Below, piece by piece: positions 1-64,000 of a DNA stretch of 64,000 nucleotides. The position numbers and the translations under genes are program-made. Where the stretch lies: NCBI RefSeq assembly GCF_026586795.1, contig NZ_JAPFGY010000017.1, forward strand, positions 1 to 64,000, written 5' to 3'. The notes beneath the pieces were generated by a model that made no database searches, was not told where the DNA came from, and saw only the letters and a program-made list of their open reading frames with translations. The stretch is from Erythrobacter sp. WG (GTDB taxonomy: Bacteria > Pseudomonadota > Alphaproteobacteria > Sphingomonadales > Sphingomonadaceae). How positions within the stretch are numbered: the first letter of the stretch is position 1; every line of letters starts with the position of its first letter.

Positions 1-2
1 GC

Positions 3-824
3 GGCGATGCTGCCCCGCGCGGCACAGCGACCGCCGCCCCGGCACCGCAAACCCTCGCCTACGGGCCCGACAGCCTCCAGGGGCTCGACCTGTGGGTGCC
101 TTCCGGGGCGGCAAAGGCGCCGCTCGTCCTGTTCGTCCACGGCGGGGGATGGAAGCGCGGCTCCAAGGATAATGCGGTGAGCCGCGCGCTCCCGGCGCAC
201 CTCGTCGCGCAGGGCTACGCCTTCGCTTCGATCGACTATCGGCTGGTGCCGAAGAATACCGTCGAGGAGCAGGCTGCCGATGTCGCTGCCGCGCTCGCCT
301 ACGTGTTGAAACGCGCCGACGCACTCGGCATCGACAGGAGCCGCGTGGTGCTGACCGGGCACTCGGCCGGCGCCCACCTCGTCGCGCTGGTCGGGACCGA
401 CGAGCGTTACCTCAAGGGGGCGGGCCTCTCCTTCGCGGACCTTCGCGGGGTCATGCCCAACGACGGCGCGGCCTACGACGTGCCGCGGCAGGTCGAGATC
501 GGCGCGCCGCTGATGGGCGAAACCTACGCCCAGGCCTTCGGCACCGATCCGGCGCGGCAGAAGGCGCTTTCGCCTACCCATCACGCCGCCGCGCCCAATG
601 CGCCCGCCTTCCTCCTCCTCCACGTCCAGCGCCCCGATGGCACCGCACAGGCCAAGGCCCTCGCCGAGGCACTGAAGCGCGGCGGGACGCAGGTCGAGAT
701 CGCGGGCTTCCCGGGCGAGGGGCTGAGGGGCCATGCCGAGATCAACCGCAAGCTGGGCGAGCCCGATTACCCCGCCACCCCCGTCATGGACGCGTGGCTG
801 CGCAAGGTGTTCGGCACGTCCTGA
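3..824 (+). CDS. alpha/beta hydrolase (esterase/lipase type), 5' end outside window
   Basis: The frame is open to the left edge, so the N-terminus is missing; an internal GTG at 96 would remove only about 30 visible residues and is not a convincing start. The protein has the HGGGW oxyanion-hole motif followed by GHSAGAH, the nucleophile elbow (G-x-S-x-G), both typical of the hormone-sensitive-lipase/carboxylesterase branch of the alpha/beta hydrolase fold. Further on, SPTHHAA and GLRGHAEIN supply candidate acid and histidine positions. The Ala/Pro-rich stretch before the domain suggests a linker after a signal or another domain. The substrate cannot be read from sequence. The gene ends at TGA 822-824. 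Confidence 0.85.
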   Translation, partial: GDAAPRGTATAAPAPQTLAYGPDSLQGLDLWVPSGAAKAPLVLFVHGGGWKRGSKDNAVSRALPAHLVAQGYAFASIDYRLVPKNTVEEQAADVAAALAYVLKRADALGIDRSRVVLTGHSAGAHLVALVGTDERYLKGAGLSFADLRGVMPNDGAAYDVPRQVEIGAPLMGETYAQAFGTDPARQKALSPTHHAAAPNAPAFLLLHVQRPDGTAQAKALAEALKRGGTQVEIAGFPGEGLRGHAEINRKLGEPDYPATPVMDAWLRKVFGTS

Positions 825-872
825 GCCGCCGGCGACAGCGCCAGACGCGTCCGACGGCCCCAGACCCGTCGC

Positions 873-901
873 TTGACATGGCCTCCCGGTTTTGCACGAT
901 C
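873..901 (+). promoter_or_regulatory. possible promoter of the 48-residue membrane protein
   Basis: A perfect TTGACA hexamer lies at 873-878, followed after 17 bases by ACGATC at 896-901, a poor -10 match. It is placed about 45 bases ahead of the ribosome-binding site for the small ORF at 944. The -35 is exact but the -10 is weak, so this is only suggestive. Confidence 0.35.
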
Positions 902-943
902 CCAGCCCACAGAGGCCGTAATTTGCCGCGCGAAAGGATGCCG

Positions 944-1090
944 ATGCCGCACGACAAGGACCCCGCCCCGGATGCCGCGATCACCGCGCGCGACCTGATG
1001 ATCGGCTCGCTGATCGTCGCCATCGGCCTTGCGGCCTTCCGGATCGGGTATTGGGGCGGCAGGGACATCGGCGCAGCGCTGTTCGCCTGA
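944..1090 (+). CDS. small single-pass membrane protein (48 aa), unknown function
   Basis: The start ATG at 944 is preceded by AAAGGA at 933-938 with a 5-base gap, which favours it over the ATG at 938 that overlaps the SD itself. The product has a short charged N-terminus (MPHDKDPAPDAA) and one hydrophobic helix (about residues 18-34: LMIGSLIVAIGLAAFRI), then a short Gly-rich tail. No family is recognised. It sits between the hydrolase and the convergent hisZ, whose stop is 16 bases downstream. A real but uncharacterised small membrane protein is more likely than a chance ORF because of the good SD and the possible promoter. Confidence 0.5.
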   Translation: MPHDKDPAPDAAITARDLMIGSLIVAIGLAAFRIGYWGGRDIGAALFA

Positions 1091-1106
1091 GGCGCCGCGT
1101 CGCAGG

Positions 1107-2234
1107 TCAGAGCGCGACCGGCTCCGCGCCTGTCAGCACATAGCCGCAGCCGAGCGTCCTCGGGTCCTCGTCCGGCGACAACTGCGCGAGCGTGCGCCAG
1201 CCCTCGAAGCGCAGCGCAGCGGCCGCCGCGCGGTCGTGGCCCGCGGGCAGGTACACCATCCGCACCGGCTCGGGCTGAGGCGCGGCATCGGCGAGGCGGT
1301 CGAGATAGAGGGTGAAGCCGGTCGCGGGCTCCTCGCTCCCGGCGATCCGGTAGGTCCCGCCCCGCCCCGCCGCCCGGCGCAGGCCCTCGGCATAGAGCGT
1401 GAAGCCGAACCACGACTGGTATTCGAAGCCATGGCGTTCGGTCGGGTCGAGGGTGATCGTTGCCGCATCGCCGATCTGCGCAGCGATCGCTTCGAGGGCA
1501 TCGAGCCGCGACTTGAGCGCCCCGCCCGCATCCACCTCCCGAAGCTTGCGCAGAGCCCCCTCGAGCGGCCCGGTGGCATAGAGCAGCGGCAGATAGGCCG
1601 CCCCACCCGCCGCCTTGAGGCCGCCCGCGTCCTTGGTGTCGAGCTCGCGCCGGACACCCTCGATCTGTTCGGGGGCAAGAGGGAATGGCCCAAGACCATC
1701 GACTCCGGCCAGCGTGTCGACGAGGTCCGGAAGGGTGAAATCGACCGCGATGCCGGTCAGCCCCGCGGCCTTCAGCGCCTCGATCGCGAGCATCACCGCC
1801 TCGCTCGCCGCCGCGACCGAATCCGCGCCGATCAGCTCGGCGCCCAGTTGCAGCCGCTCGCGCGCGGGATCGAGCTGGCTTGCCTTGATGACCACCGTAT
1901 CGCCGCAATAGGCAAGGCGCAGCGGGCGCGGCGCGGCGGCAAGGCTCGTGGAGGCGATACGCCCCACCTGCGGGGTCATGTCGCTGCGCAGCGCGAGGGT
2001 GCGCAGGGACGCCGGATCGACGAGCCGGAACATGGTGCTGCTCTCGCCAACCGTCACCCCGGCCATCCGCCCCACCAGCGCGGCCTCGAATTCGAGCAGC
2101 GGCGGGCGCACCCGGTCGTAGCCGTGGGCGAAGAGCACGTCGAGCGCGGCGCGCATCGCCGCCGTGATCCGCGCAGCTTCCAGCGGCAGGCGATCCTCGA
2201 GGCCTTCGGGGAGGAGATCGTTGGGCTTGGTCAT
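1107..2234 (-). CDS. hisZ: ATP phosphoribosyltransferase regulatory subunit HisZ
   Basis: HisZ is a paralogue of histidyl-tRNA synthetase that lacks aminoacylation and forms the regulatory part of the hetero-octameric ATP phosphoribosyltransferase with short-form HisG (first step of histidine synthesis). The product (375 aa) begins MTKPNDLLPEGLEDRLP, the usual HisZ opening (LLPEG), followed by the class II synthetase-like core with RPPLLEFE and RSDMTPQVGRIA (motif-2 region) and a C-terminal region with ERHGFEYQSWFGFTLYA. Start ATG 2234 was chosen because upstream in-frame codons translate to low-complexity sequence. In sphingomonads hisZ often lies near serA/serC, as here. hisG is not in the window. 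Confidence 0.9.
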   Translation of the reverse strand: MTKPNDLLPEGLEDRLPLEAARITAAMRAALDVLFAHGYDRVRPPLLEFEAALVGRMAGVTVGESSTMFRLVDPASLRTLALRSDMTPQVGRIASTSLAAAPRPLRLAYCGDTVVIKASQLDPARERLQLGAELIGADSVAAASEAVMLAIEALKAAGLTGIAVDFTLPDLVDTLAGVDGLGPFPLAPEQIEGVRRELDTKDAGGLKAAGGAAYLPLLYATGPLEGALRKLREVDAGGALKSRLDALEAIAAQIGDAATITLDPTERHGFEYQSWFGFTLYAEGLRRAAGRGGTYRIAGSEEPATGFTLYLDRLADAAPQPEPVRMVYLPAGHDRAAAAALRFEGWRTLAQLSPDEDPRTLGCGYVLTGAEPVAL

Positions 2235-2324
2235 CGGGGCTGCGCTTAGCGGGGTATGGGCGCGGGGTGAAGGGGCTTGCCTTGCGGGGCCCACCCCTCA
2301 TCGGAGTCACGTGCCTCCGATCAC

Positions 2325-2386
2325 CCCCTCCCGCAAGCGGGAGGGGGGCTTCAGGCGCTGGCTACCCCTCCCGCTTGCGGGAGAGG
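2325..2386. repeat. two tandem GC-rich palindromes between hisZ and serA
   Basis: Two closely related imperfect/perfect palindromes lie at about 2325-2346 and 2365-2386, each built on CCCCTCCCGC, two or three middle bases, and GCGGGAGGGG or GCGGGAGAGG. They have the centre CAAG in one and CTTG in the other, i.e. the second is the first inverted. Such elements are scattered between genes in many sphingomonad genomes. They may also end serA transcription, but there is no T-tract. Confidence 0.7.
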
Positions 2387-2445
2387 AGCGAGACTTGCCG
2401 AGCCGCCGGCGAGGCTCGTCGCAGCAGGGTGGGCCTGCGCCGATC

Positions 2446-4032
2446 TCAGAACGCCAGCGCCTTGACCAGCTTCACGCCTTCCAGCTTCTCGGCCTCGGCG
2501 ATCACCTCGGGGGTCAGCGCCTCGTCGAGGCTCAGCAGCAGCACCGCCTCCCCGCCCGCCGCGCGGCGGCCGAGGTTGAAGGTGCCGATGTTGATGCCAT
2601 GGCTGCCCAGCAGCGTCCCGATGCGGCCGATGAAGCCCGGTTTGTCGTCGTTGACGATGTAGAGCATGTGGCCCGCAAGGTCCGCTTCGATGCCGATGCC
2701 GAAGATCTCGACCAGCCGCGGCGCTTCCGTGCCGAACAGCGTGCCCGCAACCGAGCGCGGCCCCTGTGCGGTCTCGACGGTGACGCGCACGAGGGTGTTG
2801 AAGGCGCCCTCGCGCTGGTGGCGGACTTCTGCGACCTCGAGCCCGCGCTCCTTGGCGAGGAAGGGCGCGTTGACCATGTTCACCGTGTCCGAATAGCGGC
2901 GCATGAAGCCCGCGAGGACGGCGGCGGTGATCGGCTTGCCGTTGAGGTCTGCCGCGGCGCCCTCGCGTTCGATGCCGATTTGCGTCAGGTTGCCGTGGGC
3001 GAGCTGGCCGACGAGGCTGCCGAGCTTTTCGGCGAGCGCCATGTAGGGCTTGAGCTTGGGGGCTTCCTCCGCCGACAGGCTCGGCACGTTGAGGGCGTTG
3101 GTCACCCCGCCGTTGACGAGGTAATCGGCCATCTGCTCGGCGACCTGGAACGCGACATTGACCTGCGCTTCATTGGTGCTGGCGCCAAGGTGCGGGGTGC
3201 AGATGAAGTTGGGCGCGCCGAACAGCGGGTGATCGGCGGCCGGCGGCTCGGTCTCGAACACGTCCAGGGCCGCGCCCGCGACCTGGCCGCTCTCGAGACA
3301 GTCTTTCAAGGCCGCCTCGTCGATCAGTCCGCCGCGGGCGCAGTTGATGATGCGGATGCCCTTCTTGGCGTTCTCGAGCCGCTCGCGGCTCAAGATGTTG
3401 CGGGTCTCCTCGGTCAGCGGGGTGTGGAGCGTGACGAAATCGGCGCGGGTCAGCAGGGTGTCGAGATCGACCTTCTCGATGCCCAGTTCGATCGCGCGGT
3501 CCTCGGTGAGGAAGGGATCATAAGCGATGACTTTCATCCTGAGGCCGAGCGCGCGGCTCGCCACGATCGAGCCGATGTTGCCCGCGCCGATCAGGCCGAG
3601 GGTCTTGGCGGTGAGTTCCACCCCCATGAACCCGCTCTTGGGCCACTGGCCCGCCTGGGTCTGGGCATTGGCTTCCGGGATCTGCCTGGCGAGCGCGAAC
3701 ATCAGAGCGATGGCGTGCTCGGCGGTGGTGATCGAATTGCCGAAGGGGGTGTTCATCACCACCACGCCCTTCGAGGAGGCGTAGGGGATGTCGACATTGT
3801 CCACCCCGATGCCGGCGCGGCCGATGACCTTGAGGCGGGGGGCGGCATCGAGGATCGCCTTGGTCACCTTGGTCGAAGACCGGATCGCGAGGCCGTCATA
3901 TTCATGGATGCGCGCGGCGAGCTGTTCCGGGGTTTCGCCGGTGATGACATCGACATCGCAACCGCGCTCCTCGAAGATCCGGGCGGCGTTGGGGTCCATC
4001 TTGTCGCTGATGAGAACTTTGGGACGGGTCAT
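2446..4032 (-). CDS. serA: D-3-phosphoglycerate dehydrogenase
   Basis: Catalyses the NAD-dependent oxidation of 3-phosphoglycerate to 3-phosphohydroxypyruvate, first step of the phosphorylated serine pathway. The 528-residue length is that of the long (type I, Mycobacterium-like) enzyme. The order is substrate domain, NAD-binding domain with GAGNIG at 149-154, INCARGG (catalytic Arg), the conserved Glu region, CTPHLGAST (catalytic His), an intervening allosteric substrate-binding domain, and a C-terminal ACT domain (MLYIVNDDKPGFIGRIG onwards). The ACT domain usually binds serine. serC lies 125 bases upstream on the same strand, so the two may be cotranscribed; a repeat fills that gap. Confidence 0.97.
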   Translation of the reverse strand: MTRPKVLISDKMDPNAARIFEERGCDVDVITGETPEQLAARIHEYDGLAIRSSTKVTKAILDAAPRLKVIGRAGIGVDNVDIPYASSKGVVVMNTPFGNSITTAEHAIALMFALARQIPEANAQTQAGQWPKSGFMGVELTAKTLGLIGAGNIGSIVASRALGLRMKVIAYDPFLTEDRAIELGIEKVDLDTLLTRADFVTLHTPLTEETRNILSRERLENAKKGIRIINCARGGLIDEAALKDCLESGQVAGAALDVFETEPPAADHPLFGAPNFICTPHLGASTNEAQVNVAFQVAEQMADYLVNGGVTNALNVPSLSAEEAPKLKPYMALAEKLGSLVGQLAHGNLTQIGIEREGAAADLNGKPITAAVLAGFMRRYSDTVNMVNAPFLAKERGLEVAEVRHQREGAFNTLVRVTVETAQGPRSVAGTLFGTEAPRLVEIFGIGIEADLAGHMLYIVNDDKPGFIGRIGTLLGSHGINIGTFNLGRRAAGGEAVLLLSLDEALTPEVIAEAEKLEGVKLVKALAF

Positions 4033-4054
4033 TTCAAATACCTTCCACTCGTCT

Positions 4055-4132
4055 CCCCGGACTTGATCCGGGGCCCCGCTTCGCTGGCGGGCATGGGAAA
4101 AGGAAAGCGTGGCCCCGGCTCTGCGGCCGGGG
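4055..4132. repeat. composite dispersed repeat with two hairpins between serC and serA
   Basis: Two perfect inverted repeats are visible: CCCCGGA (4055-4061) with TCCGGGG (4067-4073), loop CTTGA; and CCCCGGC (4113-4119) with GCCGGGG (4126-4132). The pattern CCCCGG-ACTTGATC-CGGGG followed some 40 bases on by a second GC hairpin is a recurrent intergenic element type in alphaproteobacteria. It occupies most of the serC-serA spacer. Confidence 0.75.
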
Positions 4133-4157
4133 AGGCGCTGAACTCAGGCGGACGGCC

Positions 4158-5336
4158 TCAGCCGTTCTTGACCTTCTCGTAGGCCCATTCGATCCACGGC
4201 AGCAGGCGCTTCAGATCCTCCTGCTCGACGGTCGAGCCGCACCAGATGCGTAAAGAAGGCGGCGCATCGCGGTAGCCGTTGAAGTCGAAGCCGACGTTGC
4301 GTTCTTCCAGAAGCTTGACGATCTTCTTGGGAACGCCCGCCTTGTCCTCGTCCGAGAGGCTCTCGTACCAGTCGCCCTGGAAGACCATGCACACGCCGGT
4401 GTTGGTCTGGAGCGCCGGGTCGCTGGCCATGTTGCGCAGCCACGGGGTCGCCTCGATCCAGTCCTTGACGATCTTCGCGTTGGCGTTCGCCCGCTCGATC
4501 AGCGCCTTGCGGCCGCCGATCGCCTTGCCCCATTCGAGCGCCGCGATGTAATCCTCGGTGGCGAGCATCGAGGGGGTGTTGATCGTCTCGCCCTCGAAAA
4601 TCCCGCGGTTGAGCTTGGCGCCCTTCTTCATGCGGAACAGCTTGGGCAGCGGCCATGCCGGATCGTAGCTTTCGATCCGCTCGACCGCCTTGGGGCTCAA
4701 AATCAGCATCCCGTGCTGGGCTTCGCTGCCCATCACCTTCTGCCACGAATAGGTCGTGGCATCGAGCTTGGCCCAGTCCATCTCCATCGCGAAGATCGCG
4801 CTGGTGGCGTCATTGATGGTCACGCCCTCGCGACCGGCTTCGAGCCAGTCGGTGTTGGGGATCTTCGCGCCGCTCGTCGTGCCGTTCCAGGTGAACACCA
4901 CGTCGTTGCGCTGCGGGATGGTGGTGAGATCGGGGATCTGGCCGTAGTCCGCGGTCAGCACCTGGAGGTTCGGCAGCTTCAGCTGCTTGACCGCATCCTG
5001 GATCCAGACATTGCCGAAGCTTTCCCACGCCGCGACCGTCACCGGCCTCGCGGGATCGAGCATCGACCACATGGCAGCCTCGATCGCGCCGGTGTCCGAG
5101 GCGGGCATGATGCCGATCAGGTAGTCGTCGGGAATGCCGAGCAGTTCGCGGGAGAGGTCGAGCGCATACTTCAACCGCGCCTTGCCGAGGCTCGAACGGT
5201 GCGAGCGGCCAAGCGATTCGGTTTTCAGCTTATCCAGCGACCAGCCGGGGAATTTTGCCGTGGGGCCCGAGGAAAAGAAGGGGCGCTCAGGCTTCAGCGA
5301 AGGCTCGTGCGCGAGCCCGCGAACATAGTCAGTCAT
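4158..5336 (-). CDS. serC: phosphoserine aminotransferase
   Basis: PLP enzyme converting phosphohydroxypyruvate and glutamate to phosphoserine and 2-oxoglutarate; second step of serine synthesis and also used in vitamin B6 synthesis. The product is 392 aa, the alphaproteobacterial length, starting MTDYVRGLAHEPSLKPERP. The FFSSGPTAK phosphate-region motif, NGTTSGAKIPN, INDATSAIFAMEMDW, and the PLP lysine in SWQKVMGSEAQHG (about residue 199) are all visible. The start at 5336 is fixed by an AAGGAGAG ribosome site held in a hairpin directly upstream. The same reading frame continues open on the 5' side, antisense to the glycosyltransferase, but that part is non-coding. Confidence 0.96.
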   Translation of the reverse strand: MTDYVRGLAHEPSLKPERPFFSSGPTAKFPGWSLDKLKTESLGRSHRSSLGKARLKYALDLSRELLGIPDDYLIGIMPASDTGAIEAAMWSMLDPARPVTVAAWESFGNVWIQDAVKQLKLPNLQVLTADYGQIPDLTTIPQRNDVVFTWNGTTSGAKIPNTDWLEAGREGVTINDATSAIFAMEMDWAKLDATTYSWQKVMGSEAQHGMLILSPKAVERIESYDPAWPLPKLFRMKKGAKLNRGIFEGETINTPSMLATEDYIAALEWGKAIGGRKALIERANANAKIVKDWIEATPWLRNMASDPALQTNTGVCMVFQGDWYESLSDEDKAGVPKKIVKLLEERNVGFDFNGYRDAPPSLRIWCGSTVEQEDLKRLLPWIEWAYEKVKNG

Positions 5337-5341
5337 GTATT

Positions 5342-5380
5342 CTCTCCTTGCAGAGAGCACGCGCGGCGTTGGGACCGCGT
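5342..5380 (-). ncRNA. candidate serC leader RNA motif (two hairpins, second holds the RBS)
   Basis: In the orientation of serC the leader contains a stem CGCGG/CCGCG (5375-5379 with 5362-5366, 8-nt loop) followed by CUCUCU-GCAA-GGAGAG (5357 down to 5342), a 6-bp stem closed by a GNRA tetraloop. The 3' arm of this second stem is the ribosome-binding site, ending 5 bases before the ATG. A conserved structured element called the serC motif is known upstream of serC in alphaproteobacteria, and this arrangement fits it. The ligand, if any, is unknown to me. A covariance-model search would be decisive. Confidence 0.55.
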
Positions 5381-5392
5381 GGCCCGTCGGCC

Positions 5393-5420
5393 GCTGTAGT
5401 GAGGCTGGATGACAAGTCAA
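5393..5420 (-). promoter_or_regulatory. probable serC promoter
   Basis: Reading toward serC, TTGACT (5420-5415) is followed after 16 bases by TACAGC (5398-5393). Transcription would start near 5386, producing a leader of about 50 nt that is almost entirely the two-hairpin element. Confidence 0.45.
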
Positions 5421-5501
5421 TGAAGAAACCCGGCCCTCATCCCTCGGGTCGGGCACAAGGGTCTCGCAAAACTTGCAGGTCTCGCCTAAACGGGCGGCCT
5501 C

Positions 5502-6689
5502 ATGGACATCTCTGATCTTCGCATCGCCCTGTTCAGCGGCAATTACAACTACGTCCGCGACGGGGCGAACCAGGCGCTTAACCGGCTGGTCGGATCGCTG
5601 CTCGCGCGCGGCGCGACGGTGCGCGTCTATTCGCCGACCATCCCCGAGCCCGCCTTTCCGCCCACCGGCGATCTCGTCAGCCTGCCGAGCTTCGCCTTCC
5701 CCATCAAGGGGCGCGGCGAATACCGCATCGCGCGGGGCCTCGGCCCCGAGGTCGAGCGCGACCTTGCCGCCTTCGCCCCCGATATCCTCCACCTCTCCTC
5801 GCCCGATCCGGGCGGCCACGCGGCACTCAAATGGGCGCGCGCGCGCGGGCTGCCGGTGCTCGCCAGCGTCCATACCCGCTTCGAGACCTACCCGCGCTAC
5901 TACGGGGCGGGCTTCCTCGAGCCGCTGATCGTCAAGCTGCTGAAGCGCTACTACAACCGCTGCGACGCGCTGGTCGCGCCGTCGCAATCGACCATTGACG
6001 AGCTGCGCGCGACGGGGATGCACACCCGCATCGGGCTGTGGAGCCGGGGCGTGGACCGCACGATCTTCTCCTCCGCCCGGCGCGATGGCGAATGGCGGCG
6101 CGAACACGGCATCGCGGACGATGACGTGGCGATCGTGTTCCTCGGGCGGCTGGTGATGGAAAAGGGGCTCGACGTCTTCGCCGGGACCATCGCCGAACTG
6201 ACCCGGCGCGGCATCGCCCACAAGGTGCTGGTGATCGGCGACGGCCCGGCGCGCGAATGGTTCGAGGGCCAGTTACCGGGTGCGATCTTCGCCGGCTTCC
6301 GCACCGGCGAGGCGTTGGGCCAGGCGCTCGCCAGCGGCGACGTGTTCTTCAACCCGTCCGTCACCGAAGCTTTCGGTAACGTCACCCTCGAGGCAATGGC
6401 GAGCGGCCTGCCGGTGGTTGCCGCACGCGCGACGGGCAGCGCCAGCATCGTCGCCGACGGGGTGACCGGGCGGCTGGTGCCGGCCACCGGCAAGCCGGGC
6501 GATGCGGCCGCCTATGCCGACGCGCTGGCCGCCTATTGCACCGACCCGGCGCTGCGCGCGGCCCACGGCGCGGCAGGCGAGACGCGCGCCTGCGACTATG
6601 GCTGGGACGCGATCAATGCGGCGGTCGCGGATATCTACGTCGATCTGGTCGCGGAACGGCGCGGCCTCAAGCCCGCCCCGGCGCGCTGA
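5502..6689 (+). CDS. GT4-family glycosyltransferase (GT-B fold)
   Basis: Transfers a sugar from a nucleotide donor, probably to a lipid or polysaccharide acceptor at the inner membrane. The 395-residue protein has an N-terminal Glyco_transf_4-like domain (SGNYNYVRDGANQALNRLV, an acceptor-site Gly/Asn loop) and a C-terminal Glycos_transf_1 domain with FLGRLVMEKGLDVF, VIGDGP and the E-x7-E motif EAFGNVTLE near residues 289-297, followed by ASGLPVVAARATG. It resembles alpha-mannosyltransferases such as MgtA/PimB-like enzymes and lipid glycosyltransferases. It is divergent from serC and followed directly by a convergent membrane protein gene (stop codons 1 base apart), so it is probably monocistronic. 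Confidence 0.88.
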   Translation: MDISDLRIALFSGNYNYVRDGANQALNRLVGSLLARGATVRVYSPTIPEPAFPPTGDLVSLPSFAFPIKGRGEYRIARGLGPEVERDLAAFAPDILHLSSPDPGGHAALKWARARGLPVLASVHTRFETYPRYYGAGFLEPLIVKLLKRYYNRCDALVAPSQSTIDELRATGMHTRIGLWSRGVDRTIFSSARRDGEWRREHGIADDDVAIVFLGRLVMEKGLDVFAGTIAELTRRGIAHKVLVIGDGPAREWFEGQLPGAIFAGFRTGEALGQALASGDVFFNPSVTEAFGNVTLEAMASGLPVVAARATGSASIVADGVTGRLVPATGKPGDAAAYADALAAYCTDPALRAAHGAAGETRACDYGWDAINAAVADIYVDLVAERRGLKPAPAR

Positions 6690-6690
6690 T

Positions 6691-7128
6691 CTAGCGCAGC
6701 ACGCCCGTGCCAGCCATGCGCCGGGTGTAGGCGAGCAGGTACAGCGTCACCAGCCAGATCGTCGCCTTAAGCGGCAGCGGGGTGCGCATCGCGCTCGGCA
6801 CGTCCAGCACGAAGCTTTCGGCGACCGTCACGCCGACCAGCCCGATCAGGGCCGCGACCATCGCCGCAACCGCAATCCGGGAGCGAAACAGCAGCAGCAC
6901 CGACCCGGCAAAGGCGCCCCACACCCCCAGCGCCCAGAACGCGGTCGCCCAGGCGGGATAGCTTTCCATGAAGGCGATCTGTTCGGCCGTCATGGCGGTC
7001 TGATCGAGCATATCGAGCTTGGTCATCAGGTAGCTGGTGATGCCGAGCAGGTTGAACAGCAGCGTCACCGCGCCGACCACCCACAGGTGCCAGGGTGTCT
7101 GCGGCTGGCCGAGCCTTGGTCCCGTCAT
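6691..7128 (-). CDS. four-TM membrane protein, unknown function
   Basis: A 145-residue protein with four predicted membrane helices: WHLWVVGAVTLLFNLLGITSYLM, AWATAFWALGVWGAFAGSVLLLF, IAVAAMVAALIGLVGVTVAE, and ATIWLVTLYLLAYT. The first helix carries Asn and Gly residues. Similar small proteins are common and unassigned in sphingomonads. Its stop abuts the stop of the glycosyltransferase gene in convergent orientation. No function is proposed. Confidence 0.75.
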   Translation of the reverse strand: MTGPRLGQPQTPWHLWVVGAVTLLFNLLGITSYLMTKLDMLDQTAMTAEQIAFMESYPAWATAFWALGVWGAFAGSVLLLFRSRIAVAAMVAALIGLVGVTVAESFVLDVPSAMRTPLPLKATIWLVTLYLLAYTRRMAGTGVLR

Positions 7129-7204
7129 GCGCGTGCCTCCCCGCCCGGACCGCGCCGGACGGGGAGGAACATAGCGAAAGTTGCGCCGCGTGCAATGCGG
7201 GCGT

Positions 7205-7858
7205 TCAGAGCCGCTCGATGCGCTTGGCCATCTCGTCGATCATGTCGACGATCTCATTGATGGTGCGCTCGTCGAGCTTGCCCGCCCGCGCACGGTTCCT
7301 GAGCACCGAGCCGAGGTTGCCCATCGCCCGGAACACGTCGTGCGAGCGCACGGTGGTGGTCCGCTCCCCGTGGCGGCCGAGGCGGCGCATCAGGCCCGCG
7401 ACCTCGCTTTCGCGCTCCTCCAGCTCCTCGCGGCCCTTGTCGGTGACGGCGAAGGGCTTCTTGGCGCCCTCGGCCTCGGCCTCCTCGATCGCGCCCTCGT
7501 CTTCGAGCAGCTGGAGCGTGGGATAGACCGCGCCCGGGCTCGGGGCATAGGCGCCGCCGGTCATCTCCTCGATCGCCTTGATGAGCTCGTAGCCGTGCGA
7601 GGGGTTCTCCGCGATCAGCGCCAGCAGCGCGAGGCGCAGCTCGCCCTGGCCGAACATCCGCCCGCGGCGCCCGCGCCGCCCGGGCTCGCCGCGCCCTTCC
7701 TCGGCGCCTTCACCCTCCTCGCTGTCATAGCGCCAGCGCATCTTCATGCCCGGCCCGGGACCGGGGCCGACGTTGAAGTTTCCGTTCATCGCCATCATCG
7801 CCATCGTCTCGGCGAATTTCTCCCAGCCGCTGCCGCGGCCATACCGGTTCCAGGTCAT
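7205..7858 (-). CDS. PadR-family transcriptional regulator
   Basis: PadR proteins are winged-helix repressors. A long N-terminal extension (about 75 residues, Met/Gly/Arg rich) precedes the winged helix: QGELRLALLALIAENPSHGYELIKAIEE with the conserved HGYEL, then SPGAVYPTLQLLEDEGAI, the PadR recognition helix. A C-terminal coiled region (ELEERESEVAGLMRRL) should mediate dimerisation. ATG 7858 is preferred over an upstream start because AAGGAAG lies at a suitable distance. A perfect 10-bp inverted repeat lies 21 bases upstream of the start, implying autoregulation. The gene is divergent from rarA. Confidence 0.9.
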   Translation of the reverse strand: MTWNRYGRGSGWEKFAETMAMMAMNGNFNVGPGPGPGMKMRWRYDSEEGEGAEEGRGEPGRRGRRGRMFGQGELRLALLALIAENPSHGYELIKAIEEMTGGAYAPSPGAVYPTLQLLEDEGAIEEAEAEGAKKPFAVTDKGREELEERESEVAGLMRRLGRHGERTTTVRSHDVFRAMGNLGSVLRNRARAGKLDERTINEIVDMIDEMAKRIERL

Positions 7859-7878
7859 CGTCAGTCTTCCTTGAATAT

Positions 7879-7909
7879 GTCTGCGATACGCCAAAGATAT
7901 ATCGCAGAC
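7879..7909. promoter_or_regulatory. palindromic operator upstream of the padR-family gene
   Basis: GTCTGCGATA at 7879-7888 and its exact reverse complement TATCGCAGAC at 7900-7909 are separated by 11 bases. The site lies between the divergent PadR gene and rarA, where a PadR dimer would be expected to bind to repress its own gene and possibly rarA. Confidence 0.75.
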
Positions 7910-7977
7910 CTATCGTTTCAAGTGCGACACCGCGCGGCGGTTCCCTTTTCCGCCCGATGTCCTATCTGGACCGATGA

Positions 7978-9291
7978 ATGGCTGACCTGTTCGGACAAGA
8001 CGCCCCCGAGGCCGCGCGCGCGGTGACGCCCCAGGACGCACCGCTCGCCGACCGGCTGCGGCCGGGGACGCTCGCCGAGGTGGTGGGGCAGGAGCACCTC
8101 ACCGGACCCGAAGGCGCGATCGGGCGGATGGTGGCGGCCGGGCGCCTCGCCAGCATGATCCTGTGGGGCCCGCCGGGCACCGGCAAGACGAGCATCGCCC
8201 GCCTGCTCGCCGATGCCGTGGGGATGCGCTATGCCGCGATCAGCGCGGTCTTTTCGGGCGTGGCGGACTTGAAGCAGGCCTTCGCCGAGGCCGAGAGGAT
8301 GGCGAAGGCCGGCAAGCGCACGCTCCTGTTCGTGGACGAAATCCACCGCTTCAACCGCGCGCAGCAGGACGGATTCCTGCCCTTCGTCGAGCGCGGGGTG
8401 GTGACGCTGGTGGGGGCGACCACCGAGAACCCGAGCTTTGCCTTGAACGCCGCGCTCCTCAGCCGCGCGCAGGTGCTGGTGCTGAACCGGCTGGACGAGG
8501 CCGCGCTAGGGGCGCTGCTGGCGAAGGCGGAAGGGCTGGAGGGCCCCCTCCCCCTCACCGCAGAGGCGCGCGCCGCGCTGATCGCGCAGGCCGACGGAGA
8601 CGGGCGCTTCCTGCTGGGGCAGGCCGAGACATTGTATGCGGCAGAGCTGAAGGAGGCCCTCGACCCTGCGGGTCTCGGGAGCTTCTTGCAGCGCCGGGTC
8701 GCGGTCTACGACAAGGACCGCGATGGGCACTACAATCTCATCAGCGCGCTCCACAAATCCGTGCGCGGGAGCGACCCGCAGGCGGCGCTCTACTGGCTGG
8801 CGCGGATGCTGGTGGCGGGGGAGGAACCGCTGTTCCTCGCGCGGCGGCTGGTGCGCATGGCGGTGGAGGATATCGGCATGGCCGATCCTCAGGCGCTCCC
8901 GCAATGCATGGCGGCGATGGAGGCCTACCGCTTCTTGGGCAGTCCCGAGGGGGATCTGGCGCTGGTGCAGGCCTGCCTCTACCTCGCCACCGCGCCCAAA
9001 TCGAACGCCGCCTACATGGCACAGAAGGCCGCGTGGAAGGCGGCCAAGGAGACCGGCAGCCTCGCCCCGCCGGCCAACATATTGAACGCGCCGACCAAGC
9101 TCATGAAGACCCTCGGCTATGGCGAAGGCTACACCTACGATCATGACGCGGTCGAAGGCTTTTCGGGCGATAACTACTGGCCGGACGGGATGGCACCGGC
9201 GCAGTTCTACGTGCCCGTGGAACGCGGCTTCGAGCGCGAGGTGAGGAAGCGGCTCGACTATTGGGACAAATTGAGGAGCGAGCGGGGATGA
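7978..9291 (+). CDS. rarA: replication-associated recombination protein A (RarA/MgsA AAA+ ATPase)
   Basis: RarA is a clamp-loader-related AAA+ ATPase (bacterial Mgs1/WRNIP1) acting at stalled replication forks. The 437-residue protein has PLADRLRPGTLAEVVGQEHL, Walker A GPPGTGKT near residue 64, Walker B LLFVDEIHRFNRAQQD near 116, sensor 1 GATTENPSF near 146, and the C-terminal tetramerisation/clamp-loader-like domain with YDKDRDGHYNLISALHKSVRGSDPQAALYWLARM and GYTYDHD, all diagnostic. The next gene starts within its stop codon (ATGA at 9288-9291). Confidence 0.97.
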   Translation: MADLFGQDAPEAARAVTPQDAPLADRLRPGTLAEVVGQEHLTGPEGAIGRMVAAGRLASMILWGPPGTGKTSIARLLADAVGMRYAAISAVFSGVADLKQAFAEAERMAKAGKRTLLFVDEIHRFNRAQQDGFLPFVERGVVTLVGATTENPSFALNAALLSRAQVLVLNRLDEAALGALLAKAEGLEGPLPLTAEARAALIAQADGDGRFLLGQAETLYAAELKEALDPAGLGSFLQRRVAVYDKDRDGHYNLISALHKSVRGSDPQAALYWLARMLVAGEEPLFLARRLVRMAVEDIGMADPQALPQCMAAMEAYRFLGSPEGDLALVQACLYLATAPKSNAAYMAQKAAWKAAKETGSLAPPANILNAPTKLMKTLGYGEGYTYDHDAVEGFSGDNYWPDGMAPAQFYVPVERGFEREVRKRLDYWDKLRSERG

Positions 9292-9644
9292 GCGCAGCGC
9301 TGGACAGCTGGGAGGCGGCGCGCGACTTCGCGCTGACCCTTCCGGGCACCGAGCTTTCGACGAGCTACGGCAAGCCCGCCGTGAAGCTGGCGGCGAACGG
9401 CCGCGCGATCCTCGGCACGGGCCGCGAGCCGGGCAACTCCTTCGTGCTCCACATCGACATCGCCACCGCCGAAATGCTGATGGCGAGCGCGCCGGAGACC
9501 TTCTGGCAGACCCCGCATTACGAAGGGTATCCGGCGGTGCTGGTGCGCTTCGACAGCCCCGATCCCGAACGGGTGCGCGCGATGATCGCCCAGGCGCACG
9601 AACAGGCCGCCGCGCTGCCGCCGCCGGGAAAGCGCCGGCGATGA
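9288..9644 (+). CDS. MmcQ/YjbR-family protein
   Basis: A 118-residue protein matching the small MmcQ/YjbR DNA-binding-like family (CyaY-like fold): SWEAARDFALTLPGTELSTSYGKPAVKLAANGRAI and FWQTPHYEGYPAVLVRFDSPDPERVRAMIAQAHEQ fit the family's alternating pattern. Its start overlaps the rarA stop by 4 bases and its stop overlaps the next start (ATGA at 9641-9644), so the three genes are translationally coupled. The cellular role is unknown. Confidence 0.8.
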   Translation: MSAALDSWEAARDFALTLPGTELSTSYGKPAVKLAANGRAILGTGREPGNSFVLHIDIATAEMLMASAPETFWQTPHYEGYPAVLVRFDSPDPERVRAMIAQAHEQAAALPPPGKRRR

Positions 9645-10528
9645 CGGGGCGCTTCACGCATTTCCTCGCCGTCGACTGGTCGGGCGCGAGGGGGCCGCGC
9701 CAGAAGGGCATCGCGCTTGCGGTGGCGCTTGCCGAAGGGGGGCCGCCGGTGCTGGTCGCCCCGCCCCACCCGGCAGGCTGGGCGCGCGCCGAAGTGCTGG
9801 CGCTGCTGTGCGATCTGCCCGGAGCGACGCTGGTCGGGCTCGACCTCGGCATCGGCCTGCCGCACGCCGATGCCGGCGCCTTCTTCCCCGGCTGGGACGC
9901 CTCGCCCGCCGACGCGCGCGGGCTGTGGGCGCTGATCGACCGCCTGTGCGCCGCCGATCCGCATGGCGAGGCCGGCGGCTTCGTCACCCACCCCGAGGCC
10001 TCGCGCTATTTCCGCCACGGCGCGGGCGCGACCGGCGACCGCTTCCTCCTCCCCGGCGCCGTCACCCGCGAGGGACGCTTCCGCGTCGCCGAAGCCGCCC
10101 AGCGCGCGCAGGGCGTGCGGCCGGTGAGCAACTTCAACCTCGTGGGCGCGGCACAGGTCGGCAAGTCGAGCCTGACGGGGATGCGGATGCTCCACCGCCT
10201 CGCCGGCCGCGTGCCGGTATGGCCGGTCGACCCGCTGCCGGCCGAAGGCTCGGTCGTGACCGAGATCTACACCGCCATGGCGGCACGGCTCGGCGGCGTG
10301 CGCGGCGGGGCGACCAAGCTGCGCAGCTTCGAGGCGCTGAACGATGCCCTCGCCGCGCTCGGCTCGCCCCCCGTCCCCGGCACCGGCCCGATCGACGATC
10401 ATGCGTCCGATGCGCTGCTCACCGCCGCGTGGCTGCGCCGCGTGCATGGCGAGCGCGACCTGTGGCACCCGCCCACCCTCACCCCAGAGGTGGCGCGCAC
10501 CGAGGGCTGGACCTTCGGCGCCTTGTAG
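9641..10528 (+). CDS. conserved hypothetical protein, DUF429-like (RNase H-like fold)
   Basis: A 295-residue protein opening HFLAVDWSGARGPRQKGIALAVAL, a strand-turn with an acidic residue like the first catalytic Asp of RNase H-like nucleases; then VGLDLGIGLP gives a second acidic strand, and GPIDDHASDALLTAAWLRR near the C-terminus gives an acidic cluster. This pattern fits the DUF429 group of predicted nucleases, but no activity is established. It is the last gene of the rarA-led coupled set and ends 61 bases before tRNA-Thr. Confidence 0.65.
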   Translation: MTGRFTHFLAVDWSGARGPRQKGIALAVALAEGGPPVLVAPPHPAGWARAEVLALLCDLPGATLVGLDLGIGLPHADAGAFFPGWDASPADARGLWALIDRLCAADPHGEAGGFVTHPEASRYFRHGAGATGDRFLLPGAVTREGRFRVAEAAQRAQGVRPVSNFNLVGAAQVGKSSLTGMRMLHRLAGRVPVWPVDPLPAEGSVVTEIYTAMAARLGGVRGGATKLRSFEALNDALAALGSPPVPGTGPIDDHASDALLTAAWLRRVHGERDLWHPPTLTPEVARTEGWTFGAL

Positions 10529-10589
10529 TCGCCCTACCGCTCCGCCACTTGAGGGCGGGCACGTTTGAGGTTAGGGCGCAAGCCGGATA

Positions 10590-10665
<76 letters not shown>

Positions 10666-10754
10666 TCCCCTTCTCCGATGCGCTCCGATCAATGCCGCGA
10701 TAGAGGCCGCGCGCCGTCGCGCGGGGGGCCATCGCATCGCCGGCGCGGGCCGCC

Positions 10755-11855
10755 TCAGGGCTCGGCGGCGAGGATCAGGAAGGCCGCGAAGATCACGAGG
10801 TGAACGCCGCCCTGGAGCACCGTCGTCCGCCCGGTGGCGAGGGTGATCGAGCTCATGAACAGCGTCAGCACCAGCAGCACCGTGAGCTCCGCGTCGAGGC
10901 CGAGCACCAGCTTCTGCCCCAGCGCCAGCGAGACGATGGCGACCGTGGGAATGGTGAGGCACAGGCTTGCAAGCGCCGATCCCAGCGCAAGGTTGAGGCT
11001 CGTCTGAAGCCGGTTCGCCCGTGCGGCCCGCAGCGCGGCGATGCCCTCCGGCATCAGCACGACGAGCGCGATGGCGATCCCGACCAGCGCCTCGGGCAGC
11101 CCCGCCTGCGCGATGCCGCGCTCGACCGCCGTCGCCAGGGTCTCGGCGAGCAGCACCACGCCGAGCAGCGCGACCGGCAGCGCAAGGCACGCGGCACGCA
11201 TCGCCGCCGACCCGACCACCTGCGCGTCCGCGGCGGGGATGTCGCCGTGCAGCGGGACGTCGAGAAAATCATCGCTGTGGCGCGCCAGCTGGACGTAGAG
11301 GAAAATCCCGTAGAGCATCAACGAAACCGTCGCCACAAAGGTCAGCTGCACCGGGCTGTAGACCGGGCCGGGCACAGCGACGGTGTAGTTGGGCAACACC
11401 AGGCACAGCACCGCGAGGGTCCCGAGCACCCCGAGCGCCGCCCCCGCGCTGGCCGGCTGGAAGTTCTGCCGGTGATGGCGCAACCCGCCGACCAGCAGGC
11501 TGAGGCCGACGATGCCGTTGAGCACGATCATGATCGCCGCGAACACCGTGTCGCGCGCGACCGCGCTTTCTCCGCCCGGGGAGGCTAGCAGCACCGAGAC
11601 GATCAGCGACACCTCGATGATCGTCACCGCGAGGGCCAGGATGATGGAGCCGAACGGCTGCCCGATGCGGTGCGCGATGGTCTCGGCATGGTGAACGGTC
11701 GCGAAGACCGCGGCGAAAAGCACGGGGATGGCGGCGATCAGCAGGACCGGCGGGACATCGCCATGCCAGGCAAATTCGCCCGCAAGGCCCATGGCGAGGG
11801 CCAGCACCGGCGCAATCAGCGTCCACAGCGGTGTCGCGATGGCCACACCTGCCAC
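10755..11855 (-). CDS. ChaA-like calcium/sodium:proton antiporter
   Basis: Membrane antiporter of the Ca2+:cation superfamily. About eleven hydrophobic segments are visible, with the two inverted alpha repeats: VTIIEVSLIVSVLL in the first half and ALVGIAIALVVLMPEGIAALRAA in the second, each carrying the conserved Glu used for cation coordination. VHHAETIAHRIGQPFGSIILAL is the pre-repeat signature of ChaA. I chose GTG 11855 (366 aa) because GGAGGGG precedes it by 6 bases and upstream codons overlap the preceding gene; a start up to 11957 cannot be excluded. It lies downstream of the beta-barrel gene in the same direction, probably cotranscribed. Confidence 0.85.
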   Translation of the reverse strand: MAGVAIATPLWTLIAPVLALAMGLAGEFAWHGDVPPVLLIAAIPVLFAAVFATVHHAETIAHRIGQPFGSIILALAVTIIEVSLIVSVLLASPGGESAVARDTVFAAIMIVLNGIVGLSLLVGGLRHHRQNFQPASAGAALGVLGTLAVLCLVLPNYTVAVPGPVYSPVQLTFVATVSLMLYGIFLYVQLARHSDDFLDVPLHGDIPAADAQVVGSAAMRAACLALPVALLGVVLLAETLATAVERGIAQAGLPEALVGIAIALVVLMPEGIAALRAARANRLQTSLNLALGSALASLCLTIPTVAIVSLALGQKLVLGLDAELTVLLVLTLFMSSITLATGRTTVLQGGVHLVIFAAFLILAAEP

Positions 11856-11886
11856 GGGGCGCCCCTCCGCCGCGTCCGCTTCGCGT

Positions 11887-12633
11887 TCAGAAACGATGGG
11901 TGACACCGATGATCGGGCCGGTCTGGCTTCCCTCGAAGCGGGTGCCGCCGCGCGCATAGTCGAGATGCAGGTGGCGCCACCCGCCCGAAAGGACGAAGCG
12001 ATCGGAGGCGCGGTAGTTGAGCGTGCCGGTGAGCTGATAGGTGAGGTCCGAGCCCACCCCGAAGCCGCCGAGGTCGGCCTGGAGCAGCGCCGACAGGCGC
12101 GGCGCGATCGGTGCGCCCAGACGGGCGGCGATCACCGGGTCGACGAAGGTCCTGCCCGGAGCCACGGCGACGCCCGCGAGCGGCACGGCGATGCGTCCGT
12201 CGAGGTTCCACAGCCGCGCGCCGGCGAGGAGGTCCACCGTCAGCGCCTCGCTGTCTTCCGCCCGGACCCCGGCGAGCGCGGTGATCGCGAGCTGCGAGAT
12301 CTTGCCTTCGGCTGGAATGCCCGGCGGCACCCGGCCCTCGCGCGACAGGGCAGCATAGGAGATGTCGGCCGTGGCCACGAAGCGGTCGCGGCGCACCAGC
12401 GCGTTGGCGAAGAAGGCTGCGTCGAGATCGCCCAGCACTTCCCCGAAGGAATCGTCGAAGCCGATCGTCGGCGCGCCCGCGAAGGGCCGGAACGCGCCGG
12501 TCGCCCCGGCGAGCCAGCCGTAGACGGTGATCTGCGCGGCGTTGGTCGGCTCGCGCTCTGCCGTGTCCTGTGCGGCGACGGGCGCGGCAGCCCACAGCAG
12601 CGCACCGGCCGATGCGATGAGCGGGCGGCTCAT
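11887..12633 (-). CDS. outer-membrane beta-barrel protein (secreted, unknown role)
   Basis: A 248-residue protein with a signal peptide (MSRPLIASAGALLWAAAPVAAQ, cut after AAQ) and an alternating hydrophobic pattern typical of small porin-like barrels, ending in ...GVTHRF with a terminal Phe, the usual barrel-assembly signal. It starts 4 bases inside the upstream amidohydrolase gene (ATGA at 12630-12633) and is followed by the antiporter gene. The function is unknown; the context suggests an envelope role. Confidence 0.7.
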   Translation of the reverse strand: MSRPLIASAGALLWAAAPVAAQDTAEREPTNAAQITVYGWLAGATGAFRPFAGAPTIGFDDSFGEVLGDLDAAFFANALVRRDRFVATADISYAALSREGRVPPGIPAEGKISQLAITALAGVRAEDSEALTVDLLAGARLWNLDGRIAVPLAGVAVAPGRTFVDPVIAARLGAPIAPRLSALLQADLGGFGVGSDLTYQLTGTLNYRASDRFVLSGGWRHLHLDYARGGTRFEGSQTGPIIGVTHRF

Positions 12634-13979
12634 GGCTTGCCTCCCTTGACGATCACCCCGTCCTTCACGATCACCGCGAAGTTCCTGGCCGGATCGCCGA
12701 TCAGGTCGATATTCGCGAGCGGATCGCCCTCGACGAGGATGAGATCGGCCAGCGCCCCTTCCGCAACCACGCCAAGCTTGCCCTGATAGGGCGTGCGCGG
12801 GCCCGAAAGGGCCAGAAGCTCGGCGTTCTGCGAGGTCACCAGCCTGAGCAGCTCGGCCGGGGTGAAGAACGGCTTCAGCCTGAGGATGTAGGCGTTCTGC
12901 TGGGCGTTCAGGTCGGGCTCGAACAGGAAGTCCGTGCCCCAGGCGAGCTTCACGCCGAGGCGCTTTGCAATCGGCCAGACGATCTTCTGTCCTTCGATCA
13001 CGGGCTTCCTTTTCTCGCGCCGCTTGGGGTCCATCGCCTCGGTGGATTCGACCAGCATCTGGCCGGACAGCCAGATGCCCTTGTCGGCCATCAGCTTCAG
13101 CGTCGGCTCGTCGAGGAGGTTGCCGTGCTCGATCACCTTGACCCCGGCCTCGATCGCGCGACGCACCGACTTGGGGTGATAGGCATGGACCGTGACGTAG
13201 GTGTTCCAGTCGCCGGCCGCGTCAACCGCCGCCTTCATCTCGTCGAGCGTGTATTGCGTTACGTCAAGCGGGTCGTATTCGGAGCTCGTGCCCCCGCCTG
13301 CGGCGATCTTGATCTGGCTCGCACCCATCCTGAGGTTCTCGCGCACCGCGGTCAGCACCTCGTCGCGCCCGTCGGCGATGACGCTCGCCCAGACTTCCTC
13401 GGCCTTGCTCATCTTGCCCGAGAAGCGGCGCGAGGGCTCGGTCGGGCCGCGCAGGTCGGCATGGCCCGAGGTCTGCGAGATCATCGGACCCGAGGGCCAG
13501 ATCCGCGGCCCCCTGATCTTCCCGCTGTCGATCAAGCGCTTCAATTCGAAGGACGGCCCGCCCACGTCGCGCACCGCCGTGAAGCCGCGCAGCAGCATCG
13601 CCTGCGCCTGCCCTGCCGAGAGCTGCATGATCTTTTCGAGCCCCATGTCGGGCGCGGCCATCTGCGCAGGGCTGAGGCTGTTGAACATCATGTGCACGTG
13701 GTTGTCGATCATGCCGGGCATCAGCGTGCGCCCGCGCCCCTCGATGATGACGGGGTCCTCGCCCTGCGGCCCGGCCTCCGCTCCGATCGCGGCGATGGTG
13801 TTGCCGCGCACCACCACCGTGGTGGCGCCGGAGAGCTTGTCGGAGGTGCCATCGAACACCCGCACGTCGCGGAACACGATCTCGCGCGGGCCCTCCTGCG
13901 CGTGCAGCGATGCTCCCGCGGGGTGGAGCACAGCCCCGATCAGCGCGGCGACGGCGCCTGCAAGCGATTTGAGCCCCAT
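12630..13979 (-). CDS. exported metal-dependent amidohydrolase
   Basis: A 449-residue member of the imidazolonepropionase/prolidase-like amidohydrolase branch, exported (signal MGLKSLAGAVAALIGAVLHPAGASLHA). Metal-binding residues are visible: HVHMM near residue 95, the carboxylated-Lys region QIKIAAGGG, HAYHP, HGNLLDE, and the catalytic Asp in AWGTDFLFEP. The C-terminal PYQGKLGVVAEGALADLILVEGDPL closes the composite beta-sandwich. Related enzymes are Xaa-Pro-type dipeptidases and organophosphate-degrading hydrolases; the substrate cannot be assigned. First gene of the three-gene set with the barrel protein and the antiporter. Confidence 0.85.
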   Translation of the reverse strand: MGLKSLAGAVAALIGAVLHPAGASLHAQEGPREIVFRDVRVFDGTSDKLSGATTVVVRGNTIAAIGAEAGPQGEDPVIIEGRGRTLMPGMIDNHVHMMFNSLSPAQMAAPDMGLEKIMQLSAGQAQAMLLRGFTAVRDVGGPSFELKRLIDSGKIRGPRIWPSGPMISQTSGHADLRGPTEPSRRFSGKMSKAEEVWASVIADGRDEVLTAVRENLRMGASQIKIAAGGGTSSEYDPLDVTQYTLDEMKAAVDAAGDWNTYVTVHAYHPKSVRRAIEAGVKVIEHGNLLDEPTLKLMADKGIWLSGQMLVESTEAMDPKRREKRKPVIEGQKIVWPIAKRLGVKLAWGTDFLFEPDLNAQQNAYILRLKPFFTPAELLRLVTSQNAELLALSGPRTPYQGKLGVVAEGALADLILVEGDPLANIDLIGDPARNFAVIVKDGVIVKGGKP

Positions 13980-14143
13980 GGATTTCCCCTTTTGCTTTCA
14001 GAACCCTCCATGCGCCGGAAGGCAGCTTGGGGCAAACACATAGATTAGAATAGGCACGGACGAACGCGCGATCCCGGCGTGATCTGCACGCGCTCGGCGA
14101 TGTGCCACCTGGTGGATGTGATCGGCCCCGCCACCCGGCATTT

Positions 14144-14176
14144 GCCCCAAGCCCCCGCGGCGCAGGGGCTTGGGGC
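14144..14176 (-). terminator. strong hairpin downstream of the PepSY gene
   Basis: GCCCCAAGCCCC (14144-14155) and GGGGCTTGGGGC (14165-14176) form a perfect 12-bp stem with a 9-base loop, 15 bases after the PepSY gene stop in that gene's direction. A U-tract is lacking, so it may act as a processing or Rho-assisted end rather than a classical intrinsic terminator. Confidence 0.6.
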
Positions 14177-14190
14177 GCCAGGTCGATCGT

Positions 14191-15834
14191 TCAGGACCTG
14201 GCCTTGCCGGTGGCCTGCACGGCTGAAGGTGTGCCGGCCCGCCCGCGCAGGCGGCGCTTGAGGTCCATCCTGAGGCCCAGGCCAGCCATGAAACCGATGA
14301 GCGCGATCGCGAAGATGCCGACCACCACGTTGAGGCCGATGCGGCCGATGGGGAACAGGAAGTTCCACTTGTGGACGAAGCTGAAGACATAGCGCTCCGG
14401 CCGCTCCCAGCCCGCGACCCGGTCCACGAGCACGCCCGCGCCGGTATCGACGAAGAGTGTCGCATCGACCGGGTCGGTGTAGTCCACCCGCCAGACGGGC
14501 AGGCGCTTGTTGCGGAAGTCGTAATCGGGGCCGAAGCGGGTGACGAGCTCCACGCGAGCGATTGTGCTGTCCGGGGCGCCGGTGAAGCGACGGGCGATGG
14601 CGCGGGCCAGTTCCTTGTCGCTCTCCGGTGCGACCGCGCCGGTGGCGGCGTCGAGGTAGATCGCAGGGCCATCGGGCTTGATCCCGGCAAAGCGCGCCTC
14701 GCGGATCTCCGCTGGCGTGGTGGGGGCCTTAGCCTGCGCCGCCATCATCGCAGCATGATCGTGCCCTGCCATGCCGTGGGCGGGCTTGGCCCCGCCGCCT
14801 GCGCCATGGTCATGCTCCCCGCCGCCCATCGGACCCTTCGGCGCAAGGGCGATGCGGTAGAGCGGCCTGCCGTCGCCCCCTTCGACCAGCGAGACCGCGG
14901 CGATGTCGCGGTCCTTCGCCAGCGCCGCCCAGTCGCGCTCGAGAGGCCACTTGCCGCTCGCAACGTCGATCGGGGCGCCCATCCGCAGCTGGCTCTGCGG
15001 GGTGACCAGCGCCGACTGGACAAGGTGGTAGAGCCCCGAGACCGAGAACATGATCAGCGGCAGCGCCAGCACGTAGCCGGCGATGCGGTGCCAGCCGCGC
15101 GCGCCGGGGGCCCGTTTCCTGCGGCGCACCGTCACGAGCAGCGCGATGCCGGTCAGCGCCATCGCGAGCAGGCTCCCGACCATGACGGCGATCACCACGA
15201 CCCGTAGCCAGTCCATGCTTTCGGGCACCCACTCCCAGGTGTGCAGCGTGCGGAACACCGCTTGCAGGCGCTCCTTGCCGGTGGTGTTCACCGCAGCGAG
15301 GCTGGCGCTTTCGGTGTGGACATAGGCCGTGAGCCCGTCGTCGCCCGCGAAGGTCAGCTTCCACACCGGGAGCAGGCGATTGACCCACGGATAGTCGTCG
15401 TCGAACCCGGTCTGGAGCCGCGCCGAGGTGAGCGCGCGGTCGGTGGCGAGGTAGTGCCGGGCGAGGAACTCGGCCTGGGCCTTGTCCCCATCCCTGACCT
15501 CGCTGCCGTCCGCGGGGCGGAAGTAGCGGCGCGGCCCCATCGGCTCGGTCGTCACCTGCCACAGCACCCCGCCACCGGGCGCGGCGACGGTCTTGACCGC
15601 CGAGGCCTTGGCGATGCCGTGCTCGGCAAGCGTCTCGGCGATCGGCCGCGCGTCGTCCAGCGCGACCCTCGCAGGCGGCGGCATGAACACCGCCTGCTGC
15701 GGGCCGAACAGCACCATCGCGATATGGGTGAGGCCCGAAACGCCCCAGATGAGGAGGCTGATCCCGGCCACCAGCGCGAGCCACGCGTGCTTGGAATTGC
15801 TCCAGCGCGCGAGCGTGTTTTTCGTGCTCATCAT
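14191..15834 (-). CDS. PepSY-associated TM protein with His/Met-rich loop
   Basis: A 547-residue inner-membrane protein with four helices: LALVAGISLLIWGVSGL at the N-terminus, a central pair around VVIAVMVGSLLAMALTGIALLV and IAGYVLALPLIMFSVSGLYHL, and NVVVGIFAIALIGFMAGLGL at the end, with two large periplasmic PepSY-like regions. Such proteins sit beside TonB receptors for siderophores or metals and are thought to act in metal reduction or release. A loop near the middle is packed with His and Met (GEHDHGAG, HGMAGHDHAAMMAAQ), which suggests direct metal binding, copper being a good candidate. ATG 15834 lies 9 bases after the receptor stop. Confidence 0.85.
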   Translation of the reverse strand: MMSTKNTLARWSNSKHAWLALVAGISLLIWGVSGLTHIAMVLFGPQQAVFMPPPARVALDDARPIAETLAEHGIAKASAVKTVAAPGGGVLWQVTTEPMGPRRYFRPADGSEVRDGDKAQAEFLARHYLATDRALTSARLQTGFDDDYPWVNRLLPVWKLTFAGDDGLTAYVHTESASLAAVNTTGKERLQAVFRTLHTWEWVPESMDWLRVVVIAVMVGSLLAMALTGIALLVTVRRRKRAPGARGWHRIAGYVLALPLIMFSVSGLYHLVQSALVTPQSQLRMGAPIDVASGKWPLERDWAALAKDRDIAAVSLVEGGDGRPLYRIALAPKGPMGGGEHDHGAGGGAKPAHGMAGHDHAAMMAAQAKAPTTPAEIREARFAGIKPDGPAIYLDAATGAVAPESDKELARAIARRFTGAPDSTIARVELVTRFGPDYDFRNKRLPVWRVDYTDPVDATLFVDTGAGVLVDRVAGWERPERYVFSFVHKWNFLFPIGRIGLNVVVGIFAIALIGFMAGLGLRMDLKRRLRGRAGTPSAVQATGKARS

Positions 15835-15842
15835 GGGCTTCC

Positions 15843-17963
15843 TCAGAATGCCGCCCGCAGGCCGCCGAAGAAGGCGCGGCCCTGACCGGGGGTGTAGAGC
15901 GCCTCGTTCGTGAGCCGCTGGTTGGCGTTGGTGGTGACGTTGGAGATGAACCGCTCGTCGAACAGATTCTCGACCGACCCGAACAGCTCGATTCCCTTGG
16001 CGAGGCTTACCCCGGCGGTGACCTGAACGGTCGCGTAGCCGGGCGCCCTTTCGGTGTTGGCGTAGTCCGCCCAAGGGCCTTGCGGGATCCAGCGCAACGT
16101 GCCCGAGAGGTAGAACCTCTCCAGCTGGTCGAACCGCCCTTCCGCGATCAGCACATGGCGCGGCACCCCGGCAAGGCGGTTATCGCCATAGACCGCGTCC
16201 CCATCGAAGCGGAAGTCGTTGAAGGTGTAGGCCGCGCTCAGCCGCAGCGATTGTCCCCGCGCCTCCAGCGCCGCCTTGAAGGGCCTTACATCAAGTCCGA
16301 ACTCCAGCCCCTGGTGCATGGTGCGGCCCGCGTTGCTCGTCACGGTGACGAGGCCGCGCGCTCCGGGGACGGCAAGGTCGAGAAACTCGTTCTCCAGCTC
16401 CGCCCGGTAGAGCGCGATGTCCCACGAGACGATCCCCTTCTGCCCGCGCGTGCCGATCTCGAAAGTGGTCCCGCGCTGGGGCGCCAGAGGCGCGAAGGGG
16501 AAGGCCCCGCCGCTGGTCAGGTCGGCAAGGCTCGGCGGCTCGAAGCTGCGGCTGATATTGCCGAACACCTGCACGTCGGGTGCGGCATCCACCAGCAGGC
16601 CGATGCGGGGGTTGAACTGGCTGTATACACCCCGCCCCGTGACCGCATTGAGGACCGCGGTCACATCGCGCGTCGCCCGCGCAAATTGCCCGCCGGCGAC
16701 AAGCGTCACCTCGTCGGTCAGCCCGAGATCGGCTTCGCCGTAGACGGTCAGCGTGTCGGCGTCCTGATCCGAACGGGTGCGCAGCGCACCGCGCTGGCCG
16801 AAATTGTTGGCAAAGGTCTTCGCATCGTTGCTCGACGTCGCGTAGATCGCGCCCAGCTGCCAGCGGCTCTGCGCGGCGAGGAAGGGGAGGCTGCCGGACA
16901 GCCGCACCGATCCGCCCACCTCGTCCTCGCCCTGCGCGATGATCCCGGCGAGGCGGGTTATCGCATGGTCGAGATTGCGGCGCGCATACCATGCGCCGAG
17001 GTCGAGGGTCGCGCCGCCCACATCGATCACCGTGAGGTTCGACACACGGTAAACATCGAGGTTGCGGTCCCAATCGTCGGCCACGGGGCCGGGATCGATG
17101 ACCACCGGCCCCGCCCTGACCGGGCGTCCGGCCGCACGCGGATTGGCGAGCGCATCGGCAAGGCGCAGGCTGCCTGCCAGCTCGAAGTTGTCCGACAATG
17201 CGGTGACATAGAAACGCGTCTCGACCCGGTCGGACACCCGCCAGCCGAGATTGGCATGGCCATAGAGGCTGCGCACGTCGCTGTGCTCGCGGTAGCCGTC
17301 GCTGGTGAGGCCGGTGATCCCGCCCCAGTAGTCCACGTCGCCGCTCTTGCCGGAAACGGACGCATTACCACGGAAGGTGGAGAAGCTCCCCCCCTCGGCC
17401 CGCAGCGCAATCGGTGCGCGTGCCGTCCGGCCGGTGGGGCTGACGATATTGACCGCGCCGCCCAGCGATGCCGCGCCGTAGCGCAGCCCGTTCGCGCCCT
17501 TGAACACCTCCATGTAGCGGATGGTGAGCGGGTCGACTTCCTGGAACTCGGTCGCGCCCGATGCGCGGCTGATCGGCACCCCGTCGCGCAGCACGGTGAG
17601 CCCGCGCCGCTCGAAGCTGGAGTTGAGCCCCGAGCCGCGGATCGAAATCCGGCTCTCGCGCTGGGCGCTGGTGTCGGCGAAGACGCCCGGGGTGAGTTCG
17701 AGCACATCGCCGATCGACTGGGCGAAGATGTCGGCGAAGCCCTCGTCCTCGACGAGGCCGGTGGCGCCGGGCACCCGCTCGAGCTCCTTGCGCGCGGCTT
17801 CGGGTGTGGGGGCAGTCGGGGTTCCCGGCGCTGCGGCGGTGACGATGATCTCGTCCTGCCGCTGGCCGATGCCCTGGGCGTGGAGAGGAGCGTGGAATGC
17901 GCCTGCACTGACGGCAAGCATGGTGGCGCTCAGCAGCGAGCGCCGAAGGATGGCAGCGTTCAT
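15843..17963 (-). CDS. TonB-dependent outer-membrane receptor (probable metal receptor)
   Basis: A 706-residue receptor with a signal peptide (cut after HAPLHAQ), a plug domain (GDVLELTPGVFADTSAQRES, ISIRGSG, MEVFKGANGLRYGAASLGGAVNI) and a 22-strand barrel ending in GLRAAF with a terminal Phe. A TonB-box-like DEIIVTA follows the signal. The flanking DUF2946 and His/Met-rich PepSY genes point to uptake of a metal or metal complex, copper by analogy with OprC/NosA-type loci, but an iron siderophore cannot be excluded. ATG 17963 was chosen because it gives a clean signal peptide. The long open frame on the opposite strand is a shadow. Confidence 0.9.
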   Translation of the reverse strand: MNAAILRRSLLSATMLAVSAGAFHAPLHAQGIGQRQDEIIVTAAAPGTPTAPTPEAARKELERVPGATGLVEDEGFADIFAQSIGDVLELTPGVFADTSAQRESRISIRGSGLNSSFERRGLTVLRDGVPISRASGATEFQEVDPLTIRYMEVFKGANGLRYGAASLGGAVNIVSPTGRTARAPIALRAEGGSFSTFRGNASVSGKSGDVDYWGGITGLTSDGYREHSDVRSLYGHANLGWRVSDRVETRFYVTALSDNFELAGSLRLADALANPRAAGRPVRAGPVVIDPGPVADDWDRNLDVYRVSNLTVIDVGGATLDLGAWYARRNLDHAITRLAGIIAQGEDEVGGSVRLSGSLPFLAAQSRWQLGAIYATSSNDAKTFANNFGQRGALRTRSDQDADTLTVYGEADLGLTDEVTLVAGGQFARATRDVTAVLNAVTGRGVYSQFNPRIGLLVDAAPDVQVFGNISRSFEPPSLADLTSGGAFPFAPLAPQRGTTFEIGTRGQKGIVSWDIALYRAELENEFLDLAVPGARGLVTVTSNAGRTMHQGLEFGLDVRPFKAALEARGQSLRLSAAYTFNDFRFDGDAVYGDNRLAGVPRHVLIAEGRFDQLERFYLSGTLRWIPQGPWADYANTERAPGYATVQVTAGVSLAKGIELFGSVENLFDERFISNVTTNANQRLTNEALYTPGQGRAFFGGLRAAF

Positions 17964-18094
17964 GTTCAATCCCAAGGAATGATCCACCGGGGCCGCTCCG
18001 CGTGTGCGGGCAGCACCGGCGTGCCCGGAAATACCGGGCGGCAATTATGACGAACCCCGCCATGCCCCGAGGGCACAGCGCGGCTCAGGCTGGA

Positions 18095-18652
18095 TCAGGC
18101 TGGGATGGAGGGCGGCCCGGTGGACGGCGGTGGCGGTGCGGCAAGGCCGCGGCCGGGGACGATGCTCGGGACAGCGGCGGACCCCAGCACGATCGCCGGA
18201 GGGGGCGGCAGCAGCAGGTCCGGCGGGCCCGGAAGCAGGACGGGCGCGCCGAGCGCCGCGAAGTCGCACAGCGCGCTGGCATCGCCCGCGTGTTCGGCGT
18301 GCCCGGAATGATCGGCGTCGGGCGCAGGATCGGCGACGGGGCTGGCGGCGGCGTGCGAAGCGGGATGGCGATCATGTGCTGCGCCGGACGCCGCGTCCGG
18401 CATCTCGGCCATCGCATGGTGCCCATGATGCCCATGGGCCTCGTGCTGTGTGGAGGCGGGCACCGGGTCGACGGGCCGCTCGGCCTCGGCCCGCCGCATC
18501 CCCGCCAGGCCAGGCGAGACGCTCGGGCAAGGCACCAGCAACCCGTCCGAGCCGACCATCCAGCCATGTGGCACGACCCATTGCAGCACCGCCGCCAGGG
18601 CAGCGAGCAGCAGGAGCACATTGGGGTGCCGGGCGGAACGGCGGCGTATCAC
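18095..18652 (-). CDS. DUF2946-like secreted/membrane protein with His-rich segment
   Basis: A 185-residue protein starting at GTG 18652 with an N-terminal hydrophobic helix (VLLLLAALAAVLQWVVPHGWM) and VPCPS, then a His-rich stretch (HEAHGHHGHHAMAEM and HSGHAEHAG), CDFAALGAP, and a C-terminal Pro-rich hydrophobic tail. The layout fits the DUF2946 family, often beside copper TonB receptors. It is the first gene of an operon with the receptor and PepSY protein. The start is uncertain because no strong SD is seen. Family membership is an inference from layout and context. Confidence 0.65.
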   Translation of the reverse strand: MIRRRSARHPNVLLLLAALAAVLQWVVPHGWMVGSDGLLVPCPSVSPGLAGMRRAEAERPVDPVPASTQHEAHGHHGHHAMAEMPDAASGAAHDRHPASHAAASPVADPAPDADHSGHAEHAGDASALCDFAALGAPVLLPGPPDLLLPPPPAIVLGSAAVPSIVPGRGLAAPPPPSTGPPSIPA

Positions 18653-19466
18653 CGCGGCCCCATAGGTGATCCGAGCGACCCACGAAAGAAAAAGTCGATG
18701 CCGTCGTGCATCGAAATTCCCGATGGACGCGGTCTGTGGCGGGCAAGGCCGGTGCTGGACACTCAGCAGCCGCCACGAGGTTCGGGAAGGTCGTCAGGCA
18801 GCAACCGACCGGGGCGATTTGAAAGCGCACCACAAGATCGTTCACGCCCTCGTGAAGACACTCCGCGCCGGGGAAAGGATCAAGATCGAAGGCGAGACCA
18901 ACGCCTTCGCCTACGGCGCAGCTGCTCTCGCGAAACTGCGGGGCTCAATGCCCAGCTTCGACCGGAAATGGTGCCAGAAGAGGACTCGAAAAATCCATAT
19001 TGGACACTTTTGAATCAGGCACTTACGTGATCGAGAATTTCCGAAAGGACCGAAAAAGGCCCAGAGGGACTCACTAAGGTGTTGGTTCGATGCCTTTTTA
19101 GGGACTCGGAGCTGTATTCTCAGCCCTCGCGGCAGTGAAACAGCTGTCCCGAAATGAGGTGAGCTTAGCTTAGCTTCATTCCGATGGGACCCGCAATCAG
19201 ACTGAATGGTTAATCGCGTGTTTCGCGAAGGATTAAACGGTACCCTGTCGATCGAACAGCCACTCGAAGACGGCAGGTCTCGACCCAGATTAGGTCGTTC
19301 GCTAGCTTGGAAGCGAATGGCTGCTCCTGCCAAAACCGGTTATCCGCGCGCTGCGAAGCCGTCTGGCGATCACGCTCTGCGATCCGACCGATGCAGCGAT
19401 ATCCATTTTTTCTGAGGGGCGGGCGCATCGCTTGCGTATAGAACACGTGCAACACGGAGATTGCCT
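18653..19466. other. gene-free junction between chromosome and metal island
   Basis: About 800 bases without a convincing gene. The left half is still very GC-rich; the right half (about 19.0-19.45 kb) is visibly lower in GC and matches the island. A plus-strand frame ending at TGA 19011-19013 encodes a stretch around residues AHHKIVHALVKTLRAGERIK that faintly recalls the core of OrfB/TnpB-type transposases; it has no good start and would be a remnant at best. I saw no tRNA fragment, integrase or clear direct repeat marking an attachment site. Confidence 0.5.
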
Positions 19467-19745
19467 GTGTCCGAACTTGATTCATCCCTGCGACAACTCG
19501 CAAGCTTGCCCGTTCCTGCGGGCCTCGAGCTCATTGACGATGCAGTTATCGCAGGGTTTGCCGCGCAGCGCCGCGAAGCATCGTTTAGCAAGCGCGCGAC
19601 ATTCTTTGCTGGGGCCTTTGCTTTGTTCCTGGGCCTGACTACCGGTGGGCTTGTGACGGGACCGCCTGCACAGGCACAGGCGCTCTCGCCTTTTGCCTCC
19701 GACAATCCCCTCGCACCCTCAAATCTTCTGGATGTTCATCCGTGA
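19467..19745 (+). CDS. CnrY-like membrane anti-sigma factor
   Basis: A 92-residue protein (CnrY is 95) with a soluble N-terminal part, one membrane helix (about residues 43-62, TFFAGAFALFLGLTTGGLV) and a short periplasmic tail. GTG 19467 has CGGAGA at a good distance; a TTG two codons earlier is less likely. By position it is the anti-sigma of a CnrY-CnrX-CnrH-type system: cytoplasmic N-terminus holding the ECF sigma, periplasmic tail contacting the sensor. The next gene starts within its stop (GTGA at 19742-19745). The sequence itself is poorly conserved, so the call rests on size, topology and gene order. Confidence 0.7.
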   Translation: MSELDSSLRQLASLPVPAGLELIDDAVIAGFAAQRREASFSKRATFFAGAFALFLGLTTGGLVTGPPAQAQALSPFASDNPLAPSNLLDVHP

Positions 19746-20182
19746 CGAGACCTGCGTGGTTGGCATTGCTCATCGTGGTCGCCTTCACTGCCGCGTTTGC
19801 GGGAACCTTTTTGGGTCAGAAGTTGATCAACAATGGCAGGCAAAGCGAGACTGAGCTACATGCATTGCTGCACGGCGACCTCGACCTGGACGCAGCGCAG
19901 GCGGCGAAGATCGATGCAATCGAGCAGCGTTTTGCAACACGCCGCAAGGCGCTGGAGCTCGATATGAGGGCGGCCAATGCGCATCTGGCCGAAGCCATGG
20001 AGGCTGAGCACGGCTACGGCCCCGAAGTCACAGCAGCCGTCGATCACACGCACCACGTCATGGGCGAGATGCAGAAGGAAACGCTCGAACACCTCTTCGA
20101 AATGCGCTCCGTTTTGAGGCCCGATCAGGCCGCGGCATTTGACCGGGCTGTGACCAAGGCTCTCGCCCCTGATACGAAGTGA
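19742..20182 (+). CDS. CnrX-like periplasmic metal sensor
   Basis: A 146-residue protein (CnrX is 148) with an N-terminal membrane anchor (residues 6-24) and a helical periplasmic domain of the heavy-metal-resistance/CpxP-like class. In CnrX of Cupriavidus metallidurans the Ni/Co ligands are H42, H46, E63, H119 and M123. Here H40 and H44 (HALLH), E61 (AIEQRF) and H117 and M121 (EHLFEM) occur at the same positions less two in every case, so the whole binding site appears kept. Start GTG 19742 overlaps the anti-sigma stop, and the gene's own stop overlaps the sigma start. The signal would be relayed to the anti-sigma in the membrane. Confidence 0.85.
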   Translation: MTRPAWLALLIVVAFTAAFAGTFLGQKLINNGRQSETELHALLHGDLDLDAAQAAKIDAIEQRFATRRKALELDMRAANAHLAEAMEAEHGYGPEVTAAVDHTHHVMGEMQKETLEHLFEMRSVLRPDQAAAFDRAVTKALAPDTK

Positions 20183-20763
20183 GCCTCCCGCTTGCCGAGG
20201 GTAGCGATGCCGAGGTGGTGGCACTGGCGCTCATCGGACGGCAGGATGCCTACCGGGAGCTGCTCGCCCGCTACCGCGAGCCGATCTACCGCTTCATCCG
20301 TGCTTCGACCGGTGACGCGCAAGAGGCGCTCGATCTTACACAGGACACCTTTATTGCCGCATTTTCGGCACTTGATCGTTACGATCGTTCACGGCCGATT
20401 CTGACCTGGCTCAGGCGGATTGCGCTCAACAAATGCCGCGATTGGGGGCGCAGACGCCGGCTGCGCACGATGCTGTGGCGCACAGCTCAGATCGATGCGG
20501 CCCATGACATGCCCGACGATACTATCGCGCCAGACGTGCAGGCGGCCGACCGCGCCGAGCTCGCGCGGGTCAATGCAGCAATAGTGCGGCTGCCGGCACG
20601 ATTGCGCGAAACCTTGATCCTGCGAACCGTCGAGGACCTTGGTCAGGCTGAGACAGCCGACGTGCTTGGTATCAGCGAAAAAGCGGTCGAAACGCGGCTC
20701 TATCGAGCGCGCAGCAAGCTCAGTGAGCTTCTGGCAAACGAGGGTGGGCGAAAGAAATTTTGA
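20179..20763 (+). CDS. ECF sigma factor, CnrH-like
   Basis: A 194-residue (CnrH 191) extracytoplasmic-function sigma factor. Region 2 is RYREPIYRFIRASTGDAQEALDLTQDTFIAAFSALDRYD (with the DLTQDTF core of region 2.2) and PILTWLRRIALNKCRDWGRRRR (2.3-2.4); region 4 is LRETLILRTVEDLGQAETADVLGISEKAVETRLYRARSKL. GTG start at 20179 overlaps the sensor stop by 4 bases. It should be released on metal sensing and drive its own operon and the cop genes that follow 24-33 bases downstream on the same strand. No two-component CopRS pair is present, so this is probably the local regulator. Confidence 0.92.
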   Translation: MSLPLAEGSDAEVVALALIGRQDAYRELLARYREPIYRFIRASTGDAQEALDLTQDTFIAAFSALDRYDRSRPILTWLRRIALNKCRDWGRRRRLRTMLWRTAQIDAAHDMPDDTIAPDVQAADRAELARVNAAIVRLPARLRETLILRTVEDLGQAETADVLGISEKAVETRLYRARSKLSELLANEGGRKKF

Positions 20764-20786
20764 GGGGTGTGCCGCGCTCATGCGTA

Positions 20787-22520
20787 ATGCTGTTTATGGA
20801 CCATTTGACACTTTCACGCCGTCACCTGCTTTCAGGGCTGGGAACCGTCTCCGCTCTCGCCGCCATGCCTGCCTGGGCGCAAGGGCATTCGATCCACCGC
20901 ATGCGCGGCGGCTCGCCGATCCGTGTGGGCTTCGACGAGGTTTCTGGCGCAGCGATCGATCTCACTGTCGGCCACGGCCCTCGGACGGTGCAGGGGCGCA
21001 AGGGGCACGGGATCGCAGTCAACGGCTCGGTGCCTGGGCCGCTGATCCGCCTGCGCGAGGGGCAGAATGTCCGCCTCAACGTCACCAATACGCTCGATAC
21101 CGATACTTCGATCCACTGGCACGGGCTGCTCCTGCCGTTCCACATGGACGGTGTGCCTGGCATCAGCTTTCCAGGCATCAAGCCGGGGCAGACCTTCACC
21201 TATGAATTCCCGATCCGGCAGTCGGGCACATACTGGTATCACAGCCATTCGGGGCTTCAGGAACAGCAGGGGCATTACGGCCCGCTGATCATCGACCCGG
21301 CGGGCGACGAGCCTGCCGCCTATGACCGCGATTACATCCTTCTCTTGAGCGAATTCACCCCGCTCGATCCGCATTTCATCATGGATCGGCTTCGCAAGGG
21401 CGAGGGCTATTTCAACTATCAGCAGACCAGCTGGGCCGACGATTACCCGCTGACCGCCGCCGACCGCCGGATGTGGGCCGAGATGCGCATGCCGGCGACT
21501 GACATCGCCGATGTGACAGGATCCACATATACCTACCTCGCCAATGGACGCGGGCCAAAGGAGGGGATGGAATACCTGTTCAAGCCCGGCGAGCGGGTGC
21601 GGCTTCGCGTCATCAACGGCGCGGCGCAGAGCTTTTTCAATCTGCGCATCCCCGGCCTTGCCATGACGGTGATCGCGGCGGATGGCCAGAACGTGAAGCC
21701 GGTCGAAGTCGATGAGCTCCAGATCGGCACGGCCGAAATCTATGACGTGATCGTCACCCCGCGCGAGGCGGAGGCCTATACCATTATCGCCGAAAGTATG
21801 GACCGTTCCGGCATGGCGCTCGCAACGCTGGCGAGCCGCCCCGGCGCGCGCGCGGCTATCCCCCCGCCGCGCAAGCCCCCGCTGCTCGACATGGGCGATA
21901 TGGGGATGAACCATGGTGATGGCGGGCACGGCGGCGGCGGCCATTCTATGGACGGCATGACAATGCGCGACACGCTGCTGTTGCCGCCCGACGTAAAGGT
22001 TGGGCCAGGGATCGACATGGTCTCCATGGCTCCGGTGGACAAGATGGGCGATCCCGGTCTGGGTCTGCGCGATGTCGAACACCGCGTGCTCAATTACCGC
22101 ATGTTGTCGGCCTTGGAGCCCAATGCCGACACGCGTGAGCCCTCACGCCTGCTGGAACTTCATCTCACCGGCAATATGGAACGCTACATGTGGTCATTCG
22201 ACGGCGAGATGTATTCCGCCGTTAGCGATATCCCGATCCGTTTTGCCTGGAACGAGCGGGTTCGGGTCAAGCTCGTCAACAACACCATGATGGCGCACCC
22301 CATCCACCTGCACGGGATGTTCTTCGAACTCGTCAATGGCGAGGACGCTGCCCACCAGCCACGCAAGAACGTTCTCATCGTCCAGCCCGGGGCGAGCGCG
22401 CAGTTTGATCTCACCGCCAATGAACCGGGTGACTGGGCCTTCCACTGCCACCTGCTCTATCACATGCATGGCGGGATGATGCAGACCGTAACGGTTATGG
22501 GTCCGGAGAGTGGACAATGA
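20787..22520 (+). CDS. copA: copper-resistance multicopper oxidase CopA
   Basis: Periplasmic multicopper oxidase that oxidises Cu(I) and binds copper. A Tat signal is present (LSRRHLLSGLGTVSALAAM, cut near AWAQG). Copper ligands are clear: HWHG near residue 110, HSHSG near 151, HPIHLHG near 504, and HCHLLYHMHGGM near 552, giving the type 1 and type 2/3 sites. A Met/His segment (MNHGDGGHGGGGHSMDGMTM) precedes the last domain, as in CopA. Starts at 20787 and 20796 both keep the twin-Arg motif; neither has a strong SD. Length (577 aa) is normal for CopA. copB overlaps its stop (ATGA at 22517-22520). Confidence 0.96.
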   Translation: MLFMDHLTLSRRHLLSGLGTVSALAAMPAWAQGHSIHRMRGGSPIRVGFDEVSGAAIDLTVGHGPRTVQGRKGHGIAVNGSVPGPLIRLREGQNVRLNVTNTLDTDTSIHWHGLLLPFHMDGVPGISFPGIKPGQTFTYEFPIRQSGTYWYHSHSGLQEQQGHYGPLIIDPAGDEPAAYDRDYILLLSEFTPLDPHFIMDRLRKGEGYFNYQQTSWADDYPLTAADRRMWAEMRMPATDIADVTGSTYTYLANGRGPKEGMEYLFKPGERVRLRVINGAAQSFFNLRIPGLAMTVIAADGQNVKPVEVDELQIGTAEIYDVIVTPREAEAYTIIAESMDRSGMALATLASRPGARAAIPPPRKPPLLDMGDMGMNHGDGGHGGGGHSMDGMTMRDTLLLPPDVKVGPGIDMVSMAPVDKMGDPGLGLRDVEHRVLNYRMLSALEPNADTREPSRLLELHLTGNMERYMWSFDGEMYSAVSDIPIRFAWNERVRVKLVNNTMMAHPIHLHGMFFELVNGEDAAHQPRKNVLIVQPGASAQFDLTANEPGDWAFHCHLLYHMHGGMMQTVTVMGPESGQ

Positions 22521-23494
22521 AAGCCGCTCTTTGTTTTGCCCTGCTGCTGAGCGCCGCGCCGGCGCTCGCACAGCACCAGGGTCATGATCTGCCCAAGCCG
22601 GCCGGGGCAGAGGTGAAGGCTGATCCCCACGCAGGTCATGATATGGGCGATCCCGCGGACAACAAGGCCGAGCCGATGGACGGCATGGACCACAGCACCA
22701 TGGACCATGGCGGGGACACCGGGGAGCAAACCGCCTCGCCCGGCCCGGACATGGAAACTCCGCCGCCGCCGGAGGCTGGGAGCGGGTCGCCGCGCGCCGC
22801 CGATGCGATCTGGGGCGCCGAGGCGATGGCTGCCTCGCGCAACGACCTGCGTAGGACGCATGGTGACTTTCCGGTGTTCTGGTTCCAGGGCGACCGACTG
22901 GAAACCCTGGTGCGCGGCGGCGAGGACGCCTACTTGTGGGATATACAGGGTTACTACGGCGGCCCGACCGAACGCCTCTGGTTCAAAAGCGAGGGCGAAG
23001 GCGAATGGGGCTCCGCGCCAGAAGATGCCGAGGTGCAAGCACTGTTCTCGAAGGCCTTCAAGCCGTTCTGGGACCTCCAGGCGGGCATCCGGCAGGACAT
23101 AGGTGGGCCAGACACCATCCATGCCGTGATCGGTGTGCAGGGCTTGGCACCCTACATGTTCGAGGTCGATGCTGCGATGTTCCTGTCGCACCGCGGCGAT
23201 CTAACCGCGCGGATCGAGGCCGAGGTCGATCAGCGCATCACCCAGCGCCTGATCCTTCAGCCGCGGATCGAGGCCAATCTGTCGGCGCAGAACATTCCCC
23301 TGCTCGGCATTGGCGCAGGGCTCGACCAGATCGAGATCGGCGCGCGGCTGCGCTATGAGATACGGCGCGAATTCGCGCCCTATATCGGCATCGAGCAGTC
23401 CTGGCGGACCGGCCAAAGTGCCGGCTTCGCGCGAGCACGCGGTGAAGACCCCTCCGCTACCAGCTTCATCGCCGGCATCCGTTTCTGGTTCTGA
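22517..23494 (+). CDS. copB: copper-resistance outer-membrane protein CopB
   Basis: A 325-residue protein with a signal peptide (cut after ALAQ), an N-terminal metal-binding linker rich in His, Met and Asp (HAGHDMGD, GMDHSTMDHGG) and a C-terminal barrel domain of the CopB family, ending IAGIRFWF. WFQGDRLETL, LWFKSEGEG and IEQSWRTGQSA are typical CopB features. It works with CopA at the outer membrane. Translationally coupled to copA. Confidence 0.95.
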   Translation: MKAALCFALLLSAAPALAQHQGHDLPKPAGAEVKADPHAGHDMGDPADNKAEPMDGMDHSTMDHGGDTGEQTASPGPDMETPPPPEAGSGSPRAADAIWGAEAMAASRNDLRRTHGDFPVFWFQGDRLETLVRGGEDAYLWDIQGYYGGPTERLWFKSEGEGEWGSAPEDAEVQALFSKAFKPFWDLQAGIRQDIGGPDTIHAVIGVQGLAPYMFEVDAAMFLSHRGDLTARIEAEVDQRITQRLILQPRIEANLSAQNIPLLGIGAGLDQIEIGARLRYEIRREFAPYIGIEQSWRTGQSAGFARARGEDPSATSFIAGIRFWF

Positions 23495-23516
23495 TCAACA
23501 AGAAGGATAAACTCAC

Positions 23517-23906
23517 ATGAATTTCGCACCACTATTTGCCGCCCTTGCGATTGCGGCATTCCCGCTCGCTTTGCCCGCTGCCGCGCTGGCGCATACCAAG
23601 GTGGTCGCCTCGACCCCGGCTGAGGGCACGACTGTCGCGAACGCTCGCACCATCTCGTTGACCTTCAGCGAAGCCCTGTTGCCGCCCACTGCTGCAGCCA
23701 GCATCGTCATGACTGCGATGCCGGGCATGGCAAATCACGGCGAGATGGCGATCCGGAACTTCACGACCGCATGGTCGAACGAAAACAAGACCATGACTCT
23801 CAATCTGGCAAAGCCATTGCCCAAGGGGACCTACGAGGTTCGCTGGCAGGCAGCCGGGGCTGATGGTCACCGCATGAAGGGCACCGTTACCTTCATCATC
23901 GGCTGA
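23517..23906 (+). CDS. copC: periplasmic copper-binding protein CopC
   Basis: A 129-residue secreted beta-barrel copper carrier. The signal ends at ALA, exposing the N-terminal His (AHTKVVASTPAEG), the usual Cu(II) ligand. Later, TAMPGMANHGEM supplies Met/His residues like the Cu(I) site and DGHRMKGTVTFIIG the C-terminal His. ATG 23517 has AAGGATAA upstream. It lies 22 bases after copB and 4 bases before copD. Confidence 0.95.
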   Translation: MNFAPLFAALAIAAFPLALPAAALAHTKVVASTPAEGTTVANARTISLTFSEALLPPTAAASIVMTAMPGMANHGEMAIRNFTTAWSNENKTMTLNLAKPLPKGTYEVRWQAAGADGHRMKGTVTFIIG

Positions 23907-23910
23907 GCCG

Positions 23911-24837
23911 GTGATAGAGGGTTTGTTCGAACCGGTCTTGCGGGTTGCGCAATATGCGCTGCTGCTGGGCCTGTTCGGGTGGTCGGCTTTCTGGTTGCTT
24001 GGCCTGCGAAGCGTCGACGGGCTGAAGACTGACCGCGCGCCAGCCTTTGCCGTTCTGGCGGCTCTCGTCGCGCCGGTTGTATCAGCGGCGCTCATGCTCA
24101 TGTCGATCGCTGCGATGATGGGCGTGCCGGTCGCCGAGCTCGACCGGCCGATGATTGAAGCGATGATCTTCGGCACTGACATTGGGTTTGCCTTCATTGT
24201 CCGCTCTGGGCTGCTCTTTGCAGGGCTGGCCGCTATTCTCGCGCTCCGAAACCGCCGGGTAGCGCTAGTATTTGCGGCGGGCTGCTACGGTAGCGCCCTT
24301 GCGACGCTAGGTTGGAGTGGCCATGCCGCTGCAACCGAAGGCGGATTGGGGCTATTCCATCGCCTCAACAACGGCATCCATTTGGTCAGCGCGGGCCTGT
24401 GGCTTGGAGCAATCGGTTGGTTCCTAGTTCTGACAATCCGATGCTGCAAGGATCCTGACGAAATCCAGACGCATGCGGTGCTCAAGGCCATGCACGCCTT
24501 TGCGCCTATGGGGATCTCACTGATTGCGCTTGTCGCGGTTACCGGGACAATCAACTCTCACCTGATATTCGGTTTACCGAACGTTGCGGCGACTTTTGCA
24601 ACGCCATACGGCATCCTGCTGGCGATCAAGCTGGCCTTAGTGGCAGCTATGGTAGCCCTTGGCGCGCATCATGCGCGCGTTAGCAAGGGTGCTGCAGCGG
24701 ATGTGAGGGATGGCAATGTCTATCCCGCTCAAGGCTTGGGTGCATTGCAGCGCACCCTTATTGCCGAACTCCTGCTCGGGCTTTTGGTCATTGGCTTAGT
24801 CGCGGTCTTTGGATCGATGTCACCGACGATGATGTAA
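23911..24837 (+). CDS. copD: copper-resistance inner-membrane protein CopD
   Basis: A 308-residue protein with about eight membrane helices and conserved His residues (GWSGHAAATEGG, FHRLNNGIHLVSAGLWLGAIGW, LKAMHAFAPMG), as in CopD, which moves copper across the inner membrane with CopC. It starts GTG 23911, 4 bases after the copC stop. It is the last gene of the operon led by the sigma trio; the convergent merR-type gene follows after 44 bases. Confidence 0.93.
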   Translation: MIEGLFEPVLRVAQYALLLGLFGWSAFWLLGLRSVDGLKTDRAPAFAVLAALVAPVVSAALMLMSIAAMMGVPVAELDRPMIEAMIFGTDIGFAFIVRSGLLFAGLAAILALRNRRVALVFAAGCYGSALATLGWSGHAAATEGGLGLFHRLNNGIHLVSAGLWLGAIGWFLVLTIRCCKDPDEIQTHAVLKAMHAFAPMGISLIALVAVTGTINSHLIFGLPNVAATFATPYGILLAIKLALVAAMVALGAHHARVSKGAAADVRDGNVYPAQGLGALQRTLIAELLLGLLVIGLVAVFGSMSPTMM

Positions 24838-24881
24838 GCGGCCTTCGATCAGGACGGGAGCGTTCGTCAGGGATCCGAAGC

Positions 24882-25268
24882 TTAGGTAGCGCCGGTCGGA
24901 TTGAAGGCAGCGATGATGGGGCACGGCCCGGCGTCTTCGGCTGCGCAGGCTTCCGCCAGACGGATGAGGGCGCCGCGCATGGTCAGCAAGGTCGCGATCT
25001 TTTCATCAAGCGCAGCGATGCGGCTGTTTGCAAGCGCCTGCGCCGAAGAGCGGTCTGCCGTGTCCAGCGCCAGCAAGGTCGCGATCTCTTCGAGCGTGAA
25101 GCCTGCCGTCTGGGCGGCGCGAATTGACCGCAAACGATCAAGGTCATCCATCCCGTAACGCCGCGGCCCTTGTCCGCGCGGAGGCTCGATAAGGAGCCCG
25201 CGACGCTGGTAATAACGGATTGTCTCAACGTTCACGCCGCCCGCGCGAGCGAATTCGCCGATTTTCAT
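24882..25268 (-). CDS. MerR-family metal regulator with CueR-like cysteines
   Basis: A 128-residue MerR-type activator: IGEFARAGGVNVETIRYYQRRGLL (helix-turn-helix), RRYGMDDLDRLRSIRAAQTAGFTLEEI (wing), then a dimerisation helix. The metal loop has only two cysteines, C108 and C116 (C-x7-C), and Ser residues at 74-75 in the region where mercury/zinc/lead sensors carry a third Cys. This is the pattern of CueR-type sensors of monovalent copper, silver or gold. It is divergent from the glutaredoxin-MauE gene and a mer-like dyad lies between them. Confidence 0.9.
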   Translation of the reverse strand: MKIGEFARAGGVNVETIRYYQRRGLLIEPPRGQGPRRYGMDDLDRLRSIRAAQTAGFTLEEIATLLALDTADRSSAQALANSRIAALDEKIATLLTMRGALIRLAEACAAEDAGPCPIIAAFNPTGAT

Positions 25269-25276
25269 AAAGGCAC

Positions 25277-25307
25277 TTGATCCCGTATCATGGTACGGAG
25301 TTTATAG
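25277..25307 (+). promoter_or_regulatory. MerR-type promoter/operator with 19-bp spacer
   Basis: TTGATC (25277-25282) and TTATAG (25302-25307) are 19 bases apart, the stretched spacing that MerR proteins correct. Within the spacer CCGTA (25283-25287) and TACGG (25294-25298) form a dyad around TCATGG. The layout and sequence are close to the classical mer operator. It drives the glutaredoxin-MauE gene on the plus strand. Confidence 0.8.
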
Positions 25308-25342
25308 CGGCCGCATTGCACGCGAATCAAAGGAAATCGCCA

Positions 25343-26092
25343 ATGCCCCAATCTGCCAAAACAGCCGTGCTCCATCGCATGGTCATGCCCGGTCATACCT
25401 GCCCATACGGTCTGAAATCGAGACACCTCCTGACGTCGCGCGGTTACCGGGTGGAGGACCACCATCTGACGACGCGGGAAGAGACCGATGCTTTCAAAGC
25501 CGAACATGGCGTCACTACCACGCCGCAGACCTTCATTGATGGGCAGCGGATCGGCGGCCACGATGACCTCCGTCGCTTCTTCGGCCTCAAGGTCGCCGAT
25601 CCTAATGCAACCACCTATCGCCCGGTCATGGCGTTGTTTGCTATGACTGCATTGATGGCAGTTGCGGTTGGCATTGCCGCCGACGGTAACGCCTTCAGTG
25701 TGCGCGTGGCCGAATGGTTCATCGCTTTTTCGATGTGTGTCCTTGCGCTGCTCAAGCTGCAGGATGTCGAGAAATTTGCGACCATGTTTCTCAATTATGA
25801 CCTGCTGGCGCAGCGCTGGGTTCCCTATACGCGCATCTACCCCTTCGCTGAGGGTCTCGCCGGCGTCCTAATGGTAGCAGGTGTCTTGCACTGGGTCTCG
25901 ATCCCGGTAGCACTGTTCATCGGCACGATAGGCGCAGTTTCCGTATTCAAGGCGGTCTACATCGACCGTCGCGAGCTCAAGTGCGCATGCGTCGGGGGAT
26001 CGAGCAACGTACCGCTCGGTTTCGTCTCGCTGACCGAAAACCTCATGATGATCGCGATGGCGCTTTGGATGGCAGCGAAGATGGTTGTCTGA
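25343..26092 (+). CDS. glutaredoxin-MauE fusion membrane protein
   Basis: A 249-residue protein. Residues about 8-80 are glutaredoxin-like with TCPYG (C20; the second Cys of CPYC is replaced by Gly, a monothiol arrangement), the cis-Pro in TTTPQTFIDGQRIGGHDD, and an intact fold. The rest is a MauE/DoxX-like four-helix membrane domain (MALFAMTALMAVAVGIAA, SMCVLALLKLQDVEKF, GVLMVAGVLHWVSIPVALF, LTENLMMIAMALWMA) with LKCACVGG, a Cys pair near the last helix. ATG 25343 has AAGGAAA upstream; earlier starts fall in the operator. Probably a membrane redox protein for metal-stressed thiols, controlled by the adjacent MerR protein. Confidence 0.85.
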   Translation: MPQSAKTAVLHRMVMPGHTCPYGLKSRHLLTSRGYRVEDHHLTTREETDAFKAEHGVTTTPQTFIDGQRIGGHDDLRRFFGLKVADPNATTYRPVMALFAMTALMAVAVGIAADGNAFSVRVAEWFIAFSMCVLALLKLQDVEKFATMFLNYDLLAQRWVPYTRIYPFAEGLAGVLMVAGVLHWVSIPVALFIGTIGAVSVFKAVYIDRRELKCACVGGSSNVPLGFVSLTENLMMIAMALWMAAKMVV

Positions 26093-26130
26093 CGATCGCT
26101 GAGGAGAACGATCACGGTAAGGAGCAAGGC

Positions 26131-26508
26131 ATGACACAGCACACCGCCGACCAGCGGACAATGTACGCTGTCGCTGCAGCAATTGCAGCAGAATATCGTA
26201 TGGTAGAAGAGGCAGCGCGGCAGGGTGATGTCCCGCTGGCATGGCACCATCTTGGGCGTGCGCACATCCTCGCCCAAACGCGGCTTGGCCCGCACGTCGT
26301 ATCGCACTGGAGGATGCTCGCCTTTGCTGTCCAGCTCCGCAACTGGCGGGAAGGGGCGGGGCAGCTGTTGCGACTAGTGCTTGCACCGCTCGGCAACCTG
26401 ACGGGGCGCCTGCCGATCGGCAACACCGGGCGCAGCACGGTGAGCGCCTTTGCACCGATGGATATTCCGTCTGACCTGCGCGCGATCCTCGATCGCACCA
26501 ACGACTAA
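26131..26508 (+). CDS. DUF3703-family protein
   Basis: A 125-residue protein with EEAARQGDVPLAWHHLGRAHILAQTRLGPHVVSHWRMLAFAVQLRNWREGAGQLLRLV, the His-rich core of DUF3703, and a C-terminal GNTGRSTVSAFAPMDIP. Members accompany heavy-metal genes. ATG 26131 has AAGGAGC 6 bases upstream; longer in-frame starts overlap the MauE gene. It is probably the second gene of the MerR-controlled operon. The function is unknown. Confidence 0.75.
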   Translation: MTQHTADQRTMYAVAAAIAAEYRMVEEAARQGDVPLAWHHLGRAHILAQTRLGPHVVSHWRMLAFAVQLRNWREGAGQLLRLVLAPLGNLTGRLPIGNTGRSTVSAFAPMDIPSDLRAILDRTND

Positions 26509-26555
26509 TCTTTTCCAGCGCAGCCCTGCGCCGCAAATCGACCGAAAGACCTGAT

Positions 26556-28553
26556 GTGATCCACCGCTTCCACGCCGCGCTGCTGCTTGGCACCGCGTGC
26601 GTCCTTGCCGCGCCTCTGCCTGCCTTTGCGCAGACCACTCTTGCAGAACCAGAGCACCCTGCCGATGATGCTGACCACGATCACGAGGCTGAGGAAGAAG
26701 AAGCCGCGATCATCGTTCAGGGCACGCGGCTTGGCCGCCGCTTGCAAGACGAGCCACTGAGGGTCGAGGTGATCGCGGGCGAGGAGGTCGAGGAGAAGGC
26801 GCTGATGCGCCCCGGCAGTATCGCGATGCTGGTGAACGAGATCGGTGGCGTGCGCGTGCAGGTGACATCGCCCGCGCTCGGCGCTGCCAATGTCAGGATA
26901 CAGGGATTGGAGGGCCGCTATACCCAGCTGCTCGCCGACAACCTTACGCTTTATGGAGGGCAGGCGGCGTCGCTCGGCCTCTTGCAGGTGCCGCCGACCG
27001 ATCTGGCGCAGGTCGAGGTCATCAAGGGCTCGGTCTCCGCGCTCTATGGCGGCTCGGCGCTGGGCGGTGTGATCAACCTCATCTCCAAGCGCCCTGGCAG
27101 CGCATTCGAAGCTGACATTCTCGCCAACGTGACCACGCGTAACGGACAAGATCTGACCGCTTATGTGGCGGGGCCGATCAGCGGGAGCGCGGGCCTCTCG
27201 CTCACTGCCGGAGCGCACCGGCAGAGTGGGCAAGATCTCGATGACGATGGCTGGCTCGACATGGCGGCCTATGACCGGTTCACCGCACGGCCGCGCTTCC
27301 AGTGGGACGGTGACGATGGCTCCTCACTCTACCTTACCGTAGGAGCCATGACCGAGGAGCGCACCGGCGGCACGTTACCCGGTCGCACCGTCCCCGATGG
27401 CACGGCTTTCGTCCAAGCACAGGATACTGACCGGTTCGACGCCGGGCTGGTCGCCCGAACACCGCTTGAGGGCCTCGGCAAACTCGTCTTGCGCGCCTCG
27501 GCCATGCGGCAGGACCATCTGCATCGCTTCGGCGCGGTGGTGGAGGATGACCGCCACACCAGCCTGTTTACCGAGGCATCGCTCGCAGGCGAAAGCGGCA
27601 GCACCGCATGGGTGGCAGGCGCGGCGTTCCAGTCGGACGGGTTCCGTTCGGATACCTTCCCGGCCTTCAACTACACCTATGATGTCCCCGGCCTGTTCGC
27701 GCAGATCGAGCAGCAGGCGTCGCCCGACCTTGCGCTTGCGGCGAGCGGACGGGTCGATTTTCACGACACTTTCGGCACGCAGTTCAGCCCGCGCGTATCA
27801 GCGCTCTACCGCCCCGGTCGCTGGACGATCCGTGCCTCCTTTGGCCAAGGGTTCTTCGCCCCCACGCCGTTCGTGGACGAGATTGATGCGGCAGGGCTAT
27901 CGCGGCTCGAACCGCTCGGCGACCTCAAAGCCGAAATCGCCCGCACCGCCTCTCTCGACATAGGCTATGCCAGAGGCCCGTGGGAGGCGAACGTCACGCT
28001 GTTCGGCTCCGATATCGACAACGCCACACGGCTCGATGCCATTGCCTCCGACCGGGTGCAGCTCGTCAATATCGATGGCACCACCCGCCTACGCGGTAGC
28101 GAGGTGCTGCTGCGCTGGCGGCAAGATGGCTTCACGGTGACAGGCAGCTATGTGTTTGTGGACAGCTCCGAACCCGATCCGTCTGGCATAGGCCTCAGGC
28201 AACAGCCGCTTACCCCACGGCACACCGCTGGCCTCATCGGCATGTGGGAGGAACACGGCAGGGGTCGGATCGGGATCGAAGCCTATTACACCGGCCGCCA
28301 GCTGCTCGAAGACAACCCTTTCCGCACCCGCTCGCGTCCTTATCTTCATCTCGGCGTGCTGGGCGAGATCGCGCTTGGTCGATTCAGCCTGTTCGCCAAC
28401 GCCGAAAACCTGCTGAACGTGCGCCAGTCGCGGTATGACCCGCTACTGCGGCCCACGCGCGCAGCTAGCGGGCAATGGACGGTCGATGCGTGGGCGCCGC
28501 TTGAAGGATTTGTCCTCAATGCAGGGGTGCGAGTGCGGCTCGGGCAGGATTGA
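26556..28553 (+). CDS. TonB-dependent receptor with acidic His-rich N-terminus (metal cargo)
   Basis: A 665-residue receptor: signal peptide (cut after PAFAQ), then an acidic/His segment (DDADHDHEAEEEEAA), TonB box-like AAIIVQG, a plug (PGSIAMLVNEIGGVRVQV, VRIQGLEGRYTQLLADNL, VEVIKGSVSALYGGSALGGVINLISK) and a barrel with FANAENLLNVRQSRYDPLLRPTR and a C-terminal NAGVRVRLGQD. The DHDH segment suggests metal contact. It starts at GTG 26556, 47 bases after the DUF3703 gene in the same direction. Substrate unknown; context favours copper or another metal. Confidence 0.9.
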   Translation: MIHRFHAALLLGTACVLAAPLPAFAQTTLAEPEHPADDADHDHEAEEEEAAIIVQGTRLGRRLQDEPLRVEVIAGEEVEEKALMRPGSIAMLVNEIGGVRVQVTSPALGAANVRIQGLEGRYTQLLADNLTLYGGQAASLGLLQVPPTDLAQVEVIKGSVSALYGGSALGGVINLISKRPGSAFEADILANVTTRNGQDLTAYVAGPISGSAGLSLTAGAHRQSGQDLDDDGWLDMAAYDRFTARPRFQWDGDDGSSLYLTVGAMTEERTGGTLPGRTVPDGTAFVQAQDTDRFDAGLVARTPLEGLGKLVLRASAMRQDHLHRFGAVVEDDRHTSLFTEASLAGESGSTAWVAGAAFQSDGFRSDTFPAFNYTYDVPGLFAQIEQQASPDLALAASGRVDFHDTFGTQFSPRVSALYRPGRWTIRASFGQGFFAPTPFVDEIDAAGLSRLEPLGDLKAEIARTASLDIGYARGPWEANVTLFGSDIDNATRLDAIASDRVQLVNIDGTTRLRGSEVLLRWRQDGFTVTGSYVFVDSSEPDPSGIGLRQQPLTPRHTAGLIGMWEEHGRGRIGIEAYYTGRQLLEDNPFRTRSRPYLHLGVLGEIALGRFSLFANAENLLNVRQSRYDPLLRPTRAASGQWTVDAWAPLEGFVLNAGVRVRLGQD

Positions 28554-28704
28554 AGAGCGTCTGATCGATCAGCGACACGGCCGGGATAAGTTTGGTTTTC
28601 GAAATTCCGGCTCTAGCGGCCGGCAAGTGACGCCATCTGCCGAGTTCGGCAATGCAGCGAGCCGCCACTCATAACCGGAAGCCGGTAGGAATCTGATGCC
28701 CTAC

Positions 28705-28926
28705 TTAGTGAGCATGCCCTTTGGCGTCATCGTTCTCTTGGTTTGCACCTTGGTTGCTTGGACTTTCCGCGGCCATGTCTTTGCAGCAACAGCAACCGTT
28801 GCCCTTCGCCATCATTTCGCAGCATGCCATCTTCTTTTCGGCTGCAGGGGCAGGCGAGCTTTTTGATACCGGTGCGGGTGCCGATTGGGTAGCAACGCTC
28901 ACTGCGATAATGGTAGATAAAATCAT
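28705..28926 (-). CDS. small exported Cys/Met-rich metal-binding protein (73 aa)
   Basis: ATG 28926 is preceded by AGGAGA with a 6-base gap. The product has a signal-like N-terminus (MILSTIIAVSVATQSAPA), then KKMACCEMMAKGNGCCCCKDM, in which six Cys and four Met fall in about twenty residues, and a tail ending AKGHAH. No named family is recognised, but it clearly resembles soft-metal (Cu(I)/Ag) chaperone or storage peptides. It lies at the end of the copper cargo and is transcribed toward the receptor gene. Confidence 0.7.
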   Translation of the reverse strand: MILSTIIAVSVATQSAPAPVSKSSPAPAAEKKMACCEMMAKGNGCCCCKDMAAESPSNQGANQENDDAKGHAH

Positions 28927-29421
28927 TATCTGTCTCCTAGCCTTTTACGGACATCGCACGCGCGAACTTCTTCGGCAATAGGTCCTTTCCTGATTGGCGT
29001 GGTTCAGGAAGCAAACCAATAGCCGCCAACTTCAGTGCCGAGCAGGCGCATGTCCCCTTCCGGCAATACCGGCCATTCGGCATGCCGTTAAGCAACGACG
29101 GCTTTGTCCCAGATTCTGCCTTTGAGACCGACCCTCCAGCATAGCTGCTTTCAGGCGATCGCTTTGCGATCCGTTTGATTCGTTTCCTCGGACAATTTTT
29201 CTTCTTGTCCGAGGTTTGATATCGCATCAGCGGTGAGGCCGGCACACCGCTCGCGGCGATGATGCACTTGGGTTCGCAAAATGATCTGGTTTGAGAATCC
29301 CGAGAAACACTAAGTCTGACTTTGCAAAAACGGCCATTCGTAAACCAGCTATGGCTCTGCGCTTGAGCCATCACCTGTCAGTCGATGCGATCAACGCACC
29401 TATCGGTTTTCCCGCGCGAAC
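28927..29421. other. intergenic region between metal cargo and hipBA, no gene seen
   Basis: About 500 bases. An open frame exists on the minus strand (28937-29374), but its translation has no family features, no SD, and a base composition like non-coding spacers. Short phrases such as GGCCATTCGG and GCCGCCAACTTC recall the scattered repeats of sphingomonad intergenic DNA. Confidence 0.5.
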
Positions 29422-29493
29422 GATACCCCATAGGGTATAATTTCATATTATACCCGACAAGGTATATTGCGTCTTTATACCTTCTGAAGTATG
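29422..29493. promoter_or_regulatory. three evenly spaced HipB-type operators
   Basis: Three copies of TATACC-N6-GGTATA: gATACC/GGTATA at 29422-29439, TATACC/GGTATA at 29449-29466 (perfect), and TATACC/aGTATg at 29476-29493. Their starts are exactly 27 bases apart. The second overlaps a TATTAT -10-like hexamer. E. coli HipB binds repeated TATCC-N8-GGATA sites, so this looks like the matching autoregulatory region. Confidence 0.85.
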
Positions 29494-29513
29494 CGGCCTT
29501 CGAGGAGGCGTCC

Positions 29514-29762
29514 ATGCAACAGATCGTCAGATTGCCAAGCCAACTAGGCGCGATCATCCAGAGTGAGCGGTTGAGACAGGGTATGACCCAGTCAGAACTG
29601 GCAAGCCGCACTGGTACGCAGCAGAAGACCATATCTGCGATCGAGAATGGCAGCGAAGGGACCAAGCTCGACACGCTGCTCAGCGTGATCGCCAGCCTTG
29701 GTCTCGATATGCAAATCGTGCCACGCGAGAAGGGCAAAAAATCGATTGAGGATGTCTTCTAG
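29514..29762 (+). CDS. hipB: HipB-like antitoxin (XRE family)
   Basis: An 82-residue Cro/CI-type DNA-binding protein: LGAIIQSERLRQGMTQSELASRTGTQQKTISAIENGSEGTKLDTLLSVIASLGLDMQIV is a complete helix-turn-helix domain of HipB type, followed by a short basic tail. ATG 29514 was chosen because GAGGAGG lies 5 bases before it and earlier in-frame codons run through the operators. It neutralises HipA and represses the operon. It ends 2 bases before the hipA start. Confidence 0.92.
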   Translation: MQQIVRLPSQLGAIIQSERLRQGMTQSELASRTGTQQKTISAIENGSEGTKLDTLLSVIASLGLDMQIVPREKGKKSIEDVF

Positions 29763-29764
29763 CT

Positions 29765-31093
29765 GTGCCGCGCAAGAAGACCCATCAGCCCCTCGAGGTG
29801 CTGATCAATGGCCGCCTGGTGGGCCGCCTCGAGAAGGCATCGACCGGGGCGATCAGCTTTCAGTATGACGATACGTGGCTCGCATGGGAGCACCGGTTTG
29901 CCGTCTCGCTCTCTCTGCCGCTGACCCCGGTCGCTTACCGCGGCGCCGAGGTTGCTGCCGTGTTCGACAACCTCTTGCCAGACCGGGACACGGCGCGTCG
30001 CCGTGTCGCTGAGCGCATGGGCGCGCAAGGAACAGACTTCTACAGCCTGCTCGAGGCCATCGGCCGCGACTGTGTCGGCGCGATGCAGTTCCTGCCCGAG
30101 GGCGGGGCCAGCCAGGCCAAGGGCAACATTGAAGGTGAGCCCTTCAACGAGGCCGAGATCGAGGCAATGCTCGCCGATCTGGCCCAAGTCCCCTTGGGTC
30201 TGGACCGCGAACAGGAGTTCCGGATTTCGGTTGGTGGTGCGCAGGAAAAGACGGCCTTGCTGCGCGTTGACGGACAATGGCTGCGCCCGCTCGGATCGAC
30301 GCCGACGACCCATATTCTGAAACCGCAATTGGGCCAGATTCCTACCGCCGACGGCATGATCGACATGTCGGACAGTGTGGACAATGAACACTACTGCCTG
30401 ACGCTTATGCAGGCTTTCGGTCTTCGGGTCGCGCAAACCGAGATAGCAACATTCGGATCGCGGCGCGTGCTGGTGGTCGAGCGTTTTGACCGGCGCTGGC
30501 GCAATGCCAGTCACATCCTCCGCCTGCCTCAGGAGGATTGTTGCCAGACCCTTGGTATCCCGCCGACCCGCAAATACCAGAGCGACGGTGGCCCCGGGAT
30601 GCGCGACATTATCGGGCTCCTGAATGGCGCCAACGATCCCCGTGCCGACCAGGCCGCCTTTTTCAAGAGCCAGATCCTGTTCTGGCTGATCGGCGCGACC
30701 GACGGTCACGCCAAGAACTTCAGCATCTTTCTGGAGCCGGGCGGACGTTTCAGCCTCACACCCTTCTATGATGTGCTGTCAGCCCAGCCCGCCGTCGACA
30801 GAGGTCAGATCGCTCCGCCCAAGTTCCGTCTTGCGATGTCGGCAGGGACCAACCGCCACTACCGGCTGTCCGAAGTCATGGGCCGTCATTTTGTCCAGAC
30901 TGGCAAGGCAGCAGGCCTCGGCGCTGACCTCATGCGCCGCGCTATATCGGAGATACTCGACCAGGCGTCGAACGCTGTCAGTCAAGCCCGCGCAGCGATG
31001 CCGGCAGACTTCGCAGAGGAAGTCCACGCGAGCATCGCCGCTGCCATTGACCGGCGCTTGCCGCACCTCGCCAGCGCAATGGAAGAGCTATAG
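29765..31093 (+). CDS. hipA: HipA-family serine/threonine kinase toxin
   Basis: A 442-residue HipA (E. coli 440): N-terminal couple-HipA domain (VLINGRLVGRLEKASTG), then the kinase with SVGGAQEKTAL near residue 154 (P-loop with the autophosphorylated Ser), FDRRW, the catalytic Asp in ATDGHAKNFSIF near 312, and the metal-binding Asp in PFYDVLS. In E. coli HipA phosphorylates glutamyl-tRNA synthetase. All catalytic residues appear intact. Starts at GTG 29765, just after hipB. Confidence 0.94.
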   Translation: MPRKKTHQPLEVLINGRLVGRLEKASTGAISFQYDDTWLAWEHRFAVSLSLPLTPVAYRGAEVAAVFDNLLPDRDTARRRVAERMGAQGTDFYSLLEAIGRDCVGAMQFLPEGGASQAKGNIEGEPFNEAEIEAMLADLAQVPLGLDREQEFRISVGGAQEKTALLRVDGQWLRPLGSTPTTHILKPQLGQIPTADGMIDMSDSVDNEHYCLTLMQAFGLRVAQTEIATFGSRRVLVVERFDRRWRNASHILRLPQEDCCQTLGIPPTRKYQSDGGPGMRDIIGLLNGANDPRADQAAFFKSQILFWLIGATDGHAKNFSIFLEPGGRFSLTPFYDVLSAQPAVDRGQIAPPKFRLAMSAGTNRHYRLSEVMGRHFVQTGKAAGLGADLMRRAISEILDQASNAVSQARAAMPADFAEEVHASIAAAIDRRLPHLASAMEEL

Positions 31094-31111
31094 CAGCCAG
31101 GTTACTGGCAT

Positions 31112-31753
31112 TTACCGTTGATCTTCTGCTTCCTGCGCGCTCGAAGCAGGGATCGCTCCGATAGGCTGCGCCGCCACGGCCTCGACCGGTGGCTGGGCTA
31201 TCGAAGCGCCCTTGGGCAGCGAAACAGGCAGATTGCTTTCGAGAGTGGCGATGAGTTCACGACCTTGCGGGATCTCTCCGCTCTTCCCGGTGATGAAACC
31301 TGCGAAAACGCCAGCGGCGATGACACCACCAACTGTAGCCAGCGTGGCTCCGCTTCCCTCCTGTCGGTAGGTCCCATCGATGTTCACACGGCGATTGCCA
31401 AGCTGAAGGTACTCAAGCTCGATATCCATCTTGCCCGACTTGCCGAACGCGCCGCGGCTCGTGAGCCACGTGATCCGGCCAACGGCCTTCGTGCCCTGGG
31501 GGATGACGATGTAGTCACCCAGGCGGATATCTGCAGCGACCACCAGATTGAACTGATCGCCCTCCTTCCAGCTGTCACCCTTGGTGGTAATCGTCTGGGT
31601 CATCTTGAGCGGGATTTCGGTTCCCGCAGGCAAGAAGACTTGCGGCTCGGCAGCGGCCTGCACGGCCTGAACTGGAACATCGTTTTCGGTTGATTGTGCT
31701 TGAGCGGCCCCTGCCGCCAGCGCCGCGAGAATTGAGAATGCTGCTTTGGTCAT
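31112..31753 (-). CDS. secreted protein of unknown function, conjugation-element associated
   Basis: A 213-residue protein with a signal peptide (MTKAAFSILAALAAGAAQAQ), then VFLPAGTEIPLKMTQTITTKGDSWKEGDQFNLVVAADIRLGDYIVIPQGTKAVGRI, a beta-rich domain, and a Gly-rich hydrophobic segment (TVGGVIAAGVFAGFITGK) followed by an Ala/Pro tail. The PAGT/IPQGT pattern recalls TraB/VirB10-like surface domains but I do not assign it. ATG 31753 gives the clean signal. It is divergent from the WYL regulator, and the shared spacer carries an operator-like palindrome. Confidence 0.75.
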   Translation of the reverse strand: MTKAAFSILAALAAGAAQAQSTENDVPVQAVQAAAEPQVFLPAGTEIPLKMTQTITTKGDSWKEGDQFNLVVAADIRLGDYIVIPQGTKAVGRITWLTSRGAFGKSGKMDIELEYLQLGNRRVNIDGTYRQEGSGATLATVGGVIAAGVFAGFITGKSGEIPQGRELIATLESNLPVSLPKGASIAQPPVEAVAAQPIGAIPASSAQEAEDQR

Positions 31754-31812
31754 TTGTGCCCCCTTGGCGCCTTGAGCGCGAATAGAATCGATGTGCGACC
31801 TATCGCAGGGGC

Positions 31813-31831
31813 TGACGTCAAAACCTGTCAT
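31813..31831. promoter_or_regulatory. operator-like palindrome, copy A (WYL gene promoter region)
   Basis: TGACGTCAAAACCTGTCAT, with TGAC and GTCA arms 10 bases apart, lies between the divergent secreted-protein and WYL genes. It matches 18 of 19 bases of the site at 63037-63055. Confidence 0.6.
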
Positions 31832-31943
31832 GCCGGATTCGGGTCGGACGATTTCTGGCGGTTTGCGCCAAGAAAATCTGATGCATAGCGTATCGCCCTC
31901 AGCTATCGCGATCGTGCCAGTGGGCGCTTGAGGAGGGGTTCCG

Positions 31944-32936
31944 GTGTCGTTTGCTAAGGCTCAGGATCTGTTGAAGCTGGCCATGATGGCGACCCGGCGC
32001 AGCGGCGTTGCGCTCGAGGACATCGTCGAGGAGTTCTCATGCTCCTATCGGACCGCCCAGCGAATGATCGAGGCGCTTGAGGCTGCTTTTCCTCAGACAA
32101 CATCGGTCGAAGGAGAGGACCGCAAAAAGCGCTGGCACGTCCCGGCGCGGCAGGTCGCAGCGTTCTTGACCCCGACGCCGGAGGAGCTGGCAGCGCTCTC
32201 GACCGGGATAACCCAGCTCGAGCAAGCCGGTTTGCTGCAAGAAGCGGGTCTCACGCGAGACCTCGCTCAAAAGGTCAGAGCGCTGGTGCCTCCAGAGCAG
32301 GGGACACGCCTGTCAGTCGACGAGGAAGCGCTGCTCGAAGCCCTTGGCCACGCGGCTCGCCCAGGGCCCCGGCCGGCGACCAACGAGAAGGTCGACAGGG
32401 CGATCTACGAGGCCTTGAAGGGGCCTTGTCTTCTCCGTTTCCCGTATCGCAAACGCGGCCAATCCGAACCCGTAAGCCGGGTTGTCGCGCCACACGGCCT
32501 GCTCCTTGGGGTGCGCCGCTATCTCGTGGCCCGCGACATAGAGAAGCCAGCTTCTCATCCGCTCCAGCATTTCCGGGTCGAGGAGATCGCCGAGGCGGAG
32601 GTCTTGTCTGAGAGCTTCGAGTTCGATCCCGGCTTCGACATCCGGCGCCATGCAGAACGAGGCTTTGGATCCTACGAGAATGCTGGAGAGTATGGTGACG
32701 TCGTTTGGCGCTTTTCTCCAGAGGCTGCTCCCCATGCGCGCCGATTTGTGTTCCACCCGACGCAAACTGTGGAGGAAGAGCCGGACGGGTCGCTGCTTGT
32801 GCGCTTCCGGGCATCGGGTCTGCTTGAAATGAGCTGGCATCTTTATTCTTGGGGGACCTCTGTAGAGGTACTAGAGCCCGCCGCGCTTCGGGACATGGTG
32901 CACGATTACCGCCGCACCTTCGACGCGCTGCCATAG
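31944..32936 (+). CDS. WYL-domain transcriptional regulator
   Basis: A 330-residue protein: N-terminal HTH (TRRSGVALEDIVEEFSCSYRTAQRMIEALEAAF), a central WYL domain (LRFPYRKRGQSEPVSRVVAPHGLLLGVRRYLVARD) and a C-terminal WCX-type region ending LRDMVHDYRRTFDAL. WYL proteins such as BrxR and CapW repress phage-defence operons and respond to nucleic-acid ligands; they also occur outside defence. GTG 31944 follows GAGGAGGGG. A palindrome about 113-131 bases upstream recurs upstream of the nuclease-helicase gene at 62969. Confidence 0.9.
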   Translation: MSFAKAQDLLKLAMMATRRSGVALEDIVEEFSCSYRTAQRMIEALEAAFPQTTSVEGEDRKKRWHVPARQVAAFLTPTPEELAALSTGITQLEQAGLLQEAGLTRDLAQKVRALVPPEQGTRLSVDEEALLEALGHAARPGPRPATNEKVDRAIYEALKGPCLLRFPYRKRGQSEPVSRVVAPHGLLLGVRRYLVARDIEKPASHPLQHFRVEEIAEAEVLSESFEFDPGFDIRRHAERGFGSYENAGEYGDVVWRFSPEAAPHARRFVFHPTQTVEEEPDGSLLVRFRASGLLEMSWHLYSWGTSVEVLEPAALRDMVHDYRRTFDALP

Positions 32937-32994
32937 ACGCATGTAAGGCAGACGTGGTCCGCCGAAGCTGGAACAACAGCTGACGGATCCTTTG

Positions 32995-34224
32995 ATGGCC
33001 CACACATTTTCTCGCCGCGAGTTCTACGAGCTCGTCTGGTCCAAACCGATGACGCATCTCGCCAAGGAGCTTGGGGTCTCGGATGTGGCGCTGCACAAGG
33101 TCTGCCGCAAACACGCGATCCCTAATCCGCCTGCCGGATGGTGGGCGAAAAAGGCCGCAGGCAAGAAGGTCCAACAGATCATGCTTCCTGAGAAGGCGGG
33201 CGATGATCGCGCTGGTGTGATCACGATCCGGCCAGTCACTGTCGCCGAGTGGCAAGCTCTCGCAGCCGCATCAGCGGAGAAAATCACCACGAATACCAAA
33301 GGTGGCGTCGAACCCGATCAGCCAAAGCTGAGCGCTAAGGTTCGAGCCACATTGGCCGCGCTGCGTCAGGCGAAGCCAAACTTTCAGGGGCTGGTTGAGA
33401 TCAAGGAGCCAGGGCTGATCCAGTGCAGCGTTGCGAAAAACTCCATACCCCGCCTGGCCACTATCCTCCCTCAGCTCGAAGCAATGGCGAAGATCCAGGG
33501 GTTCGGCCTCAGTGATGACGACAAGCCCTGCCGCTTTACGAATGGCGAACAGTCTGTGACCTTCTCGATCAACGAGACCTTTCGCCGTGAAAAGCACGAG
33601 CCGACCCAGAAGGAAAAGGCGGCGCTTGCTGCGTGGGAGAGGCGGAGAAAGGCGAACAATTGGGGCCGTCTCGACAATGACCCTTATCCGCGGCCGCCCG
33701 ACTGGGACTACTCGCCGACCGGGGAGCTATCGATCGAGCTGGAGCCGGTATGGTCGTACCATCACTCCATGCCACGCCGGTCATTCAAAGATGGCAAACG
33801 ACAGCGCCTCGAAGACATGGCTGCAAAAGTCGCGATCGGGATTGTGATCGTTGCGGAAGCCAAAGCAGCGCGGCAGCGCCGTGAAGAAGAGCACGCACGC
33901 GCCCAGGAAAGGCATCGGCGTCTGCGCGAGCGCGAAGAGCGAAGGAAGCGCCTTGATGAGCAACGCAATGCCGAGCTCAATGCACTGATAGCGCTTCGAG
34001 AACGTGTCGGTCATTTGGAGGGCCTCTCGGCAACCATTGAAAGTTCGGCGCAAAGCGAAAATGAGAGCCGTCTCAGCGTATTCAGACAATGGCTCACGCA
34101 GCAGTTAGAACACGCCCGCGCGCAGCTCAGTCCGGGTGGCCTTGAAGCGCGTTTTGCCGAGCGGAGTGTGTTCGGCGCCGCTGACTACAGCTTCGAAGAC
34201 GACGAGGACTACCAACGCGAATAG
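32995..34224 (+). CDS. conserved mobile-element protein with N-terminal HTH, unknown function
   Basis: A 409-residue protein. The first 60 residues (FSRREFYELVWSKPMTHLAKELGVSDVALHKVCRKHAIPNPPAGWWAKKAAGKKV) are a recurrent small DNA-binding-like domain found in many bacterial accessory proteins. The middle has no recognised domain; residues about 285-335 form a strongly charged helical segment (RQRREEEHARAQERHRRLREREERRKR), probably a coiled coil. ATG 32995 was chosen over the TTG one codon earlier. It sits alone between the WYL regulator and the convergent HNH gene. Confidence 0.7.
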   Translation: MAHTFSRREFYELVWSKPMTHLAKELGVSDVALHKVCRKHAIPNPPAGWWAKKAAGKKVQQIMLPEKAGDDRAGVITIRPVTVAEWQALAAASAEKITTNTKGGVEPDQPKLSAKVRATLAALRQAKPNFQGLVEIKEPGLIQCSVAKNSIPRLATILPQLEAMAKIQGFGLSDDDKPCRFTNGEQSVTFSINETFRREKHEPTQKEKAALAAWERRRKANNWGRLDNDPYPRPPDWDYSPTGELSIELEPVWSYHHSMPRRSFKDGKRQRLEDMAAKVAIGIVIVAEAKAARQRREEEHARAQERHRRLREREERRKRLDEQRNAELNALIALRERVGHLEGLSATIESSAQSENESRLSVFRQWLTQQLEHARAQLSPGGLEARFAERSVFGAADYSFEDDEDYQRE

Positions 34225-34252
34225 GTTGGCCGGAATGACCCGCCAGGTAGAT

Positions 34253-34951
34253 CTAACCTGAGGCCATCCTGCGATGTTCGGCGCGGTGGCAGTTAGCGCA
34301 GAGGCAGAGAAGGTCTTTGACTTCGGTTTCGTGTCCCTCGTCCATGTCCTTGAGCGGGATCGTGTGGTGGACGTCAAATATCGCCTCAGCGATTGCCGCC
34401 GGATAGATTGCGTACCAGTCCGTAGCACAATGCTCACAAGCGAGCCTGCCGTCGTTTGCTGCGCGAATTGCGGCGCGCTTGGCGGCTGCGGCTTTCGCGC
34501 TGCGACGTCGCTCGGTGCGCAGGTGTTTGGCCATGCGTTTGTCGCCTTCGATCCAGCTGCGTTCCTCTGGGTCGACACCAATCGTTGCGGCTGCCTTGTC
34601 GACTTCCGCGGCATTCACTTGGGCGCGGCGGCGGCGCCGATTAGCCTCAGCAGTCGCCTCGGTTTTGCTGATGATCGTGTAGCCGGCGGCTTGGAGGATC
34701 TCGAAGCTCGGCTGCGACCACCCTGCACTGAAGTGTCCGGGAAAGGCCTCGGTCACGACACCGGCTTCCTCAAGCGCCCGGCCAAACACTTTCTTTGGCG
34801 CGAGGCGGTCGCCTTCCTGCGTGAGCAGGTCGTAATCGCGAGACTCAGCAAAATTTGGAGCGTCGGTGCCCGAAAGCAGGCTGGCGACGGCAGCATCGAC
34901 GTGTGCAGTGGTAACGCGACGTTGCTGTTCGGACGGGAGGCGCTTGATCAT
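34253..34951 (-). CDS. HNH endonuclease
   Basis: A 232-residue protein whose C-terminal domain is an HNH nuclease: CEHCATDW (C-x2-C), DVHHTIPLKDMDEG (the DxHH, first His catalytic), then LLCLCANCHRAEHRR (C-x2-C and the final His). The zinc-type CxxC pairs place it with McrA/5-methylcytosine-type restriction HNH proteins. The N-terminal part (about 130 residues) is probably a recognition region. It is transcribed toward the 410-residue gene and lies downstream of the AlpA-type gene. Confidence 0.85.
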   Translation of the reverse strand: MIKRLPSEQQRRVTTAHVDAAVASLLSGTDAPNFAESRDYDLLTQEGDRLAPKKVFGRALEEAGVVTEAFPGHFSAGWSQPSFEILQAAGYTIISKTEATAEANRRRRRAQVNAAEVDKAAATIGVDPEERSWIEGDKRMAKHLRTERRRSAKAAAAKRAAIRAANDGRLACEHCATDWYAIYPAAIAEAIFDVHHTIPLKDMDEGHETEVKDLLCLCANCHRAEHRRMASG

Positions 34952-34997
34952 GACATACTGATTGATATTGCTGGCAGATCGAAGTCAACGGCGCGCA

Positions 34998-35249
34998 TCA
35001 ACAAAGCTGCTCAGGTGCATCCAGGCCGGGAACTTGGGACAGCCTATTTGCGATCCAGCGATCGACCTCGCTTTCCGACCAGGCCACGGTTGAACCGCCA
35101 AGCTGAACCGGCTTCGGAAACTTCCCCTCAGCCATCCAGCGGTAGATTGTTGAACGGCCGAGCCCGACGCGGTGCTGGACTTCCTTGAGCCGGATCAGAC
35201 GGGTGACGCGCCGATCCTCAATCTCCTCGGGCGAAGCGGCACTAGCCAT
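34998..35249 (-). CDS. AlpA-family small DNA-binding regulator
   Basis: An 83-residue protein with LIRLKEVQHRVGLGRSTIYRWMAEGKFPKPVQLGGSTVAWSESEVDRWIANRL, the full AlpA/MerR-like winged helix found in prophage and ICE regulators. ATG 35249 is favoured because it overlaps the stop of the upstream gene by 8 bases; a start further upstream would overlap it more. Confidence 0.85.
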   Translation of the reverse strand: MASAASPEEIEDRRVTRLIRLKEVQHRVGLGRSTIYRWMAEGKFPKPVQLGGSTVAWSESEVDRWIANRLSQVPGLDAPEQLC

Positions 35250-35730
35250 GGCAACCGCCAATGCCCGCGCCGAAGACATCACCCAAGAGGGCGTCCTTGC
35301 GTTCGAGCTCATCGATGTGGTCCGATAGCAGGCGCGCCACCCTGTGCGCCGTCCCCTTGGCCCATCGCGGCTTCACATCGTGGACCTGGTTGCCAAGCAC
35401 ACGCTCGAGCGCACATGGCAATTCGCTGGTGAAGTCCTCGAAAAAGTCGGCAAGGTCGGATTGCAGCCAGCGTACCGCATGATCGCTGCCCACCAGGAAC
35501 AAGAGCAGGTGCGCGTGCGGTGGCACGCCGCTCGCTGCCAAAATCCGGAGCGTTTCGGCGATACTGGCCGAGCGTTCCCCTGCCAGAACCCGGCGCAAGG
35601 CGTCCTTGTGGATCTGCGCTTTGCGGGCGATCTCGCAGCGCGGCTGCCCGCTCGTTTCGACAGCTGCGAGCAGCAGCCGGGCTAGGTCTGTGCGAACCTG
35701 ATGTTCGGCAAAAAGCGCCATGTCGGTCAT
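35242..35730 (-). CDS. XRE-like regulator of the transfer region
   Basis: A 162-residue protein. Residues about 10-75 (RTDLARLLLAAVETSGQPRCEIARKAQIHKDALRRVLAGERSASIAETLRILAASGV) form an XRE-like helix-turn-helix. The remainder is helical and unrecognised, with the segment DLADFFEDFTSELPCALERVL. ATG 35730 has AAGGA 7 bases before it; the frame upstream has no gene-like features. It is divergent from traA and overlaps the AlpA-type gene, so the pair probably controls transfer. Confidence 0.7.
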   Translation of the reverse strand: MTDMALFAEHQVRTDLARLLLAAVETSGQPRCEIARKAQIHKDALRRVLAGERSASIAETLRILAASGVPPHAHLLLFLVGSDHAVRWLQSDLADFFEDFTSELPCALERVLGNQVHDVKPRWAKGTAHRVARLLSDHIDELERKDALLGDVFGAGIGGCHG

Positions 35731-36093
35731 CCACTTGTCCTTTCGCGTAGTGCTCGACTCGCTGACTACCGGCACAGGAAGGGTGTAGGAAAACACAAAG
35801 AACAAAAATAGAACATAGAGGAAGTGACGAATCAGAAACGGTGAAGCGCTGGCGCAGGATACGGTCGGCCCTGCGCATTGTCCGGTCGCCACCGCGCGCA
35901 TTCCGCCACCTTGAGCGCAGTAAGCCAGACAGCCGGCGCGATGACCGGCCTGCGAGCTACCAAATGTCACTTTTCGCTTGGTCCAGGCCTGCGCTTCTCA
36001 CTCTTCGATTTCCTACAGCCCGGCTCCGGGGAGAGGAAAGAACATACAGCGAACACATCGTTGGCTGTTGTTCAACCCTCGGAGTATCTCCCC
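35731..36093. promoter_or_regulatory. divergent promoter region of the tra operon
   Basis: About 360 bases between the XRE-like gene and traA. An A-rich patch at 35789-35820 carries AAGAACA and TAGAACA copies. A 10-11 bp imperfect inverted repeat (GAACATACAGC at 36040-36050, GCTGTTGTTC at 36064-36073) lies 21 bases before the traA start. These may be binding sites for the neighbouring regulators. No gene was found here. Confidence 0.45.
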
Positions 36094-36420
36094 ATGACCA
36101 TCAAGACTGCCGTTCCGGCCCCAGCGGCGCGCCGCATCCAGCGCCGCGACTACATCCTTCCGGCGCTCGTTGCGCTTGCCGGTGCCAGCGCGGCAATCGC
36201 CGGGGCTGACACCACCTTCGATCCGGCGCTCACCCAGTTCACCAATTTTCTCGAAGGCTCGGGCGGCAAGATCATCACCGTCCTCAGCCTTGCGGGCGGA
36301 CTGATCGGCCTCGCCTCGGGACGCTTCTCGCTCGGCCAGGTCGCGGTGCCGGTCGGCGTCGGGATCGGTGTCGGTACCGGCGTGCCGATCGTCACCTCGG
36401 TCGTGACCGCGGTCATCTGA
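36094..36420 (+). CDS. traA: F-type pilin TraA
   Basis: A 108-residue pilin precursor: basic leader (MTIKTAVPAPAARRIQRRDYILPALVALAGASAAIAGADTTF), probably cut near AIAGA, and a two-helix mature pilin (FTNFLEGSGGKIITVLSLAGGLIGLASGRFSLGQ; VAVPVGVGIGVGTGVPIVTSVV). First gene of the transfer operon, ahead of traL and traE in the standard order. CGGAG precedes the start. Confidence 0.88.
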   Translation: MTIKTAVPAPAARRIQRRDYILPALVALAGASAAIAGADTTFDPALTQFTNFLEGSGGKIITVLSLAGGLIGLASGRFSLGQVAVPVGVGIGVGTGVPIVTSVVTAVI

Positions 36421-36455
36421 CCGGCGGCTGCGGTTCACGACAGGAGGGCGGCATC

Positions 36456-36743
36456 ATGGCTGACAAGTACCTCGTGCCACGGCGGCTCGACGACCCGGAG
36501 CTCATCGGCTTCTGGACCATCGACGAGTTTGCGGGGATCCTGATCCCCTTCGCCTGGGGCATTCTCGCGCAGCATATCTTCATCGGTATCGGCCTGGCCG
36601 CCGGAGCCTGGTTTGCCTTGCGGAAGGCGAAGGCACGCGGCGCTGGATCGGCGCTGGTGCATGCTGCCTATTGGTACCTCCCCGGGGCGTTTCTCGGGCT
36701 GAAGGCCACGCCGCCCTCCCACTGCCGCCTGCTGGCGGGCTGA
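36456..36743 (+). CDS. traL: conjugative transfer protein TraL
   Basis: A 95-residue inner-membrane protein of the TraL/VirB3 type, with the family phrase YLVPRRLDDPELIGFWTIDEF and one hydrophobic stretch (GILIPFAWGILAQHIFIGIGLAAGAW). It is needed for pilus assembly. Standard place between traA and traE. Confidence 0.93.
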   Translation: MADKYLVPRRLDDPELIGFWTIDEFAGILIPFAWGILAQHIFIGIGLAAGAWFALRKAKARGAGSALVHAAYWYLPGAFLGLKATPPSHCRLLAG

Positions 36744-36756
36744 GGGAGGACCAGCG

Positions 36757-37326
36757 ATGCGCGCCGAATTCGCACATGAACAGGCACAGGCGTACCTGCG
36801 CCAACGAAACCGCTTCGCCATGCTGGCGGGCGTGCTTGGCCTCACCAGCGTGGTGAGCCTCGGCGCTGCGGTGACCCGCGACGAGCAGGTCGTGCTGGTC
36901 CCGATCACCGCCGAACGGCTCAACCTCTCGAGCGCCGGGGTCGATGCGCCCTATCTCGAGTTGGTGACCCGCGACACGGCGCTGATGCTGCTCAACCGCG
37001 CCCCTGAAAGCCTCGACTACTGGATGGCGAGCATCCTCAAGCTTGCTGATCCCGCCGCGCATGGCCGGCTCAAGGCCGAGCTGGTGCAGATCGTCGAGGA
37101 GCAGCGCGGCTCGGATATCAGCCAAGCCTTCGTGATCGCCCGGATCGAGGTCGATCCGCGCGGGCTCAACTCAACCGTCACCGGAACGCTCAAGACCTTT
37201 GTCGGCGCGCAGGTGATCGCGAGCCAGCGCCGCGCCTTCCGCTTCCGCTGGTCGCAGCGCGGCCTGAGCCTTCAGCTGACCGGCTTCGAACAACTTCCCT
37301 CCGACGAGAAGGACAAGGGCCAATGA
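36757..37326 (+). CDS. traE: conjugative transfer protein TraE
   Basis: A 189-residue VirB8-like protein anchored by one helix (residues about 21-40, AMLAGVLGLTSVVSLGAAV) with a periplasmic domain. VLVPITAERLNLS and PAHGRLKAELVQIVEEQRGSDISQAF fit the family. Part of the F-type core. Overlaps traK by 4 bases. Confidence 0.93.
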   Translation: MRAEFAHEQAQAYLRQRNRFAMLAGVLGLTSVVSLGAAVTRDEQVVLVPITAERLNLSSAGVDAPYLELVTRDTALMLLNRAPESLDYWMASILKLADPAAHGRLKAELVQIVEEQRGSDISQAFVIARIEVDPRGLNSTVTGTLKTFVGAQVIASQRRAFRFRWSQRGLSLQLTGFEQLPSDEKDKGQ

Positions 37327-38060
37327 CCCACTTCCCATTCCCCTATCCAAGCCTCTCCCTGCTTGGCCTGGCCCTCGCCGCGGTCCCGGCGCACGCCGAC
37401 CAGTTCGTCGAGGCGGCCGATAATGCAACGATCGCCTGCGAACTCGCGCGCGGCGAGCTCACCCGGATCGCGCTCGTGGGCGATGGCTTTGCCAGTGTCT
37501 CGAAGATCGCGAGCGGCTTTCCCTACAATGATTTCCAGGTGACCCACGAGCCGGTGCGCGGGGACATCTATATCTCGGTGCCGCAGCAATATGCTGCTGC
37601 CAGGGTCAGCTTCTTTGCCACAAGCAAGGCGGGCTATGTCTACAAGTTCGCTTGCCGGCTTGGCCCTGACGAAGCGACCCAGGTGTTCATCACCAACCCG
37701 GCGCTCGCCAAAGTTGAAGCAGCCGAGTGGGAGAGCGCTGCGAGCCCCGAGGATGCCGCCGTTCGTCTGATCGAAGCGATGGCGAGCGATGCGGTGCTCC
37801 CCGGCTACCGGGCGCACGCTGAACTGTCCGCGCCGCGCCGCACCGAAGGGATCGAGGTCCAGCTGGTCGCCGAATACGAAGGCGATGCGCTAACCGGACA
37901 GCACTTCCTAATCCGCAACCTCGGCAAGGACAGCCTTGTGCTAGCCGCGGAGCGCGAAGCGCCCGCCGGCGCGCTCGCCTTTGCCTACGGCCGCGACAGC
38001 CTCAATCCCGGTGAGGCGACCAGCGCCTTCCTGGTCTTTGCCAAGGGAGGGCTCGAGTAA
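37323..38060 (+). CDS. traK: conjugative transfer protein TraK
   Basis: A 245-residue secreted protein (signal cut after PAHA) of the VirB9-like TraK family: beta-rich, with CELARGELTRIALVGDGFASVSKIASGFPYNDFQVTHEPVRGDIYISVP and a C-terminal QHFLIRNLGKDSLVLAAEREA. It forms the outer-membrane core with TraB and TraV. Its start overlaps the traE stop (ATGA), and its TAA stop shares one base with the traB start. Confidence 0.92.
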   Translation: MTHFPFPYPSLSLLGLALAAVPAHADQFVEAADNATIACELARGELTRIALVGDGFASVSKIASGFPYNDFQVTHEPVRGDIYISVPQQYAAARVSFFATSKAGYVYKFACRLGPDEATQVFITNPALAKVEAAEWESAASPEDAAVRLIEAMASDAVLPGYRAHAELSAPRRTEGIEVQLVAEYEGDALTGQHFLIRNLGKDSLVLAAEREAPAGALAFAYGRDSLNPGEATSAFLVFAKGGLE

Positions 38061-39361
38061 TGGCCGAGGCACAAACAACAGAGACCAAGCCGCTGCCGGG
38101 GTCACCCGAGGCCCGCGAAACTGGGCGGCGCCAGCTCAACGCGCAGATTGCACAGCGCCAGAAGATGCTGCTCGCCGGGATTGGCGCGGTCGCACTGCTT
38201 GGCGGCGCCGCCTTCATCTTCAGCGGCGACAGCGAGGGCGCAGGCAGCGATCCCAACGGCGCCGCGACGATCGACACCGGCGGGCTGGTCAATCGCAACC
38301 TCTCGCAGCGCGAATTCGTGGCGAGCTACGGCAACCGGCTCGATGCGCAGGGCCGGGCGATCAAGGATCTGCAGCAATCGCAGCTGCCGCGTCCCGCAAT
38401 TGAGCAGGAGCTCGAGGCGCTGCGCACCGAGAACGCGAAGATGCGCAGCGACGGGCAAGCCGCGATCGATGCAATCTCGGCCGAGAATTCCGCGCTGCGC
38501 GGCCAGCTCGAACAGGTCACGAAGGCACCGCCGCCCCCGCTTCCGCCGCCGCCGGCCTACGGCCCTGGCGCGCGACCTGTGGGCGCTGCGACTGACCCGC
38601 TTGGCGGCCCCTTGCCGGAAGAGCGCAAGCTCAGCCTCTTGAGCTTTGCGGGCGAGACCGAGAAGGACCGCAAGCCTGTCAGCGCGGCTGTGCCCGCACT
38701 GCAGCTCGAGGCAAGCCGCGATTACCTGCCGCCCAATTCCTATGCGCCGGCCAAGGTGATCGTCGGGGTCGATGCCTCGACCGGGGTCGCCAGCCAAACC
38801 GATCCTTTGCCCGTGGTGCTGCGGATTACCGGCCCGGCGCGATCGGTGATGCGCGGCGGCAAGCTTCTCACCACCGACATCACCGGCTGCCTCGTCAATG
38901 GCGCGGCGCGCGGCGATCTCTCGGCCGAGAAGGTCTACGTCAAACTGGTGCGCATGACCTGCGCGCAGCCCGGTGGGCGCTTCGCGGTGAGCGAGATCAA
39001 GGGCTTTATCGCCTTTGCCGGCAAGTCGGGCGTGCGTGGCCGCGTCGTCAGCCGGGAAGGCAGTCTGGTCGCGCAGGCGCTGCTCGCCGGGATCGTCGGC
39101 GGCTTCGGCCGCGGCTTTTCGGCCAATGCCAATGGCATCTTCGCCGGCCAGATCGCGGCAGGCCAGCAGCGCGAGCCGCTCTCGCCGACCGATATCCTCG
39201 CCGGCGGCCTCGGCCAGGGCGCTGGCGAGGCGGCCGACACGGTCAGCAAATACCTCATCGAACGCGCCGAACAATACCAACCCGTCGTCGAGATGCCGAC
39301 CGGCATCGAGGTCGAGATCGTGTTTCTCGACGGCGTCCACGTCAGGAGCCCCTCCAAATGA
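38060..39361 (+). CDS. traB: conjugative transfer protein TraB
   Basis: A 433-residue VirB10-like protein: N-terminal cytoplasmic part, one helix (KMLLAGIGAVALLGGAAFIF), a coiled-coil and Pro-rich linker (APPPPLPPPPAYGPG), and a periplasmic beta-barrel domain with SYAPAKVIVGVDASTGVASQTDPLPVVLRITGPA and GRVVSREGSLVAQALLAGIVGGFGRGF. It spans both membranes in the core complex. Confidence 0.95.
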   Translation: MAEAQTTETKPLPGSPEARETGRRQLNAQIAQRQKMLLAGIGAVALLGGAAFIFSGDSEGAGSDPNGAATIDTGGLVNRNLSQREFVASYGNRLDAQGRAIKDLQQSQLPRPAIEQELEALRTENAKMRSDGQAAIDAISAENSALRGQLEQVTKAPPPPLPPPPAYGPGARPVGAATDPLGGPLPEERKLSLLSFAGETEKDRKPVSAAVPALQLEASRDYLPPNSYAPAKVIVGVDASTGVASQTDPLPVVLRITGPARSVMRGGKLLTTDITGCLVNGAARGDLSAEKVYVKLVRMTCAQPGGRFAVSEIKGFIAFAGKSGVRGRVVSREGSLVAQALLAGIVGGFGRGFSANANGIFAGQIAAGQQREPLSPTDILAGGLGQGAGEAADTVSKYLIERAEQYQPVVEMPTGIEVEIVFLDGVHVRSPSK

Positions 39362-40233
39362 ACTACCATGACCGCCGCCGGCCGAGCCACAAGGCTCGTG
39401 CCGCCCACCTTGCCCTTGCCGCTTCGAGCGCCGCTGCCGTGCTGACCCTCGGGGTCTCGCTGGTGACTGCCAACCCGGCCAATGCGGCAGGAGCCACTTC
39501 CGATGTCGCGGCCGCCCTCAAGCTGCGCCTCCCCAAGACGCCCATCGATGCGATCAATTGCGACGTCTTGGGACCGTGGTGCGAAGTCGTCTCGGGCGAC
39601 ACGCTGTTCTATGTCGATGAGGCAGCGCGCTATCTGTTCGTCGGGCGCCTTTACGACATGGAAGAGCGCCGCGACGTCACCGCGGCGCGTCTGCTCGAGC
39701 TCAATCCCGATCTACTGGCGACAGGTGCGGCCAGAGCCGGTGAGAGTGCTGGGAGCAACACCGCCAACACACCGCGCCAGGCGGTGGCCGAGCGGGTCGA
39801 TCTCGCGAAGCTGCCGGCCGAGGGCGCTGTGCATTGGGGAAATCCCAAGGGCGCAAAGCTGATCGTCTTCTCCGATTTCCAGTGCGGCTATTGCCAGCGG
39901 CTCGCCGCCGAGCTCGCCAAGGCCGGCCTCCATGTCGAGGAACGGCCGATCTCGATCTTCGGGAAAGAGAGTCGCGCGATCTCTGAAGCGGTCATCTGCG
40001 CCGCCGATCCCGCCAAGGCGCTGCATGCGGCCTATGCCGGGCAGGCACCTGCAGCGGCCAAGCCTTGCAAAGCGGCCAAAGCGCTCGATGCCAACGAGGC
40101 CTTCGCCAAGGCCAATGGTTTTGCCGGGACCCCGGTCATCGTGCGCGCCAGCGATGGCGCCGTGCTCCACGGCTACCGCGATGCGGCCACCCTGCGGCGC
40201 TTTGCCGCTGGCGAAGCGGGAGGCAAGCAATGA
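39358..40233 (+). CDS. DsbC-like thioredoxin-fold protein of the transfer operon
   Basis: A 291-residue secreted protein with a long signal (cut after NPANAA), an N-terminal domain with C68 and C75 (INCDVLGPWCEVV), and a C-terminal thioredoxin fold with CGYC at 176-179 (VFSDFQCGYCQRLAAE) and cis-Pro in AGTPVIVRAS. Transfer operons of this type carry a DsbC/TrbB-like isomerase to fold the Cys-rich TraU, TraN and TraH. Coupled to traB and traV by ATGA overlaps. Confidence 0.88.
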   Translation: MNYHDRRRPSHKARAAHLALAASSAAAVLTLGVSLVTANPANAAGATSDVAAALKLRLPKTPIDAINCDVLGPWCEVVSGDTLFYVDEAARYLFVGRLYDMEERRDVTAARLLELNPDLLATGAARAGESAGSNTANTPRQAVAERVDLAKLPAEGAVHWGNPKGAKLIVFSDFQCGYCQRLAAELAKAGLHVEERPISIFGKESRAISEAVICAADPAKALHAAYAGQAPAAAKPCKAAKALDANEAFAKANGFAGTPVIVRASDGAVLHGYRDAATLRRFAAGEAGGKQ

Positions 40234-40814
40234 GCTACTCCCCGCTCCTGCGCAGAGCGGCGCTGCTCGCGCCGCTCACCCTCACTGCTGCTTGCGCGAG
40301 CCTTGGCGGAAATGTCGAAAGCAATTTTGCCTGCCGCGCGCCCGAAGGAACCTGCGCGCCAACCTCGCTAATCGATGCTGCGGCCACTGGCCCGCAAGCC
40401 CTCGAGGTCCAAGCGGCGCCCCGGCCTATCGCGGCCCCCAGCGACGGCGTGCGCCGCCTGCGGGTGGTGCTGGCACCTTACCGCGATGCGGCCGGGCGCG
40501 ATCACGAGGCGCGGATTGTGCATCTGACCTTGCCTGAACCGGCAGGGGCAGGCTGGCGGGCACCGCAAGGGCGGCGCGCCGTCCTCGGTGCCTTGGCGGG
40601 CGCTATCGCAGCGGCGCGGACAAGCGCCGTGCCCGCGCCCGCCGCGCCCGATCAGACCTCGCCAACACCATTGCCGGAGCTGCTGATGGTCCCCCCGCAG
40701 CCCAATCCGGCAATCCCCGGCGCTGATGCGCCGGACCCCGGGGGACCTGGTGCGTTCCCGCCTCCCCGCGTGCCGGTCCCCCACCCTGATCACCATGAAG
40801 GAGAACGCCCGTGA
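40230..40814 (+). CDS. traV: conjugative transfer lipoprotein TraV
   Basis: A 194-residue lipoprotein: signal with lipobox LTAAC (Cys at about residue 21), then ESNFACRAPEGTCAPTSLIDAA (Cys pair typical of TraV) and a Pro-rich C-terminus. VirB7-like member of the outer core. Overlaps the DsbC-like gene and traC. Confidence 0.88.
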   Translation: MSYSPLLRRAALLAPLTLTAACASLGGNVESNFACRAPEGTCAPTSLIDAAATGPQALEVQAAPRPIAAPSDGVRRLRVVLAPYRDAAGRDHEARIVHLTLPEPAGAGWRAPQGRRAVLGALAGAIAAARTSAVPAPAAPDQTSPTPLPELLMVPPQPNPAIPGADAPDPGGPGAFPPPRVPVPHPDHHEGERP

Positions 40815-43357
40815 CCCTGTCATTCACTGCTGCGCGCGAGGCGCTGTCGCGCGGCCTCTTCGCTGACACCGCGACACCGGAGAAGCCGCGCGGGCACTTC
40901 GGGCTCGACATGCTCTCCGACTGGCTCCCCTACCGCGTCTATGACGAGGGCGCGAAGCTCTACCGCAACGCCCGCTCGAAGGGCTTCATCCTCGAAGTCA
41001 CGCCGCTGATCGGAGCAGACGAGCGCACCGGCGAGATCCTCGGCCAGTTCTTCTCCGAAGGCCTGCCGCCCGGTGCCTGCCTGCAGCTCCTCAATTTCGG
41101 CTCGCCGCGGATTGGTTCGATCATCGGCCCGTGGTTTGCGCCGCGCTATGAGCAGGGCGGGATCTACGAGGCCATCGCCCGGGCGCGCACGCAGCGGCTC
41201 TATGACCTGGTCTGGACCTCGGGGGCGGCGCATGCGCCGTTCCATGCTCGCAACGTCAGGGTGATCGTCTCGCTTGGCGTGCCGGTGCCCGGCCCAGTGA
41301 CGGACGCTGAACTCAGCGAATGCCGCGAGGGCCTCATCGGCATGCTGCGCTCGCTCGGGCTCGAAGCTCACGATTTGCGGCCTGCGGGGCTGCTCGCGCT
41401 GATCGACGAGCTGACCTCGCCGACCACGGCGCACGAGGCCGACGCACATGATTGGAATCCGCATGATACGCTCGATGTCCAGGCGATCCGCCGCGACATC
41501 GAGGTCGAAGTCGAGGATGACCGCCTGATCTTGCGGACCGAACGGTTCCGCGAGACCGGCCGCGATGCGCTGGGTCATCCCGAGATCGGCGCCTGCTATC
41601 CCGATCATTTCGACATCCGTCACTTCGCAGTGCGGAGCACGCCCCAGCGCTGGGCACCCTGGGAATGCGCGCGGCTGATCGGCGACATGTTCACTGACAA
41701 GCTGCGCTTCCCCTGCCCGGTCGCGACCATGCTCTGCCTCGTCTATCCGGACCAGGAAGCAGCGGCCGCGCGTGCGGGCTTCAAATTCATGCGCACCACC
41801 AGCCTCGAGGCGACCAAGAGCGCGCGCTTCCTGCCGCGCCTCTCAGAACAATCGGCTGAATGGCGGCATGTCCAGACCGAGCTTCAGTCGGGCAAGAAGC
41901 TCGTGAAGCTGTTCTACGGGCTCACCAGCATTTCGCCGCTCGGGCAGGGCGACACGCATGAGCGGGTGATCAAGGCGATCTACAAGGCTGCCGGATGGGA
42001 TCTAGCCGACGAGCGCTTCCTTCAGCTCCAGGGTTTGGTCGCCGCCTTCCCGCTGAGCCTTGCTGACGGGCTTGGCGAGGACATGGCGCGGCTCAAGCGC
42101 TTCAGGACCATGCTCTCGACCACGGCGGCCAATATCGCACCGCTCCAGGGCGAATATCTCGGCGGCCCGGTCCCGCACCTGCTGCTGGTCGGCCGGCGCG
42201 GACAACCCTTCTGGTGGTCGCCGTTCGAGAACACGGCCGGCAATCACAACATCGCGATCTGCGGCAAGTCGGGTTCGGGCAAATCGGTGCTGCTTCAGGA
42301 GCTCTGTGCCGCGCTGCGCGGTGCAGGTGCCAAGGTGGTGGTGATCGATGACGGGCGCAGCTTCGAGCATTCGGTCAAGCTCCAGGGCGGGACCTTTGTC
42401 GAGTTCACGCTCGCCTCGGGTTTCTCGCTCAATCCCTTCTCGATGGTTGATGATGCCCGCGCGCATCAGGACGAGGATTACCGGCTCGACTGCTTTGCCA
42501 TGATCAAGGCGATCATCGGCCAGATGGCGCGGCCGGGCACCGCGCCGAGCGATACCGAGCGCGGCCTCATCGACCGCGCGGTCAACGCGACCTGGGAAGC
42601 ACTCGGCAGCGGAGCGGCGATTGACGATGTCGCCAACGCGCTCGCGCATTGCGAAAGCGAAGCGGGCCGTGACCTTGCCACCGCGATCGGACCCTTCTGC
42701 CGCGGCGGCAGCTATGGCGGGTTTTTTGCGGGCAAGGCGAGCTTCGCGCTCGATGATGACTTCACGGTCTTCGAGATGAGCGACCTTGCAAGCCGCGAAG
42801 AGCTGCGCAGCGTGGTGCTCTCGGCGATCATGTTCATGACCAGCCAGGCAATGACCCGGACATCGCGCAGCACCCGCAAGCTGCTGCTGATCGACGAGGC
42901 CTGGGCGATGCTCAAGGGCGGCTCGATGGGCGAGTTCGTCGAGACCTATGCCCGCACGGCGCGCAAATATGGCGGGGCGCTCGCCACCGCCACCCAGTCG
43001 CTTAATGACTACTACAAGTCGGATGGCGCGCGCGCGGCGCTCGAAAACAGCGACTGGATGCTGGTGCTCCAGCAGAAGGCTGAGACCATCGCCGACTTCA
43101 GGGCCAATGCCCGGCTCGACATGGATGATCGCACCGAGACCTTGATCCGGTCACTGAAGCGCTCGGGCACCGAGTACAGCGAGGTGTTCATCAAGGGACC
43201 CGAGACCGAGGCAATCGGCCGGTTGGTGCTCGATCCCTTCTCGGCGACGGTCTATTCCTCCGACCCCGACACTTACGCGGCGATCCAGGAATACGAACGG
43301 CGCGGGCATAGCCTGGCCGATGCGATCCGCATGGTTGCGGGGAGTGCCAAGGCATGA
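40811..43357 (+). CDS. traC: conjugative transfer ATPase TraC
   Basis: An 848-residue VirB4-like ATPase that powers pilus assembly: Walker A CGKSGSGKSVL near residue 484, Walker B LLLIDEAWAML near 693, and the motifs ARTARKYGGALATATQSLNDYY and RRGHSLADAIRMV near the end. Starts GTG 40811, coupled to traV. Confidence 0.97.
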   Translation: MTLSFTAAREALSRGLFADTATPEKPRGHFGLDMLSDWLPYRVYDEGAKLYRNARSKGFILEVTPLIGADERTGEILGQFFSEGLPPGACLQLLNFGSPRIGSIIGPWFAPRYEQGGIYEAIARARTQRLYDLVWTSGAAHAPFHARNVRVIVSLGVPVPGPVTDAELSECREGLIGMLRSLGLEAHDLRPAGLLALIDELTSPTTAHEADAHDWNPHDTLDVQAIRRDIEVEVEDDRLILRTERFRETGRDALGHPEIGACYPDHFDIRHFAVRSTPQRWAPWECARLIGDMFTDKLRFPCPVATMLCLVYPDQEAAAARAGFKFMRTTSLEATKSARFLPRLSEQSAEWRHVQTELQSGKKLVKLFYGLTSISPLGQGDTHERVIKAIYKAAGWDLADERFLQLQGLVAAFPLSLADGLGEDMARLKRFRTMLSTTAANIAPLQGEYLGGPVPHLLLVGRRGQPFWWSPFENTAGNHNIAICGKSGSGKSVLLQELCAALRGAGAKVVVIDDGRSFEHSVKLQGGTFVEFTLASGFSLNPFSMVDDARAHQDEDYRLDCFAMIKAIIGQMARPGTAPSDTERGLIDRAVNATWEALGSGAAIDDVANALAHCESEAGRDLATAIGPFCRGGSYGGFFAGKASFALDDDFTVFEMSDLASREELRSVVLSAIMFMTSQAMTRTSRSTRKLLLIDEAWAMLKGGSMGEFVETYARTARKYGGALATATQSLNDYYKSDGARAALENSDWMLVLQQKAETIADFRANARLDMDDRTETLIRSLKRSGTEYSEVFIKGPETEAIGRLVLDPFSATVYSSDPDTYAAIQEYERRGHSLADAIRMVAGSAKA

Positions 43358-43731
43358 CTGCGCGCCTCATCAACCAAGGCGGCCGCGCCGACCGCCAGCA
43401 ACTGCTACGCCGCCTGCGGGGGTTCTGCTTCGTTCTGATCGAGGCAGCGGGCTTTGCCGTCACCTCGATCCTGATCGTGCTCGGATTGCCGCTGGCGTTG
43501 TTCCTGTTCGTGGCAGGCTGGGACCTTGGCGGGCTGTTCGCCCAGCTGGATAATCTCGCCGAACGCTACCTGGCGGCTGATGCTGTGCGGCGCAGCCTGT
43601 TCAGTCAGGACCTCATGACCTCCTTCGCCATCGTGCTTGGCGCGGTGACGCTGCTGCGCATGCCGCGCTTCCTTAAGCGCCTCATGAGCGAGATCGATCA
43701 CCAGCAAGCTGGGGAGAGCCAGAATGGCTGA
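43354..43731 (+). CDS. two-TM protein of the transfer operon
   Basis: A 125-residue protein with a helix pair (FCFVLIEAAGFAVTSILIVLGLPLALFLFVAGW, long and probably one or two passes; and DLMTSFAIVLGAVTLLRM). It lies between traC and trbI, overlapping each by 4-8 bases, a place often filled by an unnamed membrane protein in this family of clusters. Function unknown. Confidence 0.75.
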   Translation: MTARLINQGGRADRQQLLRRLRGFCFVLIEAAGFAVTSILIVLGLPLALFLFVAGWDLGGLFAQLDNLAERYLAADAVRRSLFSQDLMTSFAIVLGAVTLLRMPRFLKRLMSEIDHQQAGESQNG

Positions 43732-44110
43732 GGCAAGACGCATCCCCACCATCGACCCGCGCTTGGCGCTCAAGCTCATCGCCGTGCTCGCGCTTGTCGC
43801 CGCGCTCCTTTGGGCAGCCTGGGTCAGCCGGGAGCTCAGCGCGCCGCGCCAGCAGATGGTCACGGTTCGCCTGGCGGAGACCATCGCCGCCTTTGTCGAT
43901 GCCGAAGCGCGCAGCGGGGGTGACCCTGAAGCCAGCCAGGCGCGCGTACTTGCCTTCCTCAAGGCCTCGGAGCGCGCGGTCGCCGAAATGGGCACCGGCG
44001 GGCGCGTGGTGCTGGTGAGCGAAGCGGTGCTGGCAGGCGATGCGCCCGATGCCACCGAAGAGCTCAAGGTCCGGATCATGCGCCAGCTGGCGAAGGGAGA
44101 GCCGCAATGA
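43724..44110 (+). CDS. trbI: TrbI-like conjugation protein
   Basis: A 128-residue F-type TrbI-like protein: one N-terminal helix (LIAVLALVAALLWAAWV) and a periplasmic part with QQMVTVRLAETIAAFVDAEARSGG. The size and place next to the S26 peptidase and traW are as in other F-type systems. The sequence is only weakly diagnostic. Confidence 0.8.
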   Translation: MAEARRIPTIDPRLALKLIAVLALVAALLWAAWVSRELSAPRQQMVTVRLAETIAAFVDAEARSGGDPEASQARVLAFLKASERAVAEMGTGGRVVLVSEAVLAGDAPDATEELKVRIMRQLAKGEPQ

Positions 44111-44628
44111 TGACGATCGCCAAGCGCGTCCTCCGCAGCCTGCGCCGCCCGCTCGTCCTGACCGGCCTTGTCTTGCTCCCGCTGGGCTGGGCGGCGGCCG
44201 ATGCCTTCGGCAAGGATCACGCTTTCCTCATCAACGCGAGCCCGAGCTTGCCGAACTGGGCATTCTGGCTTGATCGGAAGGCGCCCGTCGCGCGCGGCAG
44301 CCTGATCTTCTTTGCGCCGCCGCCGAGCCCATTGATCGAGGCCCACTTCGGGCAGGGTGCGCAGCTCTTTGGCAAACGCGTGCTCGGTGTCCCCGGGGAC
44401 GTGGTCAACCACCAAGGCGCGGCGGTCTTCATCAATGGCCGCAAAGTGGCCGAGCGTCTCGACCAGACGCGGCTCGGCATTTTGCTGCACCAAGGCCCTT
44501 CAGGCCGGATCCCGGAGGGCTGCTATTACACAGGCACCGCGCACCCGCGCGGGCTCGACAGCCGCTACGCCGAGATCGGTTGGGTCTGCCGGCCCCAGAT
44601 CATTGGCAGCGGGAGGGCGATCCTGTGA
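44107..44628 (+). CDS. S26-family signal peptidase (conjugation TraF type)
   Basis: A 173-residue peptidase: membrane helix (PLVLTGLVLLPLGWAAADAF), catalytic Ser in INASPSLPNW near residue 43, catalytic Lys in LFGKRVLGVPGDVV near 90, and the C-terminal PEGCYYTGTAHPRGLDSRYAEIGWV, the TraF/LepB box. It probably matures the TraA pilin. Overlaps traW by 4 bases. Confidence 0.92.
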   Translation: MMTIAKRVLRSLRRPLVLTGLVLLPLGWAAADAFGKDHAFLINASPSLPNWAFWLDRKAPVARGSLIFFAPPPSPLIEAHFGQGAQLFGKRVLGVPGDVVNHQGAAVFINGRKVAERLDQTRLGILLHQGPSGRIPEGCYYTGTAHPRGLDSRYAEIGWVCRPQIIGSGRAIL

Positions 44629-45263
44629 GAGCGCTGCTGCCTTCAAGCCTCATACTGATGCTCTGCCTGTGGCCTGAGCCTGCCGCGGCGCGGGACTATG
44701 GCCAGCGCGGGACGGTCTTCCCGGTGATCGAAGCCGATCTTCTCGAGCAGATCCGGCTGCGCCTTACGAGCATGGAGCAGTCGGGCGAGACCGCGCGGCG
44801 CAATGCAGAGCTAAAGCGCCGCACAATTGCCCGGGTCAATCGGCCCGATCCGGTGGCCGGCATCGCACGGGCGAGCACTGCAAGGGTCTGGAGTTTCGAT
44901 CCGACCATCACGTTGGGCGCAGACATCAGAGGCGCGAATGGCGCGTTGATCCATGCAGCCGGCACCATGGTCAATCCGCTCGACTCTGTGCGCCTGCGCG
45001 GTGATCTCCTGTTTCTCGACGGCGATGATCCCGACCAGCTCGCCTGGGCGCTCAGACAGGGCAAGGCCGCTAAGCTCATCCTGGTGAAGGGCGCGCCGCT
45101 CGAGCTGATGAAAGCGCGCCAGCGCCGCTTCTACTTCGACCAGGGCGGGCAGCTCATCGCCAAATTCGGGATTAAGGCTGTGCCGGCACGGGTGCGCCAG
45201 CAGGGCCGCTTGCTCGAGGTCAGCGAGATCGCACTGCCCCCCTCAAAGGGGCTGGTTCCATGA
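44625..45263 (+). CDS. traW: conjugative transfer protein TraW
   Basis: A 212-residue periplasmic protein (signal cut after PAAA): DYGQRGTVFPVIEADLLEQIRLRL, then PADIRGANGALIHAAGTMVNPLD-like strand pattern and FYFDQGGQLIAKFGIKAVPARVRQQGRLLEVSEIAL, both characteristic of TraW. GTG 44625 overlaps the peptidase stop and gives the signal peptide. Confidence 0.94.
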   Translation: MRALLPSSLILMLCLWPEPAAARDYGQRGTVFPVIEADLLEQIRLRLTSMEQSGETARRNAELKRRTIARVNRPDPVAGIARASTARVWSFDPTITLGADIRGANGALIHAAGTMVNPLDSVRLRGDLLFLDGDDPDQLAWALRQGKAAKLILVKGAPLELMKARQRRFYFDQGGQLIAKFGIKAVPARVRQQGRLLEVSEIALPPSKGLVP

Positions 45264-46273
45264 GCCGTGCGCGCAAACTGGCGATGAGCCTGCTGGCCGC
45301 CCTCGGGCTTGCCACCGCTAGCCCGGCGCTGGCTGATGCCGGCCCCGGCAAATGCACCGGAAGCTTCGTCAATCCGATCACGGATATCTGCTGGTCGTGC
45401 CTCTTTCCGATCTCGATCGGCGGGCTCGATATCTGGCCCTCGAACCGGCCCGATCCCGACAACCCGGACCTGCCGCTGTGCCTGTGCGGCATCCGGCCGG
45501 GGATCGCGATGGGGTTCTGGGAGCCGGTGCGGCTTGCCGATGTCAGCATGAAACCGTGGTGCTTCGTCAACCTTGGCGGGCTGAAGCTCGATCCCGGGTT
45601 CGATATCGGCTTTCGCTCGATCTCGGGACCCTCGGCCGTGGGCGGCGCGAGCCAATACTACTCAAGTTGGCATGTCCATTGGTATGCCTATCCGCTGATC
45701 TACTGGATGGAGATCGTCGCCGATTTTCTCTGCCTTGAGGCAGGTTCTATCGACATCCTCTATATCTCCGAGATCGATCCGCTGTGGCAGGACAGCGAGC
45801 TCACCGCGATTATCAATCCCGAGGCGGTGCTGTTCGCCAACCCCTTGGCGCTCGCGGCGTGTGCCGCTGACTGCATCGCATCGACCGCCAAGCTGCCGCT
45901 CGATGAGATGTTCTGGTGCGCTGGCTGCCAGGGCGCGATGTACCCGATGAACGGTAATGTCTCGGCCTCGATCGGGCATGTCCAGGCCTCGCGGTTGGTG
46001 CTGTCGCGCTTTGCCTACAAGCTCCACCGCCAGCTGGTCGCCTGGGGGACGATGGGCTCCGAGGGGCTTTGCGGCAAATACCTCATGCCGGTGATGAGGA
46101 AGCAACAATACCGCTTCCAGGCCACCAATCCGAGCCCCGCCACCAGCGGCCGATATGCCTGCCCGCCGATTGGCGCCTCCACCACCTTTCAACCGGCCGG
46201 ACAGGTCATCCCCGCGATTGGCGAGGACATGGGATACCTCGTTTGGCGCAAGCGGAACTGCTGCGCGCTATGA
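45260..46273 (+). CDS. traU: conjugative transfer protein TraU
   Basis: A 337-residue secreted, Cys-rich protein (signal cut after ALA): CTGSFVNPITDICWSCLFPISIGG and CLCGIRPGIAMGFWEPVRLADVS are diagnostic of TraU. Overlaps traW and trbC with ATGA arrangements. Confidence 0.96.
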   Translation: MSRARKLAMSLLAALGLATASPALADAGPGKCTGSFVNPITDICWSCLFPISIGGLDIWPSNRPDPDNPDLPLCLCGIRPGIAMGFWEPVRLADVSMKPWCFVNLGGLKLDPGFDIGFRSISGPSAVGGASQYYSSWHVHWYAYPLIYWMEIVADFLCLEAGSIDILYISEIDPLWQDSELTAIINPEAVLFANPLALAACAADCIASTAKLPLDEMFWCAGCQGAMYPMNGNVSASIGHVQASRLVLSRFAYKLHRQLVAWGTMGSEGLCGKYLMPVMRKQQYRFQATNPSPATSGRYACPPIGASTTFQPAGQVIPAIGEDMGYLVWRKRNCCAL

Positions 46274-47022
46274 ACAAGCATCTCCTCCTGATCCCGCTCG
46301 GCTTCGCCGTCTCGCTTGCTGGCCTGGCGCTCGCGCAGACTGCGCCCGATGGTCTCGATCTCGAGACGATCCGCAAGCGCGCAAGCGAGCACGCCAGCGA
46401 CGCCGAAGCGCTCGCCGCCAATGTCCACCAGCGGGCGGAAGCGCAGATTGAGGATGCGCGCGCAGTTCAGATGCAGACCCAGGATCGCCGTGCCGCTTAT
46501 GCTCAGAGCATCACGCCCACTCCCAGCGAGGCCCCGCTCGATTTCGACGCGATGATTGCGGGGCAAGCCGAAGCTGAAAAGGCAGCTCTTGGGAGAGGCC
46601 CGCGGTTCATCGCCTTTGCCAGCCTCTCAATGCCGCCGGCCGCTCTCAAGGCCCTGGTGCGCGACATGTCGCGCGCCGGCGGGGTCACCGTGCTGCGCGG
46701 CTTTCCGCAAGGCGATAGCGCGGCGTTCAAGAAGCGCCTCGCTACGATCTGGAGCAACCGCGAAGAGGCCGGATCGCTCGGGATCGATCCGAGGCTGTTC
46801 CGTGCGTTCGATATCAAGGCGGCGCCCAGCTTCGTGATGCTGAGCACTGATTTCAGCCCATGCGACGGGTTCGACTGCACGAGCGCGGTTCCGCCGCATG
46901 ACCGCATCGCCGGCAATATCAGCGTCGGCGAAGTCCTCGAGACCTTTGCGGGCGGACAAGGCCCGGGCGCCGAACTTGCCCGCCTCCATCTGCGCCAGCT
47001 TGAACAGGAGAACCGCCCATGA
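46270..47022 (+). CDS. trbC: conjugation protein TrbC (F type)
   Basis: A 250-residue periplasmic protein (signal cut after LALAQ): a helical region, then a thioredoxin-like TrbC_Ftype domain, FIAFASLSMPPAALKALVRDMSRAGGVTVLRGFPQGD and KAAPSFVMLSTDF, in which the active cysteines are absent. Stop overlaps the traN start (ATGA 47019-47022). Confidence 0.92.
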   Translation: MNKHLLLIPLGFAVSLAGLALAQTAPDGLDLETIRKRASEHASDAEALAANVHQRAEAQIEDARAVQMQTQDRRAAYAQSITPTPSEAPLDFDAMIAGQAEAEKAALGRGPRFIAFASLSMPPAALKALVRDMSRAGGVTVLRGFPQGDSAAFKKRLATIWSNREEAGSLGIDPRLFRAFDIKAAPSFVMLSTDFSPCDGFDCTSAVPPHDRIAGNISVGEVLETFAGGQGPGAELARLHLRQLEQENRP

Positions 47023-48749
47023 TCCGCACGATGATCACGACATTGCTTGGGCTCCTCACAGCCTCAACACTGGCGCTTCCTGTCGCGGCCCAGACCCGCG
47101 AGGAGGCCAAGGCAGATGGCAAGGCTTTCGCGACCGAGGCGCGCGGCACCGCGCGCGAGGCAGCGACCACAAACCCTGACGGCGCGCGCATTCCCAACTT
47201 CGATCGCACAGCCACCCGCGACCTCGAACAGCTTGCGCGCGACCCTGACCAGATCGAAGCGCGTGGGCGCAGCGCCGCGCCGACCAGCCCGGCGCTGCGC
47301 GCAATCCGCGACAGCATGGCGTCGCGCGCGCAGTTCGATCCAAACGAAATCGACGCGCTGCTGTCCCGAAGCCAGGCCATCAACGCTGCGCCGCTCGATT
47401 ACACGAGCGGGATGTCGATCGGCGGCAGCCAAAGCACCTGCGTGCCGCTGCCGCCGGGCGCGGGAAGCGCCGGGACTTACATGGCGACATGCAATTCCGG
47501 GACCCGGCTCGAGCAGTCGCAAGGTCAATGCACTGTCCCGCTGACCGCGCGGGTTACCGAGAAAGGCGAGTGGCATTACCTCTGCAGTCCGCTGAGGGGC
47601 GGCAATGTCGATGACCTGCCCAGCTGCCGGGTCTTTGCTGATGCAAGCTGCGAGGTGACGGGGCACCGCGAGACCTGCCTGCAATGGTTCGACAATGGCG
47701 TTTCGCGCTTCTGTGCAGAGCCTGGCGTCCGGATCAACGAGCTGACCTGCGATGCTGAAGTCCCCGGCCAGACTGCTTTTTTCACCGCGACGCGGACTGC
47801 GGTTGAGACGGCACCCGACGAAAGCCAGTGCCTGGCCTTCAGCAACAATGCCGATTGCACATTGGATGCCGAGATTTGCACCGACAGCAATCTGCAGACC
47901 CGCGTCATTGGCGGGGTCTCCGTCACGCGCCCCTGCTGGGCCTGGGAGCGCAGCTACAGCTGCGCATCCAAGTCGCCTGCGAGCGACTGCAGCGACCTCG
48001 AAAGCCAGAGCGCGTGCCGCTTTGTCCGCGAAGAGTGCCTGACTGAAGAGGAGCCCTGCGAAACCTGGGAGCGGGTCTACGAGTGCGCGCTCCCGGCGAG
48101 CGGCACGCAGGCGCAATATGTTTGCGACGGCGATGTCTATTGCATCGACGGCTCGTGCGAGACGATCGAGCGCACCGCTAACAACGAATTCCGTGATGCG
48201 GTCACCGCGCTCCACGCGATGGACGAGGCGCGCAAGGATTTCGATCCTGACAGCCTGACGCTGTTCAAGGGCACCCGCAACACCTGCTCTTCGAAGGTCT
48301 TTGGCGTGCTCAATTGCTGCAAGGGCAAGGGCTTCCCCCTGATCCCGGGCATCAGCCTGTTGGTGTCGCTCGGCTGCTCGCGCGAGGAAACCTTGCTGCA
48401 TGAGCGCGATGCCAAAGGCCTGTGCGCCTATGTCGGGACCTATTGCTCGGACAAGGTGCTCGGCATCTGCGTGACCAAGCGCAAAGCCTATTGCTGCTTT
48501 GAATCGAAGCTCGCCCGGATCCTTCAGGAACAGGGGCGCCGCCAACTCCCCAAGCCCTGGAACACGCCCAAGCGCGAACAATGCGCTGGGTTCACGCTCG
48601 ATGAGTTTGCCCGGCTCGATCTCAGCCAAATGGATTTCAGCGAGGTCTATGCCGAGTTCACAGAGGCCGCGCGGCTCCCCGATGAGCTCGAGACCAGCGC
48701 GCTGATCCAGCAAAAGATCGAGGACTACTATGCGCGGGGTGGCCAATGA
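47019..48749 (+). CDS. traN: mating-pair stabilisation protein TraN
   Basis: A 576-residue secreted, extremely Cys-rich outer-membrane protein (signal cut near VAAQ). Recurrent Cys patterns such as CRVFADASCEVTGHRETCLQWF, CWAWERSYSC and LNCCKGKGFPLIPG are typical of TraN, which contacts the recipient outer membrane. The opposite strand is open over nearly the whole length but is a shadow. Confidence 0.96.
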   Translation: MIRTMITTLLGLLTASTLALPVAAQTREEAKADGKAFATEARGTAREAATTNPDGARIPNFDRTATRDLEQLARDPDQIEARGRSAAPTSPALRAIRDSMASRAQFDPNEIDALLSRSQAINAAPLDYTSGMSIGGSQSTCVPLPPGAGSAGTYMATCNSGTRLEQSQGQCTVPLTARVTEKGEWHYLCSPLRGGNVDDLPSCRVFADASCEVTGHRETCLQWFDNGVSRFCAEPGVRINELTCDAEVPGQTAFFTATRTAVETAPDESQCLAFSNNADCTLDAEICTDSNLQTRVIGGVSVTRPCWAWERSYSCASKSPASDCSDLESQSACRFVREECLTEEEPCETWERVYECALPASGTQAQYVCDGDVYCIDGSCETIERTANNEFRDAVTALHAMDEARKDFDPDSLTLFKGTRNTCSSKVFGVLNCCKGKGFPLIPGISLLVSLGCSREETLLHERDAKGLCAYVGTYCSDKVLGICVTKRKAYCCFESKLARILQEQGRRQLPKPWNTPKREQCAGFTLDEFARLDLSQMDFSEVYAEFTEAARLPDELETSALIQQKIEDYYARGGQ

Positions 48750-49573
48750 TGGTCCGCGCGCCTTTTCTCAGCATCCTCGCCGCCGGCGCCATGCTGGCCC
48801 TGCAGGCAACTTCGCCGCTCGCGGCCCAGACTCAGACCGAAACCACTGAGGCGACGGCGCAGGACGATGATCTCTACTGCGCGAAGCGCAAGCTCGGTTA
48901 CTGGTTCTACTGCGTGAAGCCGGTCCCAGCGCCCAAGCCGAAGCCCGCACAACCCGAGCAGGCTGCGTCCGCCGCGCAGGAACTCGACGCGATCACCGGG
49001 ACCTTGCGCGAGCTGAAGGCGCGCGCGGTGCTCTATCCCACACCGGAGAACGTCACCGCCTATATCCGCTTCCAGCGCGAACAGCTCGACCGCGCCTCGC
49101 TCTTCTCAGACGTGTGGCAGCGTGCCATCTGGCAGGACCCTGCGCTCGACTACACACTTGAGCGTCCGGTCGGCGCGCTTGCCAAGAAGCAGTGGCAAGA
49201 TGCGCGTGCAGCTGACCGTGACGCTGTCATGGCCAGGCTCTCACAGCGCTATGGTCTGTTCTATTTCTATTCCCAGACCTGCGGCGCCTGCGAAGTGATG
49301 AGCCCGATCGTGCGATCGATCGCCGATCGCTGGCGGATCACCGTGCGCGCGATCTCGACCGATGGCGGTCCGTCGCGCCATTTCCCTGACTACAAGGTCG
49401 AGAGTGGCCAGCGTGCGCGCATGGGCCTCGAGCCCGGAATCACCCCTACCTTGGTCCTGTGGGACAGCGTGCTGAAGCGCCCGATCCCGATCGGATACGG
49501 CGTGCTGTCGGCCGACGAGCTTCAGGACCGCATCTACCTCCTGACCGCGAAGGAAGCCGGCCATGACTACTAG
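48746..49573 (+). CDS. traF: conjugative transfer pilus protein TraF (thioredoxin-like)
   Basis: A 275-residue periplasmic protein (signal cut after LAAQ): YCAKRKLGYWFYCVKP and FYFYSQTCGACEVMSPIVRSIAD with CGAC near residue 179, the redox-type site kept in some TraF proteins. Overlaps traN by 4 bases and traH by 11. Confidence 0.94.
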   Translation: MMVRAPFLSILAAGAMLALQATSPLAAQTQTETTEATAQDDDLYCAKRKLGYWFYCVKPVPAPKPKPAQPEQAASAAQELDAITGTLRELKARAVLYPTPENVTAYIRFQREQLDRASLFSDVWQRAIWQDPALDYTLERPVGALAKKQWQDARAADRDAVMARLSQRYGLFYFYSQTCGACEVMSPIVRSIADRWRITVRAISTDGGPSRHFPDYKVESGQRARMGLEPGITPTLVLWDSVLKRPIPIGYGVLSADELQDRIYLLTAKEAGHDY

Positions 49574-51014
49574 GATCATCCGCAATGCCGCGCTTGCGCT
49601 GGCGGCCGCCAGCATGGTGGCGTCTCCGCTCGCCGCGCCGCTTTCGGCCAATGTTGGCGATAGCATGGACCGCTTCATGGATGACATGGGCGCGGCCGCG
49701 AATGTGACGGGGCCAAGCGCCTTCGAAGGGCAATCGGCCGGCTATTACAGCCTGGGCAATGTCTGGACCCGCTTCCCCCAGAAGACCACCAACATCGCCA
49801 ACCTCCAGCTGCCGCGTGCGCGCGCCGGCTGCGGCGGCATCGATATCTTTGCAGGCTCCTTCTCTTTCATCAACGCAGGAGAAATCGTCGCGCTGATGAA
49901 GGCGGTGGCGAACAATGCGGTGGGCTTCGCCTTCAGCCTGGCGATCGATACGGTCTGCCCCGAGTGCAACAAGATCATGCAGGAGTTCAGCCAAAAGGCG
50001 CAGTTGATGAACAACCTCTCGATCAACTCCTGCGAGATGGCGCAGGGGCTGGTCGGCGGAATCTGGCCTAAGGGTGACCTTGCCGACAAGGCGATCTGCG
50101 AGGCGATCGGCAATTCGGAAGGTATCTTCACCGACTATGCCGCAGCCAAGCATGGCTGCGGCACGCGGGGCCAGCGCAGTGCGACCAATCAGGGCGGCGG
50201 GGCGGACTATGCCGACGTCAATCCTGGCGTTGCGCGCAACTACACCTGGCACGTGCTGAAGAAGAGCGCCTTCTTCAATCCCGGCGGCAGCTTCGACCGC
50301 GAGCTGGCCGAGTATGCGATGACCCTGATCGGCACGGTCATCTACGTTCCGCCCAAGGACGACGAGCAGGGCAAGTTCGTCCCCTTTGCCGGCGATGCCT
50401 CTTCGACACTTGTGACCGCGCTTCTCGACGGAACACAAGGTCAGTCGGTGCGCGTGTTCCAGTGCGACGAGCCTGATCAGTGCCTCAACCCCACATTCCA
50501 GCAGATGAGCCTTGCGAGCGCCAAGGCAATCCGGCCGCGGGTCGCGCGCCTGATCGGCAGCATGGTCGAGGCGATCCGCAGCGATAGCGCGATCGGCAAT
50601 GAGGAGAAGGAACTCCTCCAGGTTGCCTCGGTGCCGCTCTACAAGATCCTGACCGTCCAGGCTGCTTACGGCCGGGGCATGGCGACCGATGATCGCAACA
50701 CGCTCGCCGAGATTGCCAGCATCGATCTTCTCTATGCCGTGCTCGAGCGGATCACCTCTGAGGCGGGCCGCTCGATGGCAAGCTTCATTGCGGCCGATGA
50801 AGCCAAGCTCGCGATCTGGCGCGGCCAGGTCGCCGAGGTTCGCGCGAGCCTCGCACAGCGCCAGGCAACAGGCCAAGCGCGGGTCTCGGCGATCATGCAG
50901 ATCATCGAGAAGACCGCGATGATCGAGAACATGCTTGCTGCCTCGATGTCGCCGTCGATGGCGGCCGCGCTCGATTGGTCGCGCGGCATGCAGTCCCGCT
51001 CGATCATTCCTTAG
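49563..51014 (+). CDS. traH: conjugative transfer pilus protein TraH
   Basis: A 483-residue periplasmic protein (signal cut near LAAPLSA): FEGQSAGYYSLGNVWTR, CGGIDIFAGSFSFINAGEIVALMKAVANNAVGFAF and CPECNKIMQEF are TraH signatures. It stabilises the pilus assembly platform. Ends 11 bases before traG. Confidence 0.96.
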   Translation: MTTRIIRNAALALAAASMVASPLAAPLSANVGDSMDRFMDDMGAAANVTGPSAFEGQSAGYYSLGNVWTRFPQKTTNIANLQLPRARAGCGGIDIFAGSFSFINAGEIVALMKAVANNAVGFAFSLAIDTVCPECNKIMQEFSQKAQLMNNLSINSCEMAQGLVGGIWPKGDLADKAICEAIGNSEGIFTDYAAAKHGCGTRGQRSATNQGGGADYADVNPGVARNYTWHVLKKSAFFNPGGSFDRELAEYAMTLIGTVIYVPPKDDEQGKFVPFAGDASSTLVTALLDGTQGQSVRVFQCDEPDQCLNPTFQQMSLASAKAIRPRVARLIGSMVEAIRSDSAIGNEEKELLQVASVPLYKILTVQAAYGRGMATDDRNTLAEIASIDLLYAVLERITSEAGRSMASFIAADEAKLAIWRGQVAEVRASLAQRQATGQARVSAIMQIIEKTAMIENMLAASMSPSMAAALDWSRGMQSRSIIP

Positions 51015-51025
51015 GAGGCGGAGAG

Positions 51026-53737
51026 ATGGTCGAGATCTTCACGATCGGCGGCGGCGAGTACATCGTCAATGTCCTCAACGCGGTGGCCGCCTGGACCGGC
51101 GCTGGCGGCTACAAGAGCCTGATCCAGGTGGCGCTGGTGATGGGCATGATCCTCGCGGTCATCACGGTCGCCTTCAACCAGGATTGGCGTGCCTGGCTCA
51201 ACTGGTTCCTCGGCGCGACGCTGATCTACATGTGCCTGATGGTGCCGCGCATGGACGTGAAGGTCACCGACCGGGTCAACCCCAGCCTTGCTCCGGCAAC
51301 GGTTGCCGATGTGCCGCTCGGCCTTGCGCTGATGGCGAGCTTCACCAGCCAGACAGGCGATTACCTGACCCGCTCGGCCGAACTGGTCTTCGGGTTGCCC
51401 GATGATCTCAACTACTCGAAGAACGGCATGATCTATGGCGCGCGGCTTCTCGAAGCGACCCGTTCGCTGCGGATCGCGGACCCTGAGTTTGCCGCTAATT
51501 TCGATGAGCACGTGCGCCAATGCGTGTTCTACGATCTGCTGCTCGGCCGTTACTCGATGAAGGAGCTCTCCGAGAGCGATGACATCTGGGCCACGATCGC
51601 ACCGGGGAGCGCGGCGCGCGCTCAGAAGTTCCTGACCCGTCAAGCGGACGATACCGTCACCGCATCGATCATCACGTGCCGCGAGGCCTACACCGCGCTC
51701 TCGGGCCAATGGGCGGGCCTCATCGACGAGATGGCGCTGATCACGGGGCGCCAGCTCTACCCGCGCCAGACCGAGGCGCTGGCCAAGGCCAAGCTGCTCT
51801 CGGATCTGCCGACGGCCTATCAATACCTCTCGGGCGTCTCGAAGAGTGCGAGCGATATCTTCCGCCAGGTGCTGACGATCAATGCGATGAACCAGGCGAT
51901 GCATGGCTTTGCGGGCGCAAGTGGCCGGGGCAGCATCGATGTTTTTGCTCAGACCCGCGCGGACATTCAGACCGAGCGGACCTATTCCTCGATCGCGCAG
52001 AACGCGATGAAATGGGTCCCCATCCTCAACGTCGTGCTGACCGTGGTCTTCTACGCGCTCTTCCCTGTACTCTTCCCGCTTTTCCTGATGCCCAAGACGG
52101 GGCCGATTGCGCTGAGGGGTTATGTCACCGGGTTCTTCTACCTCGCGGCCTGGGGACCGCTGTTCGTCATCCTCCACATGATCCTGATGTTCAAAGGGGC
52201 GGCCGATGTTGCTGCCGCGGGCGGCGGCGCGGGCCTTAGCCTTGCGACCTTCTCAGGCATGAGCGACGTCAACAGCGATATCGGCATCCTTGCTGGCTAC
52301 CTTGTAGCCTCGATCCCGTTCCTCGCAGGCGGGGTCGCGCGCGGTGCGCTGGCGATCTCTGGCCAAGCGACGAGCTACCTCAATCCGAGCCAGAATGCGG
52401 CGGAAGAAGCGGCAAGAGAGGCCAGCACTGGCAATGTCTCGCTCGGCAATTCAAACATCGACAACTCGACGGTGTTCTCGAGGCAGTTTGCTCAAGGCAG
52501 CCTTGCTCCCAGCATTGCCTATGGTGCCGGGCAGATGCGCAGCGTCAGTGACAACGGCACGCAGACCACGGGCTTTCCCAATGGCGAGTTCGCTGCGGTC
52601 CCCAACTCGAGCTATCCCTTCACCCCGTCGCTGGGACAGGATTTCACAGCACGGCTCGGCTCGATGGCGAGCCAGAGCCGGACGCAGAGCGAGACCTTCG
52701 CCAATCTCGCACAGCAATCGACCAGCTCAGCGCTCACCCGGTTTAGCGAGATCCGCAACGCCTACAGCCAAGGGCGCAGCTCGGATACCGTTAGCGGCAC
52801 GAGCAGCAGCGACAGCATCGGTACAGCCTTCAGCGAGGTCGACAATGCCTCCAAGACCCTCCAGCAGCAGTTCGGACTGTCCCGGCGCGCGTCTGATGAA
52901 ATCTCAACGACCTGGTTCCTTAACGGAGATGCGTCGCTGGGTTTGAAGGGTGAGCTTGGCCCTGGATCGGCGCAGATTGGAGTGAAAGGCGGGCGCAACC
53001 AATCATGGACTGACACTGACGTCGGGATTGCATCGGAGGATCGCAGCAAGATCATCGGCACTCTGAGCCAGCTCTCCGATAGCCGGAACTGGTCGAGCAC
53101 CCGCGAAGGCTTCTTGCGGGAGACGAGCTCGACTTCTGTTTCGCAGGTCTCAACCAGCGCCTCTGGGCTCAGCCGATCTCTGACCGAGGCCGAGAGCTAC
53201 ACGCTCGAAGCACGCCGGGCAGAGGAGATGGCAAATCGCCTTGAGGGCCAAGCCAGTTGGTATGAGGGTAACAGCGCGGCCGGGACCCTCAACCTCAGTC
53301 AAGCCTACCGCGAATGGGGTATGGGTGAAATTGAAGCCAACCGCGACTACTATGGGCCCGCTCGCTTCGACGACATCACCTTTCAGCTCAGCCCTCGCGG
53401 CCAGCAGCTGCAGGCGCGGTTTGTCGAGAGCTACGCAGAACGTCTGCAGGACACCATCGAGAGCGAAATCTCTTTGCCTCCCTTTGCGTCTGTCAGCCGC
53501 CCGGAGCTTGGGAGCAGAGATCAAGTGCGAGCCAGAGGAACGGTGGGGGCCTCGCGCGGAGCAAATGTATCAGAAGGGCCTGATCCCTCAGATATTGCTA
53601 GTCAAGTCGAACAAGCCCGTCAGCAGGGACGTCAGCGGATTGGAACCGTGAGAGATCAACTTGAGCGCAAGACCAACGAGGCCAAGGGAGCAAGTGAAGA
53701 AGCGGCTGACGAAGTGAAGGAATGGCCGCGTCCCTAG
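51026..53737 (+). CDS. traG: conjugation/mating-pair protein TraG
   Basis: A 903-residue inner-membrane protein: N-terminal TraG domain (VEIFTIGGGEYIVNVLNAVAAW), several helices up to about residue 455 (WVPILNVVLTVVFYALFPVLFPLFLM; GFFYLAAWGPLFVILHMILMF; GILAGYLVASIPFLAGGVARGAL), then a Ser/Gln-rich soluble C-terminal region. It handles mating-pair stabilisation and, in F, entry exclusion contact. ATG 51026 follows GGCGGAG. Last gene of the operon. The C-terminal 250 residues are shorter and less recognisable than in F. Confidence 0.94.
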   Translation: MVEIFTIGGGEYIVNVLNAVAAWTGAGGYKSLIQVALVMGMILAVITVAFNQDWRAWLNWFLGATLIYMCLMVPRMDVKVTDRVNPSLAPATVADVPLGLALMASFTSQTGDYLTRSAELVFGLPDDLNYSKNGMIYGARLLEATRSLRIADPEFAANFDEHVRQCVFYDLLLGRYSMKELSESDDIWATIAPGSAARAQKFLTRQADDTVTASIITCREAYTALSGQWAGLIDEMALITGRQLYPRQTEALAKAKLLSDLPTAYQYLSGVSKSASDIFRQVLTINAMNQAMHGFAGASGRGSIDVFAQTRADIQTERTYSSIAQNAMKWVPILNVVLTVVFYALFPVLFPLFLMPKTGPIALRGYVTGFFYLAAWGPLFVILHMILMFKGAADVAAAGGGAGLSLATFSGMSDVNSDIGILAGYLVASIPFLAGGVARGALAISGQATSYLNPSQNAAEEAAREASTGNVSLGNSNIDNSTVFSRQFAQGSLAPSIAYGAGQMRSVSDNGTQTTGFPNGEFAAVPNSSYPFTPSLGQDFTARLGSMASQSRTQSETFANLAQQSTSSALTRFSEIRNAYSQGRSSDTVSGTSSSDSIGTAFSEVDNASKTLQQQFGLSRRASDEISTTWFLNGDASLGLKGELGPGSAQIGVKGGRNQSWTDTDVGIASEDRSKIIGTLSQLSDSRNWSSTREGFLRETSSTSVSQVSTSASGLSRSLTEAESYTLEARRAEEMANRLEGQASWYEGNSAAGTLNLSQAYREWGMGEIEANRDYYGPARFDDITFQLSPRGQQLQARFVESYAERLQDTIESEISLPPFASVSRPELGSRDQVRARGTVGASRGANVSEGPDPSDIASQVEQARQQGRQRIGTVRDQLERKTNEAKGASEEAADEVKEWPRP

Positions 53738-53940
53738 AGGATCACATCATTCACAACTACGAATGCGGCGAAGGACGCGAGCGCAATCATAATGGTCACA
53801 AGCTTCAATCTTCCCCAAGGGTCAGCCCAAGCTTTCTTCCATGAGTAAGCAGTGAGGCGATTCTCGGAAATGGCGCGATCGAGCTCTCTCAGTCCCTGCC
53901 AATCCGGCTGACTGCTTGGATCGTCTTGCTTTGCCATCAT
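53734..53940 (-). CDS. small single-TM protein (68 aa) overlapping traG tail
   Basis: ATG 53940 has AGGAGC shortly upstream. The product has a charged soluble N-terminal half (DWQGLRELDRAISENRLTAYSWKKAW) and one helix (LVTIMIALASFAAFVVV). Its stop overlaps the traG stop by 3 bases in convergent orientation. In position and topology it could be a surface/entry-exclusion type inner-membrane protein, but no homology is recognised. Confidence 0.55.
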   Translation of the reverse strand: MMAKQDDPSSQPDWQGLRELDRAISENRLTAYSWKKAWADPWGRLKLVTIMIALASFAAFVVVNDVIL

Positions 53941-54174
53941 AAAGCTCCTGCATCGCTCTCGGTATCGCGCGCATGCATCTTATCACGATTTCTGGTGCTC
54001 ATGCTTCAGAATTGATGTTTGAAGATCCGGAATGGCTCCATCGGGCCAGTCGGTTCATTCCTTGCCGGGTGGAAAACGCAGCTGGTGGGGGTCTGAGTTG
54101 TTGCCGCAGTAGCTGAGTTTCAGGCCATGGCCAGAACTCATTGTTTTGTTTCGATAGACTTGCCCAATTGATTG

Positions 54175-54900
54175 ATGCAGAACTGTCCGGTGACTGCTCT
54201 GGTTGAACCTCTTTCTGTCGACGTTGAGCGGCTCGAGCGCGCGTTCCAAGAGCTTCGGGTGCTGACCAGGGGCATGACCCCACAGCCTGCCAAGCAGTCT
54301 TTCGATTTGGGGAAGATTGAGCGCGCATTCCAAGATCTTCGGCAGGGCCTGTCTCATGCCAAAGAAACGGGCGGCATCATCAACCCTTGGTCGATCGTCG
54401 GCCTTAAGCGTGACGAAGTTCGAAATGCTGGTGCGCTCGCAGGCCTGTGGCTCCCGGAATTTGGTGGAAGTGTCTCGAAGCGATTTCTTGCCGCGACTCT
54501 CGAGGCGGCCTTGCCGGATATCGACTGGAGCCGGGAGCTCGAAGCGGGTTATCGCGTCGAAACAGAGTGTAGCCCGATGGGCGATATCTCTGATCGGGTT
54601 GACCTCGTCATTGAGACGACCGGTTACGTCATTGGCATCGAGGTAAAGATTGATGCTCAGCTCGGCCCGCAACAAATCGAGCGATATTTGGCTTCGCTGA
54701 GCCGCCGTGCGGCACTGCTGCGGCGCCAATCTCGCGTTCTTCTTCTCGCGCCAGACAATATCAAACATCCGGGTGTTCCATCAATCACCTGGCAGGATGT
54801 CGCGCTCGCTGCACGATCAGCATCTCGTCAACATCGCGCTCCTCGCCTGTTTGTAGAGCAGCTGATCGCGCATTTCGGTGATCACGTCAGCGCATTCTAA
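54175..54900 (+). CDS. PD-(D/E)XK nuclease-like protein
   Basis: A 241-residue protein. The core DRVDLVIETTGYVIGIEVKIDAQLG (about residues 139-163) gives the D...E-x-K active site of the PD-(D/E)XK fold; QIERYLASLSRRA supplies the following Gln/helix. The N-terminus has an internal duplication (RLERAFQELR at about 19-28, IERAFQDLR at about 48-56), likely two short helices. ATG 54175 was preferred to the TTG before it; no strong SD. It is followed after 11 bases by the 206-residue gene, presumably a pair. Confidence 0.75.
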   Translation: MQNCPVTALVEPLSVDVERLERAFQELRVLTRGMTPQPAKQSFDLGKIERAFQDLRQGLSHAKETGGIINPWSIVGLKRDEVRNAGALAGLWLPEFGGSVSKRFLAATLEAALPDIDWSRELEAGYRVETECSPMGDISDRVDLVIETTGYVIGIEVKIDAQLGPQQIERYLASLSRRAALLRRQSRVLLLAPDNIKHPGVPSITWQDVALAARSASRQHRAPRLFVEQLIAHFGDHVSAF

Positions 54901-54911
54901 GGAGCTTGTTC

Positions 54912-55526
54912 ATGTCGCAAACGTCAGCCGGCGCTATCATCGTGCGCCACATCGAAGAGCTCGAAGCAGCTGTTCGGTATGCGCGTGGGCCGATGAGCAA
55001 GGCACTTGGAAACGCCGTAGCCGAATTACTGACTGATGAGACTCGCAGATTGGGTTGGAATGGCGACATACCTCGTGACCTGAACGAGCAGATTTGGTTT
55101 GCGCCAAACGAATGGCGGACTGCCAACGATTCTGAGGATTATTACGATCTCTTCATCGAGCTCGAGGACACCGATTGCATTGACGGGGGGGATACTAGAA
55201 CCTGGATAGGGACCTTTTGTGGCTTCGCAGGTGCCGGCATCCGCCTTGGCTTGGACACCAACGCTTTGGGGCCGAAGAGTTGGAAATCGTTGTTACGCAA
55301 AGAGAGTGATCTGATCGATCAGCTACTGGACGCAGGATTCCTGTGCGATGCAAAGAAGGGTGAGCTGGCAGTGCTTATGACCTTCGACCGCGACGCTTTG
55401 GCGCAGGCCTTTGCGGACGACGATTTCGACGAAGCCTTGCTTCCCTTGGCTCAGGCAATCGAACGGATCGTCAAGGCTCGCCCATTACTCGATGAGCTCG
55501 TGGGCCTGATCCGCCAGCGCGCCTAA
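54912..55526 (+). CDS. unknown partner of the PD-(D/E)XK protein (204 aa)
   Basis: No domain is recognised. The protein has a helical N-terminus, an acidic middle (NDSEDYYDLFIELEDTDCIDGGDT), and a helical C-terminus with FADDDFDEALLPLAQAIERIV. ATG 54912 has GGAG at a good distance. Gene order suggests it acts with the nuclease-like protein; it could modulate or inhibit it. Confidence 0.7.
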   Translation: MSQTSAGAIIVRHIEELEAAVRYARGPMSKALGNAVAELLTDETRRLGWNGDIPRDLNEQIWFAPNEWRTANDSEDYYDLFIELEDTDCIDGGDTRTWIGTFCGFAGAGIRLGLDTNALGPKSWKSLLRKESDLIDQLLDAGFLCDAKKGELAVLMTFDRDALAQAFADDDFDEALLPLAQAIERIVKARPLLDELVGLIRQRA

Positions 55527-55564
55527 GCCAGGTTGCGCACGAGCGTGATGAGAGGGGTGTAAAG

Positions 55565-57118
55565 TTGGGGGCAGAGTTTCGGGTGGGTGACGGGGACCCG
55601 TTGTGGACCAAGACCGGCAGCTGGACGATGGGGCTCGATCCCCTCGGTCTTCAGGCGACCAGCATCCGGATCTACCAATCGCTAGTCCCAAACATCACGA
55701 ACATTACCAACCGCCTGCGCTACTATTCCTACTTCCCATGGCTCGTGGGCCTCTACGAGAAGCTGCATCACTCTGACGATCCAGCCAAGTTCGCGACCTT
55801 CATGCGGCGGGGGGAAGCGTTGTATGCTCTTGCCACTCTAGTGCACGACCAAGAGGCAAGCGATGGCCTCGGTGGGTCAAACTGGGCGAGCCAGCATCGC
55901 GCCGAAGCGGCTGCCAATGGCATCGACCTTCGCCCTTACACTGATGATCGAAAGTCAGACGTGACCTACCTTCAGGCAGCGCGCGGCAACTATGGTGTTG
56001 CCTACGCGCCGACGCTCGTCGGCATGGAATGGCTGAGCGATTCCTCGGTGCCCGTCACGCAGGGCCCTGGCCAGAAAGCTGCGGCCGAGTTTGCGTCCTC
56101 CATTGGTCAGGTTTCCAGCGATATCGAGGCGGTGCTGCGATCTTGTGAAGCGAGTGCCGAGCAGCTTCAGAACATTGGCGCTGCCATTCATCCTGCGAAG
56201 ATACCGCATGGCTCGGCAGAGCAGGCCATTCTGAGGGACTTCCTGATCGGCTCCGGCGATACGTCCAAAGACGCCACTTCCCGCCGCTCGTCGATCTGGC
56301 TCGTTCTCGACCTGATCGCCAAGGGTGTGACCCAGGGGGACCTCAATGCCCTGCGTCAGGCCTTCTACGCGCGCTCACTTCCGGATGGGCAAAGCTACGC
56401 GCTCGAGAGCGAAACCCTCGACCGTTGGCGCGCCTATCAAGCCAACGAATATGGCCAGGTTGCCTTAGCCTGTGCCCTGAACGGGCTGATTGGCAGGCAG
56501 TGCGAGGAGTATCCTGATGGGATTGAGCCGAAGAAGCTTGTCAGCGAAGTCGTTGGCGCTGCCATGGCCGGAACCAACCAGAACTTTTCCCAGTGGGCGG
56601 ACTCGGTGGCTCTCGATGATGGCGCAGACGAAGCAGCGCTGATCACCCCTGTATTGGACAACCTGTCTTCCGATCATCCGCCATCACCTGAGATCATGCT
56701 CAAAGCACTCAAGCTCTTGGGCGTACTGTGGGCGAAGTGGGCAGATGGCAGCGGAAAAGTGAGGCCGATCATAGCAAGGGCGGTAGGCCCAGATGGCCGG
56801 TCGCTTGATGGTATCCTTCGGACGCTTGACGCAGCGAAGGATAAAGCGGCGGATGAAGCTTTGGCGGCCGTTCTCTTCAAGCACATCATCATCGATCACC
56901 AGGTCATCGCTGGTCGTAAGCTCTCATCGGCAGGGACCTTCACATACCACTTCCTTGTCGAGGACGGGCGGCTCAGCGAAGGGCTGCTAGGCCAGTATGG
57001 CTACACGACACCACGGCTGTTCAACCTGACGCGGGTCTTGCGTGACGCAGGCTATCTCAACGCCGATGGTGTGACGCGGGATGGGGAGGCGTTCCTTGAA
57101 CTCCATCAGCCTCTTTAG
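55565..57118 (+). CDS. unknown protein paired with the PLD-like gene (517 aa)
   Basis: Start TTG 55565 (weak SD). N-terminal GSWTMGLDPLGLQATSIRIYQSLVPNITNITNRLRYYSYFPWLVGLYEK is a striking conserved-looking block but belongs to no family I know. The rest is mainly helical without motifs; the C-terminus (YGYTTPRLFNLTRVLRDAGYLNADGVTRDGEAFLEL) looks like a winged-helix. It overlaps the next gene by 23-38 bases, so the two are translated together. Confidence 0.7.
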   Translation: MGAEFRVGDGDPLWTKTGSWTMGLDPLGLQATSIRIYQSLVPNITNITNRLRYYSYFPWLVGLYEKLHHSDDPAKFATFMRRGEALYALATLVHDQEASDGLGGSNWASQHRAEAAANGIDLRPYTDDRKSDVTYLQAARGNYGVAYAPTLVGMEWLSDSSVPVTQGPGQKAAAEFASSIGQVSSDIEAVLRSCEASAEQLQNIGAAIHPAKIPHGSAEQAILRDFLIGSGDTSKDATSRRSSIWLVLDLIAKGVTQGDLNALRQAFYARSLPDGQSYALESETLDRWRAYQANEYGQVALACALNGLIGRQCEEYPDGIEPKKLVSEVVGAAMAGTNQNFSQWADSVALDDGADEAALITPVLDNLSSDHPPSPEIMLKALKLLGVLWAKWADGSGKVRPIIARAVGPDGRSLDGILRTLDAAKDKAADEALAAVLFKHIIIDHQVIAGRKLSSAGTFTYHFLVEDGRLSEGLLGQYGYTTPRLFNLTRVLRDAGYLNADGVTRDGEAFLELHQPL

Positions 57119-59561
57119 GGACCTCGCGCGCACCGGCTTTCATACGTCCATCATTACGACCTACTCGGTCGATGCGGCGTTTTATGACGGATCGCTCCAC
57201 CATCGCTTGCGGGTGTATGGTAGCGAGAACAATATTCTGATGGCTGATGCCAATATGCTTCAGCGCGCCATCAACGAAACCCCGGAGTCCTTTGCAAGAG
57301 CGGGCGTCGCCTACGCCCTGGTTCCAGTCGCAGTGCCTGGCGCTTTTCATCCCAAGATTAGCCTTCGCCTCGGCAGTGACGCCGGCTGTCTCATTGTCGG
57401 GTCTGCCAATGCGACCGCAGCCGGGTGGGGCAGAAACCGCGAGATTGTCGGCAAGTTTGAGTGGTGGCGTAAGCGCTCTGATGGCGAGGAAACTGCCAAT
57501 CACAAACTGATCCGCAAGGCGTTCGATTATGTGTCCAGCTGGCTGGCGGACGCAGAGCTGGATGCTGTCAGACGAAAGCTAGAACTGGTCGGGCGTGATG
57601 CGGCGTGGCTCTTTGACCTCGAAGCTGAGCAAGGCCCTGTCGCGCTCAATGACGGTTCTTTGGTCGACCTCTTGTGCGAAGACGCGCGCGGCGGACCTGG
57701 CATTCTGAGCCAGCTGGTCGGATTGCTTGGTGGTCAGACCGTCAAACGCCTGACCATTGTGTCCCCCTATTGGGATGCCGAGCTCGAGGGGCTCCTGGCG
57801 CTGATCGATGCAATTCGGCCAGCGGAAACAGTGATCGCTCTAAGCGCCCATGAACCGCAATTCCCGATCGACCAGCTCGAGCGGATCCCAGAGGCCAAGT
57901 TCGCTGGCATCTTCAACGGCAATGATCGGGCACGGTTTATCCATGCCAAGGCCTTCATCCTCGAGACTGACGAGCATGACCATGTGATCTTCGGCAGCGC
58001 GAACTGTTCTGATGATGCGCTAGGCTTGATCGATCGACCAGCACGCAACGCAGAATGCTCGGTCTACCGCCGTGTACCTGCAGGACGCGGCCGCGAGCTG
58101 CTTGGCGTCGATTTCTCAGTGATAATTGATCGCTCCGATCTTAGAGAGACGCCCAAGGATCCGGTCCCACCGAAATCTGACTCGTCGATCCCGCTCGGGA
58201 CAATCGAGGCTGCGGGCAGCAGGATACGCTGGGTGCCGTCGCGCCGCATTGTCGATCCTGCAGGCGCGCAGCTCGTGATAGCCGAGGGCGAATACCCGTT
58301 CCAAAAGGCGCAAGGCGAGACTTACTCACTGGACCTGCCGGGTAAGCCGCGCTTCCCGATGATCGCCCGCGTGCGCCTCAGTGATGGCATGCTGACCAGC
58401 GCGGTTATCGTGAATGATGCCGTGAGCCTGACACATGCCGCCCCAGGCATGGGTGACAGGCGCCTGCGCAATGCGTTTGCGAAGGTTGAGCTCGAGGGCG
58501 GCGACTTCCTCGAGCTTGCGAGCCTAGCCGCCATCATCTTTTCCGAGACGCCGGACCGCCGCGGAAGAGCGAAGAAGATCATCGCTGCGGCCGGCCGCGC
58601 GGGCGGGAAGGAGAATGAGGGCGATGATGAATACGTCGCCTTTGACTACGACAGCCCCGAAGCCTTTCGCGAGGCGATGTCCGGTAGCGCTCCGTCGAAG
58701 GGTGACACGGATCGCCTCAATTTCGACGATCCTGATGCGGTCAATCTGCTGAGGATCATTCTACGCGGCATCGGTCAGCCCGAAAGCGAGGATGACGGCC
58801 TCTATAGTGACGAGCTGCCAGACACGGCCGGTGATGATGCATTGAACGACCCTAGCGAGGGGGCGGATGACAACGACACCGGTCGTGATGATCGGCCGAC
58901 GCCGCGCGAGCCGCGAAAATATAGCCATGAGGAAGCCGAAAGGCAGAGCCTCGACATTCACAAGGCCATATCCTGCTTCGAGGCCTACATCGCGCGCCTT
59001 GCCGATGACCCCGCCCCGCCGCCGCGCAAGCTCACAGCCGAGGTGTGTTTCATCTTGCGCTTGATGGTCGAGGCGTGCCGCCGCCCGATGCAGGTTGAGA
59101 TCAAGAAAAAGCCGAAGTCGCTGTTCGCTCTGGATCTGGTGCCGAAGGCGCATGACCGCGAACGCGCCTTCGTGATCCGCGTTGGCCGCATCCTGCAGGC
59201 ACTATGGGTCGGCACCAAGTCGAAGCCGCCATTGCTGTCGCGCATATCCATCGCGCATTATCAAACCGAACTGCCGTTCGACTGCTTCGCGATCGTAGCT
59301 CTGACCCGGTGGGCGCTGGCGCGATCAGTGATGGCGGTAGCGGGCACCAAGCAGTCGGGCTTGGCGACAGTTGTAACGACGAGTGCCATTGCAGTTTGGA
59401 AGGCGACTTGCGCGTGGCCGCACCTCGATAAGGAGGCCGAGCTTGAGTTTGTCGCCAAGCTCGATGCGGCGCTGGGAATCGACCCGGAGGAGACCGGCGC
59501 GCTGCTACGACACTATGCCGACCTGACCGCGCTGCTCGCCACCTTGCAACCTGCAAACTGA
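57081..59561 (+). CDS. phospholipase-D-like nuclease with two HKD motifs
   Basis: An 826-residue protein with two complete PLD motifs in one chain: FHPKISL with GSANAT near residues 89-114, and FIHAKAF with GSANCSDDAL near 286-312. Members cut DNA or lipids; in bacterial defence they act as nucleases. Residues about 506-610 are a long acidic linker (DDEYVAFDYD, EDDGLYSDEL, GADDNDTGRDD), followed by a helical C-terminal domain. The start may be ATG 57081 or TTG 57096; the latter has GGGGAGG upstream. It is convergent with the helicase gene, 9 bases between stop codons. Confidence 0.85.
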   Translation: MGRRSLNSISLFRDLARTGFHTSIITTYSVDAAFYDGSLHHRLRVYGSENNILMADANMLQRAINETPESFARAGVAYALVPVAVPGAFHPKISLRLGSDAGCLIVGSANATAAGWGRNREIVGKFEWWRKRSDGEETANHKLIRKAFDYVSSWLADAELDAVRRKLELVGRDAAWLFDLEAEQGPVALNDGSLVDLLCEDARGGPGILSQLVGLLGGQTVKRLTIVSPYWDAELEGLLALIDAIRPAETVIALSAHEPQFPIDQLERIPEAKFAGIFNGNDRARFIHAKAFILETDEHDHVIFGSANCSDDALGLIDRPARNAECSVYRRVPAGRGRELLGVDFSVIIDRSDLRETPKDPVPPKSDSSIPLGTIEAAGSRIRWVPSRRIVDPAGAQLVIAEGEYPFQKAQGETYSLDLPGKPRFPMIARVRLSDGMLTSAVIVNDAVSLTHAAPGMGDRRLRNAFAKVELEGGDFLELASLAAIIFSETPDRRGRAKKIIAAAGRAGGKENEGDDEYVAFDYDSPEAFREAMSGSAPSKGDTDRLNFDDPDAVNLLRIILRGIGQPESEDDGLYSDELPDTAGDDALNDPSEGADDNDTGRDDRPTPREPRKYSHEEAERQSLDIHKAISCFEAYIARLADDPAPPPRKLTAEVCFILRLMVEACRRPMQVEIKKKPKSLFALDLVPKAHDRERAFVIRVGRILQALWVGTKSKPPLLSRISIAHYQTELPFDCFAIVALTRWALARSVMAVAGTKQSGLATVVTTSAIAVWKATCAWPHLDKEAELEFVAKLDAALGIDPEETGALLRHYADLTALLATLQPAN

Positions 59562-59570
59562 CCCGGCGCC

Positions 59571-62500
59571 TTACTGTGCGCATTCGAGATAGCGGCAGAA
59601 GGCATTGGCTAGCTGCATTTGCCGCGGCGTTCGGCATTCGGCTTGGAAGACCTGGGGTGAGCCAACCAGGATTGTGACGCATTTCGCGCGCGAGGTAGCG
59701 ACGTTGAGCCGGTTGAGGCTGTAGAGGAACTCCATCCCGCGCGGCGCATCGGCATGCGATGAGCTCGCCAACGAGTAGATCGAAATCGGCGCCTCTTGGC
59801 CCTGGAACTTGTCGACCGTGCCGACGCGCGCTTGCGGCAAGCGACGCTGGATTTCGAAAACCTGCGCATTGTAGGGGGCGATGATCAAGATATCGTCGAT
59901 CCCGAGCGGCTTTTCCTCGCCTTCGCGGCCGGTCCATGTTGCGCCCTGCGCCAAGACCTCGGTCACAAGGTCGGCGATAAGGTCAGCCTCTTCTGGTGAG
60001 CAGTTCTGATTACCGGAGTGCTCGACGGGGATGAACCTCAGACCTGTGCCGCCTGCAATGCCTTGGGCATTCACCCGCTGACCTGAGGTCTCGTCTTTGG
60101 AGGAGAGTTTCCCTTCATAGAAGAGCTCGGAGGTATAGGCGCAGATCTCCGGATGAAGCCGCCATGTGACGTCGAGAAACAGGCCTTCATCCTCTGCGAT
60201 GGTTTGCTTGCCCGAAAGGAGGTGGTCGAGCGCAGAGCAACCAGCCCCATCTGGATGGCTCCCCTGCATCGGTTGGTCGAGCTGCTGCGGATCGCCGAGC
60301 AAGATGAGCGATTTCGCCGCTTGCGACACAGCCAGGACATTTGCGAGCGACATTTGCGCCGCTTCATCGACGAACAGGACATCGAGACATTCGAAGGCAT
60401 CGGAGATCGACCAGAGCCACGCGGTTCCGCCAGCAACGCTGCAATCAGCCTGGAGGGCAGCGAAAACTTCGGCATTGCTCTTCTTCGCGAACCGGAGCCG
60501 GTCTGTTGCCTCCTCTTTGGAGCCGCTCTTGGGCTTCTGAATGCAGACCAATGGCGTGCCGGTCTTCTCGGCGACCTCGATGACCTTGTTGAGAAGGTTG
60601 CGGATCACCTCGTGACCATTGGCGACGATACCGACCTTCTTGCCTTGCCGAACCAGCTCGCAAATCATGTGCGCGCCTGTGTGGGTCTTGCCTGTCCCGG
60701 GAGGGCCTTGGATCGGGAGCACACCCGAGGCGAGGAGAGGGGCGATGCGGACCCCGGCTTCGAGCGGCTTTTCACTTTCGAGCCGCGGCGGGCTGCCATC
60801 CGCAATGCGCGGCGCGACCCGCATCAGCATGTCGCGCGCCGCTTGATAAGCGTCTCCGCCCTCCATGCCGTTTTCGCACACGTAAGTCGCGAGCCTGACG
60901 AGGGCCTCCTGCATCGGTTCCGACGAAACATATTCATGCACAAAGACGGCTGTCGGGTGCTCCCCCGCCATCGCAGCAGTCTTCTTGATGTTGATAGTGC
61001 GCTCCTCACGGGAGATGTCTTCAACCGTGCCGATGCTTTTGCCGCCGACGGCCTTGAGCCCTTTGCCCGCCCGAATATCGGCTTCCTGGACGGGAAAGCT
61101 GTAACGGTGGATCGGACAATTGGCCGTGCCGCCCACCGTTTCAATGAAGGTGAGGCCCGACAGGCCTGCACGATCGTCAAGCAGTTCGTCGGCCGATAGG
61201 TCGCAAAGGCGGTAGTACTCCCACCAAGTCGCCTTTTCCTCGCGCCGATGCCACTCGAGGAGATTGGCCAGGAGCCAGCGTGCATGCTGCTCGGGGCTGC
61301 GCTCCTCGGGATCGGCAGGGACATCGGCGACAAGCTGCTCGATCAAGGGGGTAATCCGCTCGAGCCACGCGGAAAGGTTTTCGCTGGGAGCGCCATCGCC
61401 TGGCTCCGGCCGCGTGATCTCAATGCCCTGTTCGATCAGCTTCGTTCGCTGCGTCTCAAGCCAGTCGCGCAAGGCCTCGGTCGAGACGCAATCGTCGCGA
61501 TTATACGCTTCAACGGTTTGTCTGTCCGCCGGCAAGATTCCGGCTGCGTCGTTGAGCTCCAGGCTGACTTGCAAGCGGTTTAGCGCAAGGTTGGCGTCAG
61601 GCAGGCTGGCGTCGCGCACATAGCCGTAGAGCGGCTCCAATCGCTTGATCGAATAGCTCTCGACACCTGCACGCAGCGAATGCCGGACGACACTGAGAAG
61701 ATCGACAAAGACAAGCCCGCGCAGCAGCGCGTCTAATGCGTCCTCGCGGGTGCCATAGCGGCCCATGAGACGCTTGAGTGCCCCCGGCTCGTATCCGCCA
61801 TAGTGGTAGACGTGGAGGTTCGGGTAGGTCTGCAGTCGGTCAAGCACGAAATCGATGAAGGTCTCGAAGGCGGCCTTCTCTGCTGTCCGGTCGAAGGCCC
61901 AGAGGCCGCGATATTGCGGTTCGCCATTCTCGCGGAAGTGGAACCCCAAAAGATACTCGAGGCCATGCTGACCGACGAAGGAATCGCCTTCGAAGTCGAG
62001 GAAGATGTCACCATCGCAGGGCTCAGGCAGGCAGTTGAGCCCAAATCCAGCCACCGGCGCGAGCATTTCGTAGCGCAGCTCGCCGCTGGCCTTGCTCTCG
62101 AGCTGGATCCGCGCCTGTTCTCGGACCCGCGTCAGCGACTCTCTCGACCCGCGCTCGGGCTTCCATGGGAGAGGCAAGGGCATCTCAGAGAGTGCCGTTG
62201 CTGTCGTTATGCCGTGGTCCTTGAGTTCAGCGATCTGCAGCGACGAGATACCCGCAACGAGGCAAAGATGATCGTCGTCGCGGCGCTGTTTGTCGCACCG
62301 CGTGTTCCAGGTGCAGATATCGCAATGCGAGGTTGGTTCGGGGTAAGTCTGCGGAGGCTCTTCAGCTCCGATCGCCCCCAGAAGCCCCTGCTTCACCTGG
62401 CGATGATAGGCTGCGAAATCTGCAATCCTATAGCGCTCGGGCTCGAAGTCGGTCCACGGCGGGATCACGCTGGCGAAAAGCGGCATAGTCCCCTGCACTT

Positions 62501-62969
62501 CGCCGATCAGCTCGGAGTAAAGGCACAGCTGCAGCACCGTGCCGCCCTTGGTTTCTCGGGCGAGCTTGGTGTCAGCTGCTTCGTAGGACCAGTCGCCAAG
62601 CTGGCTCGGCATGGAGACACGCCGCAAAATGTCGGCACGCCCGGCCCAAGATCCACCGCGCAAGGCACCTTGGACAATTACGTCTACGCCTTCGCGCATC
62701 GCAGCGATGGTTTGGGCGACGGCCTCATCACTGACGTCGACGCCTTCGATGGTAACGATTGACAGGCTTTGAGCCCGCAGGTGCTCAACATAAGCGAGCT
62801 CGTGTTGCTTGCCGCGCTCCCAAAGCGCTTCAAGTGCGGGATCGAAAAACTTGGGGCGCGTGAACTCACCGCGCGCGGCGGCATGCTCGAGCTGGGTCAA
62901 ATGGCGACAGTTCAAATATCCGACGAGGTCGGACGCACTGAGCCGAGCGCTGCCATCTTGAATTTGCAT
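59571..62969 (-). CDS. RecB-like nuclease/SF1 helicase fusion (TM0106 type)
   Basis: An 1132-residue protein. Residues 10-240 form a RecB-like nuclease with Fe-S cysteines: C21 (YLNCRHLTQLE) and C-x2-C-x5-C in HCDICTWNTRC near 215-225, and ADTKL as the nuclease D-x-K. A middle RNase H-like DEDD segment starts DIFLDFEGDSFVGQHGLEYLLGF near 320 and ends YNRDDCVSTEALRDWL. The C-terminal SF1B (Dna2/Upf1-like) helicase has GPPGTGKTHTG near 753, LFVDEAAQMS, GDPQQLDQP, APYNAQV, VGTVDKFQGQEA and NVATSRAK. A complete set of motifs suggests an active enzyme that degrades or unwinds nucleic acid. Confidence 0.92.
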   Translation of the reverse strand: MQIQDGSARLSASDLVGYLNCRHLTQLEHAAARGEFTRPKFFDPALEALWERGKQHELAYVEHLRAQSLSIVTIEGVDVSDEAVAQTIAAMREGVDVIVQGALRGGSWAGRADILRRVSMPSQLGDWSYEAADTKLARETKGGTVLQLCLYSELIGEVQGTMPLFASVIPPWTDFEPERYRIADFAAYHRQVKQGLLGAIGAEEPPQTYPEPTSHCDICTWNTRCDKQRRDDDHLCLVAGISSLQIAELKDHGITTATALSEMPLPLPWKPERGSRESLTRVREQARIQLESKASGELRYEMLAPVAGFGLNCLPEPCDGDIFLDFEGDSFVGQHGLEYLLGFHFRENGEPQYRGLWAFDRTAEKAAFETFIDFVLDRLQTYPNLHVYHYGGYEPGALKRLMGRYGTREDALDALLRGLVFVDLLSVVRHSLRAGVESYSIKRLEPLYGYVRDASLPDANLALNRLQVSLELNDAAGILPADRQTVEAYNRDDCVSTEALRDWLETQRTKLIEQGIEITRPEPGDGAPSENLSAWLERITPLIEQLVADVPADPEERSPEQHARWLLANLLEWHRREEKATWWEYYRLCDLSADELLDDRAGLSGLTFIETVGGTANCPIHRYSFPVQEADIRAGKGLKAVGGKSIGTVEDISREERTINIKKTAAMAGEHPTAVFVHEYVSSEPMQEALVRLATYVCENGMEGGDAYQAARDMLMRVAPRIADGSPPRLESEKPLEAGVRIAPLLASGVLPIQGPPGTGKTHTGAHMICELVRQGKKVGIVANGHEVIRNLLNKVIEVAEKTGTPLVCIQKPKSGSKEEATDRLRFAKKSNAEVFAALQADCSVAGGTAWLWSISDAFECLDVLFVDEAAQMSLANVLAVSQAAKSLILLGDPQQLDQPMQGSHPDGAGCSALDHLLSGKQTIAEDEGLFLDVTWRLHPEICAYTSELFYEGKLSSKDETSGQRVNAQGIAGGTGLRFIPVEHSGNQNCSPEEADLIADLVTEVLAQGATWTGREGEEKPLGIDDILIIAPYNAQVFEIQRRLPQARVGTVDKFQGQEAPISIYSLASSSHADAPRGMEFLYSLNRLNVATSRAKCVTILVGSPQVFQAECRTPRQMQLANAFCRYLECAQ

Positions 62970-63036
62970 CTTCGTGCCCCCTGATAGGGGCCGTGCCCCT
63001 TAACTCTTCCGCGCGCGGCGACCCTCTAAACACCAA

Positions 63037-63055
63037 TGACGTCAAAAACTGTCAT
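63037..63055. promoter_or_regulatory. operator-like palindrome, copy B (helicase promoter region)
   Basis: TGACGTCAAAAACTGTCAT; with its flanks it forms CAATGAC (63034-63040)/GTCATTG (63051-63057), a perfect 7-bp inverted repeat with a 10-base spacer, 67-87 bases upstream of the helicase start. It matches the site at 31813-31831 at 18 of 19 positions. Confidence 0.7.
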
Positions 63056-63061
63056 TGCGCT

Positions 63062-64000
63062 TCAGACGACGTCCTTTGAGATGAACGACACTGTGGATCC
63101 GCGGTGATCTTGGATTGGCGGGATCTCAGAAGGGCGTCGTAGCTCGAGTTGCTCCGGAATATCTGACGTGAGGCCATAGGCCAGGAGCAGCCGTGATGCA
63201 TCGCACTTGAGGCTCGTCATGTGGGCTGGTGGGCTTGGCTGGATGACCTTGAGATCGCCCAAGGTTGGGCGAACCCGCGTGATGAACTCTTTGTGCACCG
63301 GCGTTTTCGAGCCGCCCCCAATCGAAATGAGCTGGACAGGGCTGCGGCGCAGTGTCGCATCGAAATTGCGCGGCGCGACGTTCGGATGACGCGCATGGTT
63401 CAATACCTCGCGGTATTGCTCAGCGCAGGCCAATCTGAACAAATCGTCGGAGAAGCCGCTACTGCGCGCTGCATCGAGAGCTGCGGCTCCAAGCAGCTTC
63501 ACCTCGGCGGCGAAAGCAGCAACGCGCACGCGTTCTACAAGGTTGAAGGCGACCACATCAAGGGTCGAGGCACCGACATCAATGAGGATATGCGCGCCGT
63601 CGTTGGCGAAAGGCTCGTTTGCGTACCCGGTGATCGCTGCGGTCAGCTCGGGCACGAGGTCAAAGCCGCCAGGTAGCTCATGGGTCGAGGCCTGGTAGAT
63701 TTTCCGCACCATGGCGTGTGTGAGGCAAGCTGCATGCGGCATGAGGCCGCGTGCGGCACTCACGATATGTCTGAAGTCACGGTAGGTCCTGTTTTGATCT
63801 TGGGCTACAACCGGGATGCCGATGTTGATCGAGAGGAAGTTTCGCGCTGCATCTAGGCCCAGAGGGCGGTGCTTTTCGTACCATCCCAGGCAATGTGAAA
63901 GCTGGAGAGCCAAGAAGGCCGCTGCGGCTTCGTTTCGCGTCACAGGAAACTCAGGCAGGACTCTTTCGCCGCCGCCTTCTGCCAAAATGCCTGCCTTAAA
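63062..64000 (-). CDS. actin/Hsp70-like ATPase (ParM/StbA-like), 5' end outside window
   Basis: The frame is open to the right edge, so the N-terminal part (phosphate-1 region) is missing. Visible parts: NIGIPVVAQDQNRTYRDF, PELTAAITGYANEPF, the phosphate-2 motif HILIDVGASTLDVVAFNL and the adenosine motif LISIGGGSKTPVHKEFI, in the order of the actin-ATPase fold. Such proteins act in plasmid segregation (ParM/StbA) or as chaperones. The gene ends 92 bases before the helicase gene on the same strand, with an operator-like palindrome between. Confidence 0.8.
   Translation of the reverse strand, partial: FKAGILAEGGGERVLPEFPVTRNEAAAAFLALQLSHCLGWYEKHRPLGLDAARNFLSINIGIPVVAQDQNRTYRDFRHIVSAARGLMPHAACLTHAMVRKIYQASTHELPGGFDLVPELTAAITGYANEPFANDGAHILIDVGASTLDVVAFNLVERVRVAAFAAEVKLLGAAALDAARSSGFSDDLFRLACAEQYREVLNHARHPNVAPRNFDATLRRSPVQLISIGGGSKTPVHKEFITRVRPTLGDLKVIQPSPPAHMTSLKCDASRLLLAYGLTSDIPEQLELRRPSEIPPIQDHRGSTVSFISKDVV

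What the first reader, a model, noticed from the sequence alone, without database searches (positions are those of the whole stretch)
54175..64000. Candidate undescribed defence locus: nuclease, PLD protein, helicase and actin-like ATPase in one cargo region
Between traG and the right edge are a PD-(D/E)XK protein, two unknowns, a two-HKD PLD protein, a RecB/RNase H-like/helicase fusion and an actin-like ATPase. Helicase plus PLD recalls Mokosh-type systems, but there the helicase is of another class and the orientation differs. The 517-residue partner and the actin-like protein have no place in a system I know. This is the best candidate for a new multi-gene system, by inference from content and place.
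Basis: inference. Interest (0 to 1): 0.75.

Follow-up and report, generated by a model that had tools for sequence, protein, structure and literature searches.

The report
Stacked defence modules around Azaca-like pair
What looked like one new six-gene phage-defence system is a stack of separable gene modules, the central one being a two-gene pair (an all-helical protein plus a PLD-type nuclease) that is distantly related to the known Azaca system, lacks Azaca's helicase, and sits alone or beside different helicases in different bacteria.

Summary
The genes are real and at the stated places, but they are not one system. Homologues show separable modules: A-B (PD-(D/E)XK protein plus 206-aa protein); C-D (517-aa protein plus PLD nuclease with two half-sites); E (TM0106-type RecB nuclease / RNase H-like / SF1 helicase fusion); G-F (an SNF2 helicase just outside the window plus the Hsp70/actin-like ATPase); then a BREX-related operon. 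C-D is the conserved core: D follows C in 79 of 80 genome loci (the 80th is cut by its contig end), 87 of 87 ORF pairs called overlap on one strand, and both nuclease half-sites are invariant. C and D are remote homologues of ZacA and ZacB of Azaca, in the same gene order, but no ZacC orthologue was found in 90 loci. C-D stands alone or beside other helicases: E in 7 of 80 loci (4 changes on the C tree), G-F in a sphingomonad clade, HsdR in some type I RM operons. Best reading: an undescribed two-gene Azaca relative with exchangeable helicase neighbours, a new variant of a known kind. That it is antiviral, and that the helicases cooperate with it, is inference.

The parts
54172..54900 (+). A: PD-(D/E)XK nuclease-family protein (PDDEXK_4), first gene of the separable A-B pair
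   Evidence: Pfam 1.1e-8; PADLOC candidate PDC-S26 1.6e-8; A-B found without C-D in L114, L120, L122 and next to C-D in L014-L016, L045
54906..55526 (+). B: 206-aa protein of unknown family, directly after A in the seven other loci where both were compared
55565..57118 (+). C: 517-aa all-helical protein, remote ZacA homologue
   Evidence: PADLOC ZacA hit (E <= 0.01) in 50 of 69 family members, best 1.1e-6, window copy 0.0084; an HMM of five alphaproteobacterial ZacA proteins hits 20 of 1393 ORFs, all 20 C-family; AlphaFold2 pLDDT 88.1
57081..59561 (+). D: 826-aa PLD-superfamily nuclease with two HxK...SxN half-sites, remote ZacB homologue, overlapping C
   Evidence: PLDc_2 1.5e-8; ZacB 8.1e-15; hhalign 97%, 4.3e-11 against ZacB; H90/K92/S108/N110 in 89 of 89 and H288/K290/S306/N308 in the 87 of 89 that reach there
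59571..62969 (-). E: TM0106-type RecB-like nuclease with cysteine cluster + RNase H-like domain + SF1-type helicase, recurrent but optional neighbour of C-D
63062..64000 (-). F: Hsp70/actin-superfamily ATPase, C-terminal half (whole gene is contig 63062-64939, 625 aa); second gene of the G-F pair
   Evidence: G-F together without C-D in Aminobacter pAA03; G itself lies outside the window

Best explanation
The region is a post-TraG cargo site of an F-type conjugative element that has collected several separable anti-invader modules. Its core is C-D, a two-gene module of the Azaca (ZacA-ZacB) kind without ZacC. D is a PLD-superfamily nuclease whose two invariant half-sites should build one active site; C is an all-helical partner whose gene overlaps D's and that most likely binds and licenses it. 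Proposed action (inferred): C-D recognises or is loaded on incoming phage or plasmid DNA and D nicks or cuts it. Where a helicase is encoded beside it (E here; G-F in the sphingomonad G-F-C-D operon; ZacC in true Azaca; HsdR in some type I RM operons) that motor supplies DNA translocation or unwinding, and in the case of E also resection by its own RecB-like and RNase H-like domains, a Dna2-like layout. Shown by computation: pair conservation, homology to ZacA/ZacB, nuclease motifs, recurrence of E. Inferred: antiviral function, DNA as target, complex formation, cooperation with helicases.
For: D directly follows C in 79 of 80 genome loci; 87 of 87 called pairs same-strand with overlapping ORFs when read from the earliest start. 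ZacA is the only PADLOC model matched by more than 2 of 69 C homologues (50 of 69); ZacB matched by 7 of 7 D homologues. Authentic Azaca operons (ZacA 1.3e-136, ZacB 6.7e-171, ZacC E 0 by PADLOC in L130; also L131, L133) have the same ZacA-then-ZacB overlapping order; profile comparison C/ZacA E 3.9e-4, D/ZacB 4.3e-11. Catalytic residues invariant. E-C-D in L031 and L033, C-D-E in L070, converging in the window clade; 4 changes on the C tree. G-F-C-D in line on one strand in pSF1, CAP-1, L018, L019. Defence context: type I RM, Zorya, Hachiman beside G-F, BR-like operon beside the window genes.
Against: Homology to ZacA is confined to about 50-85 N-terminal residues with modest E-values; hhalign probability is only 35%; the HMM of authentic ZacA reaches only 20 of the 87 C proteins at 1e-3; the PADLOC ZacA model searched against the window's own genome finds nothing at 0.001. 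Many C-D loci have no recognised helicase within 6 kb (16 of 80 stretches are under 15 kb), so the helicase part of the mechanism may be irrelevant. E, A-B and G-F can live without C-D, so their nearness may be mere defence-island clustering. The 103 neighbour proteins scanned were thinly defence-like (for example N6_Mtase in 3 of 103). No phage data were found for any of these genes.
Confidence: 0.66

Rival explanations
1. One integrated new multi-gene system (A to G acting together), with the window arrangement as its full form.
For: A-B-C-D-E is kept together in L014, L015 and L016 with 50-83% identity; tight spacing: A/B 5 bp, B/C 38 bp, C/D overlap, D/E 9 bp apart.
Against: Those loci are near relatives, close on the C tree, so shared descent suffices; L017 of the same clade has no A or B match; 73 of 80 loci have no E at 54% identity or more and 76 of 80 no A match (E 1e-3) in the stretch held (16 of 80 stretches are under 15 kb); E, A-B and G-F occur without C-D.
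Confidence: 0.08
2. C-D plus E is the functional unit here: a three-gene Azaca-type system in which the TM0106 helicase-nuclease has replaced ZacC.
For: E within about 10 kb of C-D in 7 of 80 loci at 54% identity or more against 1 of 384 other class genomes with such an E anywhere (Fisher 2.5e-5, or 0.015 without the window clade); E-C-D and C-D-E in line, E and C overlapping by 1-4 bases in L033 depending on the start; 4 changes on the C tree.
Against: In the window E is on the opposite strand; no C or D near E in 8 of 8 other genomes, in stretches of 10-20 kb; by the laxer yardstick E <= 1e-50, 8 of 384 genomes have an E homologue; most C-D lack E; the two samples are not drawn alike; the 4 changes are gains or losses on a quick tree with many open forks and a long L070 branch, and the starred branches alone do not rule out one origin.
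Confidence: 0.33
3. C-D is a Mokosh-type system (helicase plus PLD).
For: E's best PADLOC match is MkoA, 1.2e-40; PLD domain present.
Against: The best stretch covers the helicase core only (residues 825-1126); D has no MkoB match up to E 1; C has no counterpart that I know of in Mokosh; many C-D loci have no recognised helicase near.
Confidence: 0.03
4. C-D is not defence but a plasmid/ICE maintenance or DNA-processing module.
For: Found on plasmids (13 of 72,556 records; 6 mobilizable, 4 conjugative) and directly after TraG in several elements.
Against: Also on a complete chromosome (L034, Cupriavidus necator) and inside a type I RM operon; relatives in Azaca, treated as a defence system; defence genes are known to collect by TraG (PMC12629846).
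Confidence: 0.12

Closest known systems
Azaca (ZacA-ZacB-ZacC)
   Same: C and D are remote homologues of ZacA and ZacB in the same order with overlapping genes; ZacB is PLD-like too (PLD in Azaca per PMC10952713, passage).
   Different: No ZacC orthologue in the 90 loci examined; C is 517 aa against about 392-412 for ZacA, D 826 against about 617-667; C shares only the N-terminal block; neighbouring helicases, where present, differ.
PADLOC candidate PDC-M27 (unnamed candidate system)
   Same: D matches PDC-M27B 2e-8; authentic ZacC matches PDC-M27C 4.4e-23, so PDC-M27 seems a further relative of the PLD-plus-helicase theme.
   Different: C has no PDC-M27 match; not examined further.
Mokosh types I and II
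   Same: Pairing of a helicase with a PLD protein nearby.
   Different: D does not match MkoB; E carries RecB-like and RNase H-like domains.
DISARM (DrmD, DrmC)
   Same: G matches a PADLOC DrmD model over its full length (1.6e-223); D has weak DrmC matches (0.0043).
   Different: No DrmB match, and DrmA matches only at the level of a shared helicase core; G pairs with an actin-like ATPase instead.
TM0106-family RecB-like nucleases and the eukaryotic Dna2 layout
   Same: E scores 246 bits on TIGR03491; RecB-like nuclease with cysteines plus helicase in one chain.
   Different: Extra RNase H-like domain; the Dna2 resemblance is recalled, not tested.
BREX-related (BR) Type-3 systems
   Same: The operon right of the window has a DUF499 ATPase, a PglZ-like protein, an N6-MTase, a small protein and an SNF2 helicase (type described in PMC12839542, named sections).
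   Different: It is a neighbour, not part of C-D; PglZ and iSTAND assignments are weak here.

Membership tests
Azaca | ZacA homologue present | tested here: met
   Remote only: PADLOC ZacA in 50 of 69 members at E <= 0.01, best 1.1e-6, 0.0084 for the window copy; HMM of authentic ZacA gives 1.4e-4 for the window copy, 20 hits, all in the C family of 87. Against: hhalign probability 35%; own genome not found at 0.001 with the PADLOC model
Azaca | ZacB (PLD-like) homologue directly after ZacA | tested here: met
   8.1e-15, 7 of 7, hhalign 97%; order as in authentic operons
Azaca | ZacC helicase orthologue as third gene | tested here: not met
   An HMM of three authentic ZacC proteins finds only superfamily-level SNF2 matches (10 hits, best 2.6e-9, to G) among 1393 ORFs of 90 loci; E is of another helicase type
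Azaca | Anti-phage activity | not testable with these tools
   needs phage challenge
Mokosh | MkoB-type PLD protein, or MkoC fusion with PLD | tested here: not met
   D has no MkoB match up to E 1; E's best MkoA and MkoC stretches lie in the helicase core and E has no PLD match
DISARM | DrmA and DrmB present with the locus | tested here: not met
   No DrmB match among A-G and the downstream operon in the tables shown (capped at 25 rows for the two SNF2 helicases and the MTase); DrmA matches only as shared helicase core. The rest of the genome was not searched for DISARM
TM0106 RecB-like nuclease family (gene E only) | Score above the NCBIfam TIGR03491 cutoff | tested here: met
   246.2 bits against 97.45, residues 11-504; cysteines, DTK and DxE motifs kept in the window copy and the six homologues that reach these positions
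Hsp70/actin superfamily (gene F only) | Phosphate-1, phosphate-2 and adenosine motifs in order | tested here: inconclusive
   DFGTSS.K, DVGA.TLD and GGG invariant in four homologues (motif names recalled); weak profile match to DnaK at the phosphate-2 block (0.0045, probability 7.7%), FtsA 0.076, control MreC 0.72; no Pfam match; AlphaFold2 model failed, pLDDT 34.6
BR Type-3 (neighbouring operon) | DUF499 ATPase, standalone PglZ, iSTAND, DUF1156-type MTase, SNF2 helicase without nuclease | tested here: inconclusive
   DUF499 2.9e-7, SNF2 7.4e-23, HmaB-type MTase 1.7e-35, PglZ only 0.0024, the 166-aa protein unmatched; no DUF1156 match in Pfam at 0.01

The most novel reading that the evidence does not exclude
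C-D is the core of a general plug-in nuclease: a ZacAB-type pair that works alone or docks on whatever DNA motor lies beside it (ZacC, HsdR, the SNF2 protein of Zorya, the DrmD-like G with its actin-like ATPase, or the TM0106 helicase-nuclease E), so that Azaca is one case of a motor-swapping family; and G-F, an SNF2 motor with an Hsp70/actin-like ATPase, is a second undescribed module.
Probability: 0.25. Interest if true: 0.72.

Novelty: new variant of a known kind. Interest (0 to 1): 0.52.

Why it matters
Azaca is listed in a recent review among the systems of unknown mechanism (PMC12926258, passage). A two-gene relative that exists without ZacC makes a simple question testable: is the ZacA/ZacB-type pair already a complete nuclease module, and what does a helicase add? 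The family occurs in Pseudomonadota, Bacteroidota and Balneolota, and its C protein is matched only weakly by the ZacA model, so tools that ask for all three Azaca genes would probably pass it over (inference; no such tool was run). It also shows that gene content at a conjugative-element cargo site can mimic a new system when modules are stacked.

Tried and rejected
Single-system reading: rejected because the genes separate. Mokosh and DISARM membership: rejected on PADLOC models. Fold of C: good AlphaFold2 model, but Foldseek on PDB gave nothing at E <= 0.001 (best 0.038; the top rows are nearly all membrane transporters, TM about 0.1) and VIA-align at most Z 5.6, again nearly all transporters, over residues about 276-486; C's highest 19-residue hydropathy mean is 1.38, so I take these as chance helical matches. 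A missing match does not show a new fold. Fold of F: model too poor, not searched. PDB by sequence: nothing for F; for the C profile only chance-level rows, best 0.062; for the D profile one row, 'restriction endonuclease' 2c1l (recalled as PLD-type BfiI), E 0.37, not significant. Defence context by scanning neighbours was thin and the tally is per family, not per locus. Viral contigs: only 2 relatives. Literature: 'ZacA' + 'ZacB' and 'ZacA' + 'phage' gave no relevant title; 'TM0106' + 'helicase' + 'phage' and 'DUF6361' gave no paper; for 'actin-like ATPase' with anti-phage/SNF2/defense terms, the 16 papers listed hold that phrase 0 times; 'Azaca' listings led to passing mentions in the five papers whose passages I opened. 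PMC12458937 was seen as outline and abstract only. The paper that named Azaca was not among the listings; the link Zac = Azaca rests on recall plus PMC12278908, which writes 'Azaca (ZacC)'. I recall DUF6361 as a possible name for ZacA; untested.

Rows dropped: alignment A3 holds the window copy and 68 of 80 genome loci (L022, L023, L091 have a stop in the matched stretch; L029, L033, L038, L040, L049, L075, L079, L080, L087 were not put in the list). Tree: 87 of 90 loci (C of L045, L076, L087 not called as clustered ORFs). Neighbour scan: 110 of 359 neighbours drawn by script, 103 given to the scan (7 removed by me: four open-ended ORFs, one long ORF of L056, and the E and A copies). E count: L073 (36%, cut by the locus edge) is not in the 7 of 80. 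Background for A: 1 of 288 other class genomes.
Full report
WHAT IS THERE. The window is bases 1-64000 of a 79,093-base contig of a 3.3-Mb genome in 58 contigs. Its nearest C relatives are in Erythrobacteraceae. The window edge cut F and hid its operon partner: reading on shows F complete (625 aa), directly preceded on the same strand by G, a 1059-aa SNF2 helicase (PADLOC DrmD 1.6e-223). Then, on the plus strand, comes an operon with a DUF499 ATPase, a PglZ-like protein, an N6-methyltransferase, a 166-aa protein and a second SNF2 helicase, which resembles the Type-3 BREX-related systems of PMC12839542 (I read sections 28, 29, 30, 33 and the first part of 35).

THE CORE IS A GENE PAIR. A scan of genome contigs (one genome for each of 84,980 species) with a seven-member alignment of C gave 95 relatives, 80 kept (the scan needs exact conserved peptides, so this is a lower bound). 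D lies directly downstream in 79 of 80; the 80th (L087) is cut by its contig end within C. With nine plasmid loci and the window there are 90 loci; C and D were both called as clustered ORFs in 87, and in 87 of 87 they lie on one strand and overlap when read from their earliest starts. The PLD half-site residues H90, K92, S108 and N110 are kept in 89 of 89 copies and H288, K290, S306 and N308 in the 87 that reach there. The pair stands with no recognised helicase within 6 kb and no large neighbour in line in many loci, for example pPNAP03.

HOMOLOGY TO AZACA. C matches one PADLOC model, ZacA, weakly (0.0084), but 50 of 69 family members match it at 0.01 (best 1.1e-6), the next model being matched by 2. 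D matches ZacB (8.1e-15; 7 of 7 homologues). To test this I searched 289 alphaproteobacterial genomes with the ZacA model: 7 matched at 0.001, 6 strongly; the window's own genome did not. The seventh, G499, holds a C-D pair of the window kind. In L130, L131 and L133 the loci show ZacA (392-395 aa), ZacB (618-667 aa) and ZacC (1059-1077 aa) as overlapping ORFs in one row; PADLOC confirms ZacA 1.3e-136, ZacB 6.7e-171 and ZacC E 0 in L130, ZacC in L131 and ZacC and ZacB in L133. An HMM of five authentic ZacA proteins, run over all 1393 ORFs of my 90 loci, hits 20, all of them C-family (5.2e-5 to 7.7e-4, window copy 1.4e-4), that is 20 of 87 C proteins. Profile alignment shows a shared block of 49 columns that runs from the DPLG motif to the R-RY--F-PWL motif (hhalign E 3.9e-4, probability only 35%), and D aligns with ZacB over both PLD half-sites (97%, 4.3e-11). 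A ZacC HMM finds no orthologue in any of the 90 loci, only superfamily-level SNF2 matches (10 hits, best 2.6e-9); 16 of the 80 genome stretches are under 15 kb, so some neighbours are out of sight. So this is an Azaca-related pair, not an Azaca system by gene set. That Azaca has a PLD-like protein and that ZacC is an SF1/SF2 helicase comes from passages in PMC10952713 and PMC12278908.

THE HELICASES AND OTHER NEIGHBOURS ARE OPTIONAL. E at 54.7-82.7% identity lies within about 10 kb of C-D in 7 of 80 genome loci (L014-L017, L031, L033, L070), while 1 of 384 other genomes of the class has such an E anywhere (8 of 384 at E <= 1e-50). Fisher 2.5e-5, or 0.015 without the four window-clade loci; the two samples were not drawn alike, so this is a guide only. 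In L033 E and C overlap by 1-4 bases depending on the start, in L031 E precedes C by 31 bases, in L070 E follows D, and in the window clade E converges on D. On a quick ML tree of 87 C proteins the E label needs 4 changes, and the nearest relatives of L031 and L033 show no E. The changes may be gains or losses; many forks are weakly supported, L070 is on a long branch, and the starred branches alone do not rule out one origin. E stands without C or D in the 10-20 kb fetched around 8 of 8 background copies and in the two rhizobial plasmid loci opened. G-F precedes C-D in line in pSF1, CAP-1, L018 and L019 and occurs without C-D in Aminobacter pAA03 (G 40%, F 27% identity). A-B occurs without C-D in L114, L120 and L122 and downstream of D in L045. 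HsdR-type helicases adjoin C-D in Myroides, L050 and L086, and a Zorya locus adjoins it in pPNAP01.

E IN DETAIL. The window copy and the six homologues that reach these positions keep N-terminal cysteines, a DTK nuclease motif and a DxE motif, and the helicase motifs are kept in all nine compared. It is thus a RecB-like nuclease with a likely Fe-S cluster, an RNase H-like domain and a helicase of the IGHMBP2/UPF1 kind (TIGR00376 6.2e-27) in one chain. The Fe-S assignment and the likeness to Dna2 are recalled, not tested.

C AND F IN DETAIL. The model of C is confident (mean pLDDT 88.1, pTM 0.86) and almost all helical, with a short beta hairpin near 464-471 followed by two helices; I read the C-terminus as possibly winged-helix-like, an inference. 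No PDB structure stands out. F keeps DFGTSS.K, DVGA.TLD and GGG in four homologues and gives a weak match to DnaK at the phosphate-2 block (0.0045; FtsA 0.076; control MreC 0.72), so Hsp70/actin superfamily is likely but the fold was not shown.

PLACE. The genes follow TraG of an F-type conjugation set. L015-L017 carry homologous tra genes before C-D, and the Sphingopyxis loci L009, L011, L078-L080 carry TraG before a C-D of another lineage; on the C tree the tra label needs 3 changes. A TraG-bounded defence hotspot is described for Pseudomonas islands in PMC12629846 (passages).

VERDICT. Observation confirmed; single-system interpretation not supported; a new variant of a known kind is supported by homology and synteny. 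Function and mechanism remain inferred. After the recount two odds were lowered by 0.02 each (best explanation, and C-D plus E as the unit), because the own-genome ZacA search and the limits of the tree weigh slightly against them.

Noticed in passing
contig positions 68588-78824, right of the window (L002:8588-18824): BR Type-3-like operon: DUF499 ATPase, PglZ-like, N6-MTase, 166-aa protein, SNF2 helicase; the contig ends 269 bases after it.
   Followed up: partly
contig 63062-68121; L118:8463-13431; L005:15003-19876: A separable pair of a DrmD-like SNF2 helicase and an Hsp70/actin-superfamily ATPase (G-F), with C-D or without it; one literature search gave no name for it.
   Followed up: partly
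window 50975-54172; L009, L011, L015-L017, L078-L080: The site just after TraG of F-type conjugation loci holds C-D modules of different lineages: a reused cargo site.
   Followed up: partly
L008:8463-22311: C-D lies inside a type I RM operon (MTases, specificity subunit, C, D, restriction subunit) on a Myroides plasmid.
   Followed up: partly
L118 (Aminobacter pAA03): Dense defence island: TM0106 nuclease + AAA ATPase + restriction endonuclease genes, G-F, Hachiman HamA with a helicase.
   Followed up: no
L130:10260-13661, L131:10259-13726: A 1133-1155-aa gene lies directly upstream of ZacA in two Azaca loci; the L130 copy matches UvrD-type helicase models (RTasHel 4.8e-45, GajB 1.7e-37).
   Followed up: partly
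window 57081-59561 and L130:4089-7268: PADLOC candidate PDC-M27 shares similarity with both D (PDC-M27B) and authentic ZacC (PDC-M27C), so it may be a further relative of Azaca.
   Followed up: no
G219 (L004, L115), C homologue: This C copy carries an in-frame TAG, perhaps a decayed gene.
   Followed up: no
window 20760-26092, 29765-31093, 31944-32936: By eye: copper-resistance-like genes, a HipA-like protein and a WYL-like regulator in the same window.
   Followed up: no
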